Source of the DNA: Tridacna crocea
Lineage: Eukaryota; Mollusca; Bivalvia; Cardiida; Cardiidae
Assembly (NCBI GenBank): GCA_943736015.1
Contig: OX031059.1
Coordinates: 21,384,501-21,448,500, forward strand
DNA: 64,000 nt
Reading direction: 5' to 3'
Below are positions 1 through 64,000 of the stretch, one piece after another. A program made the translations under genes and the position numbers. The number at the start of each line of letters is the position of its first letter. The stretch's first letter is position 1. Below the pieces are notes generated by a model. The model was not told the origin of the DNA and ran no database searches. It worked only from the letters and a program-made list of their open reading frames with translations.

Positions 1-173
1 ATTTTAATTTTAAAATAAAAAAATACAAAATATCTCCACCAAACCCTATATTTTGGGTACTCATTAGAATTGTCTTATCGAGACGATTCTAATGAGTACT
101 CACAACATAGGGTTTGAAAAAGAAATAATGGATTTAGAATACCATCAACACTGCCCCCTCCCTTAGCTCTGGG
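1..173 (-). mobile_element. Family D hairpin MITE, cut by the window edge
   Basis: A palindromic core around TACTCATTAGAAT (about 59-98) is followed by the ATTTAGAATACCATCA segment and a degraded AGCTCTG end. The same layout recurs at 15731, 36695, 40075 and 57935. The element ends about 30 bp from the splice donor of the SLC10 exon 2. Confidence 0.7.
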
Positions 174-204
174 TAAGTAAACATTGATACATGTAAGCGC
201 TTAC

Positions 205-376
205 CTAACATGGTTACAGTACTTATAAGGTTCATGGTTAGACTAAGAGGTAGATCAGCATCACTTATGATAACAGCAACATGGCCCAGACCACCACCTG
301 GTACGCAAGCCACACATAATAGACCAAAGCGGACATTCTTCTCTAGTGGGAGAATCATTGCCAGCCCAAAAGCAAG
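205..376 (-). CDS. SLC10-family transporter, exon 2 (partial gene)
   Basis: This exon encodes 57 codons plus one base, beginning LAFGLAMILP and ending LISTVTML. It contains CVPGGGLGHVAV followed by DADLPLSLTMNLISTV, which matches the SLC10 block in which an acidic-residue-LS stretch follows the PGG loop of the fourth membrane segment. The acceptor is a pyrimidine-rich tract ending TTTCAG (AG at 378-377) and the donor is TTAG/GTAAGC at 205/204. It joins exon 1 in phase 0 and leaves in phase 1. After joining, the spacing from the MP motif to PGG fits the family. In bile-acid transporters PGG is followed two residues later by SN; here the corresponding residues are GH, which may mean a changed substrate or cation site. 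The remaining exons lie beyond the left edge. Confidence 0.8.
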
Positions 377-440
377 CTGAAATGGAAGTAATAATGTTAT
401 ATAAACATTGATATAAAATATGAGTAACTGATGTATGATT

Positions 441-540
441 TAAACCCCTAAATTTCAGCATTCTCTCCTTTTCCCACAATGTTTTCAAAGACTTTATTTC
501 TCAGGGCTGTTTACAGTTGCAATTGTATGGTAAAACTCTT
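441..540 (-). mobile_element. Family A MITE remnant
   Basis: Half of the palindrome survives (ending CCCACAATGTTTTC at 471-488), followed by a degraded right end with TATGGTAAAACTCTT. It sits about 65 bp upstream of the exon 2 acceptor. Confidence 0.6.
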
Positions 541-678
541 TTCTGAAGAATAATTATGATGTCTTAAGAATCCTTTGGAAAAGGACTTTTTACTCTGAAC
601 AGCTGTTTCGCATCAAGTGCTTCAGCAATCAGCATGATAATCAGTCAAGAAGGACAGATAAAGCCATTACAATCCAGC

Positions 679-891
679 CACGTAGGAAGCATTTCAAGAT
701 TGGGGGGCTAACTTCGAAATACTGAGATTTTTTGGGTGGCAATTGCATTGCGCTAAAAACTCATATTTTAGTTAGTAATAGTTACCATGATTTTCAAAAT
801 TATGGGGGGGGGGGGGGGGGGGGGGCTCAGCCCCCCCCCCCCCCCCCCCCCCAGCGCCCCTCCTCCCCTCCCCCTGTTCCTACGAGCCTGC
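679..891 (+). mobile_element. Short G/C-tract element with CGTAGGAA ends
   Basis: The ends are inverted (ACGTAGGAAGC at left, GTTCCTACGAGCC at right), with a run of about 21 G then CTCAG then about 22 C in the middle. A second copy in the opposite orientation lies at 40240-40425. The exact homopolymer lengths are unreliable in any assembly. Confidence 0.65.
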
Positions 892-904
892 AATCATATT
901 CATG

Positions 905-1917
905 ACTTTATATATTATGCCCTGCTAGGTTCGTCAGTTTTGGCACAGACATGCGTCTTAGAGCGTAGATGAGCTATATTGATTTTGAGGTCAAATCGGT
1001 CAAATGTCAAGGTCACAGTGATGGTCAACATGTTGATATATAAACCAAAACTTGTCCAGATGATAACTAGACACAGGATTGACCTAGGTTTGTCAATGTT
1101 GGCAAAGATATGCATCTCGGGGTGTAGATGATCTCTTCTGATTTGGAGGTCAATCAGTCAAATGTAAAGGTCACAGTGACTGTCAACATATTGATATATA
1201 GACCAAACCTTGTCCGGATGATATAAATTAAGACACAAAATTGATGTAGGTTTGTCAAATTTACAACAGGCATTTGTCTTGGAGTGTAAATGATCCCTAT
1301 TGATTTCGAGATTAATCCATCAAAGGTCAAGGTCATGGTGGCCTTCAACTTAATGATACATAAGCCAAACATTGTCCACATGATAACTATAGACACAGAA
1401 TTGATATAGGTTCTTCAAATTCCCCACAGATAATCATCTCGAAGTGTAAATGATCCCTATTGATTTTAAGATTGATCAATCAAAGGTCAAGGTCACAGTG
1501 GCCTTCCACTTAATCATATATAGACCAAATCTTGTCCAGATGATAACTACACACAGAATTGACTTAGATCCTCCAAATTCTGTACAGATATTCAACTTGA
1601 TGTGTAAATGATGCCTATTGATTTTAAGGTTAATCCGTGAAAGGTCAAGGTCACAATGACTACCATATATTTCAAGGCCTGTGCTGCCATTTGCCACTTG
1701 AGCCATTTGCTAAAAAAAATTAAAGAGTCTCAAAAATCATCTTGTGTTACTCAACTTGTGGATCCAACATTTTATCCATGTATTATTGGGGACATAGTAA
1801 GCATCAAAGTCGACAGGGAAAAAGAATGTTTTGATATCAGTTTATGAACTGTGCCACTTATTGTGTCAAAGTGGCTGTAGGGGGTCAGGACTGCTTTACA
1901 AACAGACATCTTGTTTA
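905..1917 (+). mobile_element. Tandem-repeat element with a 160-bp unit
   Basis: About 4.5 units of 158-162 bp run from 905 to 1680, marked by CTTGTCCAGATGATAACT at 1051, 1209, 1371 and 1531 with changes. A unique tail follows, ending GACATCTTGTTT near 1917. That ending recalls the CTCTTGT terminus of the other tandem-repeat carriers here. Short reading frames across it are repeat by-products. Confidence 0.6.
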
Positions 1918-2740
1918 TTTTTTGTGTCAAACTGGAGAGCTTTTACAGAGCACTTAGTTTCAGAAAGCTTTTCATAAGAGACAGAGGGCCCAATCAAGTA
2001 TGACCTGCATTTATATTGGAAGTTTTTGCATTTCTTCCTAGTACAATAAAATCCTGATCAGATGCCAAAAACACATATCTCTGAATTTTAATCTCTTGAA
2101 TTTAAGGGCGAATTGAAAGGATATTCTGAAGCCAATTTGTGACATGGGACCCTTAAAATTGGGGCTTGAGCCAATGGTTTTTTCAAAGTTTTCAAGCGCC
2201 CACTAACACCCTGCTTGACCATCAAAAAACAGCCCCTTATCTCCTGCTTCAGAGCCCCTCGATTTCTCTTGTTTAAAGTTGTAATCCAGTTTACTCAGTT
2301 GGACTGCTCATGTGTCATTGACTTTGAGCCAGTGTAAGTCTAGTGAGGTGGTTGGCGCACAAAAAAGTTAAAAAATTTATTCCTTATTTTACAGACATCA
2401 TAGACTATTGTGAATTATACTGTATTGCATTTACATCATGAGGGATTCATAAAGAAAATGTCTATTTGGCAACTTCACAAAAGATATCTAGGAAAGTCTC
2501 TTTGGCTAATTAAAATGTCATATTTGACGGAGTACTACAAGGCTAATTTGACAGGTAACATGGGAGTTTTGTATTCATCACAAAAGTGGTGGCACAACTG
2601 CCATTATATTATGAAAATTCTCAGACAAAATTTATTCCATGGACAAAAAACACCATAATCTCGTCAAAAACATTTTAAGGATTTTATAATTTTTTTGTAT
2701 TTTCATACTATGATTGTTTTTGAACAGAGTGAAAGACAAT
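1918..2740. other. Intronic sequence, nothing recognised
   Basis: AT-rich DNA without a repeat or gene that I recognise. The open stretch at 2410-2658 shows no family resemblance or splice context. Confidence 0.4.
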
Positions 2741-3936
2741 ATATGGAAAGACCAAGTCAGATTGAAGGACTAAATCTAAAAGAATGTAAAAACAGAAGTA
2801 AACAAGAGCATAAACTGAGCCTTGAGAAAAAGAAGACTGTGCCATTAAGAAAAAAAAAATGCACAAAGACCGAGTCAAAAAGAACCAAGCCAAACAGGAA
2901 TCAAAGACCAACCCAAAACAAAGACAACAACCAGATAAAATACACAGAGAATGAATAATTTTATGACCAACTACAAAGAATTGGAAGGCTAAGTCTAAAG
3001 AAGATGGAGACCAAAGTAAAAAGAATATAGAGTTGATTTTTATAAAGAAAGACTAATGTAAAAGGTACAGAAAAAGAACCCCAGAAGTCAAAAGAACATG
3101 CTATGTCAAAGAGAACATTAAGAAAGACTAAGTAAAATATACTATTAACCCTTTACCAAATGATATTTTTTTAGACTGGTCCAAATTAAAAGCACTTGCA
3201 GAGGACGAAATAAATGTAACTCAGAAATTGAAATTTGTTTCCAGCAGGGTAGAAAACATTTTGGGATAAGGAGAAAAATGCTGGTTGCCAGTATTTTCTC
3301 ATTTTCCCACAACGTTTTCAAAAGGCCTCTATCTCAGGATCGTAAAAACTAGGGATTGTTTGGTAAAGGGTTAAGACACCCAAAACAGAAAGACCTAGTC
3401 AAAAACGACGTAGCAGTAATTACCAAGTCAAGAAAAGTTTGAATACCAAGTCAAAAAGAAAGACAAAAAGAACATACTGGTAAAGAGTTTGACAGAGTAA
3501 AAAAGAGCATAAAGGCTAAGGCAAATAAGCACAAAGACCAAGTCAAAAAGAGAAAACCCATATAGACCATGTTAAAAAGAAAAAAAAATTAAGAGAAAGT
3601 CTAAAAGAACCAAGTCTTGAAGAACATACATGCAGAGTCAAACTGAGAATTGAAAACCCAGCCAAAAAGACCATAAAGACAAAGATATAAATAACATTCA
3701 AGAACAAGTCATAAAGAAAGTAACGGATCATGCTATGAAAAACATAAGGACAAATTCAAAAAGTGTTATAGATCTATTTATAAAAACCAAATCTAATGGA
3801 AAAATTTAGACTAACTCAAAATAATATGACTACCAAGCCATTGAGAGATTGAAGTGTTATTCAAGAATTAAAAAAAAAAACAAGACTAAAAGACAACATC
3901 CAAAAGAAAACAAAAGCCGATTAAAAAAAAAGAGCC
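2740..3936 (+). repeat. A-rich degenerate array, GACCAAGTCAAAAAG
   Basis: Purine-rich sequence with dozens of imperfect copies of GACCAAGTCAAAAAGAAC, at irregular spacing of roughly 15-25 bp. It is interrupted by family A copies at 3145 and 3936, and a trace continues at 4160-4200. Its lysine-rich translation is a by-product. Confidence 0.65.
3145..3374 (-). mobile_element. Family A MITE inside the A-rich array
   Basis: A complete 230-bp copy with TTAA at both ends (3145-3148 and 3371-3374). The palindrome has decayed slightly (GGTTGCCAGTATTTTC). Both flanks are array sequence, so it inserted after the array formed. Confidence 0.85.
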
Positions 3937-4160
3937 TAACTCTTTAGCACACAATCTTGACTTTCATGACCCCATGAAAGAAGCCTTTGGAAAACATTTC
4001 GGGAAAAGGAGAAAATGCTGGTAACCAGTATTTTCTCGTTTTCCCACAATGTTTTCTGCCCTTTCCAAAACAAATGTAAGTTCTTCAGTCACTTTTGTTT
4101 TGTTGTCTGCAAATGCTTTCAATTTGGACCAGTCAAAAAATTTTTCTTTCCATAAAGAGA
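3936..4160 (+). mobile_element. Family A MITE, right end lost
   Basis: It begins CTAACTCTTTAGCACACAATC and keeps the palindrome around 3995-4055. After GGACCAGTCAAAAAAT the sequence runs back into the A-rich array instead of reaching a TTAA. Confidence 0.75.
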
Positions 4161-4778
4161 TAAAGACAATGTCAAAAAGATCATAAAGACCAATACTTTA
4201 TACTTTGTCAGGAAGGATCTCACCTACTGTAGTGATATTGATTTTGAAAACTTGCTATATGAGTCTGGTTTATTGATTTCGAAACATTTGAAGATTTTTG
4301 GTACAATTATGTTATACAAAGTTTTTTCTGCTTTGCTGTCAGCTTGTGGTTACAAACATTGTAACAATGAAATCACATTGTCATACCTAGCCCTTTGAAT
4401 GCCATGTGCATCTTGATGTTGCAAATGCAGGCAAAATGGATGACAAAAAGTGCATCCTAATCTGGCATCTCCACTGTCTATCAGTGAGCAGACTGCAGCC
4501 TGGATTTCAAAAAATTCTTTCCATTTTTTCCCTAAAACTAATCACAATCACGGTTCAAACCTTGGGGGAGCGTAAATTAACTTTTTTCCAGATTTCCAAG
4601 TTTCAGAATTGTCAAAATTGAAAGGATGATTTGCATGTAGCAAGTTCAATGGGAGTAGCATGGTAGGATTTCTCCACAAAAATTTTAAGTGAGGGAATAG
4701 AAGAAAATGCTGCTTTTATCAAAGTGTCTATAATGCTTTAAACCACACAATCCTGCTACAGATTTGTTGGTGAAATGT
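4161..4778. other. Intronic sequence, nothing recognised
   Basis: Apart from a trace of the A-rich array at its start, I see no gene, RNA or repeat. Confidence 0.4.
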
Positions 4779-4997
4779 TTAACCCTTTACTCCATAGATA
4801 CTCATTTCTACGCATTTCTTGTAGGAGCCTTTGGAAAACATTGTGGCAAAGGGTGAAAATGCTCATGACGAGCAATTTCACTTTTTGTCACTATGTTTTC
4901 TATGCTATCATATTCATATTAGAAACGGCTTCATCCTTGCTGTTATTTAGGGCCAGTTAGAGATACCATAGAAATGCCTAACAGGGTAAAAGGTTAA
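4779..4997 (+). mobile_element. Family A, subfamily B MITE
   Basis: It has the same TTAA ends and GAAAACATTGTGG arm start as family A. The centre is different: AATTGCTCATGACGAGCAATT-like, here GCTCATGACGAGC. The right half (AGAAACGGCTTCATCC) is also its own. The sister copy is at 13350. It shares its right TTAA with the next element. Confidence 0.8.
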
Positions 4998-6220
4998 CAG
5001 TTTACCATACAATCCTGAGTTTTAACGACCTTGAGGAATCTGTGAGCCTTTTGAAACTATTGTGGGAAAAAGAGACTATGCTGGTAATCAGCATTTTCTT
5101 CATTCCCACAATGTTTTCTAACCTTTCAAAGAAAAAGTTTCTAATTTGTTCAAATTTTGATTTGTTGTCTGCAAATGTTTTGAATTTGGACTACCGTAAT
5201 TTGCGTATATTTTGGGACACCCAAAGAATTGGGACACCATCAAAAATCACGAAAATAATTATTTTTCATGACCCAAAGATTTGGGACATACTAAAAATTG
5301 CAAAGCAAGATCGGTAATTTTTTGTTCCAAAGAATTGGGACAGTGAATATCTTATTTAATTTCCTTTTTTCAATCGGTTGATAGGCCTACCCTTTGCAAA
5401 TATTTATTTCTCGTCGTTTTATTTTTACGCTCGTAACGTCGTAAGCATGCTTCCTAACTCTCCCCATTTCAATAGGAATTACCCGATCCAAGACGAAAAA
5501 CCCGATCACCTGATTGTCTAATGTAAACACCAATTCAAAAAGAAATCCGACGTAACTGTAAAAAGGGTGTGATAAACTTCTATCCAAGATCCATAACACG
5601 TATAACGTGTGTGTACATCAGGTTAACAGAGTTGACACGCGTGTATTTTACGGTCAATCGAGTTTGTTGTTTATAAATAGAAATCTAGGTACACAGTTTT
5701 ACCCAAGGTTTATCGATCGAAGATCGACGAACCAATCAAATTTGAGAACGGTCCGAGCTGGTACTTGTCAAGAGTGCAGTTAACGTCGTTCACCTCGCGT
5801 ACATGTAAGCAGGTAAAATATGTTGTGAATTTTTTCTACAAACGCAAAATAACGTTTTTATTGATATCCCAAGATGCAAACAAAAATGAGTGAAAAGTTC
5901 ATAATCGAGGAAAATCGCAAGCTCTTAGTGCTCAAACTGATCGGTGGAATTCCAATCAGTCTAAAAATAGACCAACCTGCAAACCTGACATCAATCACGT
6001 TGCAATATTTCAACGTCGGCAATATTCGATGTGTAAGCGGCGAGTGACTTTCACTTTGACAGACCGTCGTGTTTGACCATAAGTTTTGGGACAGCTGACA
6101 GAATAATTATTTTTTGTAGACCAAAGTATTGGGACACGAAAAAAATTAATTATTTTTTGCTGTCCCAAAATTTAAGCATATTACGGTAGTCTAAAATTTT
6201 GCCATTTCGTAAAGGGTTAA
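4994..6220 (+). mobile_element. Family A MITE split by a Tc1-like insertion
   Basis: The left part (4994-5193) and the right part (6187-6220) make one family A copy. The junction reads TTTGGAC-TA-[insert]-TA-GTCTAAAAT. Uninterrupted copies read TTTGGACTAGTCTAAAAT at this place, so the empty site is known. Confidence 0.85.
5192..6188 (+). mobile_element. Tc1/mariner-like non-autonomous element, 993 bp, TA target
   Basis: Flanked by TA at 5192-5193 and 6187-6188. The inverted ends are CCGTAATTTGCGTATATTTT at left and, read inward, CCGTAATATGCTTAAATTTT at right, each followed by GGGACA. The motif CCAAAGAATTGGGACA recurs inside both ends. No transposase frame is visible. The interior is richer in CpG than its surroundings. 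Confidence 0.85.
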
Positions 6221-6222
6221 GC

Positions 6223-6445
6223 ATTATCAAACAGTACCAAGTTACATCAGTTACATCAACACTGAGGTCAATAAAGCTTTTGAAAACATTGTGGGAAAAT
6301 TAAGAAATACTGGTGACCAGCTTTCTTCTTCTTTGGACATGTTTTATGTTGTTTTCATAAAAAAATTTATATTTTGATCCAAAATTAATAATGTCGTCGG
6401 TAAATGCTGCCAATGTGGACGAGTCTAAAATTTTTTTGTCTGCAA
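6223..6445 (+). mobile_element. Degenerate family A MITE
   Basis: CTTTTGAAAACATTGTGGGAAAA and a decayed right half (GTCGTCGGTAAATGCTGCC, then GACGAGTCTAAAAT) are recognisable. The ends are not. Confidence 0.5.
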
Positions 6446-6599
6446 AAGTGTCTAAATACGTCCAAAATATTAAGTCTAGATCTGTAGGTTAAACCTTGTG
6501 GGAGCAGATTAATTGTAATTTTGTTGGGGAGAAATATCTGACTTTATATGGTAGATCAATGATAGAGTTCAATATTCCAGACAAAAGACTTATCTTTGC

Positions 6600-6792
6600 C
6601 TAACTCTTAACCAAAACCCAAAATGAAAATAACCCTAATCTACATGCAGAACCTATTAAAACACTGGGAGAAAAAGGGGTAAATGCTGGAAACCAGCATT
6701 TTTCCTTCTTTTCTCACAATGTTTTCTTCCTTATTTAAAGAAAAATCCCATCATTTCAGCCCCACTGCTTTTGTCCTCTGCAGATGTTTTAA
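6600..6792 (+). mobile_element. Degenerate family A MITE
   Basis: It retains CACTGGGAGAAAAAGG and AAATGCTGGAAACCAGCATTT. The right half has been shortened and runs directly into the next copy. Confidence 0.55.
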
Positions 6793-7060
6793 CACATTAC
6801 CAAACAACAAAATCTTAGGTTTGTCCAAATTGAAAGCATGTGCAGACGACAAAATAAAAGTGACTGAAAATTTGAAATTTGTCATGTGAAGTGTAGAAAA
6901 CATTGTGGGAAAAGGAGAAAATGCTGGTTACCTGCATTTTCTCCTTTTCCCACAATGTTTTCTAAAGGTTTCAGACCTTTACCTCCCCTTTTCCCACTAT
7001 ATTTGCAAAAGCTTCTTTGTATCACAGGGTCACAGTATGATAAGGTACCAGTAGGTGGTA
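6789..7060 (-). mobile_element. Family A MITE with a duplicated arm segment
   Basis: TTAA at 6789-6792 is followed by a good left half and the full palindrome (6893-6961). An extra CTCCCCTTTTCCCACTAT stretch was then inserted before the usual CAGGGTC right half, whose end has decayed. Confidence 0.7.
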
Positions 7061-7330
7061 AAGGTTTGAAAAAGAAGGGAAATATCTGGCAGTGTAATTT
7101 TGCAGACTACAGCAATTCTCGAATGTTTAATTCTTTAAGTTCCTGATAATTGTTTTCAAATTTCCAAATTTGGAGTTATTCAATTGCCCGTTGACTCCAA
7201 CAGTGTGATTTCAGTAGCCATATTGTCTAGTTCCAAGACTTGAAATTGCGGAAGATTTGCAAAATGAGAGTTTTTCAACATATAGTCTCACTCTGCAGTA
7301 GAATATTTAAATGGGTTTTTTTTTTTTATT

Positions 7331-8856
7331 GTGCTTCAAAATGTCCATAGTTGTTGTCAGGCTATTTTCAAAAGTTACCTTTGTGTACTCTTGAGGTCAT
7401 ATCTAATGTTTGTCTCGATAATATCCTGGACATGTTTGAAATTGGGTCACATTGGGCAAAAAAGTAGGTCATCTGGATCAACTCTTAGAAAAAATTTTGT
7501 GTCCACTGTAGAGGCTACAGTGATACTCAGTTAAATAGTCATAGAAAGTAGACATCATGCTTTTCCTGACAGTATTTTGAAGGCAGGTCACGTAGGGTCA
7601 AAAAGGCTAAATTGCAGTACACTACTGACAGGACAAGGTATTTTTGTCTTGATGATATCTGGGACTAGCTAAATTTAAGTCATTTAAGGGCAAGAAGTAA
7701 GTCACTGAGACATATTTTGAAAAATACCCTTAATGATGTCTAGAGACCTTATTTTCAATCTAATAGCAATGAAACTTGGTCAGAATGTTTTTCTTGACAA
7801 TACCTCGAACATATTTGATATTGGGTCAAAAAGTGGGTCACTTTAACAAGTCTAAGAACAACTTTGTGTATACTTTTGAGGCCATTATTTTCAGTATGAC
7901 ACCCATGAACTTTTGTGAGAATGTTTGTCTAGATAATACTAGTACCTTGCACAAGTTAGAAAGCAGGCACATAGGGTAAATATAGGTAGGTCAATGAGCC
8001 AGATCCAATCAAAACTTGTTTGCACACTCTACAGGCCACATTTTAAGTGTGATCGTATACAAAATCAAAGCGTTGAGAACGCTGAGGTGGTATTTGCCAA
8101 GGAAACCCATTGCGTGGAATCAATAGTTTGAAAGAAAAAGAGACATATTGTTCAAATTAATACCTTTTCGGTTGAAGGGAAAATACTCATGTACCTTAAA
8201 ACTATAATTTTGAAATATTTACATTTCATTTCCAACATTACAATTAATTACTTCAATCTATAAATATTCATGAGCAATCAAATACAGTAGCATGCAATCA
8301 CAGGACGAACAAGCCATGGAACGAATTGGTTTTGGAACGAAAAAGCGCAGGGTCAGTAGGCAAATTTGTATCATTGCGCCAATAAAAGGCTATGAGCAAG
8401 AGAAGCTATTTTCAACCAAAAATAAGTATATAAAGGATCGATTGCCTCGCTCAATGTATTTTAAAATGCCATTTCTAATTACATATCTGTGTGCCTGAGA
8501 AAGAATGAGTTTAACTGGGTTTATTTCCTTCGGCTTTGCACAAAATAAGATACATGGTTATCAAAATTCAATCTTGAACTCATAGTGGTATTGTCTTCGA
8601 CAAATACCACAAAAATTGTCAGAATGTTTGTCTGGATAATATCTGGATAAGTTCGATTTTGGGTTACATAGGGTCAAAAAGTCAGTTGCTTGCACAGATC
8701 TCAGATAAACCTTGTGTGTACTTTACAGACCACATTTTCTTTGTATTTTGTTGATCATTGTTAAAAACTTGAACATTATTACAAATGTGAAAAAGACTTT
8801 TCCAGTCCTAGATTACTTTACTCAGGTGAGTGCTCTAGGGCCAAGGACCCTCTTGA
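7331..8856 (+). mobile_element. Diverged 145-bp tandem-repeat element, interrupted
   Basis: Several old units recognisable by GTTTGTCT-GAT-ATAT and GGGTCA-AAA-GTAGGTCA lie at 7331-8056 and 8610-8820. The 3' end at 8819-8856 is CTCAGGTGAGTGCTCTAGGG with a GGGCC..GGACCC hairpin and CTCTTG, as in the 33.7-kb copy. A foreign segment lies between. Confidence 0.6.
8090..8610 (+). mobile_element. Insertion with GTGGTATTTG inverted ends
   Basis: The left end reads GTGGTATTTGCCAAGGAAAC and the right end, read inward, GTGGTATTTGTCGAAGACAA. The host tandem repeat resumes directly after the right end. No clear target duplication was found. Confidence 0.5.
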
Positions 8857-8879
8857 TTTCAATGGTTTTTAGCTTCAGG

Positions 8880-9172
8880 AAGGTAGCTCAGCATTTCACA
8901 AGACTTGAAAATGGGGAAATGCTGATCTGATCCTCCATTTCATCTGATTTTATGGATTGATGGTAAACTCATGATTCATAGAATTCATTCCTCTGTGCAC
9001 CTTTAAACATTATTTTAATAATGGAAATGGAAAAGTAGCTACTGGCATGTGAAGATTATTGCGCAAAATAATGGTAAAAAGAAACTCAAGGAAGGCATGA
9101 CTATTTGCACTGCTTACTAATTATTATAGCAGAAAAAATAATTGAAAATGGCATGAAACACCATACAAACAC
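8880..9172 (+). mobile_element. Old tRNA-derived SINE
   Basis: A box A-like GGTAGCTCAGCATTTCACAAG and the family body (GGATTGATGG, AAAGAAACTCAAGGAAGGCA, GAAAATGGCATGAAACACCA) are visible. It is well diverged from the best copy at 18955. Confidence 0.6.
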
Positions 9173-9199
9173 ATGATGAACAAGCCTAAATATTTTCAG

Positions 9200-9552
9200 T
9201 GACATAGACAGATCTGATGTGATCTCATGGATTATGTCTTTGGTAATATAACAGTGCATATTTCACTCCAGATTGTTACCAGATTTCTAAATTAGGTCAC
9301 ATTAATATAACATCAATCTGATAATGGCGGCAAAAATAGTGCTGATTTTTGTCCCGCTAATCCGATGAAAATGCCACCAAGGGCCTCCCCAGTACATCAT
9401 GTGAAAATAATGAATCGATTGGACTTGTGTAATATTTGTGGTCATGTGTCTTCCAACCCTTACCCAAATAACGAAATTGTGGACTCTTCCAAATTCAAAG
9501 TAAAATTGTAGACATTAACCCATAGAATGCTGAATAAATGAAATGGACATTT
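9200..9552. other. Intronic sequence with one repeat scrap
   Basis: Only a fragment of a family A end (CCCTTACCCAAATAACG, about 9458) is recognisable. Confidence 0.4.
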
Positions 9553-9770
9553 TATACCCTGTACCATACAATCCTAACATTAAATGACCCTGAGAAAGAA
9601 GCTGTTTGAAAATATTGTGGGAAAGGAGAAAATACAGGCAGCCAGCATTTTCTCATTTTCCCACAATGTTTCTACCCTTCCCAGAATGATTTTCAATCTT
9701 TCATTCCCATTTATTTTGTCATCTGTCAATGCTGTTAATTTGGACCAGACTAAAATTTTGTTGTTCAGAG
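9553..9770 (+). mobile_element. Family A MITE, ends decayed
   Basis: GTACCATACAATCCTAAC opens the copy and GACCAGACTAAAATTTTGTTG closes it. The palindrome has decayed at its centre (ATACAGGCAGCCAGCAT). Confidence 0.75.
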
Positions 9771-9841
9771 CAAAATAGGAAAAACATTTGAAATATTGCT
9801 GCATTAAACTTGTTTTGGCCAGAACATGTAAAAAAACAGTG

Positions 9842-9903
9842 GACAGTGTAGATCAAAGATTAGACTGCACATTTTATGGAGTCTAATCTTGATCTACATT
9901 GTC
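9842..9903. repeat. Perfect-looking 24-bp inverted repeat
   Basis: The arms 9842-9866 and 9880-9903 read GTAGATCAAAGATTAGACT and AGTCTAATCTTGATCTAC around a 13-base loop, with one extra A in the left arm and one mismatch. It is not part of family A or D. Confidence 0.75.
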
Positions 9904-10159
9904 TAGTATGGAGATATTTTTTCCCCAAAATTAATTTGGAATATCAATATTTGGATTTTACCAAGGCATGAAAGTTTCATTTGGTATATTTACAGCAGGA
10001 TAAGAGATAATATCTGCTGTTATTCATTAAAGGGAAGGGAACTGTGAATCTGTTATTGTGCACAAGAAAATATGATGGAGACATTTATTTGCTTTTCTTT
10101 TATGGTGTAAAGAACTATTTTCAACATTTTCAATTTACTTCTCGGCAGCTGATGCAGTT

Positions 10160-10362
10160 ATACATGCATTCCAGGAGTTTCTTTTACCAGTACTTGGTAC
10201 AGAGTGTACTTCACAAGCCACTGGCTGCTTTCTCAAGTAATAATAATCTTTGAAAGATTATTATGATAGTGCTAAGAGAAGTATGAATCCTGTTGCAATG
10301 ATTATCATCAATCCAAAGAAACAAATTGCATAGCTGGGGCCTAAGCCAGTGACACCTTAAGC
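10160..10362 (-). mobile_element. Old tRNA-derived SINE body, minus strand
   Basis: AGTTTCTTTTACCAGTACTT and CACAAGCCACTGGCTGCTTT are reverse complements of the SINE body seen at 18955. The tRNA-like head at the right is barely recognisable. Confidence 0.55.
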
Positions 10363-10409
10363 TCATGTCCTGTTTGCTACCCACTGCGATGCCAGGATGG
10401 GCTTTCAGC

Positions 10410-10640
10410 TTTTAATCTCTTTACCAAACAAGAAATTTTTGTCTCGCATAATGTATTACAAGACCTGTATACTATAATTATATTAGATTTAGGGTCACAC
10501 AGGGGATCATGATCCTGGATAGGATGTAAGAAACTGTTGGAAAAGAAGAAAATGCTGATCAGAAATATCATCTCTTCTTCCTGCCGCTTTTGAGGAAAAG
10601 AGAGACTACCACCTCTTTTATCCACAACTTTTTAAAGGAT
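10410..10640 (-). mobile_element. Degenerate family A MITE
   Basis: It opens CTCTTTACCAAACAAGAAATTT and keeps GAAGAAAATGCTGATCA. The rest of the palindrome is broken. Confidence 0.45.
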
Positions 10641-11093
10641 TTTATCCAATGAATTATGAAAACAGAGGATTGGTTGACATTATCATAGTCATAAAGCATT
10701 AATTCAGGCAAAGGAACCAATATAGTAGCCTTCCTGGAGTTAACTTTCTTGACAAAACATTTGACTTCAAACTTTATATGTTGGTGTTATCCAGCAACAT
10801 TTTCTCTTGTATCTTCAATATTTTCTACTCCTTCAAAGACATTCAATGATTCATCTAACAGCTTTTGATCATTTCCAAGCAATGTTTCAACCCTATGAAA
10901 GACAGAGCCATGTTACAACGCTTTGTAATAAACGTGCAAAATGTAATAAGTATTACAAAATGTGTTGTGATTACATGAAATGTAATAAGAAGTTATGCAA
11001 CACGTTTTGTAATAAACTTGCAAAATATAATAATCTGTGTTCCCTGGGCCCCAGTTCTAAGATGTTGAATAGAAGGACAGGCTTCTTTTAACT

Positions 11094-11323
11094 TTAACTC
11101 ATTTCCAAACGACAATATTTTAGAATGGTCCAAATTGAAAGCATTTGCAGACGACAAAATAAAAGTGACTGAAAATTTGAAATTTGTTTTGTGAAGGGTA
11201 GAAAACATTGTGGGAAAAGGAGAAAATGCTGGTTACTAGCATTTTCTCCTTTTCCCACAATGTTTTCTAAAGGCTAAAGACCACAAGGGCGTCAAAAGTA
11301 GGAATTATGTGGTAATGGGATAA
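11094..11323 (-). mobile_element. Family A MITE in the left arm of the fold-back element
   Basis: TTAA at 11094-11097, with the right TTAA changed to ATAA (11320-11323). The right arm of the host shows the empty site (AACTTTAATAGATTAAGG in arm orientation), so the insertion point is fixed exactly. Confidence 0.85.
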
Positions 11324-11417
11324 TAGATTAAGGTTTTGTCATATGCCTTATAACTTCGATCACATTAAAATGCCTTGAACATTTATTTTCTTTCATTATC
11401 ATGTATACTAGCTATAC

Positions 11418-11648
11418 TTAACCCATTACCACACAATCCCTACTTTTAACGCCCCTGAGAAAGAAGCCTTTTGAAAACTCAGTAGGAAAAGGAGAAAATG
11501 CTGGTAACCAGCATTTTCTCCTTTTCCCACAGTCTTTTCTACCCTTCCCAGAACAAATTTCGATTTTTCAGTCACCTTCATTTTGTCATCTGAAAGTGCT
11601 TTTCAATTTGAACTAGTCTAAAATTTTGTCACATGGTAAAGAGTTTAT
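11418..11648 (+). mobile_element. Family A MITE inside the fold-back element
   Basis: TTAA at 11418-11421. The right target is changed to TTTATC near 11644. The palindrome is intact except that the left arm reads ACTCAGTAGGAAAAGG. Confidence 0.8.
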
Positions 11649-12471
11649 CAATCAGTTTTTTGTCTTTTTATCAAAAATTTTTAGAACTGGGGTCGTGGGA
11701 TAAAAGATTATTACAAATTGCAGGTTTATCATGAAACACATCGTGAAAACATTTATAACAATTTATGCAATTGCAACGCATTTTGTAATAATTCTAAATC
11801 ATGACTGATAGTAGATTGTCTTGTTTTGATCATACATGCATCTACTTAATGTGATATTGAATGAAAAAAAATCAGTTGTGTGTAAATGTGATTGAAGTTT
11901 ATGACAAATCTGTAATCGATCAAAGTCTCTGTCTTTCAATAAAAAAATTTAGAAGTGGGATTCTGGGATAAAAGATTATTACGAATTGCAAGTTTATTAC
12001 AATATGCGTCGTGAAAACATTTATAACAATTCATATAAGTGCAACATATTTTGTAATAATTCTAAATGATGATATTAGATATTCTTCATTCGATCATAGC
12101 TAGTATACATGGTAATGAAAGAAAATAAATGTTCAAGGCCTTTTAATGTGATCGAAGTTATTAAGCATATGACAAAACCTTAATCTATTAAAGTTAGAAG
12201 AAGTCTGTCCTTCTATTCAACATCTTAGAACTGTGGCCCAGGGAACAAAGATTATTACATTTCGCAACTTAATTACAAAAAGCGCATAACTTTTTATTAC
12301 ATTTCATGTAGTCACAATGCATTTTATAATACTTCTTACATTTTGCAGGTTTATTACAAAATGCGTTGTAACAGAGCCATCCGTTTAAGCCAGATTTAAA
12401 TGGTCATGTGCAAAATATTATGTTTTCATTTTGATCAGTCTAAATAAAAGCTTTGTTGCCTGGAAAAGCTT

Positions 12472-12694
12472 TCACTTTTTACCAAGCAAGAATACTTTAA
12501 ACTCATTCATAATTGAAAGCTTTTGTGGAGAACAAAGCCAATATGAAACAAAGAATTCATATTCAACAGGGAAGAAAACAGTGTGGAAAAAGGAGAAAAT
12601 GCTGATAATCATCATTTTCTCCTTTTTCTCATGATGTTTTCCAAAGCCTCCTTCCTCAGAATTGTTGAAACCTTGGATTGTTTAGTAAAGAGTC
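12472..12694 (-). mobile_element. Family A MITE, aged
   Basis: Opens TTTTTACCAAGCAAGAATAC. The palindrome is AAAATGCTGATAATCATCAT, and it closes with GGATTGTTTAGTAAAGAGTC. Confidence 0.7.
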
Positions 12695-13035
12695 CAAGTG
12701 TTAGCCTTGAGGTATGTGTAATTGTGAAGACGTCTCGAATAACACAATTTGTGGACAGAACTAATTATTTTCCCAGTTTCCTGGTATTTTTAGAGCAAAT
12801 TCTGAGCCAGTCATTGATTTTTTTCATGAGAAAATATAAAATCTGTGGATCACTTTTCTGGCAGTAGATAAATCTGTGTTTAATGACAGTCATTCGAAGT
12901 TTGTACGGCAAGGAATATTTTGACCACATAGCAATTTAACCGATCAGCTAACAGTATTTTGAAATCGTAAACCAAAGAGACCATGTACCAAAGAAACAAT
13001 TGTCATAGTTGTGTATCTCTACATATAATAGTTGT

Positions 13036-13330
13036 GTATGCATATTATTCATACTGAGCCCTCTAACACAGTAGCACACAGGACTCACAAAGTGCGGATT
13101 GATGGTTCAACTGGCTCGGCAAATTTGTATCTGAGGGTTAATAATAGCCATTACAACAGAATTTCATTCCTGTCTCTCACTGCTCATCATTGCTTTGATG
13201 ATGATTATGTGGGAAAACAGCCAATGGCTTGGAAGAATATGAGTATGTGGGGCACTGAGGTAAGGTAAGCCTGGATAGATGCAATGGCCATCACCATATA
13301 ACTGAAATAATGTTGAAAACAGCGTTGAAG
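13036..13330 (+). mobile_element. tRNA-derived SINE, head decayed
   Basis: The body is clear (TTATGTGGGAAAACAGCCAA, TGGCTTGGAAGAATATG, GCCATCACCATATAACTGAA, GTTGAAAACAGCGTTGAAGA). The promoter boxes have been lost. Confidence 0.65.
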
Positions 13331-13349
13331 ACCTTGCAGTATTGGCTCT

Positions 13350-13578
13350 TTAACCCTTTACTCCATTGATACTCGTTTCTACGCATTGCTTGTAGGAGCC
13401 TTTTGAAAACATTGTGGCAAAAGCTGAAATTGCTCATGACGAGCAATTTCACCTTTTGTTACAATGTTTTCTATGCTATCAAAAGGTGTCATATACACAT
13501 AAGAAACAGCTTCATCCTTGCTGTTATTTAGGGTCAATTTGAGTTGGCTTAGAAATGCCTTACGGGGTGAAGGGTTAA
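13350..13578 (+). mobile_element. Family A, subfamily B MITE, best copy
   Basis: TTAA at 13350-13353 and 13575-13578. The palindrome centre is GAAATTGCTCATGACGAGC and the arms carry GTGGCAAAAGCTG. The right half is specific to this subfamily (CAGCTTCATCCTTGCTGTTA). Confidence 0.85.
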
Positions 13579-13589
13579 ACAATCAATCC

Positions 13590-13715
13590 CAAAATCCCAA
13601 GTTTTTACAAAGAATGGAAAAGTCTCAAAGCTTTTGAAAAAAAAAATGTTAGAAAAGGAGAAAATGTTGGAAACCAGTATTTTCTCTCTTTCCCGCAGTG
13701 TTTTCTAGCCTTTAA
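13590..13715 (+). mobile_element. Family A fragment
   Basis: It holds the palindrome (GAGAAAATGTTGGAAACCAG) but no right half. It abuts the next copy. Confidence 0.6.
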
Positions 13716-13929
13716 CCCTTTAACACATGATGAAATTTTGGACCTTTATAATTAGCCAATAATTTGCATGTTGCTCAAATAATGATTTCTGTCTTTGACA
13801 GGGTAGAAAACATTGTGGGAAAAGGAGAAAATGCTGGTTACCAGCATTTTCTCCTTTTCCCACAATTTTTTCAAATTAGTCTCCTTTCCTTCAGTCGTGA
13901 AAATTAGGGATTGTTTTGTAAAGGGTTAA
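13712..13929 (-). mobile_element. Family A, subfamily C MITE
   Basis: TTAA at both ends. The left half has ATGATTTCTGTCTTTGACAG in place of the usual AAAGTGACTGAAAATTTG, which marks subfamily C. The palindrome is intact. Confidence 0.8.
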
Positions 13930-13934
13930 AAGGC

Positions 13935-14028
13935 AACTTCTATCATTTGGGCAGCACGTAATTTGATTTTTGCAAATTATGATTTCATTTGGGTCCAATC
14001 TAGAATTTTATTGTACTGTGAAGGGTTA
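13935..14028 (+). mobile_element. Family A right-half fragment
   Basis: TTTGGGTCCAATCTAGAATT and GTGAAGGGTTAA are the right end of a copy whose left part is missing. Confidence 0.55.
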
Positions 14029-14165
14029 AAATCAATGAATCAGCTGACATGGAAGATTGCAAATTGTAATAATTTAGATTATTGCTTTTAAAGGATGGTT
14101 TGCAGGCTCTGTAATGAATTGAAGCATGAGGCCGCATGATTAAAACTGTTATAATGACTTTATGT

Positions 14166-14397
14166 CTAACTCTTATACCAAACGACAAAAATTTAGACTG
14201 GTCCAAATTGAAAGCATTGCAGACAACAAATTAAACATGACTCAAAAAATAAAACTTGTTTTGGGAAAGCTAGAAAACATTGTTGGAAAAGGAGAAAATG
14301 CTGGTTACCAGCATTTTCTCCTTTTCCTACAATGTTTTCAGAATGCTTCCTCCTCAGGGTCGTCAAAAGTAGCCTGGATTGTGTGGTGATGGGTTAA
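14166..14397 (-). mobile_element. Family A MITE, first of a chain
   Basis: The left target is CTAA and the right TTAA (14394-14397) doubles as the left target of the next copy. Confidence 0.85.
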
Positions 14398-14593
14398 CTC
14401 TATCAAACGTCAAAAATTTAGATGACGAATAAACCTGACATAAAAATTGAAACTTAACTTTAGAAATGTAGAAAACATTGTGGGAAAAGGAGATAATGCT
14501 GGTTACCAGTATTTTCTCCTTTTACTACAATGTTTTCAGAAGGCTTCTTTCCTCTGGGTTGTAAAAACCAGAGCTTGTTTTGTAAAAGATTAA
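14394..14593 (-). mobile_element. Family A MITE, second of the chain
   Basis: The left half is shortened by about 30 bp (ends GACGAATAAACCTGAC). The palindrome and right half are complete, ending TTAA 14590-14593. Confidence 0.8.
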
Positions 14594-14726
14594 CAGAATT
14601 AACCAAATTTCCTTTTTGAAGACTAAAATCTTGTCCAAACTGTACGTCACTAGCTATAAAAGTCAAAATTTCGTCTCTGTAGGCCTTGAACCTACAATAT
14701 TTACTATTCATGGTCTTCGACTTCTA

Positions 14727-14953
14727 TTAACTCTTTAAAGACAAGATTTTGGACTAGTCCAAACTGAAAGCATTTGCAGACAAGAAAATAAATTTGACCC
14801 TAATTTTGAAGATTGTTTTGGGAAGGATAGAAAAACACTGTGGGAAAAGGAGAAAATGCTGGTTACCAGTATCTTCTCATTTACCCACAGTGTTTTCAAA
14901 AGGATTCTTTTTCAGGGTCTATTAAAAGTGGGGATTGTGTGGTAAAGAGTTAA
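14727..14953 (-). mobile_element. Family A MITE
   Basis: TTAA at 14727-14730 and 14950-14953. The right palindrome arm is worn (ATCTTCTCATTTACCCACAG). It shares its right TTAA with the next copy. Confidence 0.85.
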
Positions 14954-15178
14954 CCCTTTACCAAACGACAAGATTTTAGACTGGTCCAAATTGAGAGCAC
15001 TTGCAGACGACAAGGTAAAGGTAACTCAAAAATTGAAATTTGTTTACAGCAAGGTAGAAAACATTGTGGGAAAAGGAGAAAATGCTGGTTACCAGCATTT
15101 TCTCCTTTTCCCACAAGGTTTTCAAACGGCTTCTATCTCAGGGTCGTAAAAACCAGGGATTGTTTGGGAAAGGGTTAA
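14950..15178 (-). mobile_element. Family A MITE, near-consensus
   Basis: TTAACCCTTTACCAAACGAC opens it and GGGAAAGGGTTAA closes it. The palindrome at 15055-15121 has a single change (AAGG for AATG near its end). Confidence 0.9.
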
Positions 15179-15185
15179 GTGCATA

Positions 15186-15266
15186 CCAGGCAACCGGGCG
15201 AGGCCTGCTAGATAGCTCAGTGGTTAGCATGACTCGTGAATTGGTGGTCGCAGGTTCGATACTCAG
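15186..15266 (+). mobile_element. tRNA-like SINE head between two MITEs
   Basis: Box A TAGCTCAGTGGTTAGCATG and box B GGTTCGATACTC are present at tRNA spacing. The acceptor stem does not pair and no 3' body follows, so this is a SINE head cut short, not a tRNA gene. Family A copies bound it on both sides. Confidence 0.6.
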
Positions 15267-15495
15267 TTAACCCTTTCCCAAACGACAAACTTTTGGATTA
15301 GACCAAATTGAAAGTATTTGCAGACGACAATTCAACTCTTGCTGAAAAGATGATTTCTGTCCATGATAGGGTGGAAAACATTGTGGGAGAAGGAGAAAAT
15401 GCTGGTTACCAGCATTTTCTCCTTTTCCCACAATATTTTCAAAAGCTTACTATTCCAGACCAGTAAAAACCAGGGATTGTTTGGGAAAGGGTTAG
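15267..15495 (-). mobile_element. Family A, subfamily C MITE
   Basis: Opens TTAACCCTTTCCCAAACGAC. The left half contains CTTGCTGAAAAGATGATTTC. The right target has become TTAG. Its mirror-oriented sister is at 30312. Confidence 0.85.
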
Positions 15496-15730
15496 GGCAA
15501 ACACTCTTTCGAATTAATTTTCGCTTCTCACCTCTGATGCATGTTAGGAAATTTGACAGTGGTTTGGATAACAAAGGTGTGACATTGCTGGTAGGCAAAA
15601 AGCCAGGAATCACACACATAGCTGCACTGGCCATGATGATATGACCCAAGCTGTTAAAACAGTGTTAAACTCTTAAATGCAAAAGAATCTAGATGACAAA
15701 ATTTGACATCAATTTGTCTAAATTCAAACA

Positions 15731-15907
15731 GAGCTCCAGATAAGAGGGAGTGATGGTATTCTAAATTCATCATTTCTCTGCAAAACCTTATCTTGTGGGT
15801 ACTCATTAGAATCGTCTCATTGCAACGATTCTAATGAGTACCAATAACATAGGGTTTAGTGGAGAATTATTTTATTTTTAACTTTGAAATCCCTCTATCT
15901 GGAGCTC
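15731..15907 (+). mobile_element. Family D hairpin MITE, best copy (177 bp)
   Basis: The ends are GAGCTCCAGATAAGAGGG and CCCTCTATCTGGAGCTC. The centre is a hairpin GGTACTCATTAGAATCGT..ACGATTCTAATGAGTACC around a short loop. ACCTTATCTTGTGGG and its partner CATAGGGTTTAG flank the hairpin. Surrounding sequence looks like decayed family A. Confidence 0.85.
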
Positions 15908-15914
15908 AGACTGT

Positions 15915-16087
15915 AATCAGAGAATTTGGAGACAACAATTTAAATCTTGTGAACAAATGACAGGATTGGTCTTAAAGCTTGAAACTGCAGAAAACATTGT
16001 GAAAAAAGGAGAAAATGCGGGTTACCAGGCATGTTATGGTACAGGGTTAAAACTTGTAATAACTAGGATAGTGTGACAAAGAATTAA
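15915..16087 (-). mobile_element. Family A MITE with deleted right arm
   Basis: The left half and left palindrome arm (GAGAAAATGCGGGTTACCAG) are followed directly by the terminal part. It shares TTAA 16084-16087 with the next copy. Confidence 0.6.
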
Positions 16088-16306
16088 CCTTTGTCAAACA
16101 ATGAAAGTTTGGACTGGACCAACCTCAAAACACTTGCTGAAGTCAAATTGAAAGTAGTTCACATGATGATATCTTTGACAAGACAAAAAAAAACATAGAG
16201 GGAAAAAGAGAAAATGCTGGTCATACCAGTATTTTCTCCTTTTTCCACAATATTTTCAAAAACCTTATGGGTTGTCAAAACATGGGATTGTGTGCTAAAG
16301 GGTTAA
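16084..16306 (-). mobile_element. Family A, subfamily C MITE
   Basis: Both TTAA targets are present. The palindrome centre has two extra bases (GCTGGTCATACCAGTA). Confidence 0.8.
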
Positions 16307-16439
16307 AAGGAAATTGGTGCTGATGAGAGTCTCTATACAATAGAAGTTCATTGATTTACTCAGTCAATAAAGTGTGTGTAGAATAGAAGCCAGTTCCAAT
16401 ATTCTGTCATTATACTGTCAACTCTTTGGATTTACAAAG

Positions 16440-16620
16440 GTGTCCATATACCCTTTACCTTTGGTGTTGGTTATGTGGGAAAGCAGCTAGTGGCCTGGGA
16501 AGAATATTATGCTATCTATTTGTCAAAGAAACTCCAAGAAAGCTTGGCTTAGGCACATCGGCTACTGTCATATAACTGAAATAAATTTTGAAAACGGTGT
16601 TAAACACCATACAAAAAAAC
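16440..16620 (+). mobile_element. SINE 3' body
   Basis: GGTTATGTGGGAAAGCAGCT, AGAAACTCCAAGAAAGC and TTGAAAACGGTGTTAAACAC match the SINE at 18955. The tRNA head is missing. Confidence 0.65.
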
Positions 16621-16631
16621 CATCAGTCAAT

Positions 16632-16815
16632 TTAATCCTTTACCACACAATTTTGAGGGTTTTTTTAATGACACTGAAAAAAAAACATTGAAACATTGTG
16701 AAAGAATACAGGCTATCAGCATTTTCTCCCTTTCACACGATGTTAACTTCTCAGAAAAAAATTCACACGATGTTAACTTCTCAGAAAAAAAATCCAATCA
16801 GTTCGGTAACATTTA
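16632..16815 (+). mobile_element. Family A MITE with internal duplication
   Basis: It opens TTAATCCTTTACCACACAA. The right half contains two direct copies of ACACGATGTTAACTTCTCAG (about 16736 and 16768). The terminal right half has eroded. Confidence 0.65.
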
Positions 16816-16819
16816 ACTC

Positions 16820-17033
16820 TTAACTCTTTACCAAATGACAAAATTTTAGACTGGTCCTAATGAAAAGGATTTGCAGATGACAAAATAAAAGTGACTGAAA
16901 ATTTGAAATTTGTCCTGAGAAGGGAAAAACATTGTGGAAATGGTAACCAGCATTTTCTCCTTTTCCCTCTATGTTTTCAAAAGGCTTCTTTCTCAGGGTT
17001 GTTAAAAGTTGGGATTGTGTAGTAAAGAGTTAA
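16820..17033 (-). mobile_element. Family A MITE lacking part of the left arm
   Basis: GGAAAAACATTGTGGAAATGGTAACCAGC shows that the AAAGGAGAAAATGCT part of the left arm is gone. Both TTAA targets remain. Confidence 0.8.
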
Positions 17034-17490
17034 ACCTTTATCCCAAAATTTCGGCGTTTCAACCACCATGAATGAGAACCAGCATTTTCTCTTTTTCCCA
17101 CATTGATAACTCAAAACCAAATGACAGAATTCTAGCAAGTAATCCAATTGAAAGGAACTGCAGACAACAAATAAATGTGACTCAAAATTTGAAATTTGTT
17201 TTTAGAAGTGTAAAAAAGGAGAAAATGTTCGGGTTATCAGAGATTTCTACTTTTCCCATATCGCTTCCTTCTTTACCAAAGGACAAATTTCAGACTGGCC
17301 CAAATTAAAAGCACTAAATCTTGCAGACGACAAAATCAATGCAAGTCACAAATTGAAATTTGTTTCCAGCAAGATTGAAAACATTGTGGGCAAAGGAGAA
17401 AATGCCCTTTTTCTAAGGGTTGTAGTAACTGGGGATTGTTAAGCCTACTATGTCGGGGTCGTTAAAACTTTGGATAGTGTGGTAAAGAGT
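17030..17490 (-). mobile_element. Scrambled family A pieces
   Basis: At least three partial copies follow each other: a short left part with one arm (17030-17105), a left half at about 17105-17275 with the centre changed to AATGTTCGGGTTATCAGA, and a third copy at 17275-17490 that lost its right arm. Confidence 0.6.
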
Positions 17491-17735
17491 AAAAGACAAG
17501 TTCTGTTATTTAAGTCATGTTGATACTATTATCTGCAATGCTTTCAATTTGAACAAGTCTGAAATTTTGTCATCTAGTTAAATGAAAATGAAATTTGCCT
17601 CTTGCAGCATTGAAAATATTGTGCAAAAAGAGAAAAATGGTGGTAACCAGCAATTTCTCCTTTCCCACAAAGTGTTAAAAAGTCTAATCTTCTTCAAGGT
17701 CATTAGTACTTGGGTTTATGTGGCACAGGGTTTAG
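17491..17735 (+). mobile_element. Two family A fragments
   Basis: 17491-17580 is a right half (TGCTTTCAATTTGAACAAGT, GAAATTTTGTCATCTAGT). 17590-17735 keeps the palindrome (GGTGGTAACCAGCA) and a worn right end. Confidence 0.55.
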
Positions 17736-17867
17736 CCATTATCAGCATTTCTTTCAAGTTATATTATTGCAGATAGTCCACCAACTGGAAATTCCTGGTT
17801 TCGTCTTTTAAAAGTAAAACATTGTACTGCTAGAAACACTAATTCCAACTGACCAACTACAAATCAT

Positions 17868-18094
17868 AACTGTTTAGCATATGACAGTTATATGGACCTC
17901 TGTAAAATTATCTAAAACATATCCAGATGGCAAATCACATCTCCCTCAAAGGGTGCAAACTGTCTTGAAAGGATTGAAAACATTGTGGGAAAGGAGAAAA
18001 TGCTGGTTACCAATGTTTTCTCCCTTTCCTACAATGTTTTCAAAAGCCCATTCCTTAGGATCTTTAAAAGTTGGAATTGTGTAGTAAAGGGTAA
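17868..18094 (-). mobile_element. Family A MITE, aged
   Basis: GAAAACATTGTGGGAAAGG and CCCTTTCCTACAATGTTTTC mark the palindrome. The right end reads GTAGTAAAGGGTAAATTAA. Confidence 0.7.
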
Positions 18095-18439
18095 ATTAAT
18101 TGGTTTAAATAATTTAATATTCAGCAATGAATAGAGGAAGGAATCATTTTACAATGACTGTAATTTGTTAAAAAAAATCTGGTGCAGGTTGGGATTGATC
18201 TATTAAAGCCTTGATTATGAGCCTGAACTACAGAGTGCTTGCAACATGCAATCTGATCCTGAGCCATACCACCGGTTAATATCATTAGATAAATACAAGC
18301 ATTCAGACAAGATAATTTTTGAAACTACATGACATGGGCATTTAAAGACATTATAAAAAGAGGGGGCAACTCTAGTAATCATTTTATGAGCCATTAAAAT
18401 GTAGACTTATATGAAATAAAAACGGGGTCCTGTCCTAAT

Positions 18440-18575
18440 TATGAGGTTTGTGTTCAAAAGGGTAAAAGATATTTTGAGGAAAAGAGAAAATTATAGCCCT
18501 TTTAATTAACTATCTCAGTTTTTTCCCTAATGTTTTCAAAAGCCTTCCTCATCATTGAATTGTTTGGTAGATCTT
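18440..18575 (-). mobile_element. Degenerate family A MITE
   Basis: Only TTTTGAGGAAAAGAGAAAAT and CCCTAATGTTTTCAAAAGCC remain recognisable. Confidence 0.4.
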
Positions 18576-18681
18576 CTCACGAAGAAAAGGGGTCAGTTTT
18601 AGTGTAGAAGAAAATAGACAAAAAATTATAAAAAAAAAAAGAGACAAGGGGCAGAAATAGTCTTAGGATATCACAAACTAC

Positions 18682-18907
18682 TTAACCCATTACCACACAA
18701 TCCCTACTTTTGATGCCCCTAAGAAAGATACTTTTAGAAAACATTGTGGGAAAAGGAGAATGCTGGTAACCAGCATTTTCACCTTTTCCCACAATGTTTT
18801 CTACCCTTCACGAAACAAATTTCAAATTTTCAGTCACTTTTATTTTGTCGTCTGCAAATGCTTTCAATTTGGACCAGTTTAAAATTTTGTCGTTTGGTAA
18901 TGAGTTA
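18682..18907 (+). mobile_element. Family A MITE flanked by 16-bp direct repeats
   Basis: TTAA at 18682-18685 and 18904-18907. The flanking sequence ATCACAAACTACTTAA occurs at 18670-18685 and again at 18908-18923, much longer than the usual 4-bp duplication. Confidence 0.85.
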
Positions 18908-18954
18908 AATCACAAACTACTTAAAGTACATAACCCATAAGGTTGAAAATGGCA

Positions 18955-19240
18955 GCCGAGTTCCAGTAGCTCAGTTCTCAGGACTTTGAGAAGAGTGGGG
19001 TGCTCTGGTTCGATCCTCAGCTCTGCCAACTTCTCCTAAGGATTGATGATGGTCATTGTGACAGGATTCATTCCTCTCACCTCTGAATATTGTTTCAATT
19101 ATGGTTAGGTGGGGAAGCAGCCAGTGGCTTGGAAAGAATACTGTAAAGATTACTGGTAAAAGAAACTCCAGGAAAGCATGGATATGTGCAACTGAAATAA
19201 GTTTGAAAATGGTGTTAAACACCAAACAATCAATCATAAA
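18955..19240 (+). mobile_element. tRNA-derived SINE, best copy
   Basis: Box A TAGCTCAGTTCTCAGG (18972) and box B GGTTCGATCCTC (19008) start a body with GGATTGATGATGGTCATTGT, GGGAAGCAGCCAGTGGCTTG and AGAAACTCCAGGAAAGCATG. It ends GTGTTAAACACCAAAC and (AATC)n. It lies about 140 bp from the 3' side of the SLC10 exon 1, inside intron 1. Confidence 0.8.
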
Positions 19241-19376
19241 AATGCCAGTTAATATATTATGTTGAGATGTTTGAAATATCCAGCTGCCTTTACCTTTATA
19301 TATAATTTTAAGTTAATAAAGCTTTTGATTTGGAAGAGCTTAGGTCAGAGATAGGTTGTAAGAGAGAGATACCTAC

Positions 19377-20108
19377 CACAGGCATGAGTAGAAATTGGCA
19401 ACAAAAGCCAATGATAAGCGAAACAGGATGTTTCAATTGCCTTTTTAAATTCTCTGTATCTGTAACACATCCTATTCCGAAACTTATCAAAATAGCCACT
19501 GCTGCTGCTGAACAGTCAAACACAAAATCTGCCGTCTTTTGACGAGGAATTACTGTCACTTTGTATTCCGACTGCCCCAGCTGGGACATTTGTGTTGATC
19601 TAGCCATTACAAGGGAGCTCGTTCCAAAAATAGTAACAACTACTTTCACATATCCGATGCTCATGGCTTGAATTGTGAAATTATTCACACCATTTAGTTT
19701 AATAGGAAACTCAAGATCTGGTGTTAAATATGGACCAATTTTCAATGGTTCATTTGCATTTGGTACAAACATATCATCCGGAATCACAATTTGCACTTTT
19801 TTTCCATTCTGTGAAACCACTCGCGCATAATATGTTCCATTTGTGGTAAAAAACACATCTGTGTTTGTGTCACTAACGTCTTCCAATGAGCAATTAAAGT
19901 AGACTGTGGCATTGCAGCCTTGTATTAGCTCATTGATTGATGTAGGTTTAAAGTGGAGCTGGATTGTTCCATTGTAGAGCGGGAACTCTGTACTGGCAGC
20001 AGACGACTTGTTGACAGTGTGAAACGGAATGGTAGAATTGATTTCTGGGAAAGTTAAAGACATTATTAGGGCAACATGGAGCAATCTCAGCCACAAAAAT
20101 GTAGACAT
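19377..20108 (-). CDS. SLC10-family transporter, exon 1 (N-terminal half)
   Basis: 244 codons from ATG at 20108. Residues 1-19 form a hydrophobic signal peptide (FLWLRLLHVALIMSL). Residues 20-193 are an extracellular domain rich in beta-type sequence, with N-glycosylation sequons at N24, N33, N46, N66, N72, N90 and N143. Residues about 195-215 are the first membrane segment, then GIGCVTDTENLKRQLKHP, the short loop typical of SLC10, and a second segment ending CCQFLLMPV. The open frame continues to 19308, but that part has no family resemblance. The donor GTG/GTAGGT after codon 244 joins in phase 0 to exon 2 and restores family spacing. A long glycosylated N-terminus is like that of SLC10A3/A5 types, not the short one of bile-acid carriers. 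The family is secure; substrate and orthologue are not. Confidence 0.85.
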
Positions 20109-21230
20109 CGCAGATGTGAAAAAAACTGTCTAAACGTCACAGCTCTGTCCTTGAGATTTTCCCTGTCCTCTGTCTTTTTCTGACATATTTGCTTCCCTCC
20201 TGGTAATTTCCTTCTCAAAAGATCAGATTTATATTGTATCACAAGGTCATGTTTGTCATTGAAAACTAGCTATTGATACAGTCCTGTATTAGAGTGACAT
20301 TTTGTCATGGATGAGTATAAAATCAATTGAATTTCACACTGGAATGATCGAGTTAAGTTCCATATATAGAACACAAATACAATTGTACCTAGAATTCACT
20401 GGGGAACTTATTCTGTAGAATGACAAGACAATAAGTAGGCTTTCTACACAATTTCATGTCTGTCATATTGTGTTGGCACAAGCTGAATTTTACACATTGC
20501 ATGTTAAATAGTTGACATTTAAAAGGCTTACTCCTCAGCTTCTTTTCTTTTACCTAAGACCCACGGTTTTTTGTCTATCATTTTATGTTAGCTCAGTATG
20601 ATTTTTGGTGTTTGAAATGATACTGCCTGTGTTACATCTTAAGAACAATGCCTTGGACCTCGGGATCGAAAAGGCTTTCCATGCATTTATATGTCTGTGG
20701 CACTGTGTTGGCACAATATGACAAGTAAACAATGTTGTAAATGACACTATCCATCTTACATAGAATATTGTAATCTTTACAGCATAGGCTAAGAATAAGC
20801 ACCTTTACACGTAACGATATTAGGGGCTAAATAACGATGTTGTTGATAGCTCAATCAAGCTTGATTATCAGGATGTAAATATGACAGTCTCTAAATGTCT
20901 TGCACTGAACCATGGTCTTCAACTTTTACGATGGAATCCTGGGTTGGTATACATGTAGTTCTAGATAGACATTTTAGTTGATACTGCTGTGTAGATCATG
21001 GTTTTTTATCTTGCATAATAAAGAGAAGATTTATATACAGGTACTTTTGATGCAAGATTGTAATCTTTAGATTTAAGCAGAATATGTCATACTTTATGAA
21101 AGGATTCTACTTTGCTGACTATTCTCTGCATTTTTCCATCTCTTGAATCAAATATGGTGCTAATAATTGTTTCAGTCATCCCTGTTTTGGTGAATCTGAA
21201 AAAGAAAGCAAATTCATGGGAATTTAACTG
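20109..21230. other. Region upstream of the SLC10 gene
   Basis: No recognisable repeat or coding sequence. It presumably contains the promoter and 5' UTR. It is the longest family-A-free stretch near the gene. Confidence 0.4.
20227..20233 (-). promoter_or_regulatory. Possible TATA box of the SLC10 gene
   Basis: Read on the minus strand this is TATAAAT, about 120 bp before the start codon. In AT-rich DNA such a match is common by chance, and no initiator or 5' exon could be confirmed. Confidence 0.2.
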
Positions 21231-21613
21231 TTAACATCTTACCAAATAACAAAATTGTAGACTGGTCCAAATTCAAAGCAGTTATACAAAATACACATAG
21301 GAAAAAAAATTGATACTTATTTTTGGAAGGACAGAAAACATTACTGAAAAAGGAGACAATGCAGGTTACCAGCAACTTCTCCTTTACTCCCAGTGTTTTT
21401 TTCATGAATCCTGAGAGATGTGACTGATTACAGCATTTGAAAAACTGTAGGAAAAGGAGAAAATGCTGGTGACTTACATTTTTCCTTTTCCCACAATGTT
21501 TTCTACCCTGCTCAAAATATATTTCAACTTTTGAGTTGTAATTATTAATTTTGTTGTCTGCAAATGCTTGTATTTGGACAAGTCTAGAATTTTGTCGTTT
21601 GGTAAAGAGTTAA
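21231..21613 (-). mobile_element. Two family A copies fused back to back
   Basis: A minus-oriented copy (21231 to about 21410, GCAGGTTACCAGCAACT centre) loses its right end and continues as a plus-oriented copy (to 21613, centre AATGCTGGTGACTTACAT). Outer TTAA targets are present at both ends. Confidence 0.7.
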
Positions 21614-21847
21614 AGCAATGACTTGTGTTTGATAATAAACTTGTGCATTACTGTCTTTTGGGTCCTGGTCCTGATCAGTTTGTAGTCATGAGCATATTAA
21701 GCCAGAGAAACAACAGCATGCGGTTGAATTGGTGCTGCTTCAATCGTTGTTTCATGGAAAAATATCATCACTGTTTCTAAGGCATATTTGCACAGAAAAT
21801 ATTGACTTTTATGTGTGATAAAAACCAAAAAATGCAGCAAAAGTCTC

Positions 21848-22076
21848 TTAACCCCTTACCACACAAGAAATTTTTAAACTGGTCCAAATTGAAAGCTTCT
21901 GCAGACAACACACTAAAGGTACCCAATAGGATGAAATATGTTCTTGACAGGGTAGAAAACGCTTTTAGAAAAGGGGAAAATACTAGTTACCAACATTTTC
22001 TCCTTTTTCAACATTGCTATTAAAACCCAAATTTTCCTCAGAGTTGTTAACAGTCGGGATTGTGTTGTAAATGGTA
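21848..22076 (-). mobile_element. Family A, subfamily C MITE, aged
   Basis: Opens TTAACCCCTTACCACACAAG and contains TATGTTCTTGACAGGGTAGA. The left arm is worn (AACGCTTTTAGAAAAGGGG). Confidence 0.7.
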
Positions 22077-22231
22077 AAAATCAGTATTATTGTGGAAATA
22101 GGTGGACCTAACCTCTCTATAAACTACCGGCATTTCATTCTTTCTTTGGCCTAAATTACAAGGAGCTATCTTCTTGTGCATGTACACATTTGAAACCAAA
22201 CTACAGAGTAAACATGGGCCTGTGAATGATA

Positions 22232-22459
22232 TTAACCCTTTCCCAAACAAGCCATGGTTTTTAGGTGTCTGCAGTAAAAGTCTTTTGAAAACACTGTGGG
22301 AAAAGGAGAAATTGGTCGTAACAAGGAATTTCTCCTTTTCCCACAGTGTTTTCTACCCTTTTTGAGATCTTTCTGCCATTTTCTCAAAATCTAAAATTGT
22401 CGTCTGCAAACTCTTTCAGTTTGAAAGAGTCCAAAACTTGTCGTTTCGCAAAGGGTTAA
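22232..22459 (+). mobile_element. Family A, subfamily C MITE with altered centre
   Basis: TTAA at both ends. The palindrome centre is GAAATTGGTCGTAACAAGGAA, distinct from the usual GCTGGTAACCAGC but still roughly self-complementary. Confidence 0.8.
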
Positions 22460-22462
22460 GGC

Positions 22463-22699
22463 CTAACTCTTTACCAAATGACAAAATTTTAGACTAGTCC
22501 AATTTATGATTGAAAGCATTTGCAGACAACAAAAATAAAAGTGACTGAAAATTTAAAATTTGTTTTGTGAAGAGTAGAAAACATTGTGGGAAAAGGAGAA
22601 AAATGCTGGTTACCAGTATTTTCTCCTTTTTCCACAATGTTTTCTAAAAGCTTCTTTCTCGGGGTCGTCAAAATTAGGGATTGTGTGGTACTGGGTTAA
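22463..22699 (-). mobile_element. Family A MITE
   Basis: The left target is CTAA. A short duplication (TTTATGATTG) sits in the left half. Its right TTAA (22696-22699) is shared with the next copy. Confidence 0.85.
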
Positions 22700-22925
22700 C
22701 CCATTACCACACAATCCCTACTTTTGACGCCCCTGAGAAAGAAGCCTTTTGAAAATACTTTGGGAAAAGGAGAAAATGCTGGTAACCAGCATTTTCTCCT
22801 TTTCCCCACAGTGTTTTCTACCCTTCCCAGAACAAATTTCAATTTTTCAGTCACCTTTATTTTGTCATCTGCAAATGCTTTTAATTTGGACCAGTCTAAA
22901 TTTTTCTTGTGTGGTAATGGGTTAA
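22696..22925 (+). mobile_element. Family A MITE, reference copy
   Basis: This 230-bp copy illustrates the family. The left end is TTAACCCATTACCACACAAT, then TACTTTTGACGCCCCTGAG. The central palindrome (about 22750-22817) has arms GGGAAAAGGAGAAAATGC meeting at TGGTAACCA. The right half is CCCTTCCCAGAACAAATTTC, TTTGTCATCTGCAAATGC, GGACCAGTCTAAAT and TGTGGTAATGGGTTAA. In this annotation '+' means the ACACAATCCC end lies at left. The length, TTAA target and short terminal inverted repeat fit a piggyBac- or Kolobok-type MITE; the parent is unknown. Confidence 0.9.
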
Positions 22926-23025
22926 CCTGATGATGCAGGATATATTTTTCTATCAGTCATTTGTTTTATGCGATAGATAGAATTTCACATTGGTGTTTAT
23001 CACAGTATTATTATTTTCATCAAAC

Positions 23026-23085
23026 TTGTTGACTAAAATGTATTTGGTGCTTGCAAAGGCTCGCTCATACAATTTTAGTCAACTC
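23026..23085. repeat. Hairpin with ATTTTAGTCAAC arms
   Basis: GTTGACTAAAAT and ATTTTAGTCAAC enclose about 30 bases, immediately left of the TTAA element at 23091. Confidence 0.6.
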
Positions 23086-23090
23086 GTTAA

Positions 23091-23719
23091 AGATGCATGT
23101 CTACAGCAGGAGAGCAAAAACGCTGTTAAATTTCAATAAATTTAGAATGGTACGGAAATCAATCGTTTGTATAAACATGGATAAATTACTGACATATGTG
23201 GTGTAATTGAAAAAAAGAAACACAGCGATTTCTATTAGAAACGGAACATTGATCAGAAGAAAACTGGCTGACTGTCGAAACTGTAAACAATAGTGGTGCG
23301 TCACGGAAATCTATCGTTGGTTTCTGCCGAGAGTCGGATACGAAGTAAGTTGCATATAGGCCGAGACCTCTGTGTGAAAATTTAGGCTGCAACAGAGAAG
23401 CATCCATTTTCCTTTATTTACCGCATTAGACACAGGGGGAAGGTCAAATATAATCATGTGACAGAATGCATGATCATCATACGAATCTACCCGTGTGTAT
23501 AACAGTTACCAAAAATCTTCGATTCAAAAACCGGAAACAACGAGTCTGTTTATATTGAAGGCTGCAACTCAGTGAAATGCATTTTCTATCGACCGTAATC
23601 AAAGCAATCTTGCAACTGTCAGGCGCAATATTTGGCATGAAGATATGTGAATGACTATATTTTGATAAAAGAAAGACAAAGTAAGTTAAGACTGGCTGAA
23701 AATGAGTATTAGGGCCTCT
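23091..23719 (+). mobile_element. TTAA element, 629 bp, internally deleted copy
   Basis: TTAA at 23087-23090 and 23720-23723. The outermost bases are AGATGCATGT and, inverted, AGAGGCCCTA. Its two halves match, in reverse, the longer element at 46635-47865. Relative to that copy about 550 bp are missing in the middle. Confidence 0.7.
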
Positions 23720-23724
23720 TTAAA

Positions 23725-24075
23725 AATGGTAATGCAAATACACTCATGTAAGATCCTCTATTTAGTATCATCCTGGTATTTGGTAATGGTTTAGCATCAT
23801 CCTGACAAGGAAGGATAAACCTCGTGAGTATTGATATGTCCAAACCTATCAATAAAAAGACTGGAATGGTCGTAAAAAATGAGGGAAGCCCCAGTGGATT
23901 CCCCAGTTATTTGAATGTTGAATTCTATTGATGGTCAAGCATGGTCAATAACTGGGGATTTATGAAGCTTGCCATGCCAATACATCTTCATGGAAGTATT
24001 CATTCAATCATGGTGTATTGCCCAGTCTGAATTTGGCATCAGTGATAATGAATTTACGAACCGACTTTCTAAGTT
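23725..24075. other. Intergenic, nothing recognised
   Basis: No gene or repeat family that I recognise. Confidence 0.35.
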
Positions 24076-24077
24076 AT

Positions 24078-24487
24078 TTAACTCTTTTACCAAATGACAA
24101 AATTTAGGACAATTCCAAATTGAAAGCATTGGCACATGGGTGGATCCAGAGGGGGGCACTGGGGGTCCGGACCCCCCCTGGAATTTTGGCAAAAATGTGG
24201 TTATCAGATTTGTGAAATGGCACTGGTTTGATATTGCACAGGATTAATGTAAAATACAGTCATAAATTTGAAAAAAAAAGAACTAAATGTGGAGACCTCC
24301 TCATGTTTAGAACTGGAAACGTTGACTTTTCTTGTAAACGGCTTGCATCCACTGAAATGCGGAAATCAAAGTATCATATACCCTTCGAAATAAAATTTTG
24401 ATTTTTTCTTTTGTCACATTTGCCTTGCAGTTTACAAAACAATTCAATTTGGATGGGGCTATGATTTTGTTGTTTGGTAAAGAGATT
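24078..24487 (-). mobile_element. Family A MITE interrupted by a G/C-rich element
   Basis: The left part is TTTAACTCTTTTACCAAATG to GAAAGCATTGGCA (24134). The end part resumes near 24410 (CACATTTGCCTTGCAG to TTTGGTAAAGAGATTAA). Between them is foreign sequence. Confidence 0.55.
24135..24300 (+). mobile_element. Fragment with GGTCCGGACC palindrome
   Basis: GTGGATCCAGAGGGGGGCAC and GGGGGTCCGGACCCCCC, then CTGGAATTTTGGC. This type of short element is familiar to me from bivalve DNA. The right border is unclear. Confidence 0.45.
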
Positions 24488-24989
24488 AAAATTATTTGAC
24501 AAATTAGATTCAAGGTTAGTCAGATCCTGACCTTGAACAGTAGATTGTATACCACAATCTAATTGACTGTGTTATAGCTGTTTATTATTTACTTCATTTA
24601 ACCTAGCTGACCCAGGTTGAATTCATTTACATAGATAAATTTTTGGAAGGCGAGATTTTCATTCTTGCCTTCAAATGTCAGCGGTCAGTAGTTTGCAGCT
24701 AATTCCTCAGAATAGCGTTATCTAAACGCTTTTCCAATAGTTCAGTACTTCTTCTTGATTACATAAGAACATAATAATGTTGAGACCATTGTACATTTAA
24801 TCAGTACAGCAAGAAGAAACTTCCATTTTCTAGAAGGAATGAAGTCGAATTCCTAAAAACCATCATTTTTGACAAATACAAAACACTTTGGATCAGTTGA
24901 TTGTTACAGTGGTGTTGCTACAGCAACAAATAAACTGTAGCTGTAATAAGCCAATCCAAACCTACTAAAATGACGTCATTCGGACCTAC
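24488..24989. other. Intergenic, nothing recognised
   Basis: AT-rich sequence without visible genes or repeats. Confidence 0.35.
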
Positions 24990-24993
24990 TTAA

Positions 24994-25703
24994 GGCGCTG
25001 TCACACTCTAGCGTATAGAGCCAGCGTATGAGGACCGTATCATATATTTTGAAAAATTGTTTATACGCGCAACTTTTCAGCGTATGAGGTCAACTGCCAA
25101 CTGTAACAAATCTTGGTGATGTTGCAGCACAGCAACCTCCATCTCTGAACTGCTGGTACTAACTGATACAGATTTGGAAATGTGAGACTTTACATACCCC
25201 CACCCCCCCAATACGCTGGAAATACGCATGTAATACGCATGGGATAAGTTTGCTGTACGATCAGAACACGTTAGGCATAAGTTGAGTATGTTAGACTGTC
25301 TTTAAAATTACCATTATAACGTTAGCCATTCGTTAGTCACACGTCAGACACACGTTCATTATACGCTCCTCTAACGCTAGGTTTCCTGACCCATTCAATT
25401 TCAATGTATGAGAAGCGTACTCGACTTATGAGTAACGTACCTTCAGCATACCTCTAGCGTGTTCAGCGTATGAGGAACGTATGATGAGCGTAAAATTCAT
25501 ACGTCGGCATACGCTGAAAATTTTTGTGCATGTTCAAAAAATTTTTTGGCCGTCAACGTACGTCAGCGTACACCGACGTGCCCCAGTGTACTAGAAACGT
25601 ATTCCAGGGTACCCGTAGCGTGTTTCAGCGTATGTCAGCGTATGCCCAAAAAGTCCATACGTTCCTCATACGCTGGCTCTTTACGCTAGAGCGTGACAGC
25701 ACC
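24994..25703. mobile_element. TTAA element dense in GCGTATG, 710 bp
   Basis: TTAA at 24990-24993 and TTTA at 25704-25707. The inverted ends are GGCGCTGTCACACTCTAGCG and, read inward, GGTGCTGTCACGCTCTAGCG, continuing to about 50 bp (AGAGCCAGCGTATGAGGA). Inside are more than 20 copies of GCGTA, ACGTA or their complements in both orientations. The frame at 25524 is a by-product. Confidence 0.8.
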
Positions 25704-25707
25704 TTTA

Positions 25708-26286
25708 CACTCCACAATGCTTAGACAAAGGATCATATTATAATTATGTAAATTTGCGACCCCTGAACTAACCAATCAGATAGCTTTTTTGAGTGATGTA
25801 TTGCTGACAGACCTGCTTTCATTATTGACAACAGTTACTTTTATTCTGTCTTTAGGAGAAGTAAAATTTCAATGAAATAAATTCCTTTGAATCATCAAGC
25901 TTTTACACAAAATTATCTCTTTCAAAGAAATATTTTTTCCTTCTATCAATGTTGTGCTTGACATTATGTTTAATGACTAGGTTATTGTTACGCGTCAGCA
26001 TCATGGCCCAGCTTTGATTCCAGAGACCCGTAAAAAGAAAAAGTTAAATCAGTTAAAATCACAATATGGGTCATTTGAAATAGTTCCAGCCAGCATAATG
26101 TTCCTATGCATAGCAGGGGATAGCCTGGGTTCCAGTCTTAACATTTCTCTCCTTATATACGTGTCTAATTGGACTTTACCACTTCAAATATGAAAAAAAC
26201 AAGGATATGTAACCACTTTATCATGCATAAGTTTTAACTTCTCCTTTTGATCGTCATGGTGCTTAACGTTCCATATTCATAAATAT
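25708..26286. other. Intergenic, nothing recognised
   Basis: No supported feature. Confidence 0.35.
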
Positions 26287-26423
26287 TCAACCTTTTACCA
26301 CTCACTTGTAACGACTTGAAAAAGCAAGCTTCTAAAAACGTTTGGGCCACCCTGAATTTGTCGTCTGCAAATGCTTTCATTTTTAACTTAGTCTGAAATT
26401 TCATCGTCAGGGAAGGAATAAAC
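26287..26423 (+). mobile_element. Family A MITE with the palindrome deleted
   Basis: Left end CAACCTTTTACCACTCAC and right half GTCGTCTGCAAATGCTTTCA are joined without the palindrome. Confidence 0.6.
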
Positions 26424-27026
26424 GCTTATTGCAATGAATTGTGATCGTAATCACTTACCTCCATCATTGATAGAACTGAAATCTTTACGTAATATAACCT
26501 GTTTTCCTTGAAAAAATTTTCTTCAAGTACATTTTGTTTCAAAACTGATAGCACAATGATAAAATTATCTTGACACAGAGAATCCCATTTCCAAGAATGC
26601 ATTGGTCATGTTCATGTTTTTCTAAGAACACAAACCAAAGATCTGTATCTGTGTAACTGTACAAGATATATTATTGTCGAGCAAAGGAATAGGGTCAGTA
26701 CTGATGAGTAGGCAATCATTTTGCTTTCACGTTTGCTGATGAGCTGAACATACATTCCAGCTACGCAGGAAACACAAGGGGTAATGTCAATGAACCCTTA
26801 GACCACTTATTACATCTGTCTCTTTTTAAGACGAGGAAGATCATTCTGTGGTCTGCACAGAAAATACATGCAGTCTTATGTTGAATCTGCAGTCTTACGT
26901 ATGAGCTAACTTGTAAACGGCCCTAGGTGGAGTTGCAATAATTGAGCATTTTTCCCGAAATGGAAAATGACAATTATCCTTAATACAATGATCAACTTAT
27001 CCTTAATACAATGATCAACATTGTGC
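26424..27026. other. Intergenic, one short local duplication
   Basis: TTATCCTTAATACAATGATC occurs twice in tandem near 26974 and 26996. Nothing else was recognised. Confidence 0.4.
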
Positions 27027-27180
27027 CAAATGGAGTACAAGGGTAAAGGGTTACTAAGATGAAAAACATTGTTGGAAAGTTAAAAAAAAAAAAGTTATTA
27101 TATGCTACTTTTCCTTCAATTTTCTTTCAAAAGCCTCTTCTTCAACATTGTTAAAAGTCAGTTTTGTGATCTAAAAGGCT
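27027..27180 (+). mobile_element. Degenerate family A MITE
   Basis: GATGAAAAACATTGTTGGAAA and CAATTTTCTTTCAAAAGCCTC remain. The centre has been replaced by an A run. Confidence 0.4.
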
Positions 27181-27274
27181 GAATCTCAGTTCCTATACTC
27201 TAAAATGCACCTTTTTAGAAACCCTTTGCTCTCTCAGTAAAATTGTCTCTGGAAAAAAATGGTAAAGACTTTCA

Positions 27275-28574
27275 AACAAGAGGGCCATGACAGCCCTGTA
27301 TCGCTCCACTGGCTAATTCGTAAAAACACTACAAGCCAAACATTACATTATTTGGCCAACTGGTTTCAAACTTTAGGGCATACAGTTTTTTTCCATAAAA
27401 ACCTACAAAAAAGTTGTGACCCATGGGCAAATTCAATTTTGACCACAAAGCTATAATTACTTGAATCCTGGTGGAGGTCTACAAGATAAAGCCCCATACA
27501 AAATAATACAGGTCTAGAATGTGTGGTTATAAACAAGAAGATTTTCAAAGTTTTCTTAATAAAAGGCCCTGTAAAACATAAAATCCATGAGACAGGGCTA
27601 AATTTAGTGGTCCTAGTCTTTATTATGGATAGTAACAAGATGACTTAGAAAGTTTTCACCACAAAAGCCCATGTAAAACTTGTTACCCCTGGCGTGGGGA
27701 CAAACTTGACCCTAAGGCTACAATTTGGACCCTCCTGGTAGAGGTTCACTAGATAAAGCTACATGCAAAATTTGATAGCCTTGTAGGCCTTATGGCTAGG
27801 TACAAGTAGATTTTTAAAAAATTCCCAATATGAGCCCATGTAAAACTTGTGACCCCCAGGACAGGGCCAAATTTGACCCCAGGGCTACAATTTGGGCACC
27901 TTTGGTAGACAACTACTTGATAAAGCTAGATGCAAAATTGAGTAACCCTTGGCCTTATGGCTTGGTACGAAAAGATTTTTTAAGTTTTCACTATATAAGC
28001 CCATATAAAACTTGTGACCCCCGGGGCCGGGCCAAATTTGACCTCTGGGCTATCATTTGGGCACTCTGGGTAGAGGTCTACTAGATAAAGCTACATGCCA
28101 AATTTGGTAGCCCTAGGCCCTATGGCTAGGTACCAGAAGGATTTTAAAGTTTTCCCTATATAAGCCCATATCAAACTTGTGACCCCCAGGGTGGGGCCAA
28201 TTTTGACCCCAGGGCTATTATTTGAAGGAACTTGGTAGAGGTCCACTAGATAAAGCTACATGCCAAATTTGGTAGCCCTAAGCCTTATGGTTTCAGAAGA
28301 TTTTTAAAAATTTTCAATATTTTTCAGTTTTGTTGCCATGGCAACCAGAGTTTTTGAAGGAATAAAATTCTTTCAAGGAATTCTGAAGAGGACCATGGCA
28401 GGATCATTTCTGTGAAGTTTCATCAAAATTGGATGGGTAGTTTCAGAGAAGAAGATGTTTGAAATAAAAGTTAACGCACGCACGGACGCACGCACGCACA
28501 GACGGATGGACGCACGGACACACGACGGACACCGGGCCATGACATAAGCCCGCTGGCCTTCGGCCAGTGGAGCT
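27275..28574 (-). mobile_element. Helitron-like carrier with 166-bp tandem units
   Basis: On the minus strand it starts AGCTCCACTGGCCGAAGGCC (hairpin TGGCCGAAGGCCA), then a GTCCGTCGTGTGTCC-rich stretch. It ends GGGCTGTCATGGCCCTCTTGT. Between are about five diverged units marked by CTTGTGACCCCCAGG on the plus strand (27846, 28012, 28178). The same unit type, in plus orientation, is at 63213-64000. Confidence 0.75.
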
Positions 28575-29160
28575 AAAAATCAAAATAATCCCATAATAAA
28601 GTTAGTTTTAGACCTACCAAACTGGTTGCATTTTCAAGCAAAAACTATTTTTGAATCCTTTATCATACCCTATCAAGTACTTTTTTAACAATCCTGAGAA
28701 AGAGACCATTTAGAAAAACTTTATTTTTCAAGGGAGAAATTTCCCAAACTATTCCCATAAAGAAAAAATTTTAGATTTGCCAAAATCGAATGCATTTTCA
28801 GGTAGCAACTTAGATCTGGCACCATTGATGGAACCTATTTGAAATAAGATGGAAGACATTTTAAGAAAAGGAGGAAGTGTCTGTTAGCACCAAATTCTCT
28901 TTTCACACCAAAAATTCACAATCCTTCTTCCTAAAAACCTTTGAAACTCATTATGGGGCAAATAGAGGGGTAGATTTAAGTTTCTATACTACGAAAAAAC
29001 ATGTAACGGTATATCAAAACTATCACATAAAATTGTTCCTTCAAATAATTTTAATGGCAAAGAGTTTCAGAGAAGTCCCTTTGTTTAATTTTTTTCAACA
29101 TATTCTCACAAGCCTTCCTGCCCAAGTTTGTTAAAACTCAAGATAGTCAAATGGCCTCCA
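28575..29160 (+). mobile_element. Strongly decayed family A copies
   Basis: ACAATCCTGAGAAAGAGACC (28690), AAAATTTTAGATTTGCC, GACATTTTAAGAAAAGGAGG and AATCCTTCTTCCTAAAAACC are scattered remains of at least two copies. Confidence 0.4.
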
Positions 29161-29694
29161 TGGCACAGGAACATTGCACTACCCTATTACACTTTACTGT
29201 ATCAGGAGAGGAGATTAAACTACAGAAAAATGTTATGCCTATGTTCTGAAATTGCCTAATCTCACTGTACTTTTAGTACTTTGATCTATTTTCACCCGCT
29301 GCATTACTAGGCATAATTATGCAGAAGTACTCATTGAAATATTTTGCTCAGTATGTGTCAACCTTTAATCTACTAGATAAGTTAATTTAAAATTTCCGAT
29401 CAATAGTAAAAAAAGCAAATATTGCAATTTCAAAGTTTTTTTAAGGGAAAATATCTCCACAATAGACTGTGCAGATCCAAAATCAGATGGCACAGTCCAA
29501 GAAAGTGCCATGAATTGCTAGGGTTAATTGATTACCTGGGTTTATATAAGTATCTACCTGTGTAGATACATCTTCACAAGCCATGGGTGATTGATCCACT
29601 AGGCTACTCTACCCTTGGCGGATCGAGCTTGATTTTGACATTCCCCTGATACGCATTTTCTTTGGTTGCAGCTAGTTCTAACTGCCCTGTATCA
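29161..29694. other. Intergenic, nothing recognised
   Basis: No supported feature. Confidence 0.35.
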
Positions 29695-29835
29695 AATGTG
29701 CTTTGATAGGGTAGAAAATTTTGTGGGAAAAGGAGAAAATGCTGGTTACGAGCATTTTCTTTTTTTCCCACAATGTTTTCTAAAGGCTTCTTTCTCAGGG
29801 GTATTAAAAGGCGTCATGGTATGGTAAAGGATTAA
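29695..29835 (-). mobile_element. Family A MITE, left half missing
   Basis: The palindrome (GGTTACGAGCATTTTC centre) and right half are complete to TTAA 29832-29835. The left half is gone. Confidence 0.75.
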
Positions 29836-30311
29836 CACATTGTAAAACAGAAAATTTATGTTTGGATGAAAAAGAAAATGGCATCTCCCATAATATGCGA
29901 TACAATGGATACAGCATTATAGGCAGTTTTCCCCCATCAGTATTGTTTCCTGTAGAAGCAGAGGTACTGTGTTATTTTTCTGGATTTTATTTCTTTTGTC
30001 CACTTAAGCCTTTCTTGTAAAAGATTCCAATAATAGCTTATATGGAAATTGACTAAAGCTCCAATTATTGTAGACAAAATGGCTGCTGCTATCCCACCAT
30101 CCTCCCTGAGGGAAAAATCATTGTTGTTGTGCTAATGGTGCCAATGATAAAACTGTTCCCCTGAAGGGAAGGCTGACAACAAAAAATTAACTTAATAAAT
30201 CACTCAGGTAATGTTGATCTGAACTTCTTTATTTCATTGAAAGGTAGTTGGAATATGCAAATATTTTCAAAAAAATACTGGAACATCTGAAAGAACTTAC
30301 CTTTGTATTAC
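29836..30311. other. Intergenic, nothing recognised
   Basis: No supported feature. Confidence 0.35.
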
Positions 30312-30540
30312 TTAACCCTTTCCCAAATAATCCCTGGTTTTTACAGGTCTGGAATAGTAGCCGTTTGAAAACATTGTGGGAAAAGGAGAAAATGCTGGTA
30401 GCCAGCATTTTCTCCTTTTCCCACAATGTTTTCTACCCTATCGTAGACAGAAATCAGCTTTTCAGCAAGAGTTGAATTGTCGTCTGCAAATGCTTTCAAT
30501 TTGGTCTTGTCCAAAAATTTGTCGTTTGGGAAAGGGTTAA
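30312..30540 (+). mobile_element. Family A, subfamily C MITE, best copy
   Basis: TTAACCCTTTCCCAAATAAT to GTTTGGGAAAGGGTTAA, so the terminal inverted repeat is TTAACCCTTTCCCAAA. The palindrome (30367-30434) has one change at the centre (GGTAGCCA). The right half has CAGCTTTTCAGCAAGAGTTG. Confidence 0.9.
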
Positions 30541-30794
30541 GATATGGTAGGATAGACTAAAATTGTATGATCTATCTTCAGGTGTGATTCAGACACATGC
30601 CCTATGATTGATGATATGCCCATGGTGGGTCAGTTTTCACCATCCACTTATGAATGTTTTTGGTCATATTTTCCAAATTTGAAAGCAACACCTTTGATTG
30701 GTTTAACCAAATGGTTTAGCCAATCAGGTGGTGTCTTTAACTTTCTAATTTCAAAAAATCTGGAGAAGAAGATTGAGAATGTTCTTGAAAATGG

Positions 30795-31029
30795 ATAATC
30801 CATTACCACAGAATCTCGACTTTTGACTACCCTGAGACAGAAGACTTTTGAAAACATTGTGGGAAAAGGAAAAAATGCTGGCAAAAAGCATTTTCTTCTT
30901 ATTCCACAATGTTTTCTTAGCCCTTCCCAAACAAACCAAGTTTATTTTTTTCAGTCATGTTTATTTTGTCGTCTGCAAATACCTTCAATTTTGGTCAGTC
31001 TACAATTTTGTCATTTGGTAAAGAGTTAA
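30795..31029 (+). mobile_element. Family A MITE with diverged centre
   Basis: The left target is ATAA and the right is TTAA. The centre reads AATGCTGGCAAAAAGCATTTT. Confidence 0.8.
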
Positions 31030-31147
31030 TAGATACTGCAGATAGCTTTATGTGTTTTCCTTTCTCAATGATGTTTGGGCTCAAAGCATGCAATGATATG
31101 CTAGAAATATAGATTTCAAAGATGAGATAAGTAGACCAGTTTGAATT

Positions 31148-31492
31148 TAACCGTCTACCAGGTCATCTCAGATTTTTAATACTCCTAAAGCTGTTTGAGG
31201 AAAAAGCCTCCTTCACATTGACGGCATTTGCAGATGACAAAGTGTTACTCAGAAAGTAAAATCTCTCTTTCAAAGGGTTCAAAACTCATTTAAAAAAATC
31301 CCGATTACTAGCCTTAAGTTTAAATCTACTTTGTTTTCAAGTCCTCTTTGTCATGCCCTTTAAAAAGTCATGGTTGTTTGGCTAAGGGTTAATAGAAAGA
31401 TCCAGTGGGATTTTTTGTTTACTCTGTCATTTTGGATTGCCCCTTTCAGAAAGGACAAATCTGAAATTTGATTGTCTGGGAAAGAGCTGATT
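31148..31492. mobile_element. Two decayed family A copies
   Basis: GACGGCATTTGCAGATGACA and GGTTGTTTGGCTAAGGGTTAA mark the first; TTTGATTGTCTGGGAAAGAG marks the second. Confidence 0.45.
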
Positions 31493-31636
31493 CACTGCAG
31501 TGTGAAGAATTGGAATGAGGCAGACAGACAGAAGATTGTATGGTCATTCCCAAATGAGATGTAGACTGAGTACACTATTTGATATTATACCACAGGGCTG
31601 GCACTTGTTTTTTTTTGCAATCTTCACCCCTTTGTT

Positions 31637-32220
31637 TTGCTACCTGAGCACCAAGTGCTGGTGATTTGCTTTTGTGGTTGTGCTGTGTCTGTGCTCCATT
31701 GTCCATTGTCAACTTTTAACTTGTGTACATTCTAGAGGCCACATTTTTTGTCCAGTACTAATGTAACTTGGTCTGATTGTTTGTCTTGATGACATCTTAG
31801 ACACAAATGAATATGGGTCATGTCAGATCAATAAGTAGGTCACTAGGTCAAATCTTAAAAAAACCTTGTGTACAATCTAGAGGCCACATTTCAGTCCAAA
31901 ACTCTTGTAAGTTAGTCAGAATGTTTGTCTTGATATCTTGGACATGTTAAAAAATGTGTCATGTTGGTTCAATAACTGGTCAGAATGATTGTCTCGATGA
32001 TATCTTGTGTATGCTCTAGAGGCCACATTTTCAGTCCAAAACTCTTGAAAGTGGGTCAGAATGATTGTCTTGATGATATCTTGGACAAGAAGAAAAAATG
32101 GGTCATGTTGAGTCAAATACTAGGTCACTAGGTCAAATCTTTAAAATGCCTTGTGTATGCTCTAGAGGCCACATTTTCAGTCCAAGACTCTTGAAAGGAG
32201 GTCAGAATGTTTGTCTTACA
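31637..32220 (+). mobile_element. 5' part of a 145-bp tandem-repeat carrier
   Basis: It starts ACCTGAGCACCAAGTGCTGG. The GTGCTGTGTCTGTGCTCC stretch follows, then about three diverged units (CTCTAGAGGCCACATTTT at about 31728, 31878, 32012 and 32160). The 3' end is absent. Confidence 0.65.
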
Positions 32221-33120
32221 GCTTCAGTAAAGCCATAAATAGGTAATTTTTACCCTTTATAATTTGAATATATATCGGACAACCCATCACAACACCCATA
32301 TATAAGATCTTAGAAAACATGAACAAGTCAGTTACTGCACTGGTTGCCATGATATACCTGTGCAAAATGCATGGAGAAGCCCATCAATTTTATGGATGCC
32401 ATTGATCGACACAACCTTCATTGTCATTCTTGTTTATTTGAACTAGGTCTTCGAGAATGTTGGGTGATAACATTGCATCACATTAGTTCTATGACGTAGT
32501 AGACAGGACTATATTGTAAACAAATATTTTGTCATTGAAGAGTAAGATTGCTCATTCTGAACCCGTTTTCTTATTTGAATGTAGTTAACTCTTCCAGTAC
32601 TGATGATAAATGAATAAGCGATGATCAGCCTGTGTCGTTTCTGTTAATGATGTCCATAAACTTACTTCTTTCAAGCCAAACATTGGGACAAAACCATCAT
32701 GTGAATGTAGGGTTTGTTTTAAAGCTTTGAATGATCATGTGGTATTTATGTCACTAACACATCACTGCTGCATTTACAACGAAAGGTCAGCTAATCGTCG
32801 GTTATCATCAATGTAAACAAACAGGTAATGCAGCATGCTAGGATCTGTTCTAGTTCCAAAATTCTTTTTTGCTAAATATTTTTGTCCTGTAGGTATTGAA
32901 TAATTTCAGTTTTTCAGAGATGAGCAGGATTGCCAACCATCTGTTTATAACCTAAAACATAACTATCCCATGTCTTTAAAATCATGAAGAAGAAAAAGAT
33001 GTGTTGAAAGCTCATAGGAAAAGGGAAAGGCTCATAATCACCATTTTCTTCTTTCCAGACAGAGTTTTTTCCTTTATATCATGCATATAGCTTGCAACAT
33101 GGAGAAAATGGCATTCAGAC
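32221..33120. other. Intergenic, one MITE trace
   Basis: TAGGAAAAGGGAAAGGCTCA with CATTTTCTTCTTTCCAGACA near 33015 may be a family A relic. Nothing else was recognised. Confidence 0.35.
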
Positions 33121-33260
33121 GCACACAGTGTCAGTCCATGCTGGATAATCAGAGACAGCACTTTATGACTGCATAAGGTTTTGTGCCACAGTAGACTTGT
33201 GCAATACAGAAAGTATTGTGTTTCATTAGCCTGCGTGTAGTGCGCAGCCAGATCTGAAAA
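33121..33260 (+). mobile_element. Decayed copy of a CCTGTGCAG-type element
   Basis: GATAATCAGAGACAGCACTT and CATTAGCCTGCGTGTAGTGC resemble the element at 41276. Confidence 0.45.
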
Positions 33261-33284
33261 TTATTTCAATTGCGATTCCAACTC

Positions 33285-33505
33285 GGGCCAGTCAATAAAA
33301 ATCTGTCTTTGTTTGAGTGTAGTAATTGTGATTATGATTTAACAACTCTGACCTGCCTATAAAAACCTATCTTTGTTTGAGTGTAGTAATTGTGATTGTG
33401 ATTTAACAACTCTGACCTGTCAATAAAAATCTATCTTTGTTTGAGTGTAGTAATTGTGATTATGATTTAACAACTCTGACCTGTCAATAAAAACCTATCA
33501 CTCCA
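33285..33505 (+). repeat. 64-bp tandem array, about 3.4 copies
   Basis: Units marked by CAATAAAAATCT then CTTTGTTTGAGTGTAGTAAT start near 33293, 33357, 33421 and 33485. The copies are very similar, suggesting recent growth. Confidence 0.85.
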
Positions 33506-33674
33506 GTACTGTTATCTTATAGTGTGGATGATGTAGTAAGTCATAAGAGGCCCATCTCAGATTCATCAGTAAAGGCCCATCATATGGTCAATGGTGGATT
33601 TTATTGAGTGGATGACATACTGAGTTACAGGAGAAAGTAGGTCGTGAGACAAAAGAGGTACATTTCGGACTAGT
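33506..33674 (+). repeat. Diverged GTAAGTCAxAAGAGGCCC repeat, left part
   Basis: Two or three imperfect units with GTAAGTCATAAGAGGCCC and GGTGGATTTTATTGAGTGG. Matching units continue at 35707-35990, beyond the inserted carrier. Confidence 0.55.
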
Positions 33675-33675
33675 T

Positions 33676-35706
33676 AGCTCACCTGAGCACAAAGTGCTCA
33701 TGGTGAGCTATTGTGATCGTGCTGTGTCCGGCGTCCGTCGTGCGTCGTGCGTCGTCAACTTTTTACCTTGTGTACGCTCTAGAGGCCACAGTTTTGGTCG
33801 GATACTCATGAAAGTTGGTCAGGATGTTTGTCTCGATGAAATCTCGGACGAGTTTGAAAATGGGTCATGTGGGGTCAAAAACTAGGTCACTAGGTCAAAT
33901 CTTAGAAAAACCTTGTGTACACTCTAGAGGCCACATTTTGAGTTGGATACTCATGAAAGTTGGTCAGGATGTTTGTCTCGATGATATCTCGAACGAGTAT
34001 AAAATTGGGTCATGTTGGGTCAAAAACTAGGTCACTAGGTCAAATCTTAGAAAAACCTTGTGTACGCTCTAGAGGCCACATTTTGAGACGGATACTCATG
34101 AAAGTTGGTCAGGATGTTTGTCTCAATAAAATCTCGGACGAGTTCAGAAATGGGTCATGTGGGGTCAAAAACTAGGTCACTAGGTCAAATCTTAGAAAAA
34201 CCTTGTGTATGCTCTAGAGGCCACATTTTGAGACGGATACTCATGAAAGTTGGTCAGGATGTTTGTCTCGATGAAATCTCGGAAGAGTTCGAAAATGGGT
34301 CATGTGGGGTCAAAAACTAGGTCACTAGGTCAAATCTTAGAAAAACCTTGTGTACGCTCTAGAGGCCACATTTTGAGTCGGATACTCATGAAAGTTGGTC
34401 AGGATGTTTGTCTCGATGATATCTCGGACGAGTTTAAAAATGGGTCATGTGGGGTCAAAAACTAGGTCACTAGGTCAAATCTTAGAAAAACCTTGTGTAA
34501 GCTCTAGAGGCCACATTTTCAGTCGGATACTCATGAAAGTTGGTCAGGATGTTTGTCTGGATGATATCTCGGACAAGTTCGAAAAATGGGTCATGTGGGG
34601 TCAAAAACTAGGTCACTAGGTCAAATCTTTGAAAAACCTTGTGTACGCTCTAGAGGCCACATTTTCAGTCGGATACTCATGGAAGTTGGTCAGGATGTTT
34701 GTCTGGATGATATCTCGGACAAGTTTGAAAATGGGTCATGTGGGGTCAAAAACTAGGTCACTAGGTCAAATCTTAGAAAAACCTTTTGTACGCTCTAGAG
34801 GCCACATTTTCATTTGGATACTCATGAAAGTTGGTCAGGATGTTTGCCTGGATGATATCTCGGACAAGATCGAAAATGGGTCATGTGGGGTCAAAAACTA
34901 GGTCACTAGGTCAAATGTTAGAAAAACCTTTTGTAGGCTCTCGAGGCCACATTTTCAGTCCGAAACTCTGGAAAGTTGGTCAGAATGTTTGTCTTGATGA
35001 TATTTCAGACAGGTTTGAAAATGGGTCATTGGGGGTTAAAAACTAGGCCACCAGGTCAAATCTTAGAAAAACCTTGTATATGCTCTGGATGTCACATTTT
35101 CAGTCCAACACTCTTGAAAATTACTCAGAATGTTTGCCTTTATAATATCTTGGATGAGTTTGAAAATGGGTCATGTTGGGTCAAAAACTGGGTCAATAGG
35201 TCAAATGTTATAAACACCTTTTGTATGCTCTGGAGGACACATTTTCAGTCTGATACTCCTAAAACTTGTTCATAATATTTGTCCTAGTGATACCTTGAAT
35301 GAGTTTGAAAATGGGTCATGTGGAGTCAAAAACTAGGTCAATGGGTCAAATATTAGAAAAAACCTTGTGTACACTCTAGAGGCTACATTATCTGCCTGAT
35401 ACTCTTCAGACTTGGTCAGAATGTTTGTTTTGGTGATGTCTCAAAAGAGTTTGATAATGGGTAATTGTCGGGTCCAAAACTAGGTTACTTGATGAAATCT
35501 TACAAAAACCTTTTGTACACTGTAGAGGCCACATTTTCAGTCCAATACTCATGAAACTTGGCCAGAATGTTTGTCTTATTGATATCTCAAAAGTGTTTGA
35601 TGATGGGTAATGTCTGATAAAAAACTAGGTCACTGGGAAACTAGATGGTGCATGTTTGGTCAATAAACTCAGGTGAGCGATTTCAGGGCCATCATGGCCC
35701 TCTTGT
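33676..35706 (+). mobile_element. Helitron-like carrier with thirteen 145-bp tandem units
   Basis: 5' end AGCTCACCTGAGCACAAAGT (hairpin GAGCACAAAGTGCTC), then a GCGTCCGTCGTGCGTCGTGC stretch. Units start at 33817 and repeat every 145 bp (33962, 34107, 34252 and on), near-identical until about 34970 and diverged after that. 3' end CTCAGGTGAGCGATTTCAGG, hairpin GGGCCATCATGGCCC and CTCTTGT. There is no clean terminal inverted repeat, and the sub-terminal 3' hairpin before a CTTGT end recalls Helitron/Helentron-type non-autonomous elements. Because 145 is not a multiple of 3, the similar 71-residue frames in successive units are by-products. Confidence 0.8.
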
Positions 35707-35990
35707 TATAGAGATACTGTCACAATTGGATGTTAGGATGACAGTTATACTAGGTAAGTTACAGGAGGTCCAATTCAGACTAGTCAAAAAAACATTCCTA
35801 GATAGTAGGTTGTGGGTGATAATTACGTAGCCAGTCACAAGTGGTCGGAATCAGACAACATTCATTAAAATCTTATCACTATAGGTAAGTCACAAGAGGC
35901 CCAAATTCAGACTAGTTAATAAAAGCTCATCACTATTGGTTTGTAAGGTGTGGATGATATACTCAGAACATTACCAGAGGAGACACAATA
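35707..35990 (+). repeat. Diverged GTAAGTCACAAGAGGCCC repeat, right part
   Basis: Three imperfect units (GGTAAGTTACAGGAGGTCC, GTAGCCAGTCACAAGTGGTC, GGTAAGTCACAAGAGGCCC), continuing the array broken at 33675. Confidence 0.55.
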
Positions 35991-36164
35991 TTGTCTGGCT
36001 AATACTTCAGAAGAAATTGCCCTCCCACTTATTATTCATATATTCAATGAAGATAATACTTAAGCTGTCAGAGATATCTGCTGCGATTCATTGGTTTAGG
36101 TTTTAGCACCTGTAAGGTTTATAGATGGAGGAAATGCTTTTTTATTTTTGGAGGAAAAGCTTTG

Positions 36165-36350
36165 AGAGTAAATGTACTAAACGACATAATTTTAGACTAG
36201 TCCCAATTAGAAGCATTTGTAGACGCCAAAAATAGATGACTGTAAAAATGAAATGTGATTTGGGAAAGGTAAAAAACATCTTGAGAAAAGGAGAAATGCT
36301 GCTCACCAGCATTTTCTTCTTTTCCCATGATGTTTTCAAAAGCTTTTACT
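36165..36350 (-). mobile_element. Family A MITE, ends worn
   Basis: ACTAAACGACATAATTTTAG opens it. The palindrome is GAGAAATGCTGCTCACCAGC. The right half is mostly lost. Confidence 0.7.
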
Positions 36351-36428
36351 TACAAGCTCCATCAGGTATATATGCAGTGCTTTGCAAAGCTCTTGTTTGA
36401 TTAGTACCTGTCCAGTACTATGTTCAAT

Positions 36429-36622
36429 GGCCCTGATGGAGAAAGCTATTGGAAACATAGTTTAATGCTGGAAACCAGCATTTTCTCCCATTTTCTCCTT
36501 TCCCACAATGTTTTTCCTACCTATCCAATGATGAAAAAAGCCTTTTGAGTAGTATCGTAGATGTCATGCAAATTTTCTCATTTTTGACGTGTCTAGAAAT
36601 TTTGTTGTTTGGTAAAGAAACA
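36429..36622 (+). mobile_element. Family A MITE with shortened left arm
   Basis: AATGCTGGAAACCAGCATTT with the right arm duplicated (TTTTCTCCCATTTTCTCC). It ends TTTGGTAAAGAAAC. Confidence 0.65.
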
Positions 36623-37000
36623 GCTTTTTCCCATACAACAAAATGTTAATCTGTCTGAACTGAAAGCATGAGAAAGCAACAAACAAACTGTATCAGAGCT
36701 CTAGATAAGAGGGATTGATGGTATTCTAAATCAATTATTTTACTTCCAAACCCTACTATGTTGTGGGTGCTCATTAGAATTGTCTCCATGAGATGATTCT
36801 AACGAGTACCCATAACAGGATTTAATGGAGAATAATTTCTACTATCAATTTTGAATTCAAAATCACTCCCTCTATCTGAAGGTGATGTATGAAATGCTTG
36901 GATTTGTCTTTGAAGGGGCTAAAAGGACTGGAAAAAGAGAAAATGCTGGATGTTGGTATCTTTCTCTCTTTAGGTAAAGGTTTAGAGTTTTGCAGAACAA
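36623..37000 (-). mobile_element. Decayed family A copy split by family D
   Basis: The left part (CTTTTTCCCATACAACAAAA, GAACTGAAAGCATGAG) and the later part (GAAAATGCTGGATGTTGG, about 36938) bracket the family D element. Confidence 0.5.
36695..36882 (+). mobile_element. Family D hairpin MITE
   Basis: GAGCTCTAGATAAGAGGG, the GCTCATTAGAATTGTC hairpin, then CACTCCCTCTATCTGAAGG. The right end is mutated. Confidence 0.75.
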
Positions 37001-37660
37001 CTGTGAGTTTTCTAGATGGAGCTAAAAGCTTTGACAATATCGCCTGTAAGGGAGTGTATAACTGAAATATCAAATGTTTTTTTTTTTATTCTCATATGGT
37101 TTAATTAGTTCTATCAGGTTCTTTTACACTTGATAAAGATATTTACTTTGATTCCTGTTTTAAGGTCAGTAGGTCAATAGAGTAAGGTCAGGGTCATATC
37201 TGTAAGTCAGTGTCATTAATGGCATTATTTATTGACAATGCATGGAGCAGGAATGCATTTCTTCACTGCAGGAATCTTGTTCTTGAATAGGTTTACAACT
37301 TTCTATCAGAAACTGAACTAGGTGTAAATGACTCCGGTAGGAGCAAGTTAATGCATAGTAAAACATGCTTTAGTGTCTACTTCGATAATGTGATCAACCT
37401 GTACTAACCACACATTATTTTGCATTATAGTTCCAAAGACAGTTTATGTTGAAATATACATGTGTTATTAAGCAAGGGCTGCAACCTGCCTTCAGGAGGC
37501 ATCTTTTGTGCTTGCTTAATACAAATGGGACCTAAAATGTTTTGTATTGTGCATTTCATCTTCTTAATATCTCTTTATCAAACAGTCTTGTGTGTTGCAA
37601 GGGATGCTTATTGAAAATACATGAAAATGGTGACCATCATTCTCCCTTTTCTTTTATGTT
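37001..37660. other. Intergenic; one small stem-loop
   Basis: Apart from the stem-loop at 37467-37520, I see nothing. Confidence 0.35.
37467..37520. repeat. 54-base stem-loop of unknown nature
   Basis: The outer arms ATTAAGCAAG (37467) and CTTGCTTAAT (37511) pair perfectly, with a second stem GCC..GGC (around GCCTTCAGGAGGC) inside. It could be a structured RNA or a relic of an inverted-repeat element. Confidence 0.35.
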
Positions 37661-37670
37661 TTCAACTTAT

Positions 37671-37899
37671 TTAACCCTTTACCACACAATGACGACTTTT
37701 GACAACCCTTGGAAAAAAGCCTTTTAAAAACATAGTGGGAAAAGGAGAAAATGCTGGTAACCAGCATTTTCTCCTTTTCCCACAATGTTTTCTATCCTAT
37801 TAATAAACAGTTGCACCATTTGAGCCACATTGAAATTGTCATCTGCTAGTGCTTTCAATTTAAAAAGGACTAAAATTTTGTTGTCTGGTAAAATTTTAA
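37671..37899 (+). mobile_element. Family A MITE, CACC-right-half variant
   Basis: TTAA at both ends and an intact palindrome. The right half has TAAACAGTTGCACCATTTGA, as in the host copy at 44997. It is therefore the uninterrupted reference for the 3.69-kb insertion there. Confidence 0.85.
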
Positions 37900-37914
37900 G
37901 TAAAGTATTATCAT

Positions 37915-37980
37915 TTGAGCCATATTGAAAATGTCATCTGCATTATGCTTTCCAGTCTGAAATTTTTTCACTTGATGAAA
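37915..37980 (+). mobile_element. Family A right-half fragment
   Basis: ATCATTTGAGCCATATTGAA and CAGTCTGAAATTTTTTCAC duplicate part of the preceding copy. Confidence 0.5.
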
Positions 37981-38458
37981 ACAAATAAATTTTTACTGTA
38001 TAGGTGAGCAAAATCATCAGTTTCAGGAAGTGTTATAATCTAAATGTGTTTTTTTCTAGAAAGATTAACAAAAACACTACCTAATTTTGTATCCAACGTG
38101 AACTTGTTTGCACCTTGATTAGTATAATTGTAATAAAGTAATGTGGGACAACTGTACACGAGCTGAAGTTCACATTATGGGCAATGTCTCCTGCAACATA
38201 TTCAGAAAAAAGCTATGTAATTCCTAGGTACACTTACAATGGAACATGTACACTCACTAAAATAATTAAACACTGGCTCACAATATCTAGAACACACAGA
38301 ACAATATTCAATTAGTCAGGCTAGATATCACACAGGCAATGAAACATGTAGCTAGTAAACCACATGTTGTCGTTAAGAGCATTATGCCAACATGTTTTAG
38401 TTACTTGTTGTCTTTTTAATATATATAGAAGCATTACAGTATGTCTGCCATTTTTGTG
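37981..38458. other. Intergenic, nothing recognised
   Basis: No supported feature. Confidence 0.35.
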
Positions 38459-38650
38459 TTAAACCCTTCTCCAAACAATCTGGTGCTTTTATAACCTTTT
38501 GGCCAAGTCTTTTCAAAACATTGTTGCGGGAAAGGCAAAAATGCCAGTTACTAGCATTTTGTCTTTTTTCCCTCAATTTGTTCTATCCTTTCAAAGACAA
38601 ATCTTATTGTTTGACTTTGACGTTTAGTTTCATATTTGTTAGAACTTCAA
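38459..38650 (+). mobile_element. Family A, subfamily C MITE, decayed
   Basis: TTAAACCCTTCTCCAAACAA opens it. The centre AATGCCAGTTACTAGCATTT still folds. The right end is lost. Confidence 0.6.
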
Positions 38651-38855
38651 ATCAGAACCCAATATGACTTGCTTCTAGAGAGCAAATAACCCAATTACCC
38701 GGAATTTGTCTCGCTGTCAATATAGCACATTCATTTGCAAAGTGTTCAGTTGTGAATTATTTATAATGTTATCATTCTCTTGTTTGGTTTTATTTGTAGA
38801 CTTGTTATATCTAATTTACCTTTGATAGAAAATTAACTTGTCTAGAAAATTTGAT

Positions 38856-39092
38856 TTAACCCTTTCCTAAATGACAAATTATTTGGACTGGACCAAATTC
38901 AAAGCATCTACAGACAGAAAATTAAATCTTGATAATATGATGATTTCTGACTTTGACAGGGTAGAAGCTAGAAAATATTGTGGGAAAAGGAGAAAATGCT
39001 AGTTTTCAGCATTTTCACCGCTTCCCACAATGTTTTCTATAGGCTTCTTTGTCAGCGTTATTAAAAGTTGGGATTGTGTGGTACAGAATTTG
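38856..39092 (-). mobile_element. Family A, subfamily C MITE
   Basis: TTAACCCTTTCCTAAATGAC opens it. A small duplication (GTAGAAGCTAGAAAAT) precedes the left arm. The right target is decayed. Confidence 0.8.
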
Positions 39093-39923
39093 AAAGTATT
39101 ATTGTCAAACATGCATGGTGTCCCATAAAATTATATACAAAATGTGCCATACATTCTAATTTCATGTTGCTATTAAATTGCTGATTCTGAAAAATTTCTA
39201 AATTTAAATGTAACATCATTAGTGGTTGGCTATACCAGCTGATTTGATAGCCATTGTTGCACAGTGCAGTATGTTGAAACTACATGTACTTTGTAAGGTA
39301 TTCCAAATATTTATTGTTAAAGATTTATATGTGGGATGTTTCACATTTATCTTTTGCATGTACACAAAAAATCTCAATATAATAAAATAAGACTAAGGTA
39401 GGTTGAGTAATGACAGATTAATTCAATTGTATAAGCTTATGAAAATAATTGCTAAATGCATAATTTTCATGCAGCATACATAATGTATATTTTGGTCAAG
39501 AAGATCTTATAGCATCAGTAGTGTCCAGATGTAAAAAGGCCTGTTTATAAAATATAAAATAAAAGTAAATTTCATTTTTACCATGTGAGAATATGGTGAC
39601 TGAAAATGCATTATGGCGTCTGCAATTGCTTTCATCTTGGGCAAAGCTTGAATTTTGTTGTTTGATAAAGAGTCAAGTAAGAGAGGATTTGGTTGATTAT
39701 GGGGTAAAACAGTAACTATTTACACATGGAGTGTCAAACAGGATCATTGTCTGGCTTCAGATTGAGTATACATAATGGATTGTTTGTGAAGGAAATATTT
39801 ATCATGTCTCATTCCAGACATACTGATTAATTTCCACTCACTTGATCAATCTGCTACTATGTTGGTCTTTTCAAAAGTCATAAGATGAGGACTTAATGAA
39901 AAGTACTGGAAAGTCTGGGTCTT
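39093..39923. other. Intergenic with one MITE scrap
   Basis: A family A right half (GGCGTCTGCAATTGCTTTCA to GTTTGATAAAGAGTC) lies at 39595-39676. Nothing else was recognised. Confidence 0.45.
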
Positions 39924-40073
39924 TCAACTCTTTCCCAAATGACAAAATTTAAAACATGATCAAATTGAAAGCACTTGCAGATGACAATTTAAATGGGGAG
40001 CTGTATTAAATATGGAGTGATTTCTGTCTTTGGTAGAGTAGAAAACAGTGTTGGAAAAGGAGAATATACTGGC
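39924..40073 (-). mobile_element. Family A, subfamily C left half
   Basis: CAACTCTTTCCCAAATGACA to GTGTTGGAAAAGGAGAATA. The copy stops in the left arm and family D begins. Confidence 0.65.
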
Positions 40074-40074
40074 A

Positions 40075-40164
40075 ATTATGAGTACCCATAACATAGGGTT
40101 TAGTGGAGAATCATTAATGTTTTTAATTGTAAAATCAAAGTCGGTCCCTCTATCTCAGAGCTTT
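40075..40164 (+). mobile_element. Right half of a family D MITE
   Basis: ATTATGAGTACCCATAACAT, GGGTTTAGTGGAGAATCATT and CCCTCTATCTCAGAGCTT are present. The left half is missing. Confidence 0.7.
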
Positions 40165-40239
40165 GTGTAATTTTATACAAGAATATGGCACAGTAGCATA
40201 AATATATGTTCAAAATTAGAGTATAACTGCATGTTCAAG

Positions 40240-40425
40240 CAGGCCCGTAGGAACAGGGGGGGCTAGGGGGGGGGGGGGCTCAGCCCCCCCCCACCCCCCC
40301 CCCAATAATTTTGAAAATCAAAGTAACTAAAATATGACTTCTTAGCGCAATGAAACAACCACGCAAAAAATCTCAGTATTTCGAAGTTAGCCCCCCCAAT
40401 CTTGAAATGCTTCCTACGTCGCTGT
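40240..40425 (-). mobile_element. G/C-tract element, inverted relative to 679
   Basis: GCCCGTAGGAACAGGGGGGG, a G run, CTCAG, a C run, then TTTTGAAAATCAAAGTAACT and GGAATGC-type end CTTCCTACGTCGC. Read in reverse it matches 679-891. Confidence 0.7.
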
Positions 40426-40435
40426 CAAAGACTGT

Positions 40436-40945
40436 TTTGAGTATGAATCATATTTAAAAAATGTATTTAATGAATCACTTAGAATAAAGCTGACACAATT
40501 CAGATTAGCATCTCACAAACTAGAAATTGAAACAGGGAGAATTCTTAAAATAGATAGAGGGCAGAGAATGTGTAAACTTTGCAATCAGTAGAATCTGAGT
40601 ATCACTTTCTTTGTATATTATGCGGTAAATTTAGTGATCTTAGAAGTAAGTACCTTTCCTGTACTAGGCCTAATATGAGTAAATTTATCTGCATCTTATC
40701 GTCAAAAAATAAGAAAACACAAATCAATACAGCAAAATTCATAAAGGAAGCTTTACAAAGAAGGGAATCTATAATCATGTCAACCAATTCTGAATAATCT
40801 TTTTGGTAATTAATGTTAAATGTATTATGTATGTATACTTTATATGTCTGTCATTGCCATATATCCATTTTGTTTTTTGTAAATGGCCAATGGCATATTT
40901 AATTGCCGATTACTTAATAAAGTTGAGTTGAGTTGACTTGAGTTG
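40436..40945 (+). pseudogene. 3' end of a non-LTR retrotransposon (LINE) reverse-transcriptase gene
   Basis: Translation gives LASHKLEIETGRILK, then RGQRMCKLCN, and in another frame VESEYHFLCILCGKF and SKYLSC. This is the C-terminal arrangement I know from mollusc LINE ORF2 proteins (a C-x-x-C then H-x(3)-C type tail). A frameshift near 40578 and the loss of everything upstream make it dead. It ends with TTAATAAAGTTGAGTTGAGT, a simple-repeat tail typical of LINE insertions. Confidence 0.65.
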
Positions 40946-41010
40946 ATATGACCGAAAAAAAGTTGAAAATGGAGTGAAATACTAAGAAAATCAAACAGAC
41001 AATCAATCAT
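40946..41010 (+). mobile_element. SINE 3' tail
   Basis: AAGTTGAAAATGGAGTGAAA then AGACAATCAATCATCC matches the SINE end at 18955. It directly follows the LINE tail. Confidence 0.5.
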
Positions 41011-41089
41011 CCAACCAAGCAACCAATCACAAAGAATCTGTCAACTTTCAGTGTATTCATTCAGATGCCTTGATTTGAATTTAACATTT

Positions 41090-41175
41090 CTAAACCCTTG
41101 ACTGAAAAATCCCATACATTAAATTCTCTGAAAATACCTTTGAACATTGTAGGAAAAGCAGAAAATACTGGTGAC
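41090..41175 (+). mobile_element. Family A left-half fragment
   Basis: TTTGAACATTGTAGGAAAAG and GAAAATACTGGTGACC. Confidence 0.5.
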
Positions 41176-41275
41176 CTTATGCATGATCATGTGGGAATGT
41201 AACTCTGAATAATACTCAATTCCCTTCCCTGAAAATAACTGATAAAATGATCCTGCATAACAACGAATGTCGTAT

Positions 41276-41542
41276 GGCCTGCAACACATGAAAAGGGGCA
41301 TTTGGACATTATTTTTGCGTAAAAGGTTGTATCATATCAACCTGCACAGTCTAATCCGAGAAGGTACTTTATCTCAACATTAGATTTTGTCTTACAGTAG
41401 ACTTTTGTGAAACAGAAAATCACACACAATCAAATAGTTTTGTCTTGAATTAGCCTGTGCAGAGTGCACAGGCTGATCCGAGACGACACTTAACACAAAA
41501 TTTAATGTCCGAATGCCCTTTTTCGTGTGTTGCAAGCCATGT
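41276..41542. mobile_element. TIR element with TGCAACACACGAAAAAGGGC ends
   Basis: The left end TATGGCCTGCAACACATGAA and the right end TTCGTGTGTTGCAAGCCATG are inverted over about 40 bp (to GGACATTA). Inside is a smaller inverted module with CCTGCACAGTCTAATCCGAG and GCCTGTGCAGAGTGCACAGG, a motif I associate with very abundant heterodont bivalve repeats. Confidence 0.7.
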
Positions 41543-41760
41543 AATTCTCACACATGCATAGTATAAAAAAAATTTCAAATACAGTATCACACAAAAAATT
41601 AATAAAGAATAATTTATGTCATTTCTGTTTTTAATCCCACTTATTTCATAATTACCTGTTGATATTCACGATTTCCAAAATGCATGCTTAAAAACTTGTC
41701 AAAAAGAAATCTGGCACCGAATGGTGATGTAAACTTGTGTAAATTTCCAGAGCATTAACC
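41543..41760. other. Intergenic, nothing recognised
   Basis: No supported feature. Confidence 0.35.
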
Positions 41761-41988
41761 TTAACTCTTTTCCAGACGATGAACTGTAAAGACTTGTCCA
41801 AATTGGAAACAGATAAAGACAACATTTTAAGTTAGGTGCAAGATGATGGCAGTTGTCTGCAAAAAGGTAGAAAATATTGTGGGGAAAAGGAGAAAATTCT
41901 AGTACTAGCATTTTCTCCTTTTCCCACGTTTTCAAATGCTTTTTTCCATGAGTTTATTAAAACTGAGGATGGTTCAGGAAAGGGTTAA
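41761..41988 (-). mobile_element. Family A MITE with shortened right arm
   Basis: TTAA at both ends. The right arm skips AATG (CTTTTCCCACGTTTTCAAA). The left half is divergent. Confidence 0.75.
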
Positions 41989-42101
41989 CTGGTTAAGTCA
42001 TCATGTGGTTGTTTCCTGGTAATCTAATTGTGGGATTTATTGGGTTTTATTGCATATTAATGATATTTACCTGAACAGTCAACATGAGAAAACTAGTGGG
42101 T

Positions 42102-42324
42102 GTAACTCTTTACTAGACAACAAAGAATTTGGACTTGTCCAAACTGAATGTGTGTGCAGACAACCAATCAAACTTGGTTGAGTTGAATGGCATCTCTGAG
42201 ATTAATAGACATGGTGGAGAGGGGGGGAACCAAGAAAATACTGGTATAACCAGTCTTATCTCCTTTTCTCACTTTTTTTCTCTCAAGCTTTTTAGGATGA
42301 GGGATTATTCTGCAAAGGAATAAC
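42102..42324 (-). mobile_element. Degenerate family A MITE
   Basis: GTAACTCTTTACTAGACAAC, ACTTGTCCAAACTGAAT and ATACTGGTATAACCAG. A 134-codon open frame on the other strand (42168-42572) overlaps it and is not credible. Confidence 0.55.
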
Positions 42325-42579
42325 GAGTCTTCACTGTAATAAGTGCTGCTTTTTACCGGCGCCGGGAGCTGTAATTCGGTAATTCTGCACTTGGCTGCAG
42401 AAACCCAGGGATTATAAGAATGGCCATGGGCTGTAAAAAAATAAGCTTTCAGAAACAGTAATACCAGTATTTCCTGTTTTTTTGATAAATCAGTTCTTTC
42501 TTGTACCCACAACAGATCTTTAAAAAAAAAGGAATTACTGTTATCAAACCCATGCACTGTTCCCCCTTCCAATCTGTAG

Positions 42580-42889
42580 ATTGGTCTACCTATGAGTGCA
42601 TTTGCAGATGCAGATGGTACTTCAATACTACGTTAATTAATTTTGTCTTCTTTGTGGCAAAAAATGGAACATGCTGGTAACAAGCATTTTTTTCAATCGC
42701 TTAATTTCCTTTAGTTTCTTATAAAATTCAGGGGTAGAATGTGTTCAATTCTTTACCAAGCAATCATGTATTTTAGTTTCATTAGTTTAAACATATTTAC
42801 TTTACATGGATTGAAAACAAGTTCTTCAACTTTTACTAACAAATCTCTCTTGATTCTGGTTTTGGGATTTACTCGTGCTGGACGTGTGA
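42580..42889 (+). mobile_element. Decayed family A remains
   Basis: GGCAAAAAATGGAACATGCTGG, AACAAGCATTTTTTTC and TCTTTACCAAGCAATC. The segment with GATTGAAAACAAGTTCTTC resembles 50930-50960. Confidence 0.4.
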
Positions 42890-42990
42890 GTAAGTGAAAA
42901 ATCTGGAAGTTAATACCCTCTCCTGGTTATCGAACTGGGGACCCTATGGTTACAAGGGCTACACTCTACCTCACAACCAAGGACACAAGT
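42890..42990 (-). mobile_element. tRNA-like SINE head, minus strand
   Basis: Read on the minus strand: TTGTGAGGTAGAGTGTAGCC, GGTCCCCAGTTCGATAACC and GGAG, a box A and box B pair at tRNA spacing. Acceptor pairing was not found. Confidence 0.5.
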
Positions 42991-43235
42991 TTTAATGACT
43001 CTAATGAGGCCTTTTGAAAACATTTGGGAACGGTAGAAAATGCTGGCACCCAGCATCCTCTACTTTTTCCATGAAGAACTTCATTGTATTTGCTGGATAC
43101 CGGCTTTGTCTACTTTCCCACAATATTTTTATTCTATCAAAGAACTTCATTTCATTTCTACCACTTTCAGATTTGTTGTCTACAATTACTGCCAATTATG
43201 AAGGGTCTACCAATTATTGCTTTGGAAAGAGCTAA
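42991..43235 (+). mobile_element. Degenerate family A MITE
   Basis: CCTTTTGAAAACATTTGGGA and AATGCTGGCACCCAGCAT. An ACTTCATT..TTT segment is repeated in the right half. Confidence 0.5.
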
Positions 43236-43237
43236 GC

Positions 43238-43413
43238 CTTAACCACACAATCCAGAGTTTTTATTACCCTGAGGAAGAAGCCTTTTCCTGCCATGTTTTT
43301 TAACTATTCAGAGAAATCCATAATTTGAGCCAAATGTAAAATGTTGTTGGCATAATATACTTTTAATTTGGACAAGCCTTAGTCATAGATTTTGTCATGT
43401 GGTAAAGAGTTAT
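43238..43413 (+). mobile_element. Family A MITE with most of the palindrome deleted
   Basis: CCTTAACCACACAATCCAGA, then GAGGAAGAAGCCTTTTCCTG directly joined to ATGTTTTTTAACTATTC. It ends GTGGTAAAGAGTTA. Confidence 0.65.
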
Positions 43414-43638
43414 GGAGTTTTGGGAAAAACAATAGATGCAGCTATTTTGTTACTGGGATCAGTGTTTTCCATTCAGTATTATGTTTTCATAATTAATTAG
43501 CTGACAGTAAGTGGCCGATTCCTTTCCAATTATCTTTCACCATCTCTAACCTGCATTTTCCATGTGTGAGAGCAAACAGATAGCTGATTAGTTTAGTAAG
43601 TGTGAGGCAATTAACCTTTTAAATTGATTGTACGATGT

Positions 43639-44092
43639 TTAAATCTTTACCAAATGACAAAATTTTAAACTGGTCCAAATTCAAAGCATTTGCAGACAAA
43701 AAAGTTAACTCTTTACCACACAATCCCAACTTTGAATGACCCTGAGAAGGAAGCCTTCTGAAAACATTGTGGGAAAAGGAGAAAATGCTGGTAACCAGCA
43801 TTTTCTCCTTTTCCCACGATGTTCTCTTCCAATCCCAAAAGAAATCTCAAATTTTCACTCACTTTAATTTGTCGTCTGCAAATGCCTTCAATTTGGACCA
43901 GTCTAAAATTTTGTCGTTCAGAAAAGAGTTAATGTGACTCAAATTTTGAAATTTGTTTTGGGAAGGGAGGAAAACATCGTGGGAAAAGGAGAAAATGCTG
44001 GTAACCAGCATTTTCTCCTTTTCCCACAATGTTTTCAGAAGGCTTCTTTCTTAGGGTTGTTAAGAGTCGAGATTATGGGGTTAAGGATTAAA
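43639..44092 (-). mobile_element. Family A MITE interrupted by another family A MITE
   Basis: Outer TTAA at 43639-43642 and 44089-44092. The outer left half runs to GCAGACAAAAAAG (43704) and resumes TGTGACTCAAATTTTG at 43933. The internal TTAA of the outer copy was used as the target. Confidence 0.85.
43705..43932 (+). mobile_element. Family A MITE inserted in a family A MITE
   Basis: TTAA duplicated at 43705-43708 and 43929-43932. The palindrome has one change in the right arm (CCCACGATGTTCTC). It lies opposite in orientation to its host. Confidence 0.9.
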
Positions 44093-44149
44093 CGCCATTT
44101 TCATTTATATCGCAGCGGCTAGTGTATCTGTCCATATGTTCCTGGAGTT

Positions 44150-44345
44150 TTTTCTACTAGTTACCCTGCAAAGTAGTTTTTTCCAAGCCACTGGCTGCTT
44201 TCCCACATCACTGAAACAATCATTAGGGGTGAGGAATGAATGATGTTGCAATGACTATATTCAACTTTGGAAAGAAATTGGCCCAGCTATGGATTGAACC
44301 AGCTACCCTATGTTCTTGAGTCTTATACACTACTGATTCGGTTTA
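44150..44345 (-). mobile_element. SINE, minus strand
   Basis: TTTTTTCCAAGCCACTGGCT and GCTTTCCCACATCACTGAAA are the SINE body in reverse. GGATTGAACCAGCTACCC near 44295 is its box B. Confidence 0.6.
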
Positions 44346-44355
44346 CTGGTCCCTT

Positions 44356-44510
44356 TTAGCCTTTACAACACAATCCCTTAATTGACCCTTAGGAAGAAAA
44401 CATTGTGGGAAAAGGAGAAAACCCAAGTAACCAGCATTTCATTCCTTTTCTCACAAGGTTTTGCACCCTTTAAAAGAAAAAAGTCATCATTTAATCTGTA
44501 AATACCCCAC
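44356..44510 (+). mobile_element. Degenerate family A MITE
   Basis: CTTTACAACACAATCCCTTA, GAAAACATTGTGGGAAAAGG and AAGTAACCAGCATTTC. Confidence 0.6.
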
Positions 44511-44749
44511 ACAGCCATTTCAGCATATTGTAAAGCAATGGCTAGAATGATAACATGCTGCTACTTCTAACTCTATACTCCTGCTGTTTCCAACCTTGGA
44601 TTTATTGAGTCGAGCTTGCATATACACACAGTCTGATCTTCATCTACACCCTATGCAATCAGTAGTTTCGCTCATTTGAACAAAGCCCAAGGCCCAAACC
44701 CTGATGAAGCTTAATATTTGTTTAACTTAACAAACCTGAATCTGGCAGT

Positions 44750-44970
44750 TTAACCCATTACCACACAATCCCTACTTTTGATGCCCCTGAGAAAGAAGCC
44801 TCTAGAAAACATTGTGGGAAAAGGAGAAATGCTGGTAACTAGCATTTTTCCACAATGTTTTCTACCCTTCACAAAATAAATTTCAAATTTTCAGTCACTT
44901 TTCTTTTGTCGTCTGCAAATGCTTTTAATTTGGACAAACTAAAAATTTTGTTGTTAATGGTAATGATTAA
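44750..44970 (+). mobile_element. Family A MITE with shortened right arm
   Basis: TTAA at both ends. The right arm goes from TAGCATTTTT straight to CCACAATGTTTTC. Confidence 0.85.
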
Positions 44971-45142
44971 TATTCTTTTTTAGACTTGGAGTCTGTTTAA
45001 CCCTTTACAACACATTGACAACTTTTGACAACCTTGAGAAAGAAGCCTTTTGAAAACTTTGTGGGAAAAGGAGCTGATAACCAGCATTTTCTCCTTGTCC
45101 CATAATATTTTCTACGCTATCAATAAACAGTTGCAGCATTTG

Positions 45143-48100
45143 CACTGTGTTGTAAGCTGTACGGCACAAAATGTGTAGTCACTTCCAAGATGGCGGACTG
45201 TTTACTTGGAGAAAGGTGGGTGTCACATTTTATCATCAATAACTTTTTTTCTTGAAACCTTCGAGACATGATACTTATAATATATTGTGTGGGAATGATG
45301 TGGTAAGCCTCGGTACTATATAGCAAAGAGCCAGTGCCATTATTCGATACGTTATATCGGCGTAAACATTGCCATTGGGTAAAATTTGAATTTGAAGTGA
45401 GGAACTTGCATCGTTTTTAGTTATAGAATTGAAAATAAGCTAATGCAGTGGGTGAAGGCTGTTGTTTCTGTAGGTATTCATCACGTGCTTTCCAATGATT
45501 ACGGTCATTTTTGTGAAATATGTCTAGAAAGACCCGAAAACATGTGTTTTGTATATCGCTAATGCAGCGGTGTAGTTCACATCAACAATTTTACACACAG
45601 CGGTGTAGACACGGCGTTTTCTGAACGGTTTAGACACATACATAAGCTTTATATACTGTACGGTTTAGACACAAAATCTGATTCTATCTGTGGTCTAGAC
45701 ATGAACTGCAAAGACTTTGGTCTTTTGATATTTGTGTTACATACCATTTACCTGCTTTAAAAAAAACTTTGTCTATCTTATATTCCAGTTGCACGCCATT
45801 CATGTGCTACCAATGCTCATTTGGAGGAGATTTAGAGACTCTTGTTTGACACTTCATGGAACAAAAGTAACATCAGGGCTTTTGGAAATACATGTACAAT
45901 ATTATTGCTATCCTGTATTTTCTAAAAGACAAACTTATATCAAATAAGATGCCACGGGAATTATTCATGTTTTGAAAGTGTTTCACTAATCATCGACTGT
46001 CTTTCTTTCAAAATATGGGAAATTAAAATTGCTTTGGTACTTCGCGAACGGGTCTGTATATATTCACCTACTAGATGTAGCCTGGCATTCAGGCCCTGCA
46101 TTTAAGTCATTCTAATAAACAAGGTACACAACTACAGCAAAGTCACAGAAATATGTGTTGTTACTTGCCCTTCTTCTGAAATACGTTAAATCAGACATTC
46201 AGAGCATTGAGAACACAGAGTTTCCATTTTGCAGTTTTACTTGATGATTTTGTTTTAATGAAAAGGTTCTATTTAATGGACTGACACCAGTCTACTACCA
46301 GATGTAGTCCGTGGCCAAAAGAAACATTCCAGAAACGATAAGAATAAATAAAAAACTTTATGAGATAACTAATCTTGATGGGTAACATTCGATTTTATAA
46401 ATATAAATCCATGACCCGTATATAATGAAATCAAATTGTACAATGGTAAATGAAAATTGTGAATATCGATCACATGGAATTCCATCTTACGATTTTTCCT
46501 TTTGGGGTAAAAAACAATAATTACGTAATTTTTACTGCAGTGTTTTTTTTTGTTTTTTTTTTTGATCCCCCATTCCCTGTTAACCTACTGGTCATATTTT
46601 ACTCGAACAGTGGCACAGAAACTAAAAACTTTAGAGAGATCCTTATACTCATTTTAAACCAGTTTTAACTCATTTTGTTTTTATTTTATCAAAATATAGT
46701 CATTCTTATATCTTCATGCCAAATATTTCGCCTGACAAGCTTGCTTAGATAACAATCGATAGAAAATGCATTTCGCCGAGTTGCGGCCTTCCATCTAAAC
46801 AGACTCATCGTTTCTGGTTTTTGAATCGAAGATTTTTGATATCCGTTATACACTTTGGTAGATTTGTATAATGATCATACATTCTGTCTCGTGACTATAT
46901 TTGACCTTCGCCCTACGTATACTGAGAAAACAAAAGAAAATGTAGGCTTCTCTGTTGCAGCCTCGATTTTCAGACGGAGGTCGTGGCCTATATGCAAGAA
47001 ATCTCCAAGCAGAGTTGTCGTTCGTTACTCTCACATACATCTCTGCGATGGGCTAAATGACAAGAATCTTGTCAAACCGAGAAAAAGATGTTTTGTTACT
47101 GTTTAACTGTTTCGTGCGTAAAATTATAAGGTAGACAATGGAAATATGATGCTGGATACATTATAGGTGCGTTCAAACTGATGAATTTACCTGTATAAAA
47201 TGGAACTTTTTTTTTTTTCGAGCCTCTTTACTGATCAGAATCTTACGCCAAGTTTAACAAAAATGGCTGCGCCCAGGAATGATGACAACAGTTTTAATAC
47301 ACCGATAAATCTTAGGTTATAAGATTAAAAAACAAATTATGGTCCTTTAAAAGACATTTAAGCTTTTCAGAAAATCCATCTTTTTCACATTGCCTACCAC
47401 TTAGTCAGATTTGCCGTATGCTGTTCCAACAGCACAAAAAGTAATCGATATTGGTCTTTCTTTCACCGGCGTTTGTGTCGCCATTTTGAGTTCTGGTCAT
47501 GTGACGAAAGTATCGCGTAATGACGGACTACTTTCTGAGCCCACTACAGAGGTGAATGTAATGATCCGGAGTGCAAGAGAGTGATATGCAAGTTACACCG
47601 TATCCGACTTTAGGCGGAAAGCAACGATAAATTTCCGTGACGCACTGTCATTGTTTACAGCTTCGATCGTCAGCCAGTTATTTTCCGACCAATGCTCGGT
47701 TTCTAGCACAAACCTCCGCGTTTGTATTTTTTTATTTTAGTTACACCATACATGTACATGTCAGTAATTTATCCTTGCGTACAATAAGGACCGATTTTCT
47801 GTACCATGCTTTGTTTTTTTATTAATTTAACAACATTTCTGCTCACCGGCCTTAGACGGGTATCTTTAACTAGATATTAAACAAACAGATACCAAGATAC
47901 GAATCAGCGACGGTATTTAAAACAACTTCGAAATGAAAATGATTGTCAAGTCCAGGATGGTAATTATCATCCTAAGTGAATGATTGAAATTATGGCTGCC
48001 ACCATGATGGAATTGATTTATAAGTGCACAGACATTAATTAGTAATTTCATAATTTATTTTTTCGTGATATAATACTCACTATTACATAAATAATATCGT

Positions 48101-48830
48101 AAATAATGTCTTGATGCACTCTTTTGTTCCCAACTATCTCTTTTCGTTCCACGATGATCCTTTTTCGGTTCCAGATGGTTCCTTCCGTGGGTGTCGGTAA
48201 TAAGGGAGACTGTCTCGAACTGTTGGTGCCAATTTTCATGATTCTGTATTAACGCCAAGTTACGTTATCTTCAGAAAAGAAGATTCAAGACCAAGCCAAT
48301 TGTGTCTAAACCGTACATATATTGTGCTTTAAATTGTGTCTAAACCGTTCAGAAAAAATCGGGTCTACACCGCTGTGTGTGAAATTGTTGATGTGGACTA
48401 CACCGCTGCATTAGCGATATACAAAACACATGTTTTCGGGTCTTTCTAGACATATTTCACAAAAATGACCGTAATCATTGGAAAGCATGTGATGAATACC
48501 TACAGAAACAACAACCTTCACCCACTGCATTAGCATATTTTCCATTCTATAACTAAAAACGATGCAAGTTCCTCACTTCAAATTCAAATTTTACCCAATG
48601 GCAATGTTTACGCCGATATAACGTATCGAATAATGGCACTGGCTCTTTGCTATGTAGCACCGAGGCTTACCACATCATTCCCACACAATATATTATAAGT
48701 ATCATGTCTCGAAGGTTTCAAGAAAAAAAGTTATTGATGATAAAATGTGACACCCACCTTTCTCCAAGTAAACAGTCCGCCATCTTGGAAGTGACTACAC
48801 ATTTTGTGCCGTACAGCTTACAACACAGTG
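45143..48830. mobile_element. 3.69-kb element with about 530-bp inverted repeats and 5-bp target duplication
   Basis: Ends CACTGTGTTGTAAGCTGTAC and its reverse complement, flanked by ATTTG (45138-45142, 48831-48835). The arms (45143-45674 and 48299-48830) differ at roughly 3% of the positions I compared, so the insertion is young. The inner ends of the arms repeat CGGTGTAGAC / CGGTTTAGACAC about five times. No transposase is visible. The 5-bp duplication plus a CAC start fits the Transib/RAG-like group; CACTA elements usually give 3 bp and hAT 8 bp. The matching frames at 45120-45326 and 48647-48913 are two copies of the same arm. Confidence 0.8.
46635..47865 (-). mobile_element. TTAA element nested in the 3.69-kb element
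   Basis: Its outer parts match, in reverse, those of 23091-23719. The right flank is TTAA (47866-47869), and at left TTAG (46631-46634). About 550 bp in the middle (46995-47540) are present only here. No conserved frame is visible. Confidence 0.6.
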
Positions 48831-48909
48831 ATTTGAGCCACATTGAAATTGTGGTCAGCAGAATGCTTTCAATTTGGACAGGGCTAGAATTTTGTCATCA
48901 GGTAAAGAG

Positions 48910-49132
48910 TTAACTCTTTACCCTACAATCCAGAATTTTAAGGACCTTTAGGAAGAAGGCTTTTGAAAACATTTGAGGGAAAAGGTTTATAACCAGCATT
49001 TTCTCCTTTTCCCACAATATATTCTAATCTTGCAAAATCAAATTTTAATTTTTGATTCACTTTTATTTTGTCATCTACAAAATGTTTTCAATTTGGACTA
49101 GTCCAAACTTTTGTCATTTGGTAAAGAGTTAA
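48910..49132 (+). mobile_element. Family A MITE
   Basis: It shares a TTAA with its neighbour on each side. The left arm lost GAGAAAATGC (GGGAAAAGGTTTATAACC). Confidence 0.85.
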
Positions 49133-49357
49133 CCCATTACCACACAATCCCTACTTTTGACGCCCCTGAGAAAGAAGCCTTTTGAAAACACTGTGGGAAA
49201 AGGAGAAAATGCTGGTAACCAGCATTTTCTCCTTTACCCACAATGTTTTCTACCCTTCCCAGAACAAATTTCTATTTTTCAGTCACTTTTATTCTGTCAT
49301 CTGCAAATGCTTTCAATTTGGACCAGTCTAAAATTTTCTCGTGTGGTAAAGGGTTAA
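49129..49357 (+). mobile_element. Family A MITE, near-consensus
   Basis: TTAA at 49129-49132 and 49354-49357. The palindrome has one CCCAC change (TTTACCCACAATG). The third member of the chain that starts at 44997. Confidence 0.9.
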
Positions 49358-49526
49358 CTGAGTTGACCAATCAAAATTTGTATTAGTTTTGTAGCACATT
49401 ATAGTCATTATGACATTTCATTGGTCCAGTAATTTCATGCAATAGCGAAAATGTTACTCCAGTGTCTGGTAGTAAAGCTGTTGCTATATTAAAAAATGCT
49501 CATTAGCAGTGTATAACATTTGGGTG

Positions 49527-49870
49527 GATTGGTATTGCAGTGGTAAAATGCATCCTCGGATACCCCGGTGTCTCCCTATTTGCTACGCTACATCGACCCC
49601 TGGGACAATTAATTGAATTTCCCTCGCTTTACCGCTGGCTGAATGCTGGCTTTTCATTGGTTCCATCATCATTTTGTGATGGGCGAGTGGACTGTACGCT
49701 ATGACGTTTCGTATCGATTTTCGGCGGCTGATTCAAAGTTATATTAGTCAAATTGTCCCAGGGGTCGATGTAGCGTAGCAAATAGGGAGACCCTGGGGTA
49801 TCCGAGGATGGGTAAAATGCTGGACTATCAATCCTGAGGCCAGAGGTTCGATACCCAGCCAAACCAGGAC
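49527..49870 (+). mobile_element. tRNA-like SINE head split by a MITE
   Basis: Box A-like GGTATTGCAGTGGTAAAATG lies left of the insertion and box B GGTTCGATACCC (49849) lies right of it. Confidence 0.55.
49551..49810. mobile_element. MULE-like MITE, 260 bp, 9-bp target duplication
   Basis: The ends CATCCTCGGATACCCC and GGGGTATCCGAGGATG continue inverted for about 60 bp (to GACCCCTGGGACAATT). GGTAAAATG flanks both sides (49542-49550, 49811-49819). A 9-bp duplication and long inverted ends are usual for Mutator-like elements. The two-sided open frames are by-products. Confidence 0.85.
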
Positions 49871-49928
49871 TTTTCTGAAACCTTGTTTCCCATCCAACTA
49901 GAGGTGAACTGGTTTGGAACCAGGCACA

Positions 49929-50156
49929 TTAACCCTTTACCACACAGTGATGAATTTTGACAGCCCTTAGGTATAAGCCTTTAGAAAACATTGTGGAAAA
50001 AGGAGAAAATGCCGGTATACACATTTTCTCCTTTTCTAACAATGTTTTCTATCTTTCACAAAACAAATTTCAAATTTTCAGTCACTTATATTTTGTCACC
50101 TGCAAATGCTTTCGATTTGGACAAGCCAAAAATTTTGTCATTTAGTAGTGAGTTAA
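49929..50156 (+). mobile_element. Family A MITE with shortened centre
   Basis: TTAA at both ends. The palindrome centre reads AAAATGCCGGTATACACATTTT. Confidence 0.85.
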
Positions 50157-50476
50157 CTGGAATCCTTCATACCATGGGAGCTGTATTCACCTGCAATCCT
50201 CTGTAATTTTTTTCCTTTATGCCAGAGAGGAGAAGGCAACTGATGTGGAGGGGGCATGTGTGTAGTCTGAGACAGTAATGTAGATTATCACTACAAGGGT
50301 GAACAACAGATGGTCGCCATTAAGTTGGGTAATGATTGTCTAAACATCAAATGCTGATGCATGAATATAATGTCTCGCATTATCTTTTTTATTGGCTCTT
50401 TTCAACATCAAGGTGTTTCTGGTCTGGCTTGTGGAATCAAAGTACAATGCCCTGTAAAACAAACCTCTATATAAGT
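50157..50476. other. Intergenic, nothing recognised
   Basis: No supported feature. Confidence 0.35.
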
Positions 50477-50706
50477 TCAACCCTCTACCACACAATCCTG
50501 ACTTTTAGCTACCCTGAGAAGGAAGCCTTCTGAAAACATTGTGGGAAAAGGAGAAGATGTTGGTAACCAGAATTTTCTCCTTTTCCCACAGTGTTTTCTT
50601 CCCTTCGCAAAACAAATTTCACATTTCATGTCACTTTTATTTCGTGGTCTGCAAATGCTTTCAGTTTGGACCAATCTAAAATTTTCGTTGTTTGGTAAAG
50701 AGTTAA
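50477..50706 (+). mobile_element. Family A MITE
   Basis: The left target is TCAA; the right TTAA is shared with the next copy. Centre GAAGATGTTGGTAACCAGAA. Confidence 0.85.
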
Positions 50707-50914
50707 CCCTTTACCGAACAATCCCTGGTTTGTATGTAAACATTGTGGAAAAGGAGAAAATCCTGGTTACCAACTTTTTCTCCCTTTCTCATAATGTTTT
50801 CTACCTTACTAGAAATGAAGTTTAATTTTTGAGTTACACTTATGTTCATTTTGTCGTCTGAAAATACTTTGATTTTGGACTTGTCTAAAACTGTGTTGTT
50901 TGGTAAAGAGTTAA
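50703..50914 (+). mobile_element. Family A MITE lacking part of the left half
   Basis: CCCTGGTTTGTATGTAAACATTGTGG shows that the GAGAAAGAAGCC segment is missing. TTAA on both sides. Confidence 0.8.
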
Positions 50915-51112
50915 ACATATTTATTTTTCATGGAGAAACAAGTTCTTTTAACTTTACTAATATCTCCTGATAACCAGCATTTCCTCCTTTTCTCACATTG
51001 TTTTCTACCATTTTCTAAGACAAATTTCATCAATTGAGCCACATTTTCTCTGGCTTCTCCAAATGCTAATAACTGGAACAAGTCTAAAATTTTGTCATTT
51101 GTCAAAGAGTCA
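50911..51112 (+). mobile_element. Family A MITE with foreign left end
   Basis: The left arm is missing and the palindrome begins at TGATAACCAGCATTTCC. The right half has CAATTGAGCCACATTTTC. Confidence 0.65.
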
Positions 51113-51240
51113 TTTAAGTCTATCGAACAAGTTCAATAGAAATAAATCGCATTTAAAGAACTAAAGATATGAGAGTAGGATAATTTCAGGCATGAACATA
51201 GCATAGATTGAAAATAGGCTGAGATGATCAAGAGTATATT

Positions 51241-51469
51241 TTAACCCAATAACAAACGACAAAATTTTAGTTTTGTCTAAATTGAAAGGGATTGCAGACG
51301 ACAAAATAAAAGTGACTGAAAATTTGAAATTTGTTTTGTGAAGGGTAGAAAAGATTGTGGGAAAAGGAGAAAATGCTGGTTACCAGCATTTTCTCCTTTT
51401 CCCACAATGTTTTCTAATGGCTTCTTTCCTAGGGGTGTCAAAAGTAGGGATTGTGTGGTAATGGGTTAA
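51241..51469 (-). mobile_element. Family A MITE, near-consensus
   Basis: TTAA at 51241-51244 and 51466-51469. The palindrome has one change (AAAAGATTGTGGG). It shares the right TTAA with the next copy. Confidence 0.9.
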
Positions 51470-51698
51470 AATCTTTTTGAGACGACGAAATTTTAGACTG
51501 GTCCAAAGTGAAAGCACTTGCAGATGAAAAAATAAATGCAAGTCAAAAATTGGAACTTGTTTCCAGCTGGGAAAAAAAACATTGTGGGAAAAGGAGAAAA
51601 TGCTAACTACTAGCATTTTCTCCTTTTCCCATAATGTTTTCAAAAGGCTTCTATCTCAGTGTCGTAAAAACCAGGGATTGTTTCAGATGAAGGGTTAA
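51466..51698 (-). mobile_element. Family A MITE
   Basis: Both TTAA are present. The centre is AATGCTAACTACTAGCATT. Confidence 0.85.
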
Positions 51699-51899
51699 AG
51701 TATGGAGAAAAAAAACTAGATACACCAGTCAAGTCATTTTTACTCTGATTTTTTTTCAGTGATATATCAATTCATAACATCTAATCTGCTGTATTCTCTG
51801 ATTTGTAAAGTTATAAACCACCACCATTATTTATGAGATAAGTCAGCAAAAGATCTTGAAAATCAATGGTTTCCCAATTCTTCGTGTCACTCTCACTGA

Positions 51900-52290
51900 A
51901 ACAGAGGGCAGAAATCTATAAATCTTTACCAGACAGCAAAATATGTACTTGCAATGGTCCTGATGAAACCATTTACAGACAAAAAATCGAATGCAATGGC
52001 CATGATGAAACCATTTGCAGACAAACAAATCGAATGCAATGGCTGTGATGAAACCATTTACAGACAAAAAATCGAATGCAATGGCCGTGATGAAACCATT
52101 TTCAGACAAAAAATGGAATGCAATGGCCATGATGAGACCATTTGCAGACAAAAAAATCAAATGGACTGTGCCTCAAATGATGGGATTTGTGGTACAGTAG
52201 GTACCGGCATTTTCTCTTTTGCCAACAATGTTTTCAGAAATCTTTTTTCTCTGGGTCACTAAAACAAGAGATGCTTTAGTCAAAAGGTAA
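51900..52290 (-). mobile_element. Family A MITE containing a 42-bp tandem array
   Basis: The left end AATCTTTACCAGACAGC and the right half (GCCAACAATGTTTTCAGAAA, CAAAAGGTAAAG) bracket the array. The left arm was lost and only ACCGGCATTTTCTC of the right arm remains. Confidence 0.65.
51953..52163 (+). repeat. Five 42-bp tandem units
   Basis: Each unit starts AATGG, then TGATGAAACCATTT and GCAGACAAAAAATCGAATGC. The unit resembles the GAAAGCATTTGCAGACGACA part of family A, so it probably grew from it. As 42 is divisible by 3, all frames stay open, which explains the 60- to 105-codon frames on both strands. Confidence 0.85.
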
Positions 52291-52794
52291 AGAGAATAGG
52301 AGAAAGAAGAAGATACAATATGCTAGGATGATACTATTGGCATCTTGAGAAATGTTGATACTTTTTTCTCGGGATCTTTCCTACCGGTTCTGTCAAAACA
52401 AACTTAGCACTCAACTAGAATATGGATTTTCGGGAGATTTGTCATGAAAATTCCTGAAGCCCGCACATAGATCATAAATGCCAGGATTATTCTGTGAAAG
52501 GTTTAGACTACTTTTGTATGTAATTCCTTCTTACACATTTTGGTATCGTGTAGGCGAGTCTGGCAAAAAGATTGGGACCATTGTAGACATTGTATACGAT
52601 GGGCAATTTATATAGCTGTTACAATATCTTCATTTTGTCTTGTATCTTTTGTCTTGTCATTGTGTCAGTCTTTGCTTGGAGGTTTGATAGGACCATGCTG
52701 GTATCTTGTTTCTTTCCTCATAAACATTTCATTGAAAAGAGTCCAAATAATACATCAGGCAATGCGCTTAGTACATCTAGGCCTGAAGTGTGTA
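52291..52794. other. Non-repeat stretch with a doubtful exon
   Basis: On the plus strand an AG at 52551-52552 (ATCGTGTAG) is followed by GESGKKIGTIVDIVYDGQFI and a stop near 52617. Two other open frames overlap, one with a hydrophobic run. None has a family that I recognise or a partner exon. Confidence 0.2.
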
Positions 52795-53870
52795 TACAAA
52801 AGTCTTCCTGTGACCTTATCTAGCTGTGAACATAGCTCATCTTGCAGTAACCCTATCTAGCTGTAAACATAGCTTTGAATACAGCAAGCTGTGTCCACAG
52901 CTAGCTGTGAGTATACCTGTTAACTGTTAACCAAACAAGAAAATTTTTGACCGGTCCAAATTGAAAGCATTAAAAATAACTGTGACAGAAAAATTGAAAC
53001 TCGGTTTGGGAAGGGTGAAAAACACTGTGGGTAAAGGAGAAAATGCTGGTTACTAGCATTTTCTCCTTTTTCCACTATGTTTTTAAAAGGCCTCTTTCTC
53101 AGGGTTAATAAAAGTTGGAATTGTGTGGTAAAGAGTTATGCTGTCCGGCTTTGAGCCTAGCTGTGAACACGGGTCTCAACATACAGCTAGCTGTGAGCAC
53201 AGCTGTAAACCTGTCTGGCTATGAACATGGTTTTGAACATCGCTAGCTGTGATTATAGCTTTTAGTCCATCTGACTGTGAATGTAAAACTATCAAGCAGT
53301 TGACAAAGCTTTCAGTATAGCTAGCTTTGAATGTAGAGAAGTAGATGTAGCTATAGGTGTCCCAGCTAGCTAAAAATGTAGCAATGAAGCCATTCTGGCA
53401 GTGAAGACATCTACATTTTATCATATTCAGCTTAGTATATTTCCACCTCTGAACATGGCTATCTACAGACATAGCTGTAAACCTATGTAGCTGGTACTAT
53501 GTTGAGCTATAAACATTATATCATATATCTGGATTTGATCATATCTAGCTGCTACCAAAGTAGCATAAGTTTTGATATAGCTAGCTGTGAACTTACCCAG
53601 ATATATCTGGCTGTAATCATGGACTGATGAAGTATTGTTGCCCTTGAACGTACCTAGTTTGAGCCCCTATATATATAAATAGCTTTCTGTGAACATAGCT
53701 TAAGCTATGAATATAATTATCCGTCTTTGAAAATACTTAGCTTTGAACATGGCTAAAGTTTACAAGCTTATAATCCAGCTGAGACAAAAAGCTTAGTTAC
53801 TGTTTAAACATTAATAGATGTGATCATACTTAGCTGTGAATCTATCCAGCCTGTAAAATTTCCAGCTTTT
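52795..53870 (+). repeat. Degenerate AGCTGTGAACATAG array
   Basis: Dozens of imperfect copies of TAGCTGTGAACATAGCT at about 20- to 40-bp spacing, drifting along the array. The family A copy at 52920 is inserted in it. Confidence 0.75.
52920..53139 (-). mobile_element. Family A MITE inside the AGCTGTGAACATAG array
   Basis: Left TTAA at 52920, right target TTAT. The left half is shortened. The centre is GCTGGTTACTAGC. Confidence 0.85.
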
Positions 53871-53875
53871 AACAA

Positions 53876-53967
53876 GACTACTAGTATTTTCTCCTTTTCC
53901 CACAATATTTTGAGAAGGCTTCTTTCTCAGGGTCCCCAAAAGTCAGCATTGTGTGGTAAAGGGTTAA
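53876..53967 (-). mobile_element. Family A right half
   Basis: ACTAGTATTTTCTCCTTTTC to GGTAAAGGGTTAA (TTAA 53964-53967). Confidence 0.75.
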
Positions 53968-54039
53968 ATTGAAATTTTCAATGAAATCTGATCTATTTTT
54001 AACAGCAACTGAAGCCAAGTGTTGGCATCCACACACTTT

Positions 54040-54215
54040 GCCAATGCTTAATGTAACTGCGCCAGGTTTTTTTCCATTAATGGAGAAAAAATGTTGGTAA
54101 CCTGCATTTTCTCCAATTCTCCATTTTCAAAAAGAAATCCTAGCATTTGAGCGACATGGATTTTGTGGTCTGCAAATGCTTTCAATGTGGACCAGTCAAC
54201 AATATTTTCATTTAA
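54040..54215 (+). mobile_element. Family A MITE, worn
   Basis: AAATGTTGGTAACCTGCATT and TGTGGTCTGCAAATGCTTTC. Confidence 0.6.
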
Positions 54216-55310
54216 TATTTTATGACTTAAAGTATACAGTATCACGATTAGCGAAAAAGGCAGAAAACAGATAGACAACTGTGCAATTTGAACAGAGCAA
54301 TTGATAGTTTTTTGTCTGTCAGGCATCCATCATCCTTCACGGCTTCAGGAAGTGCTATCATTAATCACCAATCACTGACTCTGATTTCAAAATAATGAGT
54401 ACTCTTCACATTTTTTCTTGGAATAGACTTTTCTTTGCCTCATGACCTTTTTTTATCCCCATTTCTGAACATACAAAAATTCAACCCTTTACTTTGGTGT
54501 AAGTTTGCAAGATTATTATTTTTGATTTCAGATTTGTGGACCATCAAGAAGCCAAAAATTTTTCTCCATTTTTCTTATTAAATTTTCCAGCCAGATTTGT
54601 AGGATTTTAGGATTATCCAAAGAATGGAAGCTTTTGGAAACATAAGTTGCAAAGGAAAGAAAACACTGGTGCTCCAGGATGTTCTGTTATCCCCATAATT
54701 CTACCTATGAATGATGGAAAGATAGATATCATAATTTCAGCAATGTTTTATAATATTTACTACAAGACTTGTGTTGTAAGATAGGAAAAGTCTAAAATTT
54801 TGTCAATTATGATAAAAGGTTAACTCTTTTTACCGGATGATAAAATTTCAGATTCATCCAAACAAAACATGTTTAATTGCAGACATCACAAATGGAAAGT
54901 ATCTAAATGATTTAATGCCTGCCAGTGCTTGTAATAGAGTTGATAGATTAACTAACATTTTATGCCATTTGCAACATCATTTAATCTTGTAAAAGAAACA
55001 GCTTACCTGTTCAATGCATGCTTTAAAGGGTTTTGTATGGTAGGGAATTCTTTATTTTCTTATCAGAGCTGAAATGATGCCTCCCTGTGAAAGTGTTGAA
55101 ACCTACAAGACTCAATTCCAAGTGCTAACAGTCCTGGTGAAAAGGACTTCTGGTAACATTGTTGGAAAATCTTTACACTTAGAGACAAATCATACAATTT
55201 GAACCATATGTAACTTGTAATCTGCTTATGCTTTCAGTGTGACAAATTTTTCACATCTTGCAAAAAGTTTAACATTACCCAAATCACATCATTGATGGCA
55301 ATAAAACTTA
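54216..55310. other. Intergenic with decayed family A remains
   Basis: Traces at 54590-54824 (AAGTCTAAAATTTTGTCAAT, AAAAGGTTAA), 54821-54920 (TTAACTCTTTTTACCGGATG) and 55130-55280. No gene seen. Confidence 0.4.
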
Positions 55311-55319
55311 AGCCAAACC

Positions 55320-55600
55320 CAAAGTTTAATCTGTAATGCATGGGGCTCGAAACCAGGGAGTCATTGTTTCACATCTCGAATCCCTGGCTTGCACAGTTTC
55401 CTTTAAAGGCTTGATGATGGTCACTGCTGATCATTATTTAGATGATAGTTGTGTAGAAAAGCAGCCAGTGGCCCAGGAAGAGCTTTGTACAAAGTACTTG
55501 GGTAAAAGAAGCACCAGGAAATCAAGGACAGGTGTATTATCCGCTGCAATATAACTCAGATGATGTTTAAAATGGCATTACATACCATAAAGTAACTAAA
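55320..55600 (+). mobile_element. tRNA-derived SINE, diverged
   Basis: Box B-like ATCTCGAATCCCTGGC, then TTGATGATGGTCACTGCTGA, AAGCAGCCAGTGGCCCAGGA and AGAAGCACCAGGAAATCAAG. Confidence 0.6.
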
Positions 55601-55760
55601 CTTGAAAGAAATATTGCTTTGAACATAGAAAATCTTGTCAGAATTCATGTAATTATAATTGGTAAGAACTTTTCAATATTTTGCATCCATGATCTCTGGA
55701 AACACTTCTCTAAGGATCATTTCAGGTACATTGATCTGTCCATTGGATAGTACAGGCCTA
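55601..55760. other. Intergenic, nothing recognised
   Basis: No supported feature. Confidence 0.3.
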
Positions 55761-55905
55761 ATGATTAAATGACCCTAGCAAGACCTAAAAAAAAAACATG
55801 GTTTGAAAAGAAGAAAGTGCTGATAACCAACATTCTCTTCTTTTCTTTTACTACCCAGTTCTACCCTTTTAAAGACAATTCCCATCATATGAGCCATGTT
55901 TTGAC
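55760..55905 (+). mobile_element. Family A fragment
   Basis: AAATGACCCTAGCAAGACC, GTGCTGATAACCAACAT and a short right half. Confidence 0.55.
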
Positions 55906-56138
55906 TGATCTCTACCAAACAATAAAATTTTAGGCTTGTCCAAATCGAAAGCATGTGCAGACGACAAAAAAAACAATGTGACTCAAAAATTGAAATTTGC
56001 TTCTGGCAGGGTAGAAAACATAGTGGGAAAAGGAGGAGAAAATTCTGGTTACCAGCATTTCCTCCTTTTCCCACAATGTTTTCAAAGGGCCTCTATCTCA
56101 GGGTTGTAAAAACCAGGGATTGTTTGGTAAAGGGTTAA
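55904..56138 (-). mobile_element. Family A MITE
   Basis: CTCTACCAAACAATAAAATT opens it. The arm has a 3-base duplication (AAAGGAGGAGAAAATTC). It shares the right TTAA 56135-56138. Confidence 0.85.
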
Positions 56139-56322
56139 GTCTCCTGAAAATACTTTCATTCTGGATGAGCCTGAGAAAGAAAGTCTTTGAAAACATTGTG
56201 GGAGAAGGAGAAGATGCTGGTAACCAAATTAAATTTCAGTTTTTGAATCACATTTATTTTGTTGTCTGCAAATGCTTTCAATTTGGAGAAGTCCAAAATT
56301 TTGTCATCTGGTAAAGAGTTAA
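56135..56322 (+). mobile_element. Family A MITE without the right palindrome arm
   Basis: GATGCTGGTAACCAAATTAAA shows the arm and AGAACA segment deleted. TTAA at both ends. Confidence 0.8.
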
Positions 56323-56544
56323 AAAGAAAACTCTCATGTTTTCATCTCCAATATACCCATGCACAATCTGAGCAGTGAGCTACAACATGGTTTTGTGAAT
56401 AAGGGTAGTTGTCACTGAATAGGATGAATAAATCATGAGGCCAATATTGCTTGATAATTGTGCCAGCCTGACAAAACCTGTCTGTTACCTTGTCTTGGTC
56501 ACATGTCTCTGTTTATAGCAGGGTTGTTCAGTAAGTAATGATGA

Positions 56545-56790
56545 AGGTTGCATGTGGCTCAGTGGTAATGTGTAGGACCTATTATCTGGAGGCCCCTGAT
56601 TCAAGCCTGATTACTGAAAGCATTTGGTTTTTCGTTGAAGTGTCTTTTGGTAAGACACTGCAGAGCCTGTAGCCTAGTGCTGATAAAACCCATGACATAC
56701 ATCAAAATGAATGGTGAGCTGTTGTCATGATTGGACTGAATTAAATGTTGACAGCTATGTAAAACACCATTCTATCAGTTCAATCATTCA
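56545..56790 (+). mobile_element. tRNA-derived SINE, second family
   Basis: Box A TGGCTCAGTGGTAATG (56559) and box B GATTCAAGCCT are followed by a different body (AAGTGTCTTTTGGTAAGACA, GTCATGATTGGACTGAATTA) that ends ATGTAAAACACC. Confidence 0.6.
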
Positions 56791-56803
56791 GTATGTTGCA
56801 TAC

Positions 56804-57033
56804 TTAATCCTATACCTCGTGACAAAAATTTAGACTGGTCCAAAATGAAAGCACTTGAAGACGACAAAATAGATGTAACTCAAAAATTGAAATTTGTTTC
56901 CAGCAGGATAGAAAATATTGTAGGAAAAGGAGAAAATGCAGCTTACTAGCATTTTCTCCTTTTCCCACAATGTTTTCAAAAGGTTTTCTATCTCAGGGTC
57001 ACAAAAACCAGGGATTGTTTGATAAAGGATTAA
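56804..57033 (-). mobile_element. Family A MITE
   Basis: TTAA at both ends. Centre AATGCAGCTTACTAGCATT. Confidence 0.85.
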
Positions 57034-57059
57034 AGCTCAACTGATCTCAAATTTGTAAC

Positions 57060-57288
57060 TTAACCTTCTGAACAATGCCAACTTTTAATGACCCTGGGAA
57101 AGAAGCTTCTTGAAAACATTATGAGAATGGGGAAAAATTCTGGTAATCAGTATTTTCCTCCTTTTCCAACAATGTTTTCTACTCTGTCAAAGAAAAGCGG
57201 TACTATTTGAGCCATATTGTAATTGTCGTCACTAAATGCTTTCAATATTTTACAAGACTAAAATTTTGTTGTCTTATAAGGTAAGTCC
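57060..57288 (+). mobile_element. Family A MITE, CACC-right-half variant
   Basis: TTAACCTTCTGAACAATGCC opens it. The right half has ACTATTTGAGCCATATTG. The right target is decayed (GGTAAG). Confidence 0.75.
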
Positions 57289-57289
57289 T

Positions 57290-57400
57290 CTACCATTCAA
57301 CAGAATTTTAGACATTACATGTTAAAAGCATTTGCAAAAGTGAAATGTTACACAAATGATTGAATTTGCTTTTGAAAGGATAGAAAAAACAATTTGGGTG
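57290..57400 (-). mobile_element. Family A left-half fragment
   Basis: CAACAGAATTTTAGACATTA and AAAGGATAGAAAAAACAATTTG. Confidence 0.5.
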
Positions 57401-57619
57401 GAGTTCTCGCTACATTAAACAGCTTTTAAGAAGATGACAAGAGTGACTGCATAATGGCAATAAATGAACAGAACCAAGTAACTCACATGTCTGTGGTCAG
57501 ACTCTGTAAAGAGTCGGCCATAAATAATTTATTTTAGTTTTGGCATGGTTCATATAAATTGTTTGTAGAAGTTTATGAGAGAGTGGGCCATGAAATTGTT
57601 CATCTGGTCAATTCAAGCT
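57401..57619. other. Intergenic, nothing recognised
   Basis: No supported feature. Confidence 0.3.
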
Positions 57620-57836
57620 GTTAGGATTTCTATGTACAAAATGACAAAATTTTAGACTGGTCCAAAAGTGAAAGCAGTTGCAGAGGAAAAATTCCTTGTG
57701 GCTCAAAAACTGAGTTCTGCCTTTTGAAGAGTAGAAAACAATGTGGTTACCAGTATTTTCTCCTTTCTGTGCAATATTTTCCACAGAGCTCTTTGTCAAG
57801 ATCATTAAAAGTCCAGATAGTTTGGCAAAGAGTAAA
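57620..57836 (-). mobile_element. Family A MITE lacking the left arm
   Basis: GAAAACAATGTGGTTACCAG joins the start of the arm to the centre. The right half is GGCAAAGAGTAAA. Confidence 0.75.
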
Positions 57837-57934
57837 CTCTAAGATTATCAAAATGTTATGCATATTTGTCCCAATTATAAGCATTTGAAGATGACAAGAA
57901 AAATATTGATCACATGATAAAATTTGATACCAAA
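57837..57934 (-). mobile_element. Family A left-half fragment
   Basis: TTGTCCCAATTATAAGCATT and GAAGATGACAAGAAAAAT, then family D begins. Confidence 0.45.
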
Positions 57935-58050
57935 ATAAGGGTCTCAATGAGACGATTCTAATGAGTACCTACAACGTAGGGTTTAGTGGAGAATAAATAA
58001 TATTTTCAATTCTGAAACAAAAATCACTCCCTGTATCAGGAGCTTTGTGA
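57935..58050 (+). mobile_element. Family D MITE, left part missing
   Basis: Half of the hairpin (GACGATTCTAATGAGTACC), GTAGGGTTTAGTGGAGAATA and CACTCCCTGTATCAGGAGCT. Confidence 0.7.
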
Positions 58051-58054
58051 TATG

Positions 58055-58195
58055 TGAGTGAGGCATGAATCCTTTCAATGACCATCACCCACCCATCCTT
58101 GGAAAGAAATTGACCAAGGTGAGGATTTGAACCAGGGACCTCTTGGTATCAAGCCATGTTTGTTATGGCTTAGCTTGTGCTACTGGACTCTGTTG
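58055..58195 (-). mobile_element. tRNA-like SINE, minus strand
   Basis: AGGATTTGAACCAGGGACC is a reverse-strand box B, with GGAAAGAAATTGACCAAGG beside it, as in the SINE at 44150. Confidence 0.5.
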
Positions 58196-58499
58196 GTGTT
58201 TGTTTGTACACAGGATCCTATATAGCCTGGTGGTGTAGATGTTGGATTTGTTTTAAAGCGCAGTTCAAGAAATTCAGAAGAAAAAAAAACCTTAAAAAAA
58301 ATGTTTGCTCTTATTATGTGCTTGACTAAAACAAGAGCACAATGTACTGGTAGGGCCAAGTTCAGTCTGATTTTGATCTTTGCTGTCTGCAAAAATCCCT
58401 GTTGTTGCCCATAGCGCAGAAAAGGTTATAATTATAGAGATATAATCCATCTACTGGAATCACCACTCAGAATCCCTCACTTTTTTTCCATGGAATATT
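58196..58499. other. Intergenic, nothing recognised
   Basis: No supported feature. Confidence 0.3.
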
Positions 58500-58672
58500 G
58501 AATAAGTCTGCTACTAAACAAACCAGAATGTTAACAACACCAAGGAAAAAGGCTTTGAAATCATTGAGCAAGAAGGACATGATGGTAGTCATCAATTGAG
58601 ACTTTTAATATTTGTGTGCTACTGCTTCTGAAATGGAGAAGTATAAAACTGTTGTTGTCCAGTAAAGTGTTA
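58500..58672 (+). mobile_element. Degenerate family A MITE
   Basis: AAAAAGGCTTTGAAATCATTG and GTTGTTGTCCAGTAAAGTGTTAA. Confidence 0.45.
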
Positions 58673-58875
58673 AATCTTCAATGATATTAATCAGTATTTA
58701 GTATTCTGTTTTTGTCTAGGTGCTGAAATGAGATTTATTGATTTGTGACAGAAATCCTGTCATCTTTGTACAGTCATTTTAGCTTCATAGCAGATTTTTT
58801 TTTTCCATATTGAGTGCTTTATTATTATGTGGCTTTCAACACTATTTCACTTTTATCACCACAACAACTTATTTT

Positions 58876-59797
58876 TAGCTCGCATGGGACATGAAGTACT
58901 CAAGTTGATTGTGCTGTGTCCATCATCCATAGTCGGCTGCACCATTTGCAGTCATCAGCATTTCACTTGTATGCACTAGAGGCGCAACACTTTCAGTCAG
59001 ATTATTATTGCATGAAAATTGGTCAGACTGTTTGTCTTCGTGAAATTTCATATAGGTTCAAAAAATGGTCATGTGGGGTCAAAAGTAGGTCACCTGGATA
59101 AATCTTAGAAAATGATTATGCCTGCTTCAGAGGCCATATTTTCAGCCAGATACTCTTGCAACTCAATTAGGATGTTTTTCTTGATGATATCTTGGATAAG
59201 TTCAAAATTTAGATGCATGAAGTCGAAAAGTAGGTCACTGGGCTAGATGTTAGAAAAATGTTGTGTGCTCTCTTTGGGTAATATTTTGAGTCCAATAGTC
59301 ATGAAACGAGGTTAGAGTGTTTGTCTTGATGATAACTGCAAAAGTTCTAAATTTGGTCATGTTTGGTCAACAAATAGATCACTGGGCTATTTTTGGCACA
59401 ACACCAAAAGATTGTCAGTCAGAGTTTTACACAAACATTGATAGTTTCATCCGTGTTGTATTGCAAAATGGCATACCTCACAGGAGACAAGCACACTGAC
59501 GGCTGCCATATTGTTGACAGCTTTGGGTTGTTCCTGGATTAATTTCGGTCACAGAAGAAATGAAGTTACCCTCGCTACAAGAGAGTATCATCATATAATT
59601 GATCTTTGGATGGGCTAATAGCGTATTTCTTGATCATATGAACATTAATACAAAACAACAACTTGCTAGTCAGTTTTCACAGGGGTGATGCATGGTGAGT
59701 AATATAATGCTTCAAACCTGGGTTATGAGGATGTATGAGCCCAAGATGACTTCAGTCAGGTGAAAGCTTTAGGGTCATTATCACCCTCTTGTAACAT
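58876..59797 (+). mobile_element. Diverged Helitron-like carrier with 145-bp-type units
   Basis: 5' end TTAGCTCGCATGGGACATGA, then GTGCTGTGTCCATCATCC, about three old units (58978-59390) and the 3' end CAGGTGAAAGCTTTAGGGTC with a GGGTCATTATCACCC hairpin and CTCTTGT. An unrelated stretch (59400-59750) separates the units from the 3' end. Confidence 0.65.
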
Positions 59798-60318
59798 TTG
59801 TGCTCTGGTTTGCACCAGCAAAAGGCTAAATTTTTATCTTAAAGTCCATTCTGGTCCAAAACAGTTTGTTACGGTCCATTCTGGTATTTTCATGCACCAG
59901 GAAAACTCAGACTCTTCAATAATTGCTCTACTTGTAAAATTATTATGGCTGAAAAGGTAAATGGTTCTGTCCACTTACACAACATACATGGGTACACACC
60001 ATACAAGACTTATCAATCAAATGTTGATTTCCCCAAGTTCTGTCTGCATCCAAAGGTGTGTACACAGTGACAACCCAAGATGAACACTAGCATTGGTTGT
60101 GTCATACTCTGTGTGAGTATTTTGTGATTTTTAAGTATTTCTTTTTTTTATGCCTTATTATTTAAAATACAAAAACTGCTAAAAACTTCTGCTTTCAATA
60201 TATTTTTCTGTGGCATTTTCTTGGCAAATGTAGACATCAACCCCCTTTTTCAGTTCCTATTTTACATCACAGATGAATAACTCATGAGGTGTAAGGCAGT
60301 TTTAAGGGGTGCGTTGTT
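59798..60318. other. Intergenic, nothing recognised
   Basis: A short direct repeat, GTCCATTCTGGT, occurs at 59843 and 59874. Nothing else was recognised. Confidence 0.35.
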
Positions 60319-60501
60319 TCAACGCCCATTCTCAATTAAACGGAACATTCAATGTTCCATTGTTTATCATGAATATCTTTGCTTATTCCTGCAAGTATGA
60401 GTCATTTGCAGGAACATGTCAACTGGGTACATCGAGACAGATGAAATTTTCTGAGATATTTGTATTAATTTTTGCATGTGGTCACCATTTTAGTCTCAAA
60501 A

Positions 60502-62464
60502 TGAAACATACGTTAATGTCGCCATTTCAATTTTTCAATTTCAAGCTTGTACACAAACAACCAAAAGATTAAAATACTTAATACAATTTGTCTGAGGCAA
60601 AGTTTGTTGTGTCAGGTTTGTAACAATATGTCTAGATTCATATTTACCCATATCTGGTCGATTTGATTAATTTTTATTTAATGTCGCCAAATTCTGAAAA
60701 ATAAAATTTTCCTATAAGCGGATGTAGCGCCTACCTCCGCATCAAGATACAATAAGGTTTATACTAAAGATTACACATTTAAACAACACAGTATATAATT
60801 ACCATCAAGACATAATATCAGGCTTAATGTCACAAACTTTAATTTCGAGAAAAATTAGCATTTATTTGAAGGACCCGTTTTTTTTCAATATCAAATTGAA
60901 ACAAACGTTACCATGGTTTTATGCAAAACTATTGTAGGAATATAGCTGTAAAAACATCACATGTATCAGTGTATAGACTATTATTATATACATAAAAATT
61001 GGCTTAAACATGTAGAACAAGACGTTGTCAGAACACCTCCAAAGTCTGAATGAAACATACGTGACGAAACATACGTGACTGTTAAAAAGTCTTTTCATTT
61101 TCTAGACGACGGTAAACTTGTCATAAAGATAACTTTGTCATTCCTTTATTTCTGTTGACGTGATATGACATCACTGTTAACGCTTCTGACATGTTCTGCT
61201 GTTGAAAAAGGTCTAATTTTGCTGTTGATTTAGTGAATTTCATCAAGGCATTGTATATGTCAGGTGTGATTGCTCTTACAAGACTATTTTTTCATTGTTC
61301 GTATGTGGCCGATGATTTGTCACTATAAGTAGTTGATGGTTATTTTCTGGAACACAGTAAATACGTACCCATACTTTTTGTACGGCTTCCAAACTCACCG
61401 AAACATACGTTACAAAAGGTAATGTATGTTTCACATTGAAAATATTCGATTTTAAGTTCTAGTAATTCACTTTGGTCAGGAAACTGATACATAAATAGGT
61501 GTTTAGATACAAATTTAACAGTTTTAGAAAATGTTTACATAGAACGTGTAATTTTTTCTACAGAAGGGCAGAAAAATCTCTCTTTTCCTAAAATTATCAT
61601 ATGAAAACTATTATAACTCAACATAATATTAGTCTTTCAACAGAAAATCGAAAATATGATTTTAAATTGTTAGAAATATCGTTAATTAAAGACAATATCA
61701 TAGATATTTTCAAACCAAGATATATCTATTGGGAAAGAGAAAGCTTCTATTTAAAAAACAAAACACAAAGCATTGAAAGGACTGACACTCCTTCATCTTC
61801 AATCCAATCATATGCTAAAGCAGATTACATTGCTGCTAACTCTGAAAGGAGCTGGTATGTTGATCTGATTCTAGAGGTTAACAATGATAGGGATGGTTTT
61901 GACTACAACATTATACTTTTATGCAAAGAAAAAGGGATTTTTTTTTCCGATGGTCAAGTAAGGAGGATAGTATGCGACATTAAAAAAAAAACCACATATC
62001 TTTTGTCCTTGTTACATTTTTCTTAGGCAAAAATGGAATGAAAACCCTTTTGAATAACCAATTTTAAAACAATTACTGACATGTGCATGTTTGATTACAA
62101 GAAATGACTATTAACACTTTCTGATGTTTGTTTGAAACTTACGTTACCATTTAGCGCCTGCACAGTGTTGACTTATAATCAAAAGTCTGATAAAGAACAT
62201 TGTTGAGATTTGTTTTAAATATTTAAAGTTGGCATCAATGTTGCAGTTCTTATCAAGAATGAAAGATTAGATGCCAAAATTATTGTTGGTAAATGAGCGA
62301 AATCTAAGTTTGACAATATTTTGAAGTTTTTAAAAAAAACATCTAATGTAGAATGTTATTTACTTGTTTGTGCTGAAAAGGTGTCCCTGTCTGTAAAGTC
62401 CTGGAACATGTTTAGTAATTTTACAAAAGAAACGCATAAGTAGTCAAGGAAACATACGTTACCA
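60502..62464 (+). repeat. Dispersed TGAAACATACGTTACC boxes
   Basis: Copies with small changes at 60502, 60897, 61050 and 61064 (a tandem pair reading CATACGTGAC), 61398, 62132 and 62447. An inverted copy (GTAATGTATGTTTCA) at about 61419 faces the one at 61398. Two boxes are followed by the same few bases as each other (ATGTCGCC at 60516, also seen alone at 60679). Confidence 0.75.
61601..62026 (+). pseudogene. Decayed reading frame in the 2.33-kb element
   Basis: 141 codons. Residues about 70-130 contain KADYIAANSERSWYVDLILE, then VNNDRDGFDYNIILLCKEKG. This recalls a small beta-rich module (W-Y-V-G then I/L-x-V then D-x-D then F-L) found near the C-terminus of several invertebrate transposon proteins. 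That comparison is from memory and weak. No N-terminal catalytic part is present. Alternatively it is a chance frame in AT-rich DNA. Confidence 0.3.
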
Positions 62465-62650
62465 ACGAAAAAGGATACCCTAAATGAATCATATTTTTTC
62501 CGAAATAGAGTTAATGATGTTCGCGGTATTTTGGGAAATCATTCTATATAGATGTATCTTTGAAAGAGGATGTATATTTCTCAAATTTGCAGATGTCATT
62601 TTTTCGATTTTTCTTGTTCCTGAATGTTCCGTTTTATTGAGAATGGGCGT

Positions 62651-63090
62651 CAAGCCAATTAAATGGCAGTTTCAGTTCAAGCAAATCAGAAACAGTGAAA
62701 AGCACGCATTTACACATAATGTTAAGCATGGTTGCAGCTTTCATGCAAAAATGTGAAATCTGGCTGCTAAGGCTCAGTGCTGTTGGTCCCTAGCTAAAAA
62801 CTATATTTGTTTCCAGTACTTTCTGTATTACATAATGTTTTCCCAAGCTTTTTTGCTCATGGAGGTAAAAAAAGGATTGTCTATAGTTTTAATGACCCTA
62901 AGGAATTTGATTGAGTGAAGTGTGTTTAATGCCGCTTTCAACATTATTTCAGGTACGTCTCAGCTGCCATTGTACCTATCTGTGCTTGCATATAGAGTTT
63001 CTGTATCCAGACTTGTTTGCAAATTCAAAAGCAGACAGTGCAGAATTTGTGCAGTTTGGTCTTTATCTACATAGTGCCTGCAAAGTCAGC
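62651..63090. other. Intergenic with one MITE relic
   Basis: AATGTTTTCCCAAGCTTTTT and TTTAATGACCCTAAGGAATT (62836-62910) are family A scraps. Confidence 0.4.
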
Positions 63091-63210
63091 TTAACTCTTT
63101 ACCACATGGTCCCAACTTTTAATGACCCTGAGATAGAAAGCCTTTGAAAACATTATGGGAATAGGAGAAAATGCTTGATACCAGCATTTTCTCCTTTTCC
63201 CACAGTGTTT
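63091..63210 (+). mobile_element. Family A MITE cut by a Helitron-like carrier
   Basis: TTAA at 63091-63094, left half and complete palindrome to CACAGTGTTTTC. The right half is replaced by the carrier start AGCTCATTTGAGC. Confidence 0.85.
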
Positions 63211-63212
63211 TC

Positions 63213-64000
63213 AGCTCATTTGAGCACGAAGTGCTCTTGGTGAGCTTTAGTGATCGCCCAATGTCTGGCGTCCAGCGTGCATCGTGCGTCGTGCGTCGTC
63301 CACAATTCCTTTAAACATCTTCTCCTCCTAAACCACAGGGCCAATCTTGATGAAATTTGGCAGGGATGTTCCTTGGGTGAAGCTCTACCGAAATTGTTCA
63401 AGAGATTGAATTCCAGCCATAATTCTGGTTGCAATGGCAACCAAAAGGAAAAGAATCGCAAAATCTTTGAAGATCTTCTTCTCTGAAACTACAAAGGGTA
63501 GAGCTTTGATATTTGGTTTGTAGCATGTCCTAGTGAACCTCTAAAAAGATTGTTCATATAATGCCCCTGGGGTCAAAACTGGGCCTACCCGGGGGGTCAC
63601 AAGTTTGAAACATAGGAACAAAGAAGGAAAATTAAAAAAAAAAAATTCTCTGAAACTAGGTGCAGAGCTTTGATATTTAATATGTAGCATTTCCTAGTGG
63701 ACCTCTACTAAGACTGTTCATTTGATTCCCCTGTCAAAACTTAGGAACAAAGAAGGAAAACTTTAAAAATCTTCTTCTTTGAAACTAGACGTTGCAGAGC
63801 TTTGATATTTGTTATGTAGCATCTGCTAGTTGACTTCTACCAAGATTGATCATATGATGTCCCTGGGGTCAAAACTGGCCCCGTCCCTGGGGTCACAAGT
63901 TTGAAACATAGGAACAAAGAAGGAAAACTTTAAAATTCTTCTTGTCTGAAACTAGGTGGTGCAGAGCTTTGATATTTGGTATGACTAGTCTAGCATCTCC
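63213..64000 (+). mobile_element. Helitron-like carrier with 166-bp units, cut by the window edge
   Basis: 5' hairpin GAGCACGAAGTGCTC, the GCGTCCAGCGTGCATCGTGC stretch, then units that start near 63481, 63647, 63777 and 63943 (CTCTGAAACTA, then GAGCTTTGATATTTGGT and CCCTGGGGTCAAAACTG). One unit is about 36 bp shorter. The units match 27275-28574 in reverse. Confidence 0.75.

Follow-up and report, generated by a model that had tools for sequence, protein, structure and literature searches.

The window analysed here, a stretch of 64,000 nucleotides from Tridacna crocea (G000:C4:21384501-21448500, from a 1.05-Gb assembly), carries on its minus strand the first two coding exons of an SLC10-type gene. 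Coding exon 1 is an open reading frame that runs from the ATG at 20108 to 19377 (732 nt, 244 codons). It encodes a start that looks by eye like a signal sequence, a presumed ectodomain and the beginning of the SBF domain, and its C-terminal QFLLMPV is followed by the donor GTG/GTAGGT at 19376. Intron 1 (377..19376, 19,000 bp) ends with the acceptor CATTTCAG/CTT before 376. Coding exon 2 (376..205, 172 nt) is joined in phase 0, starts with LAFGLAM, includes the motif PGGGLGH and ends in phase 1 at the donor TAG/GTAAGC at 204, so that positions 1..204 hold the first part of intron 2 (2,269 bp in full). The third exon lies beyond the window, about 2.3 kb past exon 2 (G000:C4:21381732-21382435, i.e. 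window -2768 to -2065), and is the one additional significant match obtained when paralogue queries were run against the 100 kb beyond window position 1. It is on the minus strand, in order and in phase 1, with an acceptor TTTCAG/GT and 704 nt up to a stop codon. From ATG to stop the gene extends over about 22.9 kb and encodes a protein of 535 aa.

The membrane domain of this protein belongs to a known family. The 535-aa protein matches columns 5-186 of the 191 columns of SBF PF01758 (residues 206-383, E 9.1e-21, 74.8 bits for a cut-off of 24.3) and also TIGR00841 (E 2.5e-40), with a score that stays under the cut-off of the latter (138.7 bits for 326.3). Among PDB sequences, 19 are found at E <=0.001, 16 of which are named sodium/bile acid or SLC10 transporters and three only 'Transporter'. 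Taken one by one, exon 1 covers SBF columns 5-43 (E 5e-4; its 20.2 bits fall short of the curated cut-off of 24.3) and exon 2, which passes this cut-off, columns 44-103 (E 2e-6). In the family profile, exon 2 thus takes up directly where exon 1 stops. The join is free of gaps in all three alignments inspected among 20 matches (each with a bacterial-type transporter; the set of 20 includes one unrelated sequence, E 0.4) and in all five inspected among the 19 PDB matches (four NTCP-type, one bacterial-type). From the QF..MP stretch to PGG, the profile and these alignments show SLC10/SBF spacing without gap. An additional exon between exons 1 and 2, which a family alignment might have called for, is ruled out by the same profile and inspected alignments.

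The sequence-only reading had joined exons 1 and 2 into one SLC10 gene, in phase 0 across 19 kb, and had placed a third exon upstream of position 1 on the minus strand. The adjacent SBF columns, the gap-free join, the third exon in phase with its acceptor and stop, and the paralogues that carry an intron at the same position all bear this out. As this genome holds several copies of SLC10-type exons (C4, three genes on C10, C11 and C15), exons 1 and 2 might conceivably derive from two different tandem SLC10 genes that were partly lost, their contiguity being only apparent. This is extremely improbable, since exons 1, 2 and 3 each give a single significant match within the 164 kb examined and lie on one strand, ordered and in phase. 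Judged from the DNA, exons 1-3 very probably constitute one complete and intact SLC10-type transporter gene, split by an ordinary spliceosomal intron; the spliceosomal type of intron 1 is drawn from its GT..AG ends and from the reading frame being kept.

Donor sites were scored with a generic weight matrix. The donor of exon 2 ranks in the top 0.2% of the minus-strand GT sites. That of intron 1 is moderate, as 1.7% of the 3,295 minus-strand GT sites of the window score equally or better, and two donor-like sites located at most 300 nt into intron 1 outscore it. An overlapping donor 4 nt downstream of 19376 was rejected because it is 3 bits weaker than the phase-0 donor and breaks the frame with exon 2.

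The paralogues give information on the age of intron 1. Searching the genome with PF01758 yielded nine exon matches, from which the exons of the window are absent, and a protein search yielded ten, two of which are the window's own. In the three C10 paralogues, exon 1 ends with MPL or MPT and exon 2 starts with LGYG, IAFA or IALG, in phase 0. This junction corresponds to MPV/LAFG of the window gene, with the same codon boundary and phase. In one of them (paralogue B), the second intron is also in the same phase as in the window gene. The matches on C11 and C15 continue through this point without intron. As compared in sequence, the four genes whose first exon is long have intron 1 in common, and only that of the C4 member is long (19,000 bp vs about 2,018, 1,361 and 1,310 bp in the C10 paralogues). 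Since the position of intron 1 is common to the three paralogues, it is older than those duplications. Growth in the C4 copy, rather than three shrinkages in the paralogues, is the simpler reading. In one bivalve annotation, for a genome about twice as large, the mean intron is 4,375 bp and the mean gene 23,950 bp (PMC11373642). By comparison with this one other annotation, a 19-kb intron would be long but not exceptional; no intron length usable as a yardstick came from the accessible text of papers on scallop and on Ostrea edulis.

Intron 1 is rich in a short element, here called family A, whose 238-bp model has inverted ends and an internal palindrome (model positions 63 to 129). The window holds 182 matches to this model, or 105 once overlaps are removed. 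The sequence-only reading had put about 28 family A MITEs in intron 1; this count has to be replaced by 37 non-overlapping matches, 18-19 of which cover at least 200 of the 238 model positions. Sixteen near-full-length copies are found at 3143-3381, 3935-4164, 11093-11324, 11416-11647, 12470-12698, 13345-13579, 13710-13933, 14167-14401, 14725-14953, 14950-15180, 15266-15497, 16088-16308, 16818-17036, 17265-17495, 17867-18096 and 18679-18908. Intron 1 also includes a tandem array (977..1660, 4.3 copies of a 158-bp unit). At 804-852, a G run, CTCAG and a C run might fold into a long G/C hairpin.

Repeat density was compared with that of adjacent sequence on the same contig. The share of family A is 34.4% in intron 1, against 16.9% in the 97 kb that follow exon 3 and 25.0% in the 44 kb before exon 1 (upstream). 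In seven non-overlapping 19-kb blocks taken outside the gene it lies between 10.3% and 34.2%, and 0.4% of 517 overlapping 19-kb windows outside the gene reach the share of the intron, which is 1.9 times their mean (18.4%). The family A density of intron 1 is therefore at the upper end of what is seen locally and not beyond it, one neighbouring block being nearly equal. Sequence matching the other 145 kb examined on C4 likewise amounts to 46.8% of intron 1, the highest of the eight blocks (16.8%-44.0% in the rest).

These two top ranks are what would be expected if MITE insertion accounted for the length of intron 1. This explanation is nevertheless rather unlikely, and family A by itself does not account for the length: if its copies are subtracted, more than 12 kb of the intron remain, and the short first introns of the paralogues hold two or three family A matches each, i.e. 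about 23%, 25% and 34% of their length. Family A and the other repeats from the neighbouring 145 kb together make up 52% of intron 1, leaving about 9 kb that match neither, part of which might still be assigned to repeats with a genome-wide library; this remainder counts in the 977-1660 array wherever the array has no outside match. The earlier view of a gap filled by mobile elements thus stands for about half of the intron, these 9 kb not being recognised as repeats.

One of the ends of family A starts with CCC and the other with CTC, and the two are alike as inverted repeats at 15 of 18 positions. Of 40 near-full-length copies, 24 have TTAA close to both ends, for a chance expectation of 16% per end, but the model itself extends into TTAA. 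A separate genome-wide search for family A, in which 40 of 3,781 candidates were scored, gives a lower bound. The genome is also rich in piggyBac transposases (118 matches). The TTAA near the ends suggests a possible piggyBac-type origin of family A. In bivalve genomes, the share of MITEs is described as considerable in the relevant part of PMC10294476.

A Pfam scan of 13 of the 83 open reading frames of at least 60 codons revealed no hidden gene in intron 1 above the curated cut-off, the sole match being Cys_box (E 0.046, 14.2 bits for a cut-off of 29). Neither Rfam, at its gathering thresholds, nor ARAGORN reported any RNA gene. Upstream of the gene, the window contains tandem arrays of a 145/146-bp unit at 33765-35634 (12.9 copies) and 31720-32217 (3.5 copies), and one of a 165-bp unit at 27623-28290 (4 copies). 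Two open frames, 61592-62026 (+, 144 codons) and 42168-42632 (-, 154 codons), have no Pfam match at E <=0.1, and family A matches overlap both ends of the second one.

The residues that bind sodium in NTCP are largely replaced in the window protein. The NTCP sites are described as S105, N106, T123 and E257 for Na1 and Q68 and Q261 for Na2 (PMC9242856). The mutations S105A/N106A, E257A and Q261A are reported to inhibit taurocholate uptake and T123A to lower expression (PMC8773476). Aligned with NTCP, the window protein has G275, H276, N293 and E427 at Na1 and Q238 and L431 at Na2. It keeps one of four and one of two NTCP residues, respectively, short of what an NTCP-type sodium-coupled carrier would show. 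Residues 275, 276 and 293 are encoded by exon 2 (window 205-376) and residue 431 by exon 3, outside the window. At the positions of S105, N106 and T123, the three C10 paralogues keep the residues of NTCP, and they have Q at the Q68 position. Paralogue B retains E and Q at the E257 and Q261 positions; paralogues C and D were compared through exon 2 only.

With four of the six residues changed (S105 to G, N106 to H, T123 to N, Q261 to L), two-sodium coupling as in NTCP is improbable, and the window protein would be closer to the orphan SLC10 members; it is probably not an NTCP-like two-sodium symporter. The same four changes might also mean that the C4 copy is a pseudogene, or that it has lost selection as a transporter. 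This is very unlikely, considering that all 535 codons are open, that the four intron ends are all GT or AG and that the exon phases are the same as in paralogue B. As for an intact gene, it is possible, if doubtful, that it encodes an ectodomain-bearing protein of SLC10 fold that has lost sodium coupling, the paralogues of this genome having kept the sites; such a protein might be a sodium-independent carrier or a non-transporting surface protein. Among the matches listed, a literature search on SLC10 in bivalves, on the phylogeny of invertebrate SLC10A3/SLC10A5 and on sodium binding by SLC10A5 returned nothing to the point.

Taken together, the locus can be viewed as follows. The gene would encode a 535-aa membrane protein of the SLC10 family (sodium/bile acid symporter fold), whose N-terminal ectodomain is presumably glycosylated. 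Its intron 1 predates the duplications of the paralogues and measures 19 kb in the C4 copy, within a repeat-rich stretch. This intron, which contains copies of family A, further repeats and some 9 kb that no repeat match explains, would be spliced out as an ordinary spliceosomal intron, and the 535-aa protein would then arrive at the membrane. The value of these results is mainly one of annotation: the gene model is settled and the missing exon 3 is added. The long intron 1 is shown to be an old one, common to the paralogues and of large size in a single copy, and the changed sodium sites imply that the C4 copy should not be labelled a bile acid:sodium symporter without test.

Family A may be compared with piggyBac-type MITEs for its inverted ends (15/18) and for the TTAA that 24 of the 40 copies have close to their two ends. 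Scanning 20 of the 118 piggyBac transposase places revealed no autonomous partner flanked by ends like those of family A.

The gene itself is a new member of the known SLC10 family. Its membrane domain aligns with those of SLC10/SBF proteins such as NTCP and ASBT (residues 206-383 according to Pfam, 196-444 with NTCP). It differs from NTCP and ASBT by its three coding exons, by an intron 1 located at SBF column 43/44 and by a long N-terminal part, a presumed ectodomain of about 190 residues with seven N-glycosylation sequons within residues 1-195. P3 and P5, the products of SLC10A3 and SLC10A5, would likewise have a long N-terminus as well as a PGGG motif. The likeness of the window protein to these two, which is one of description and not of sequences, includes a length greater than that of NTCP (349 aa in human, vs 477 aa for P3 and 438 aa for P5; PMC10298714). 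In the part of this source that deals with P3 and P5, transport of bile acids or steroid sulphates is reported as not found. The window protein, with its 535 aa, differs from both in length, and its three coding exons contrast with the single coding exon of human SLC10A5 (PMC10298714).
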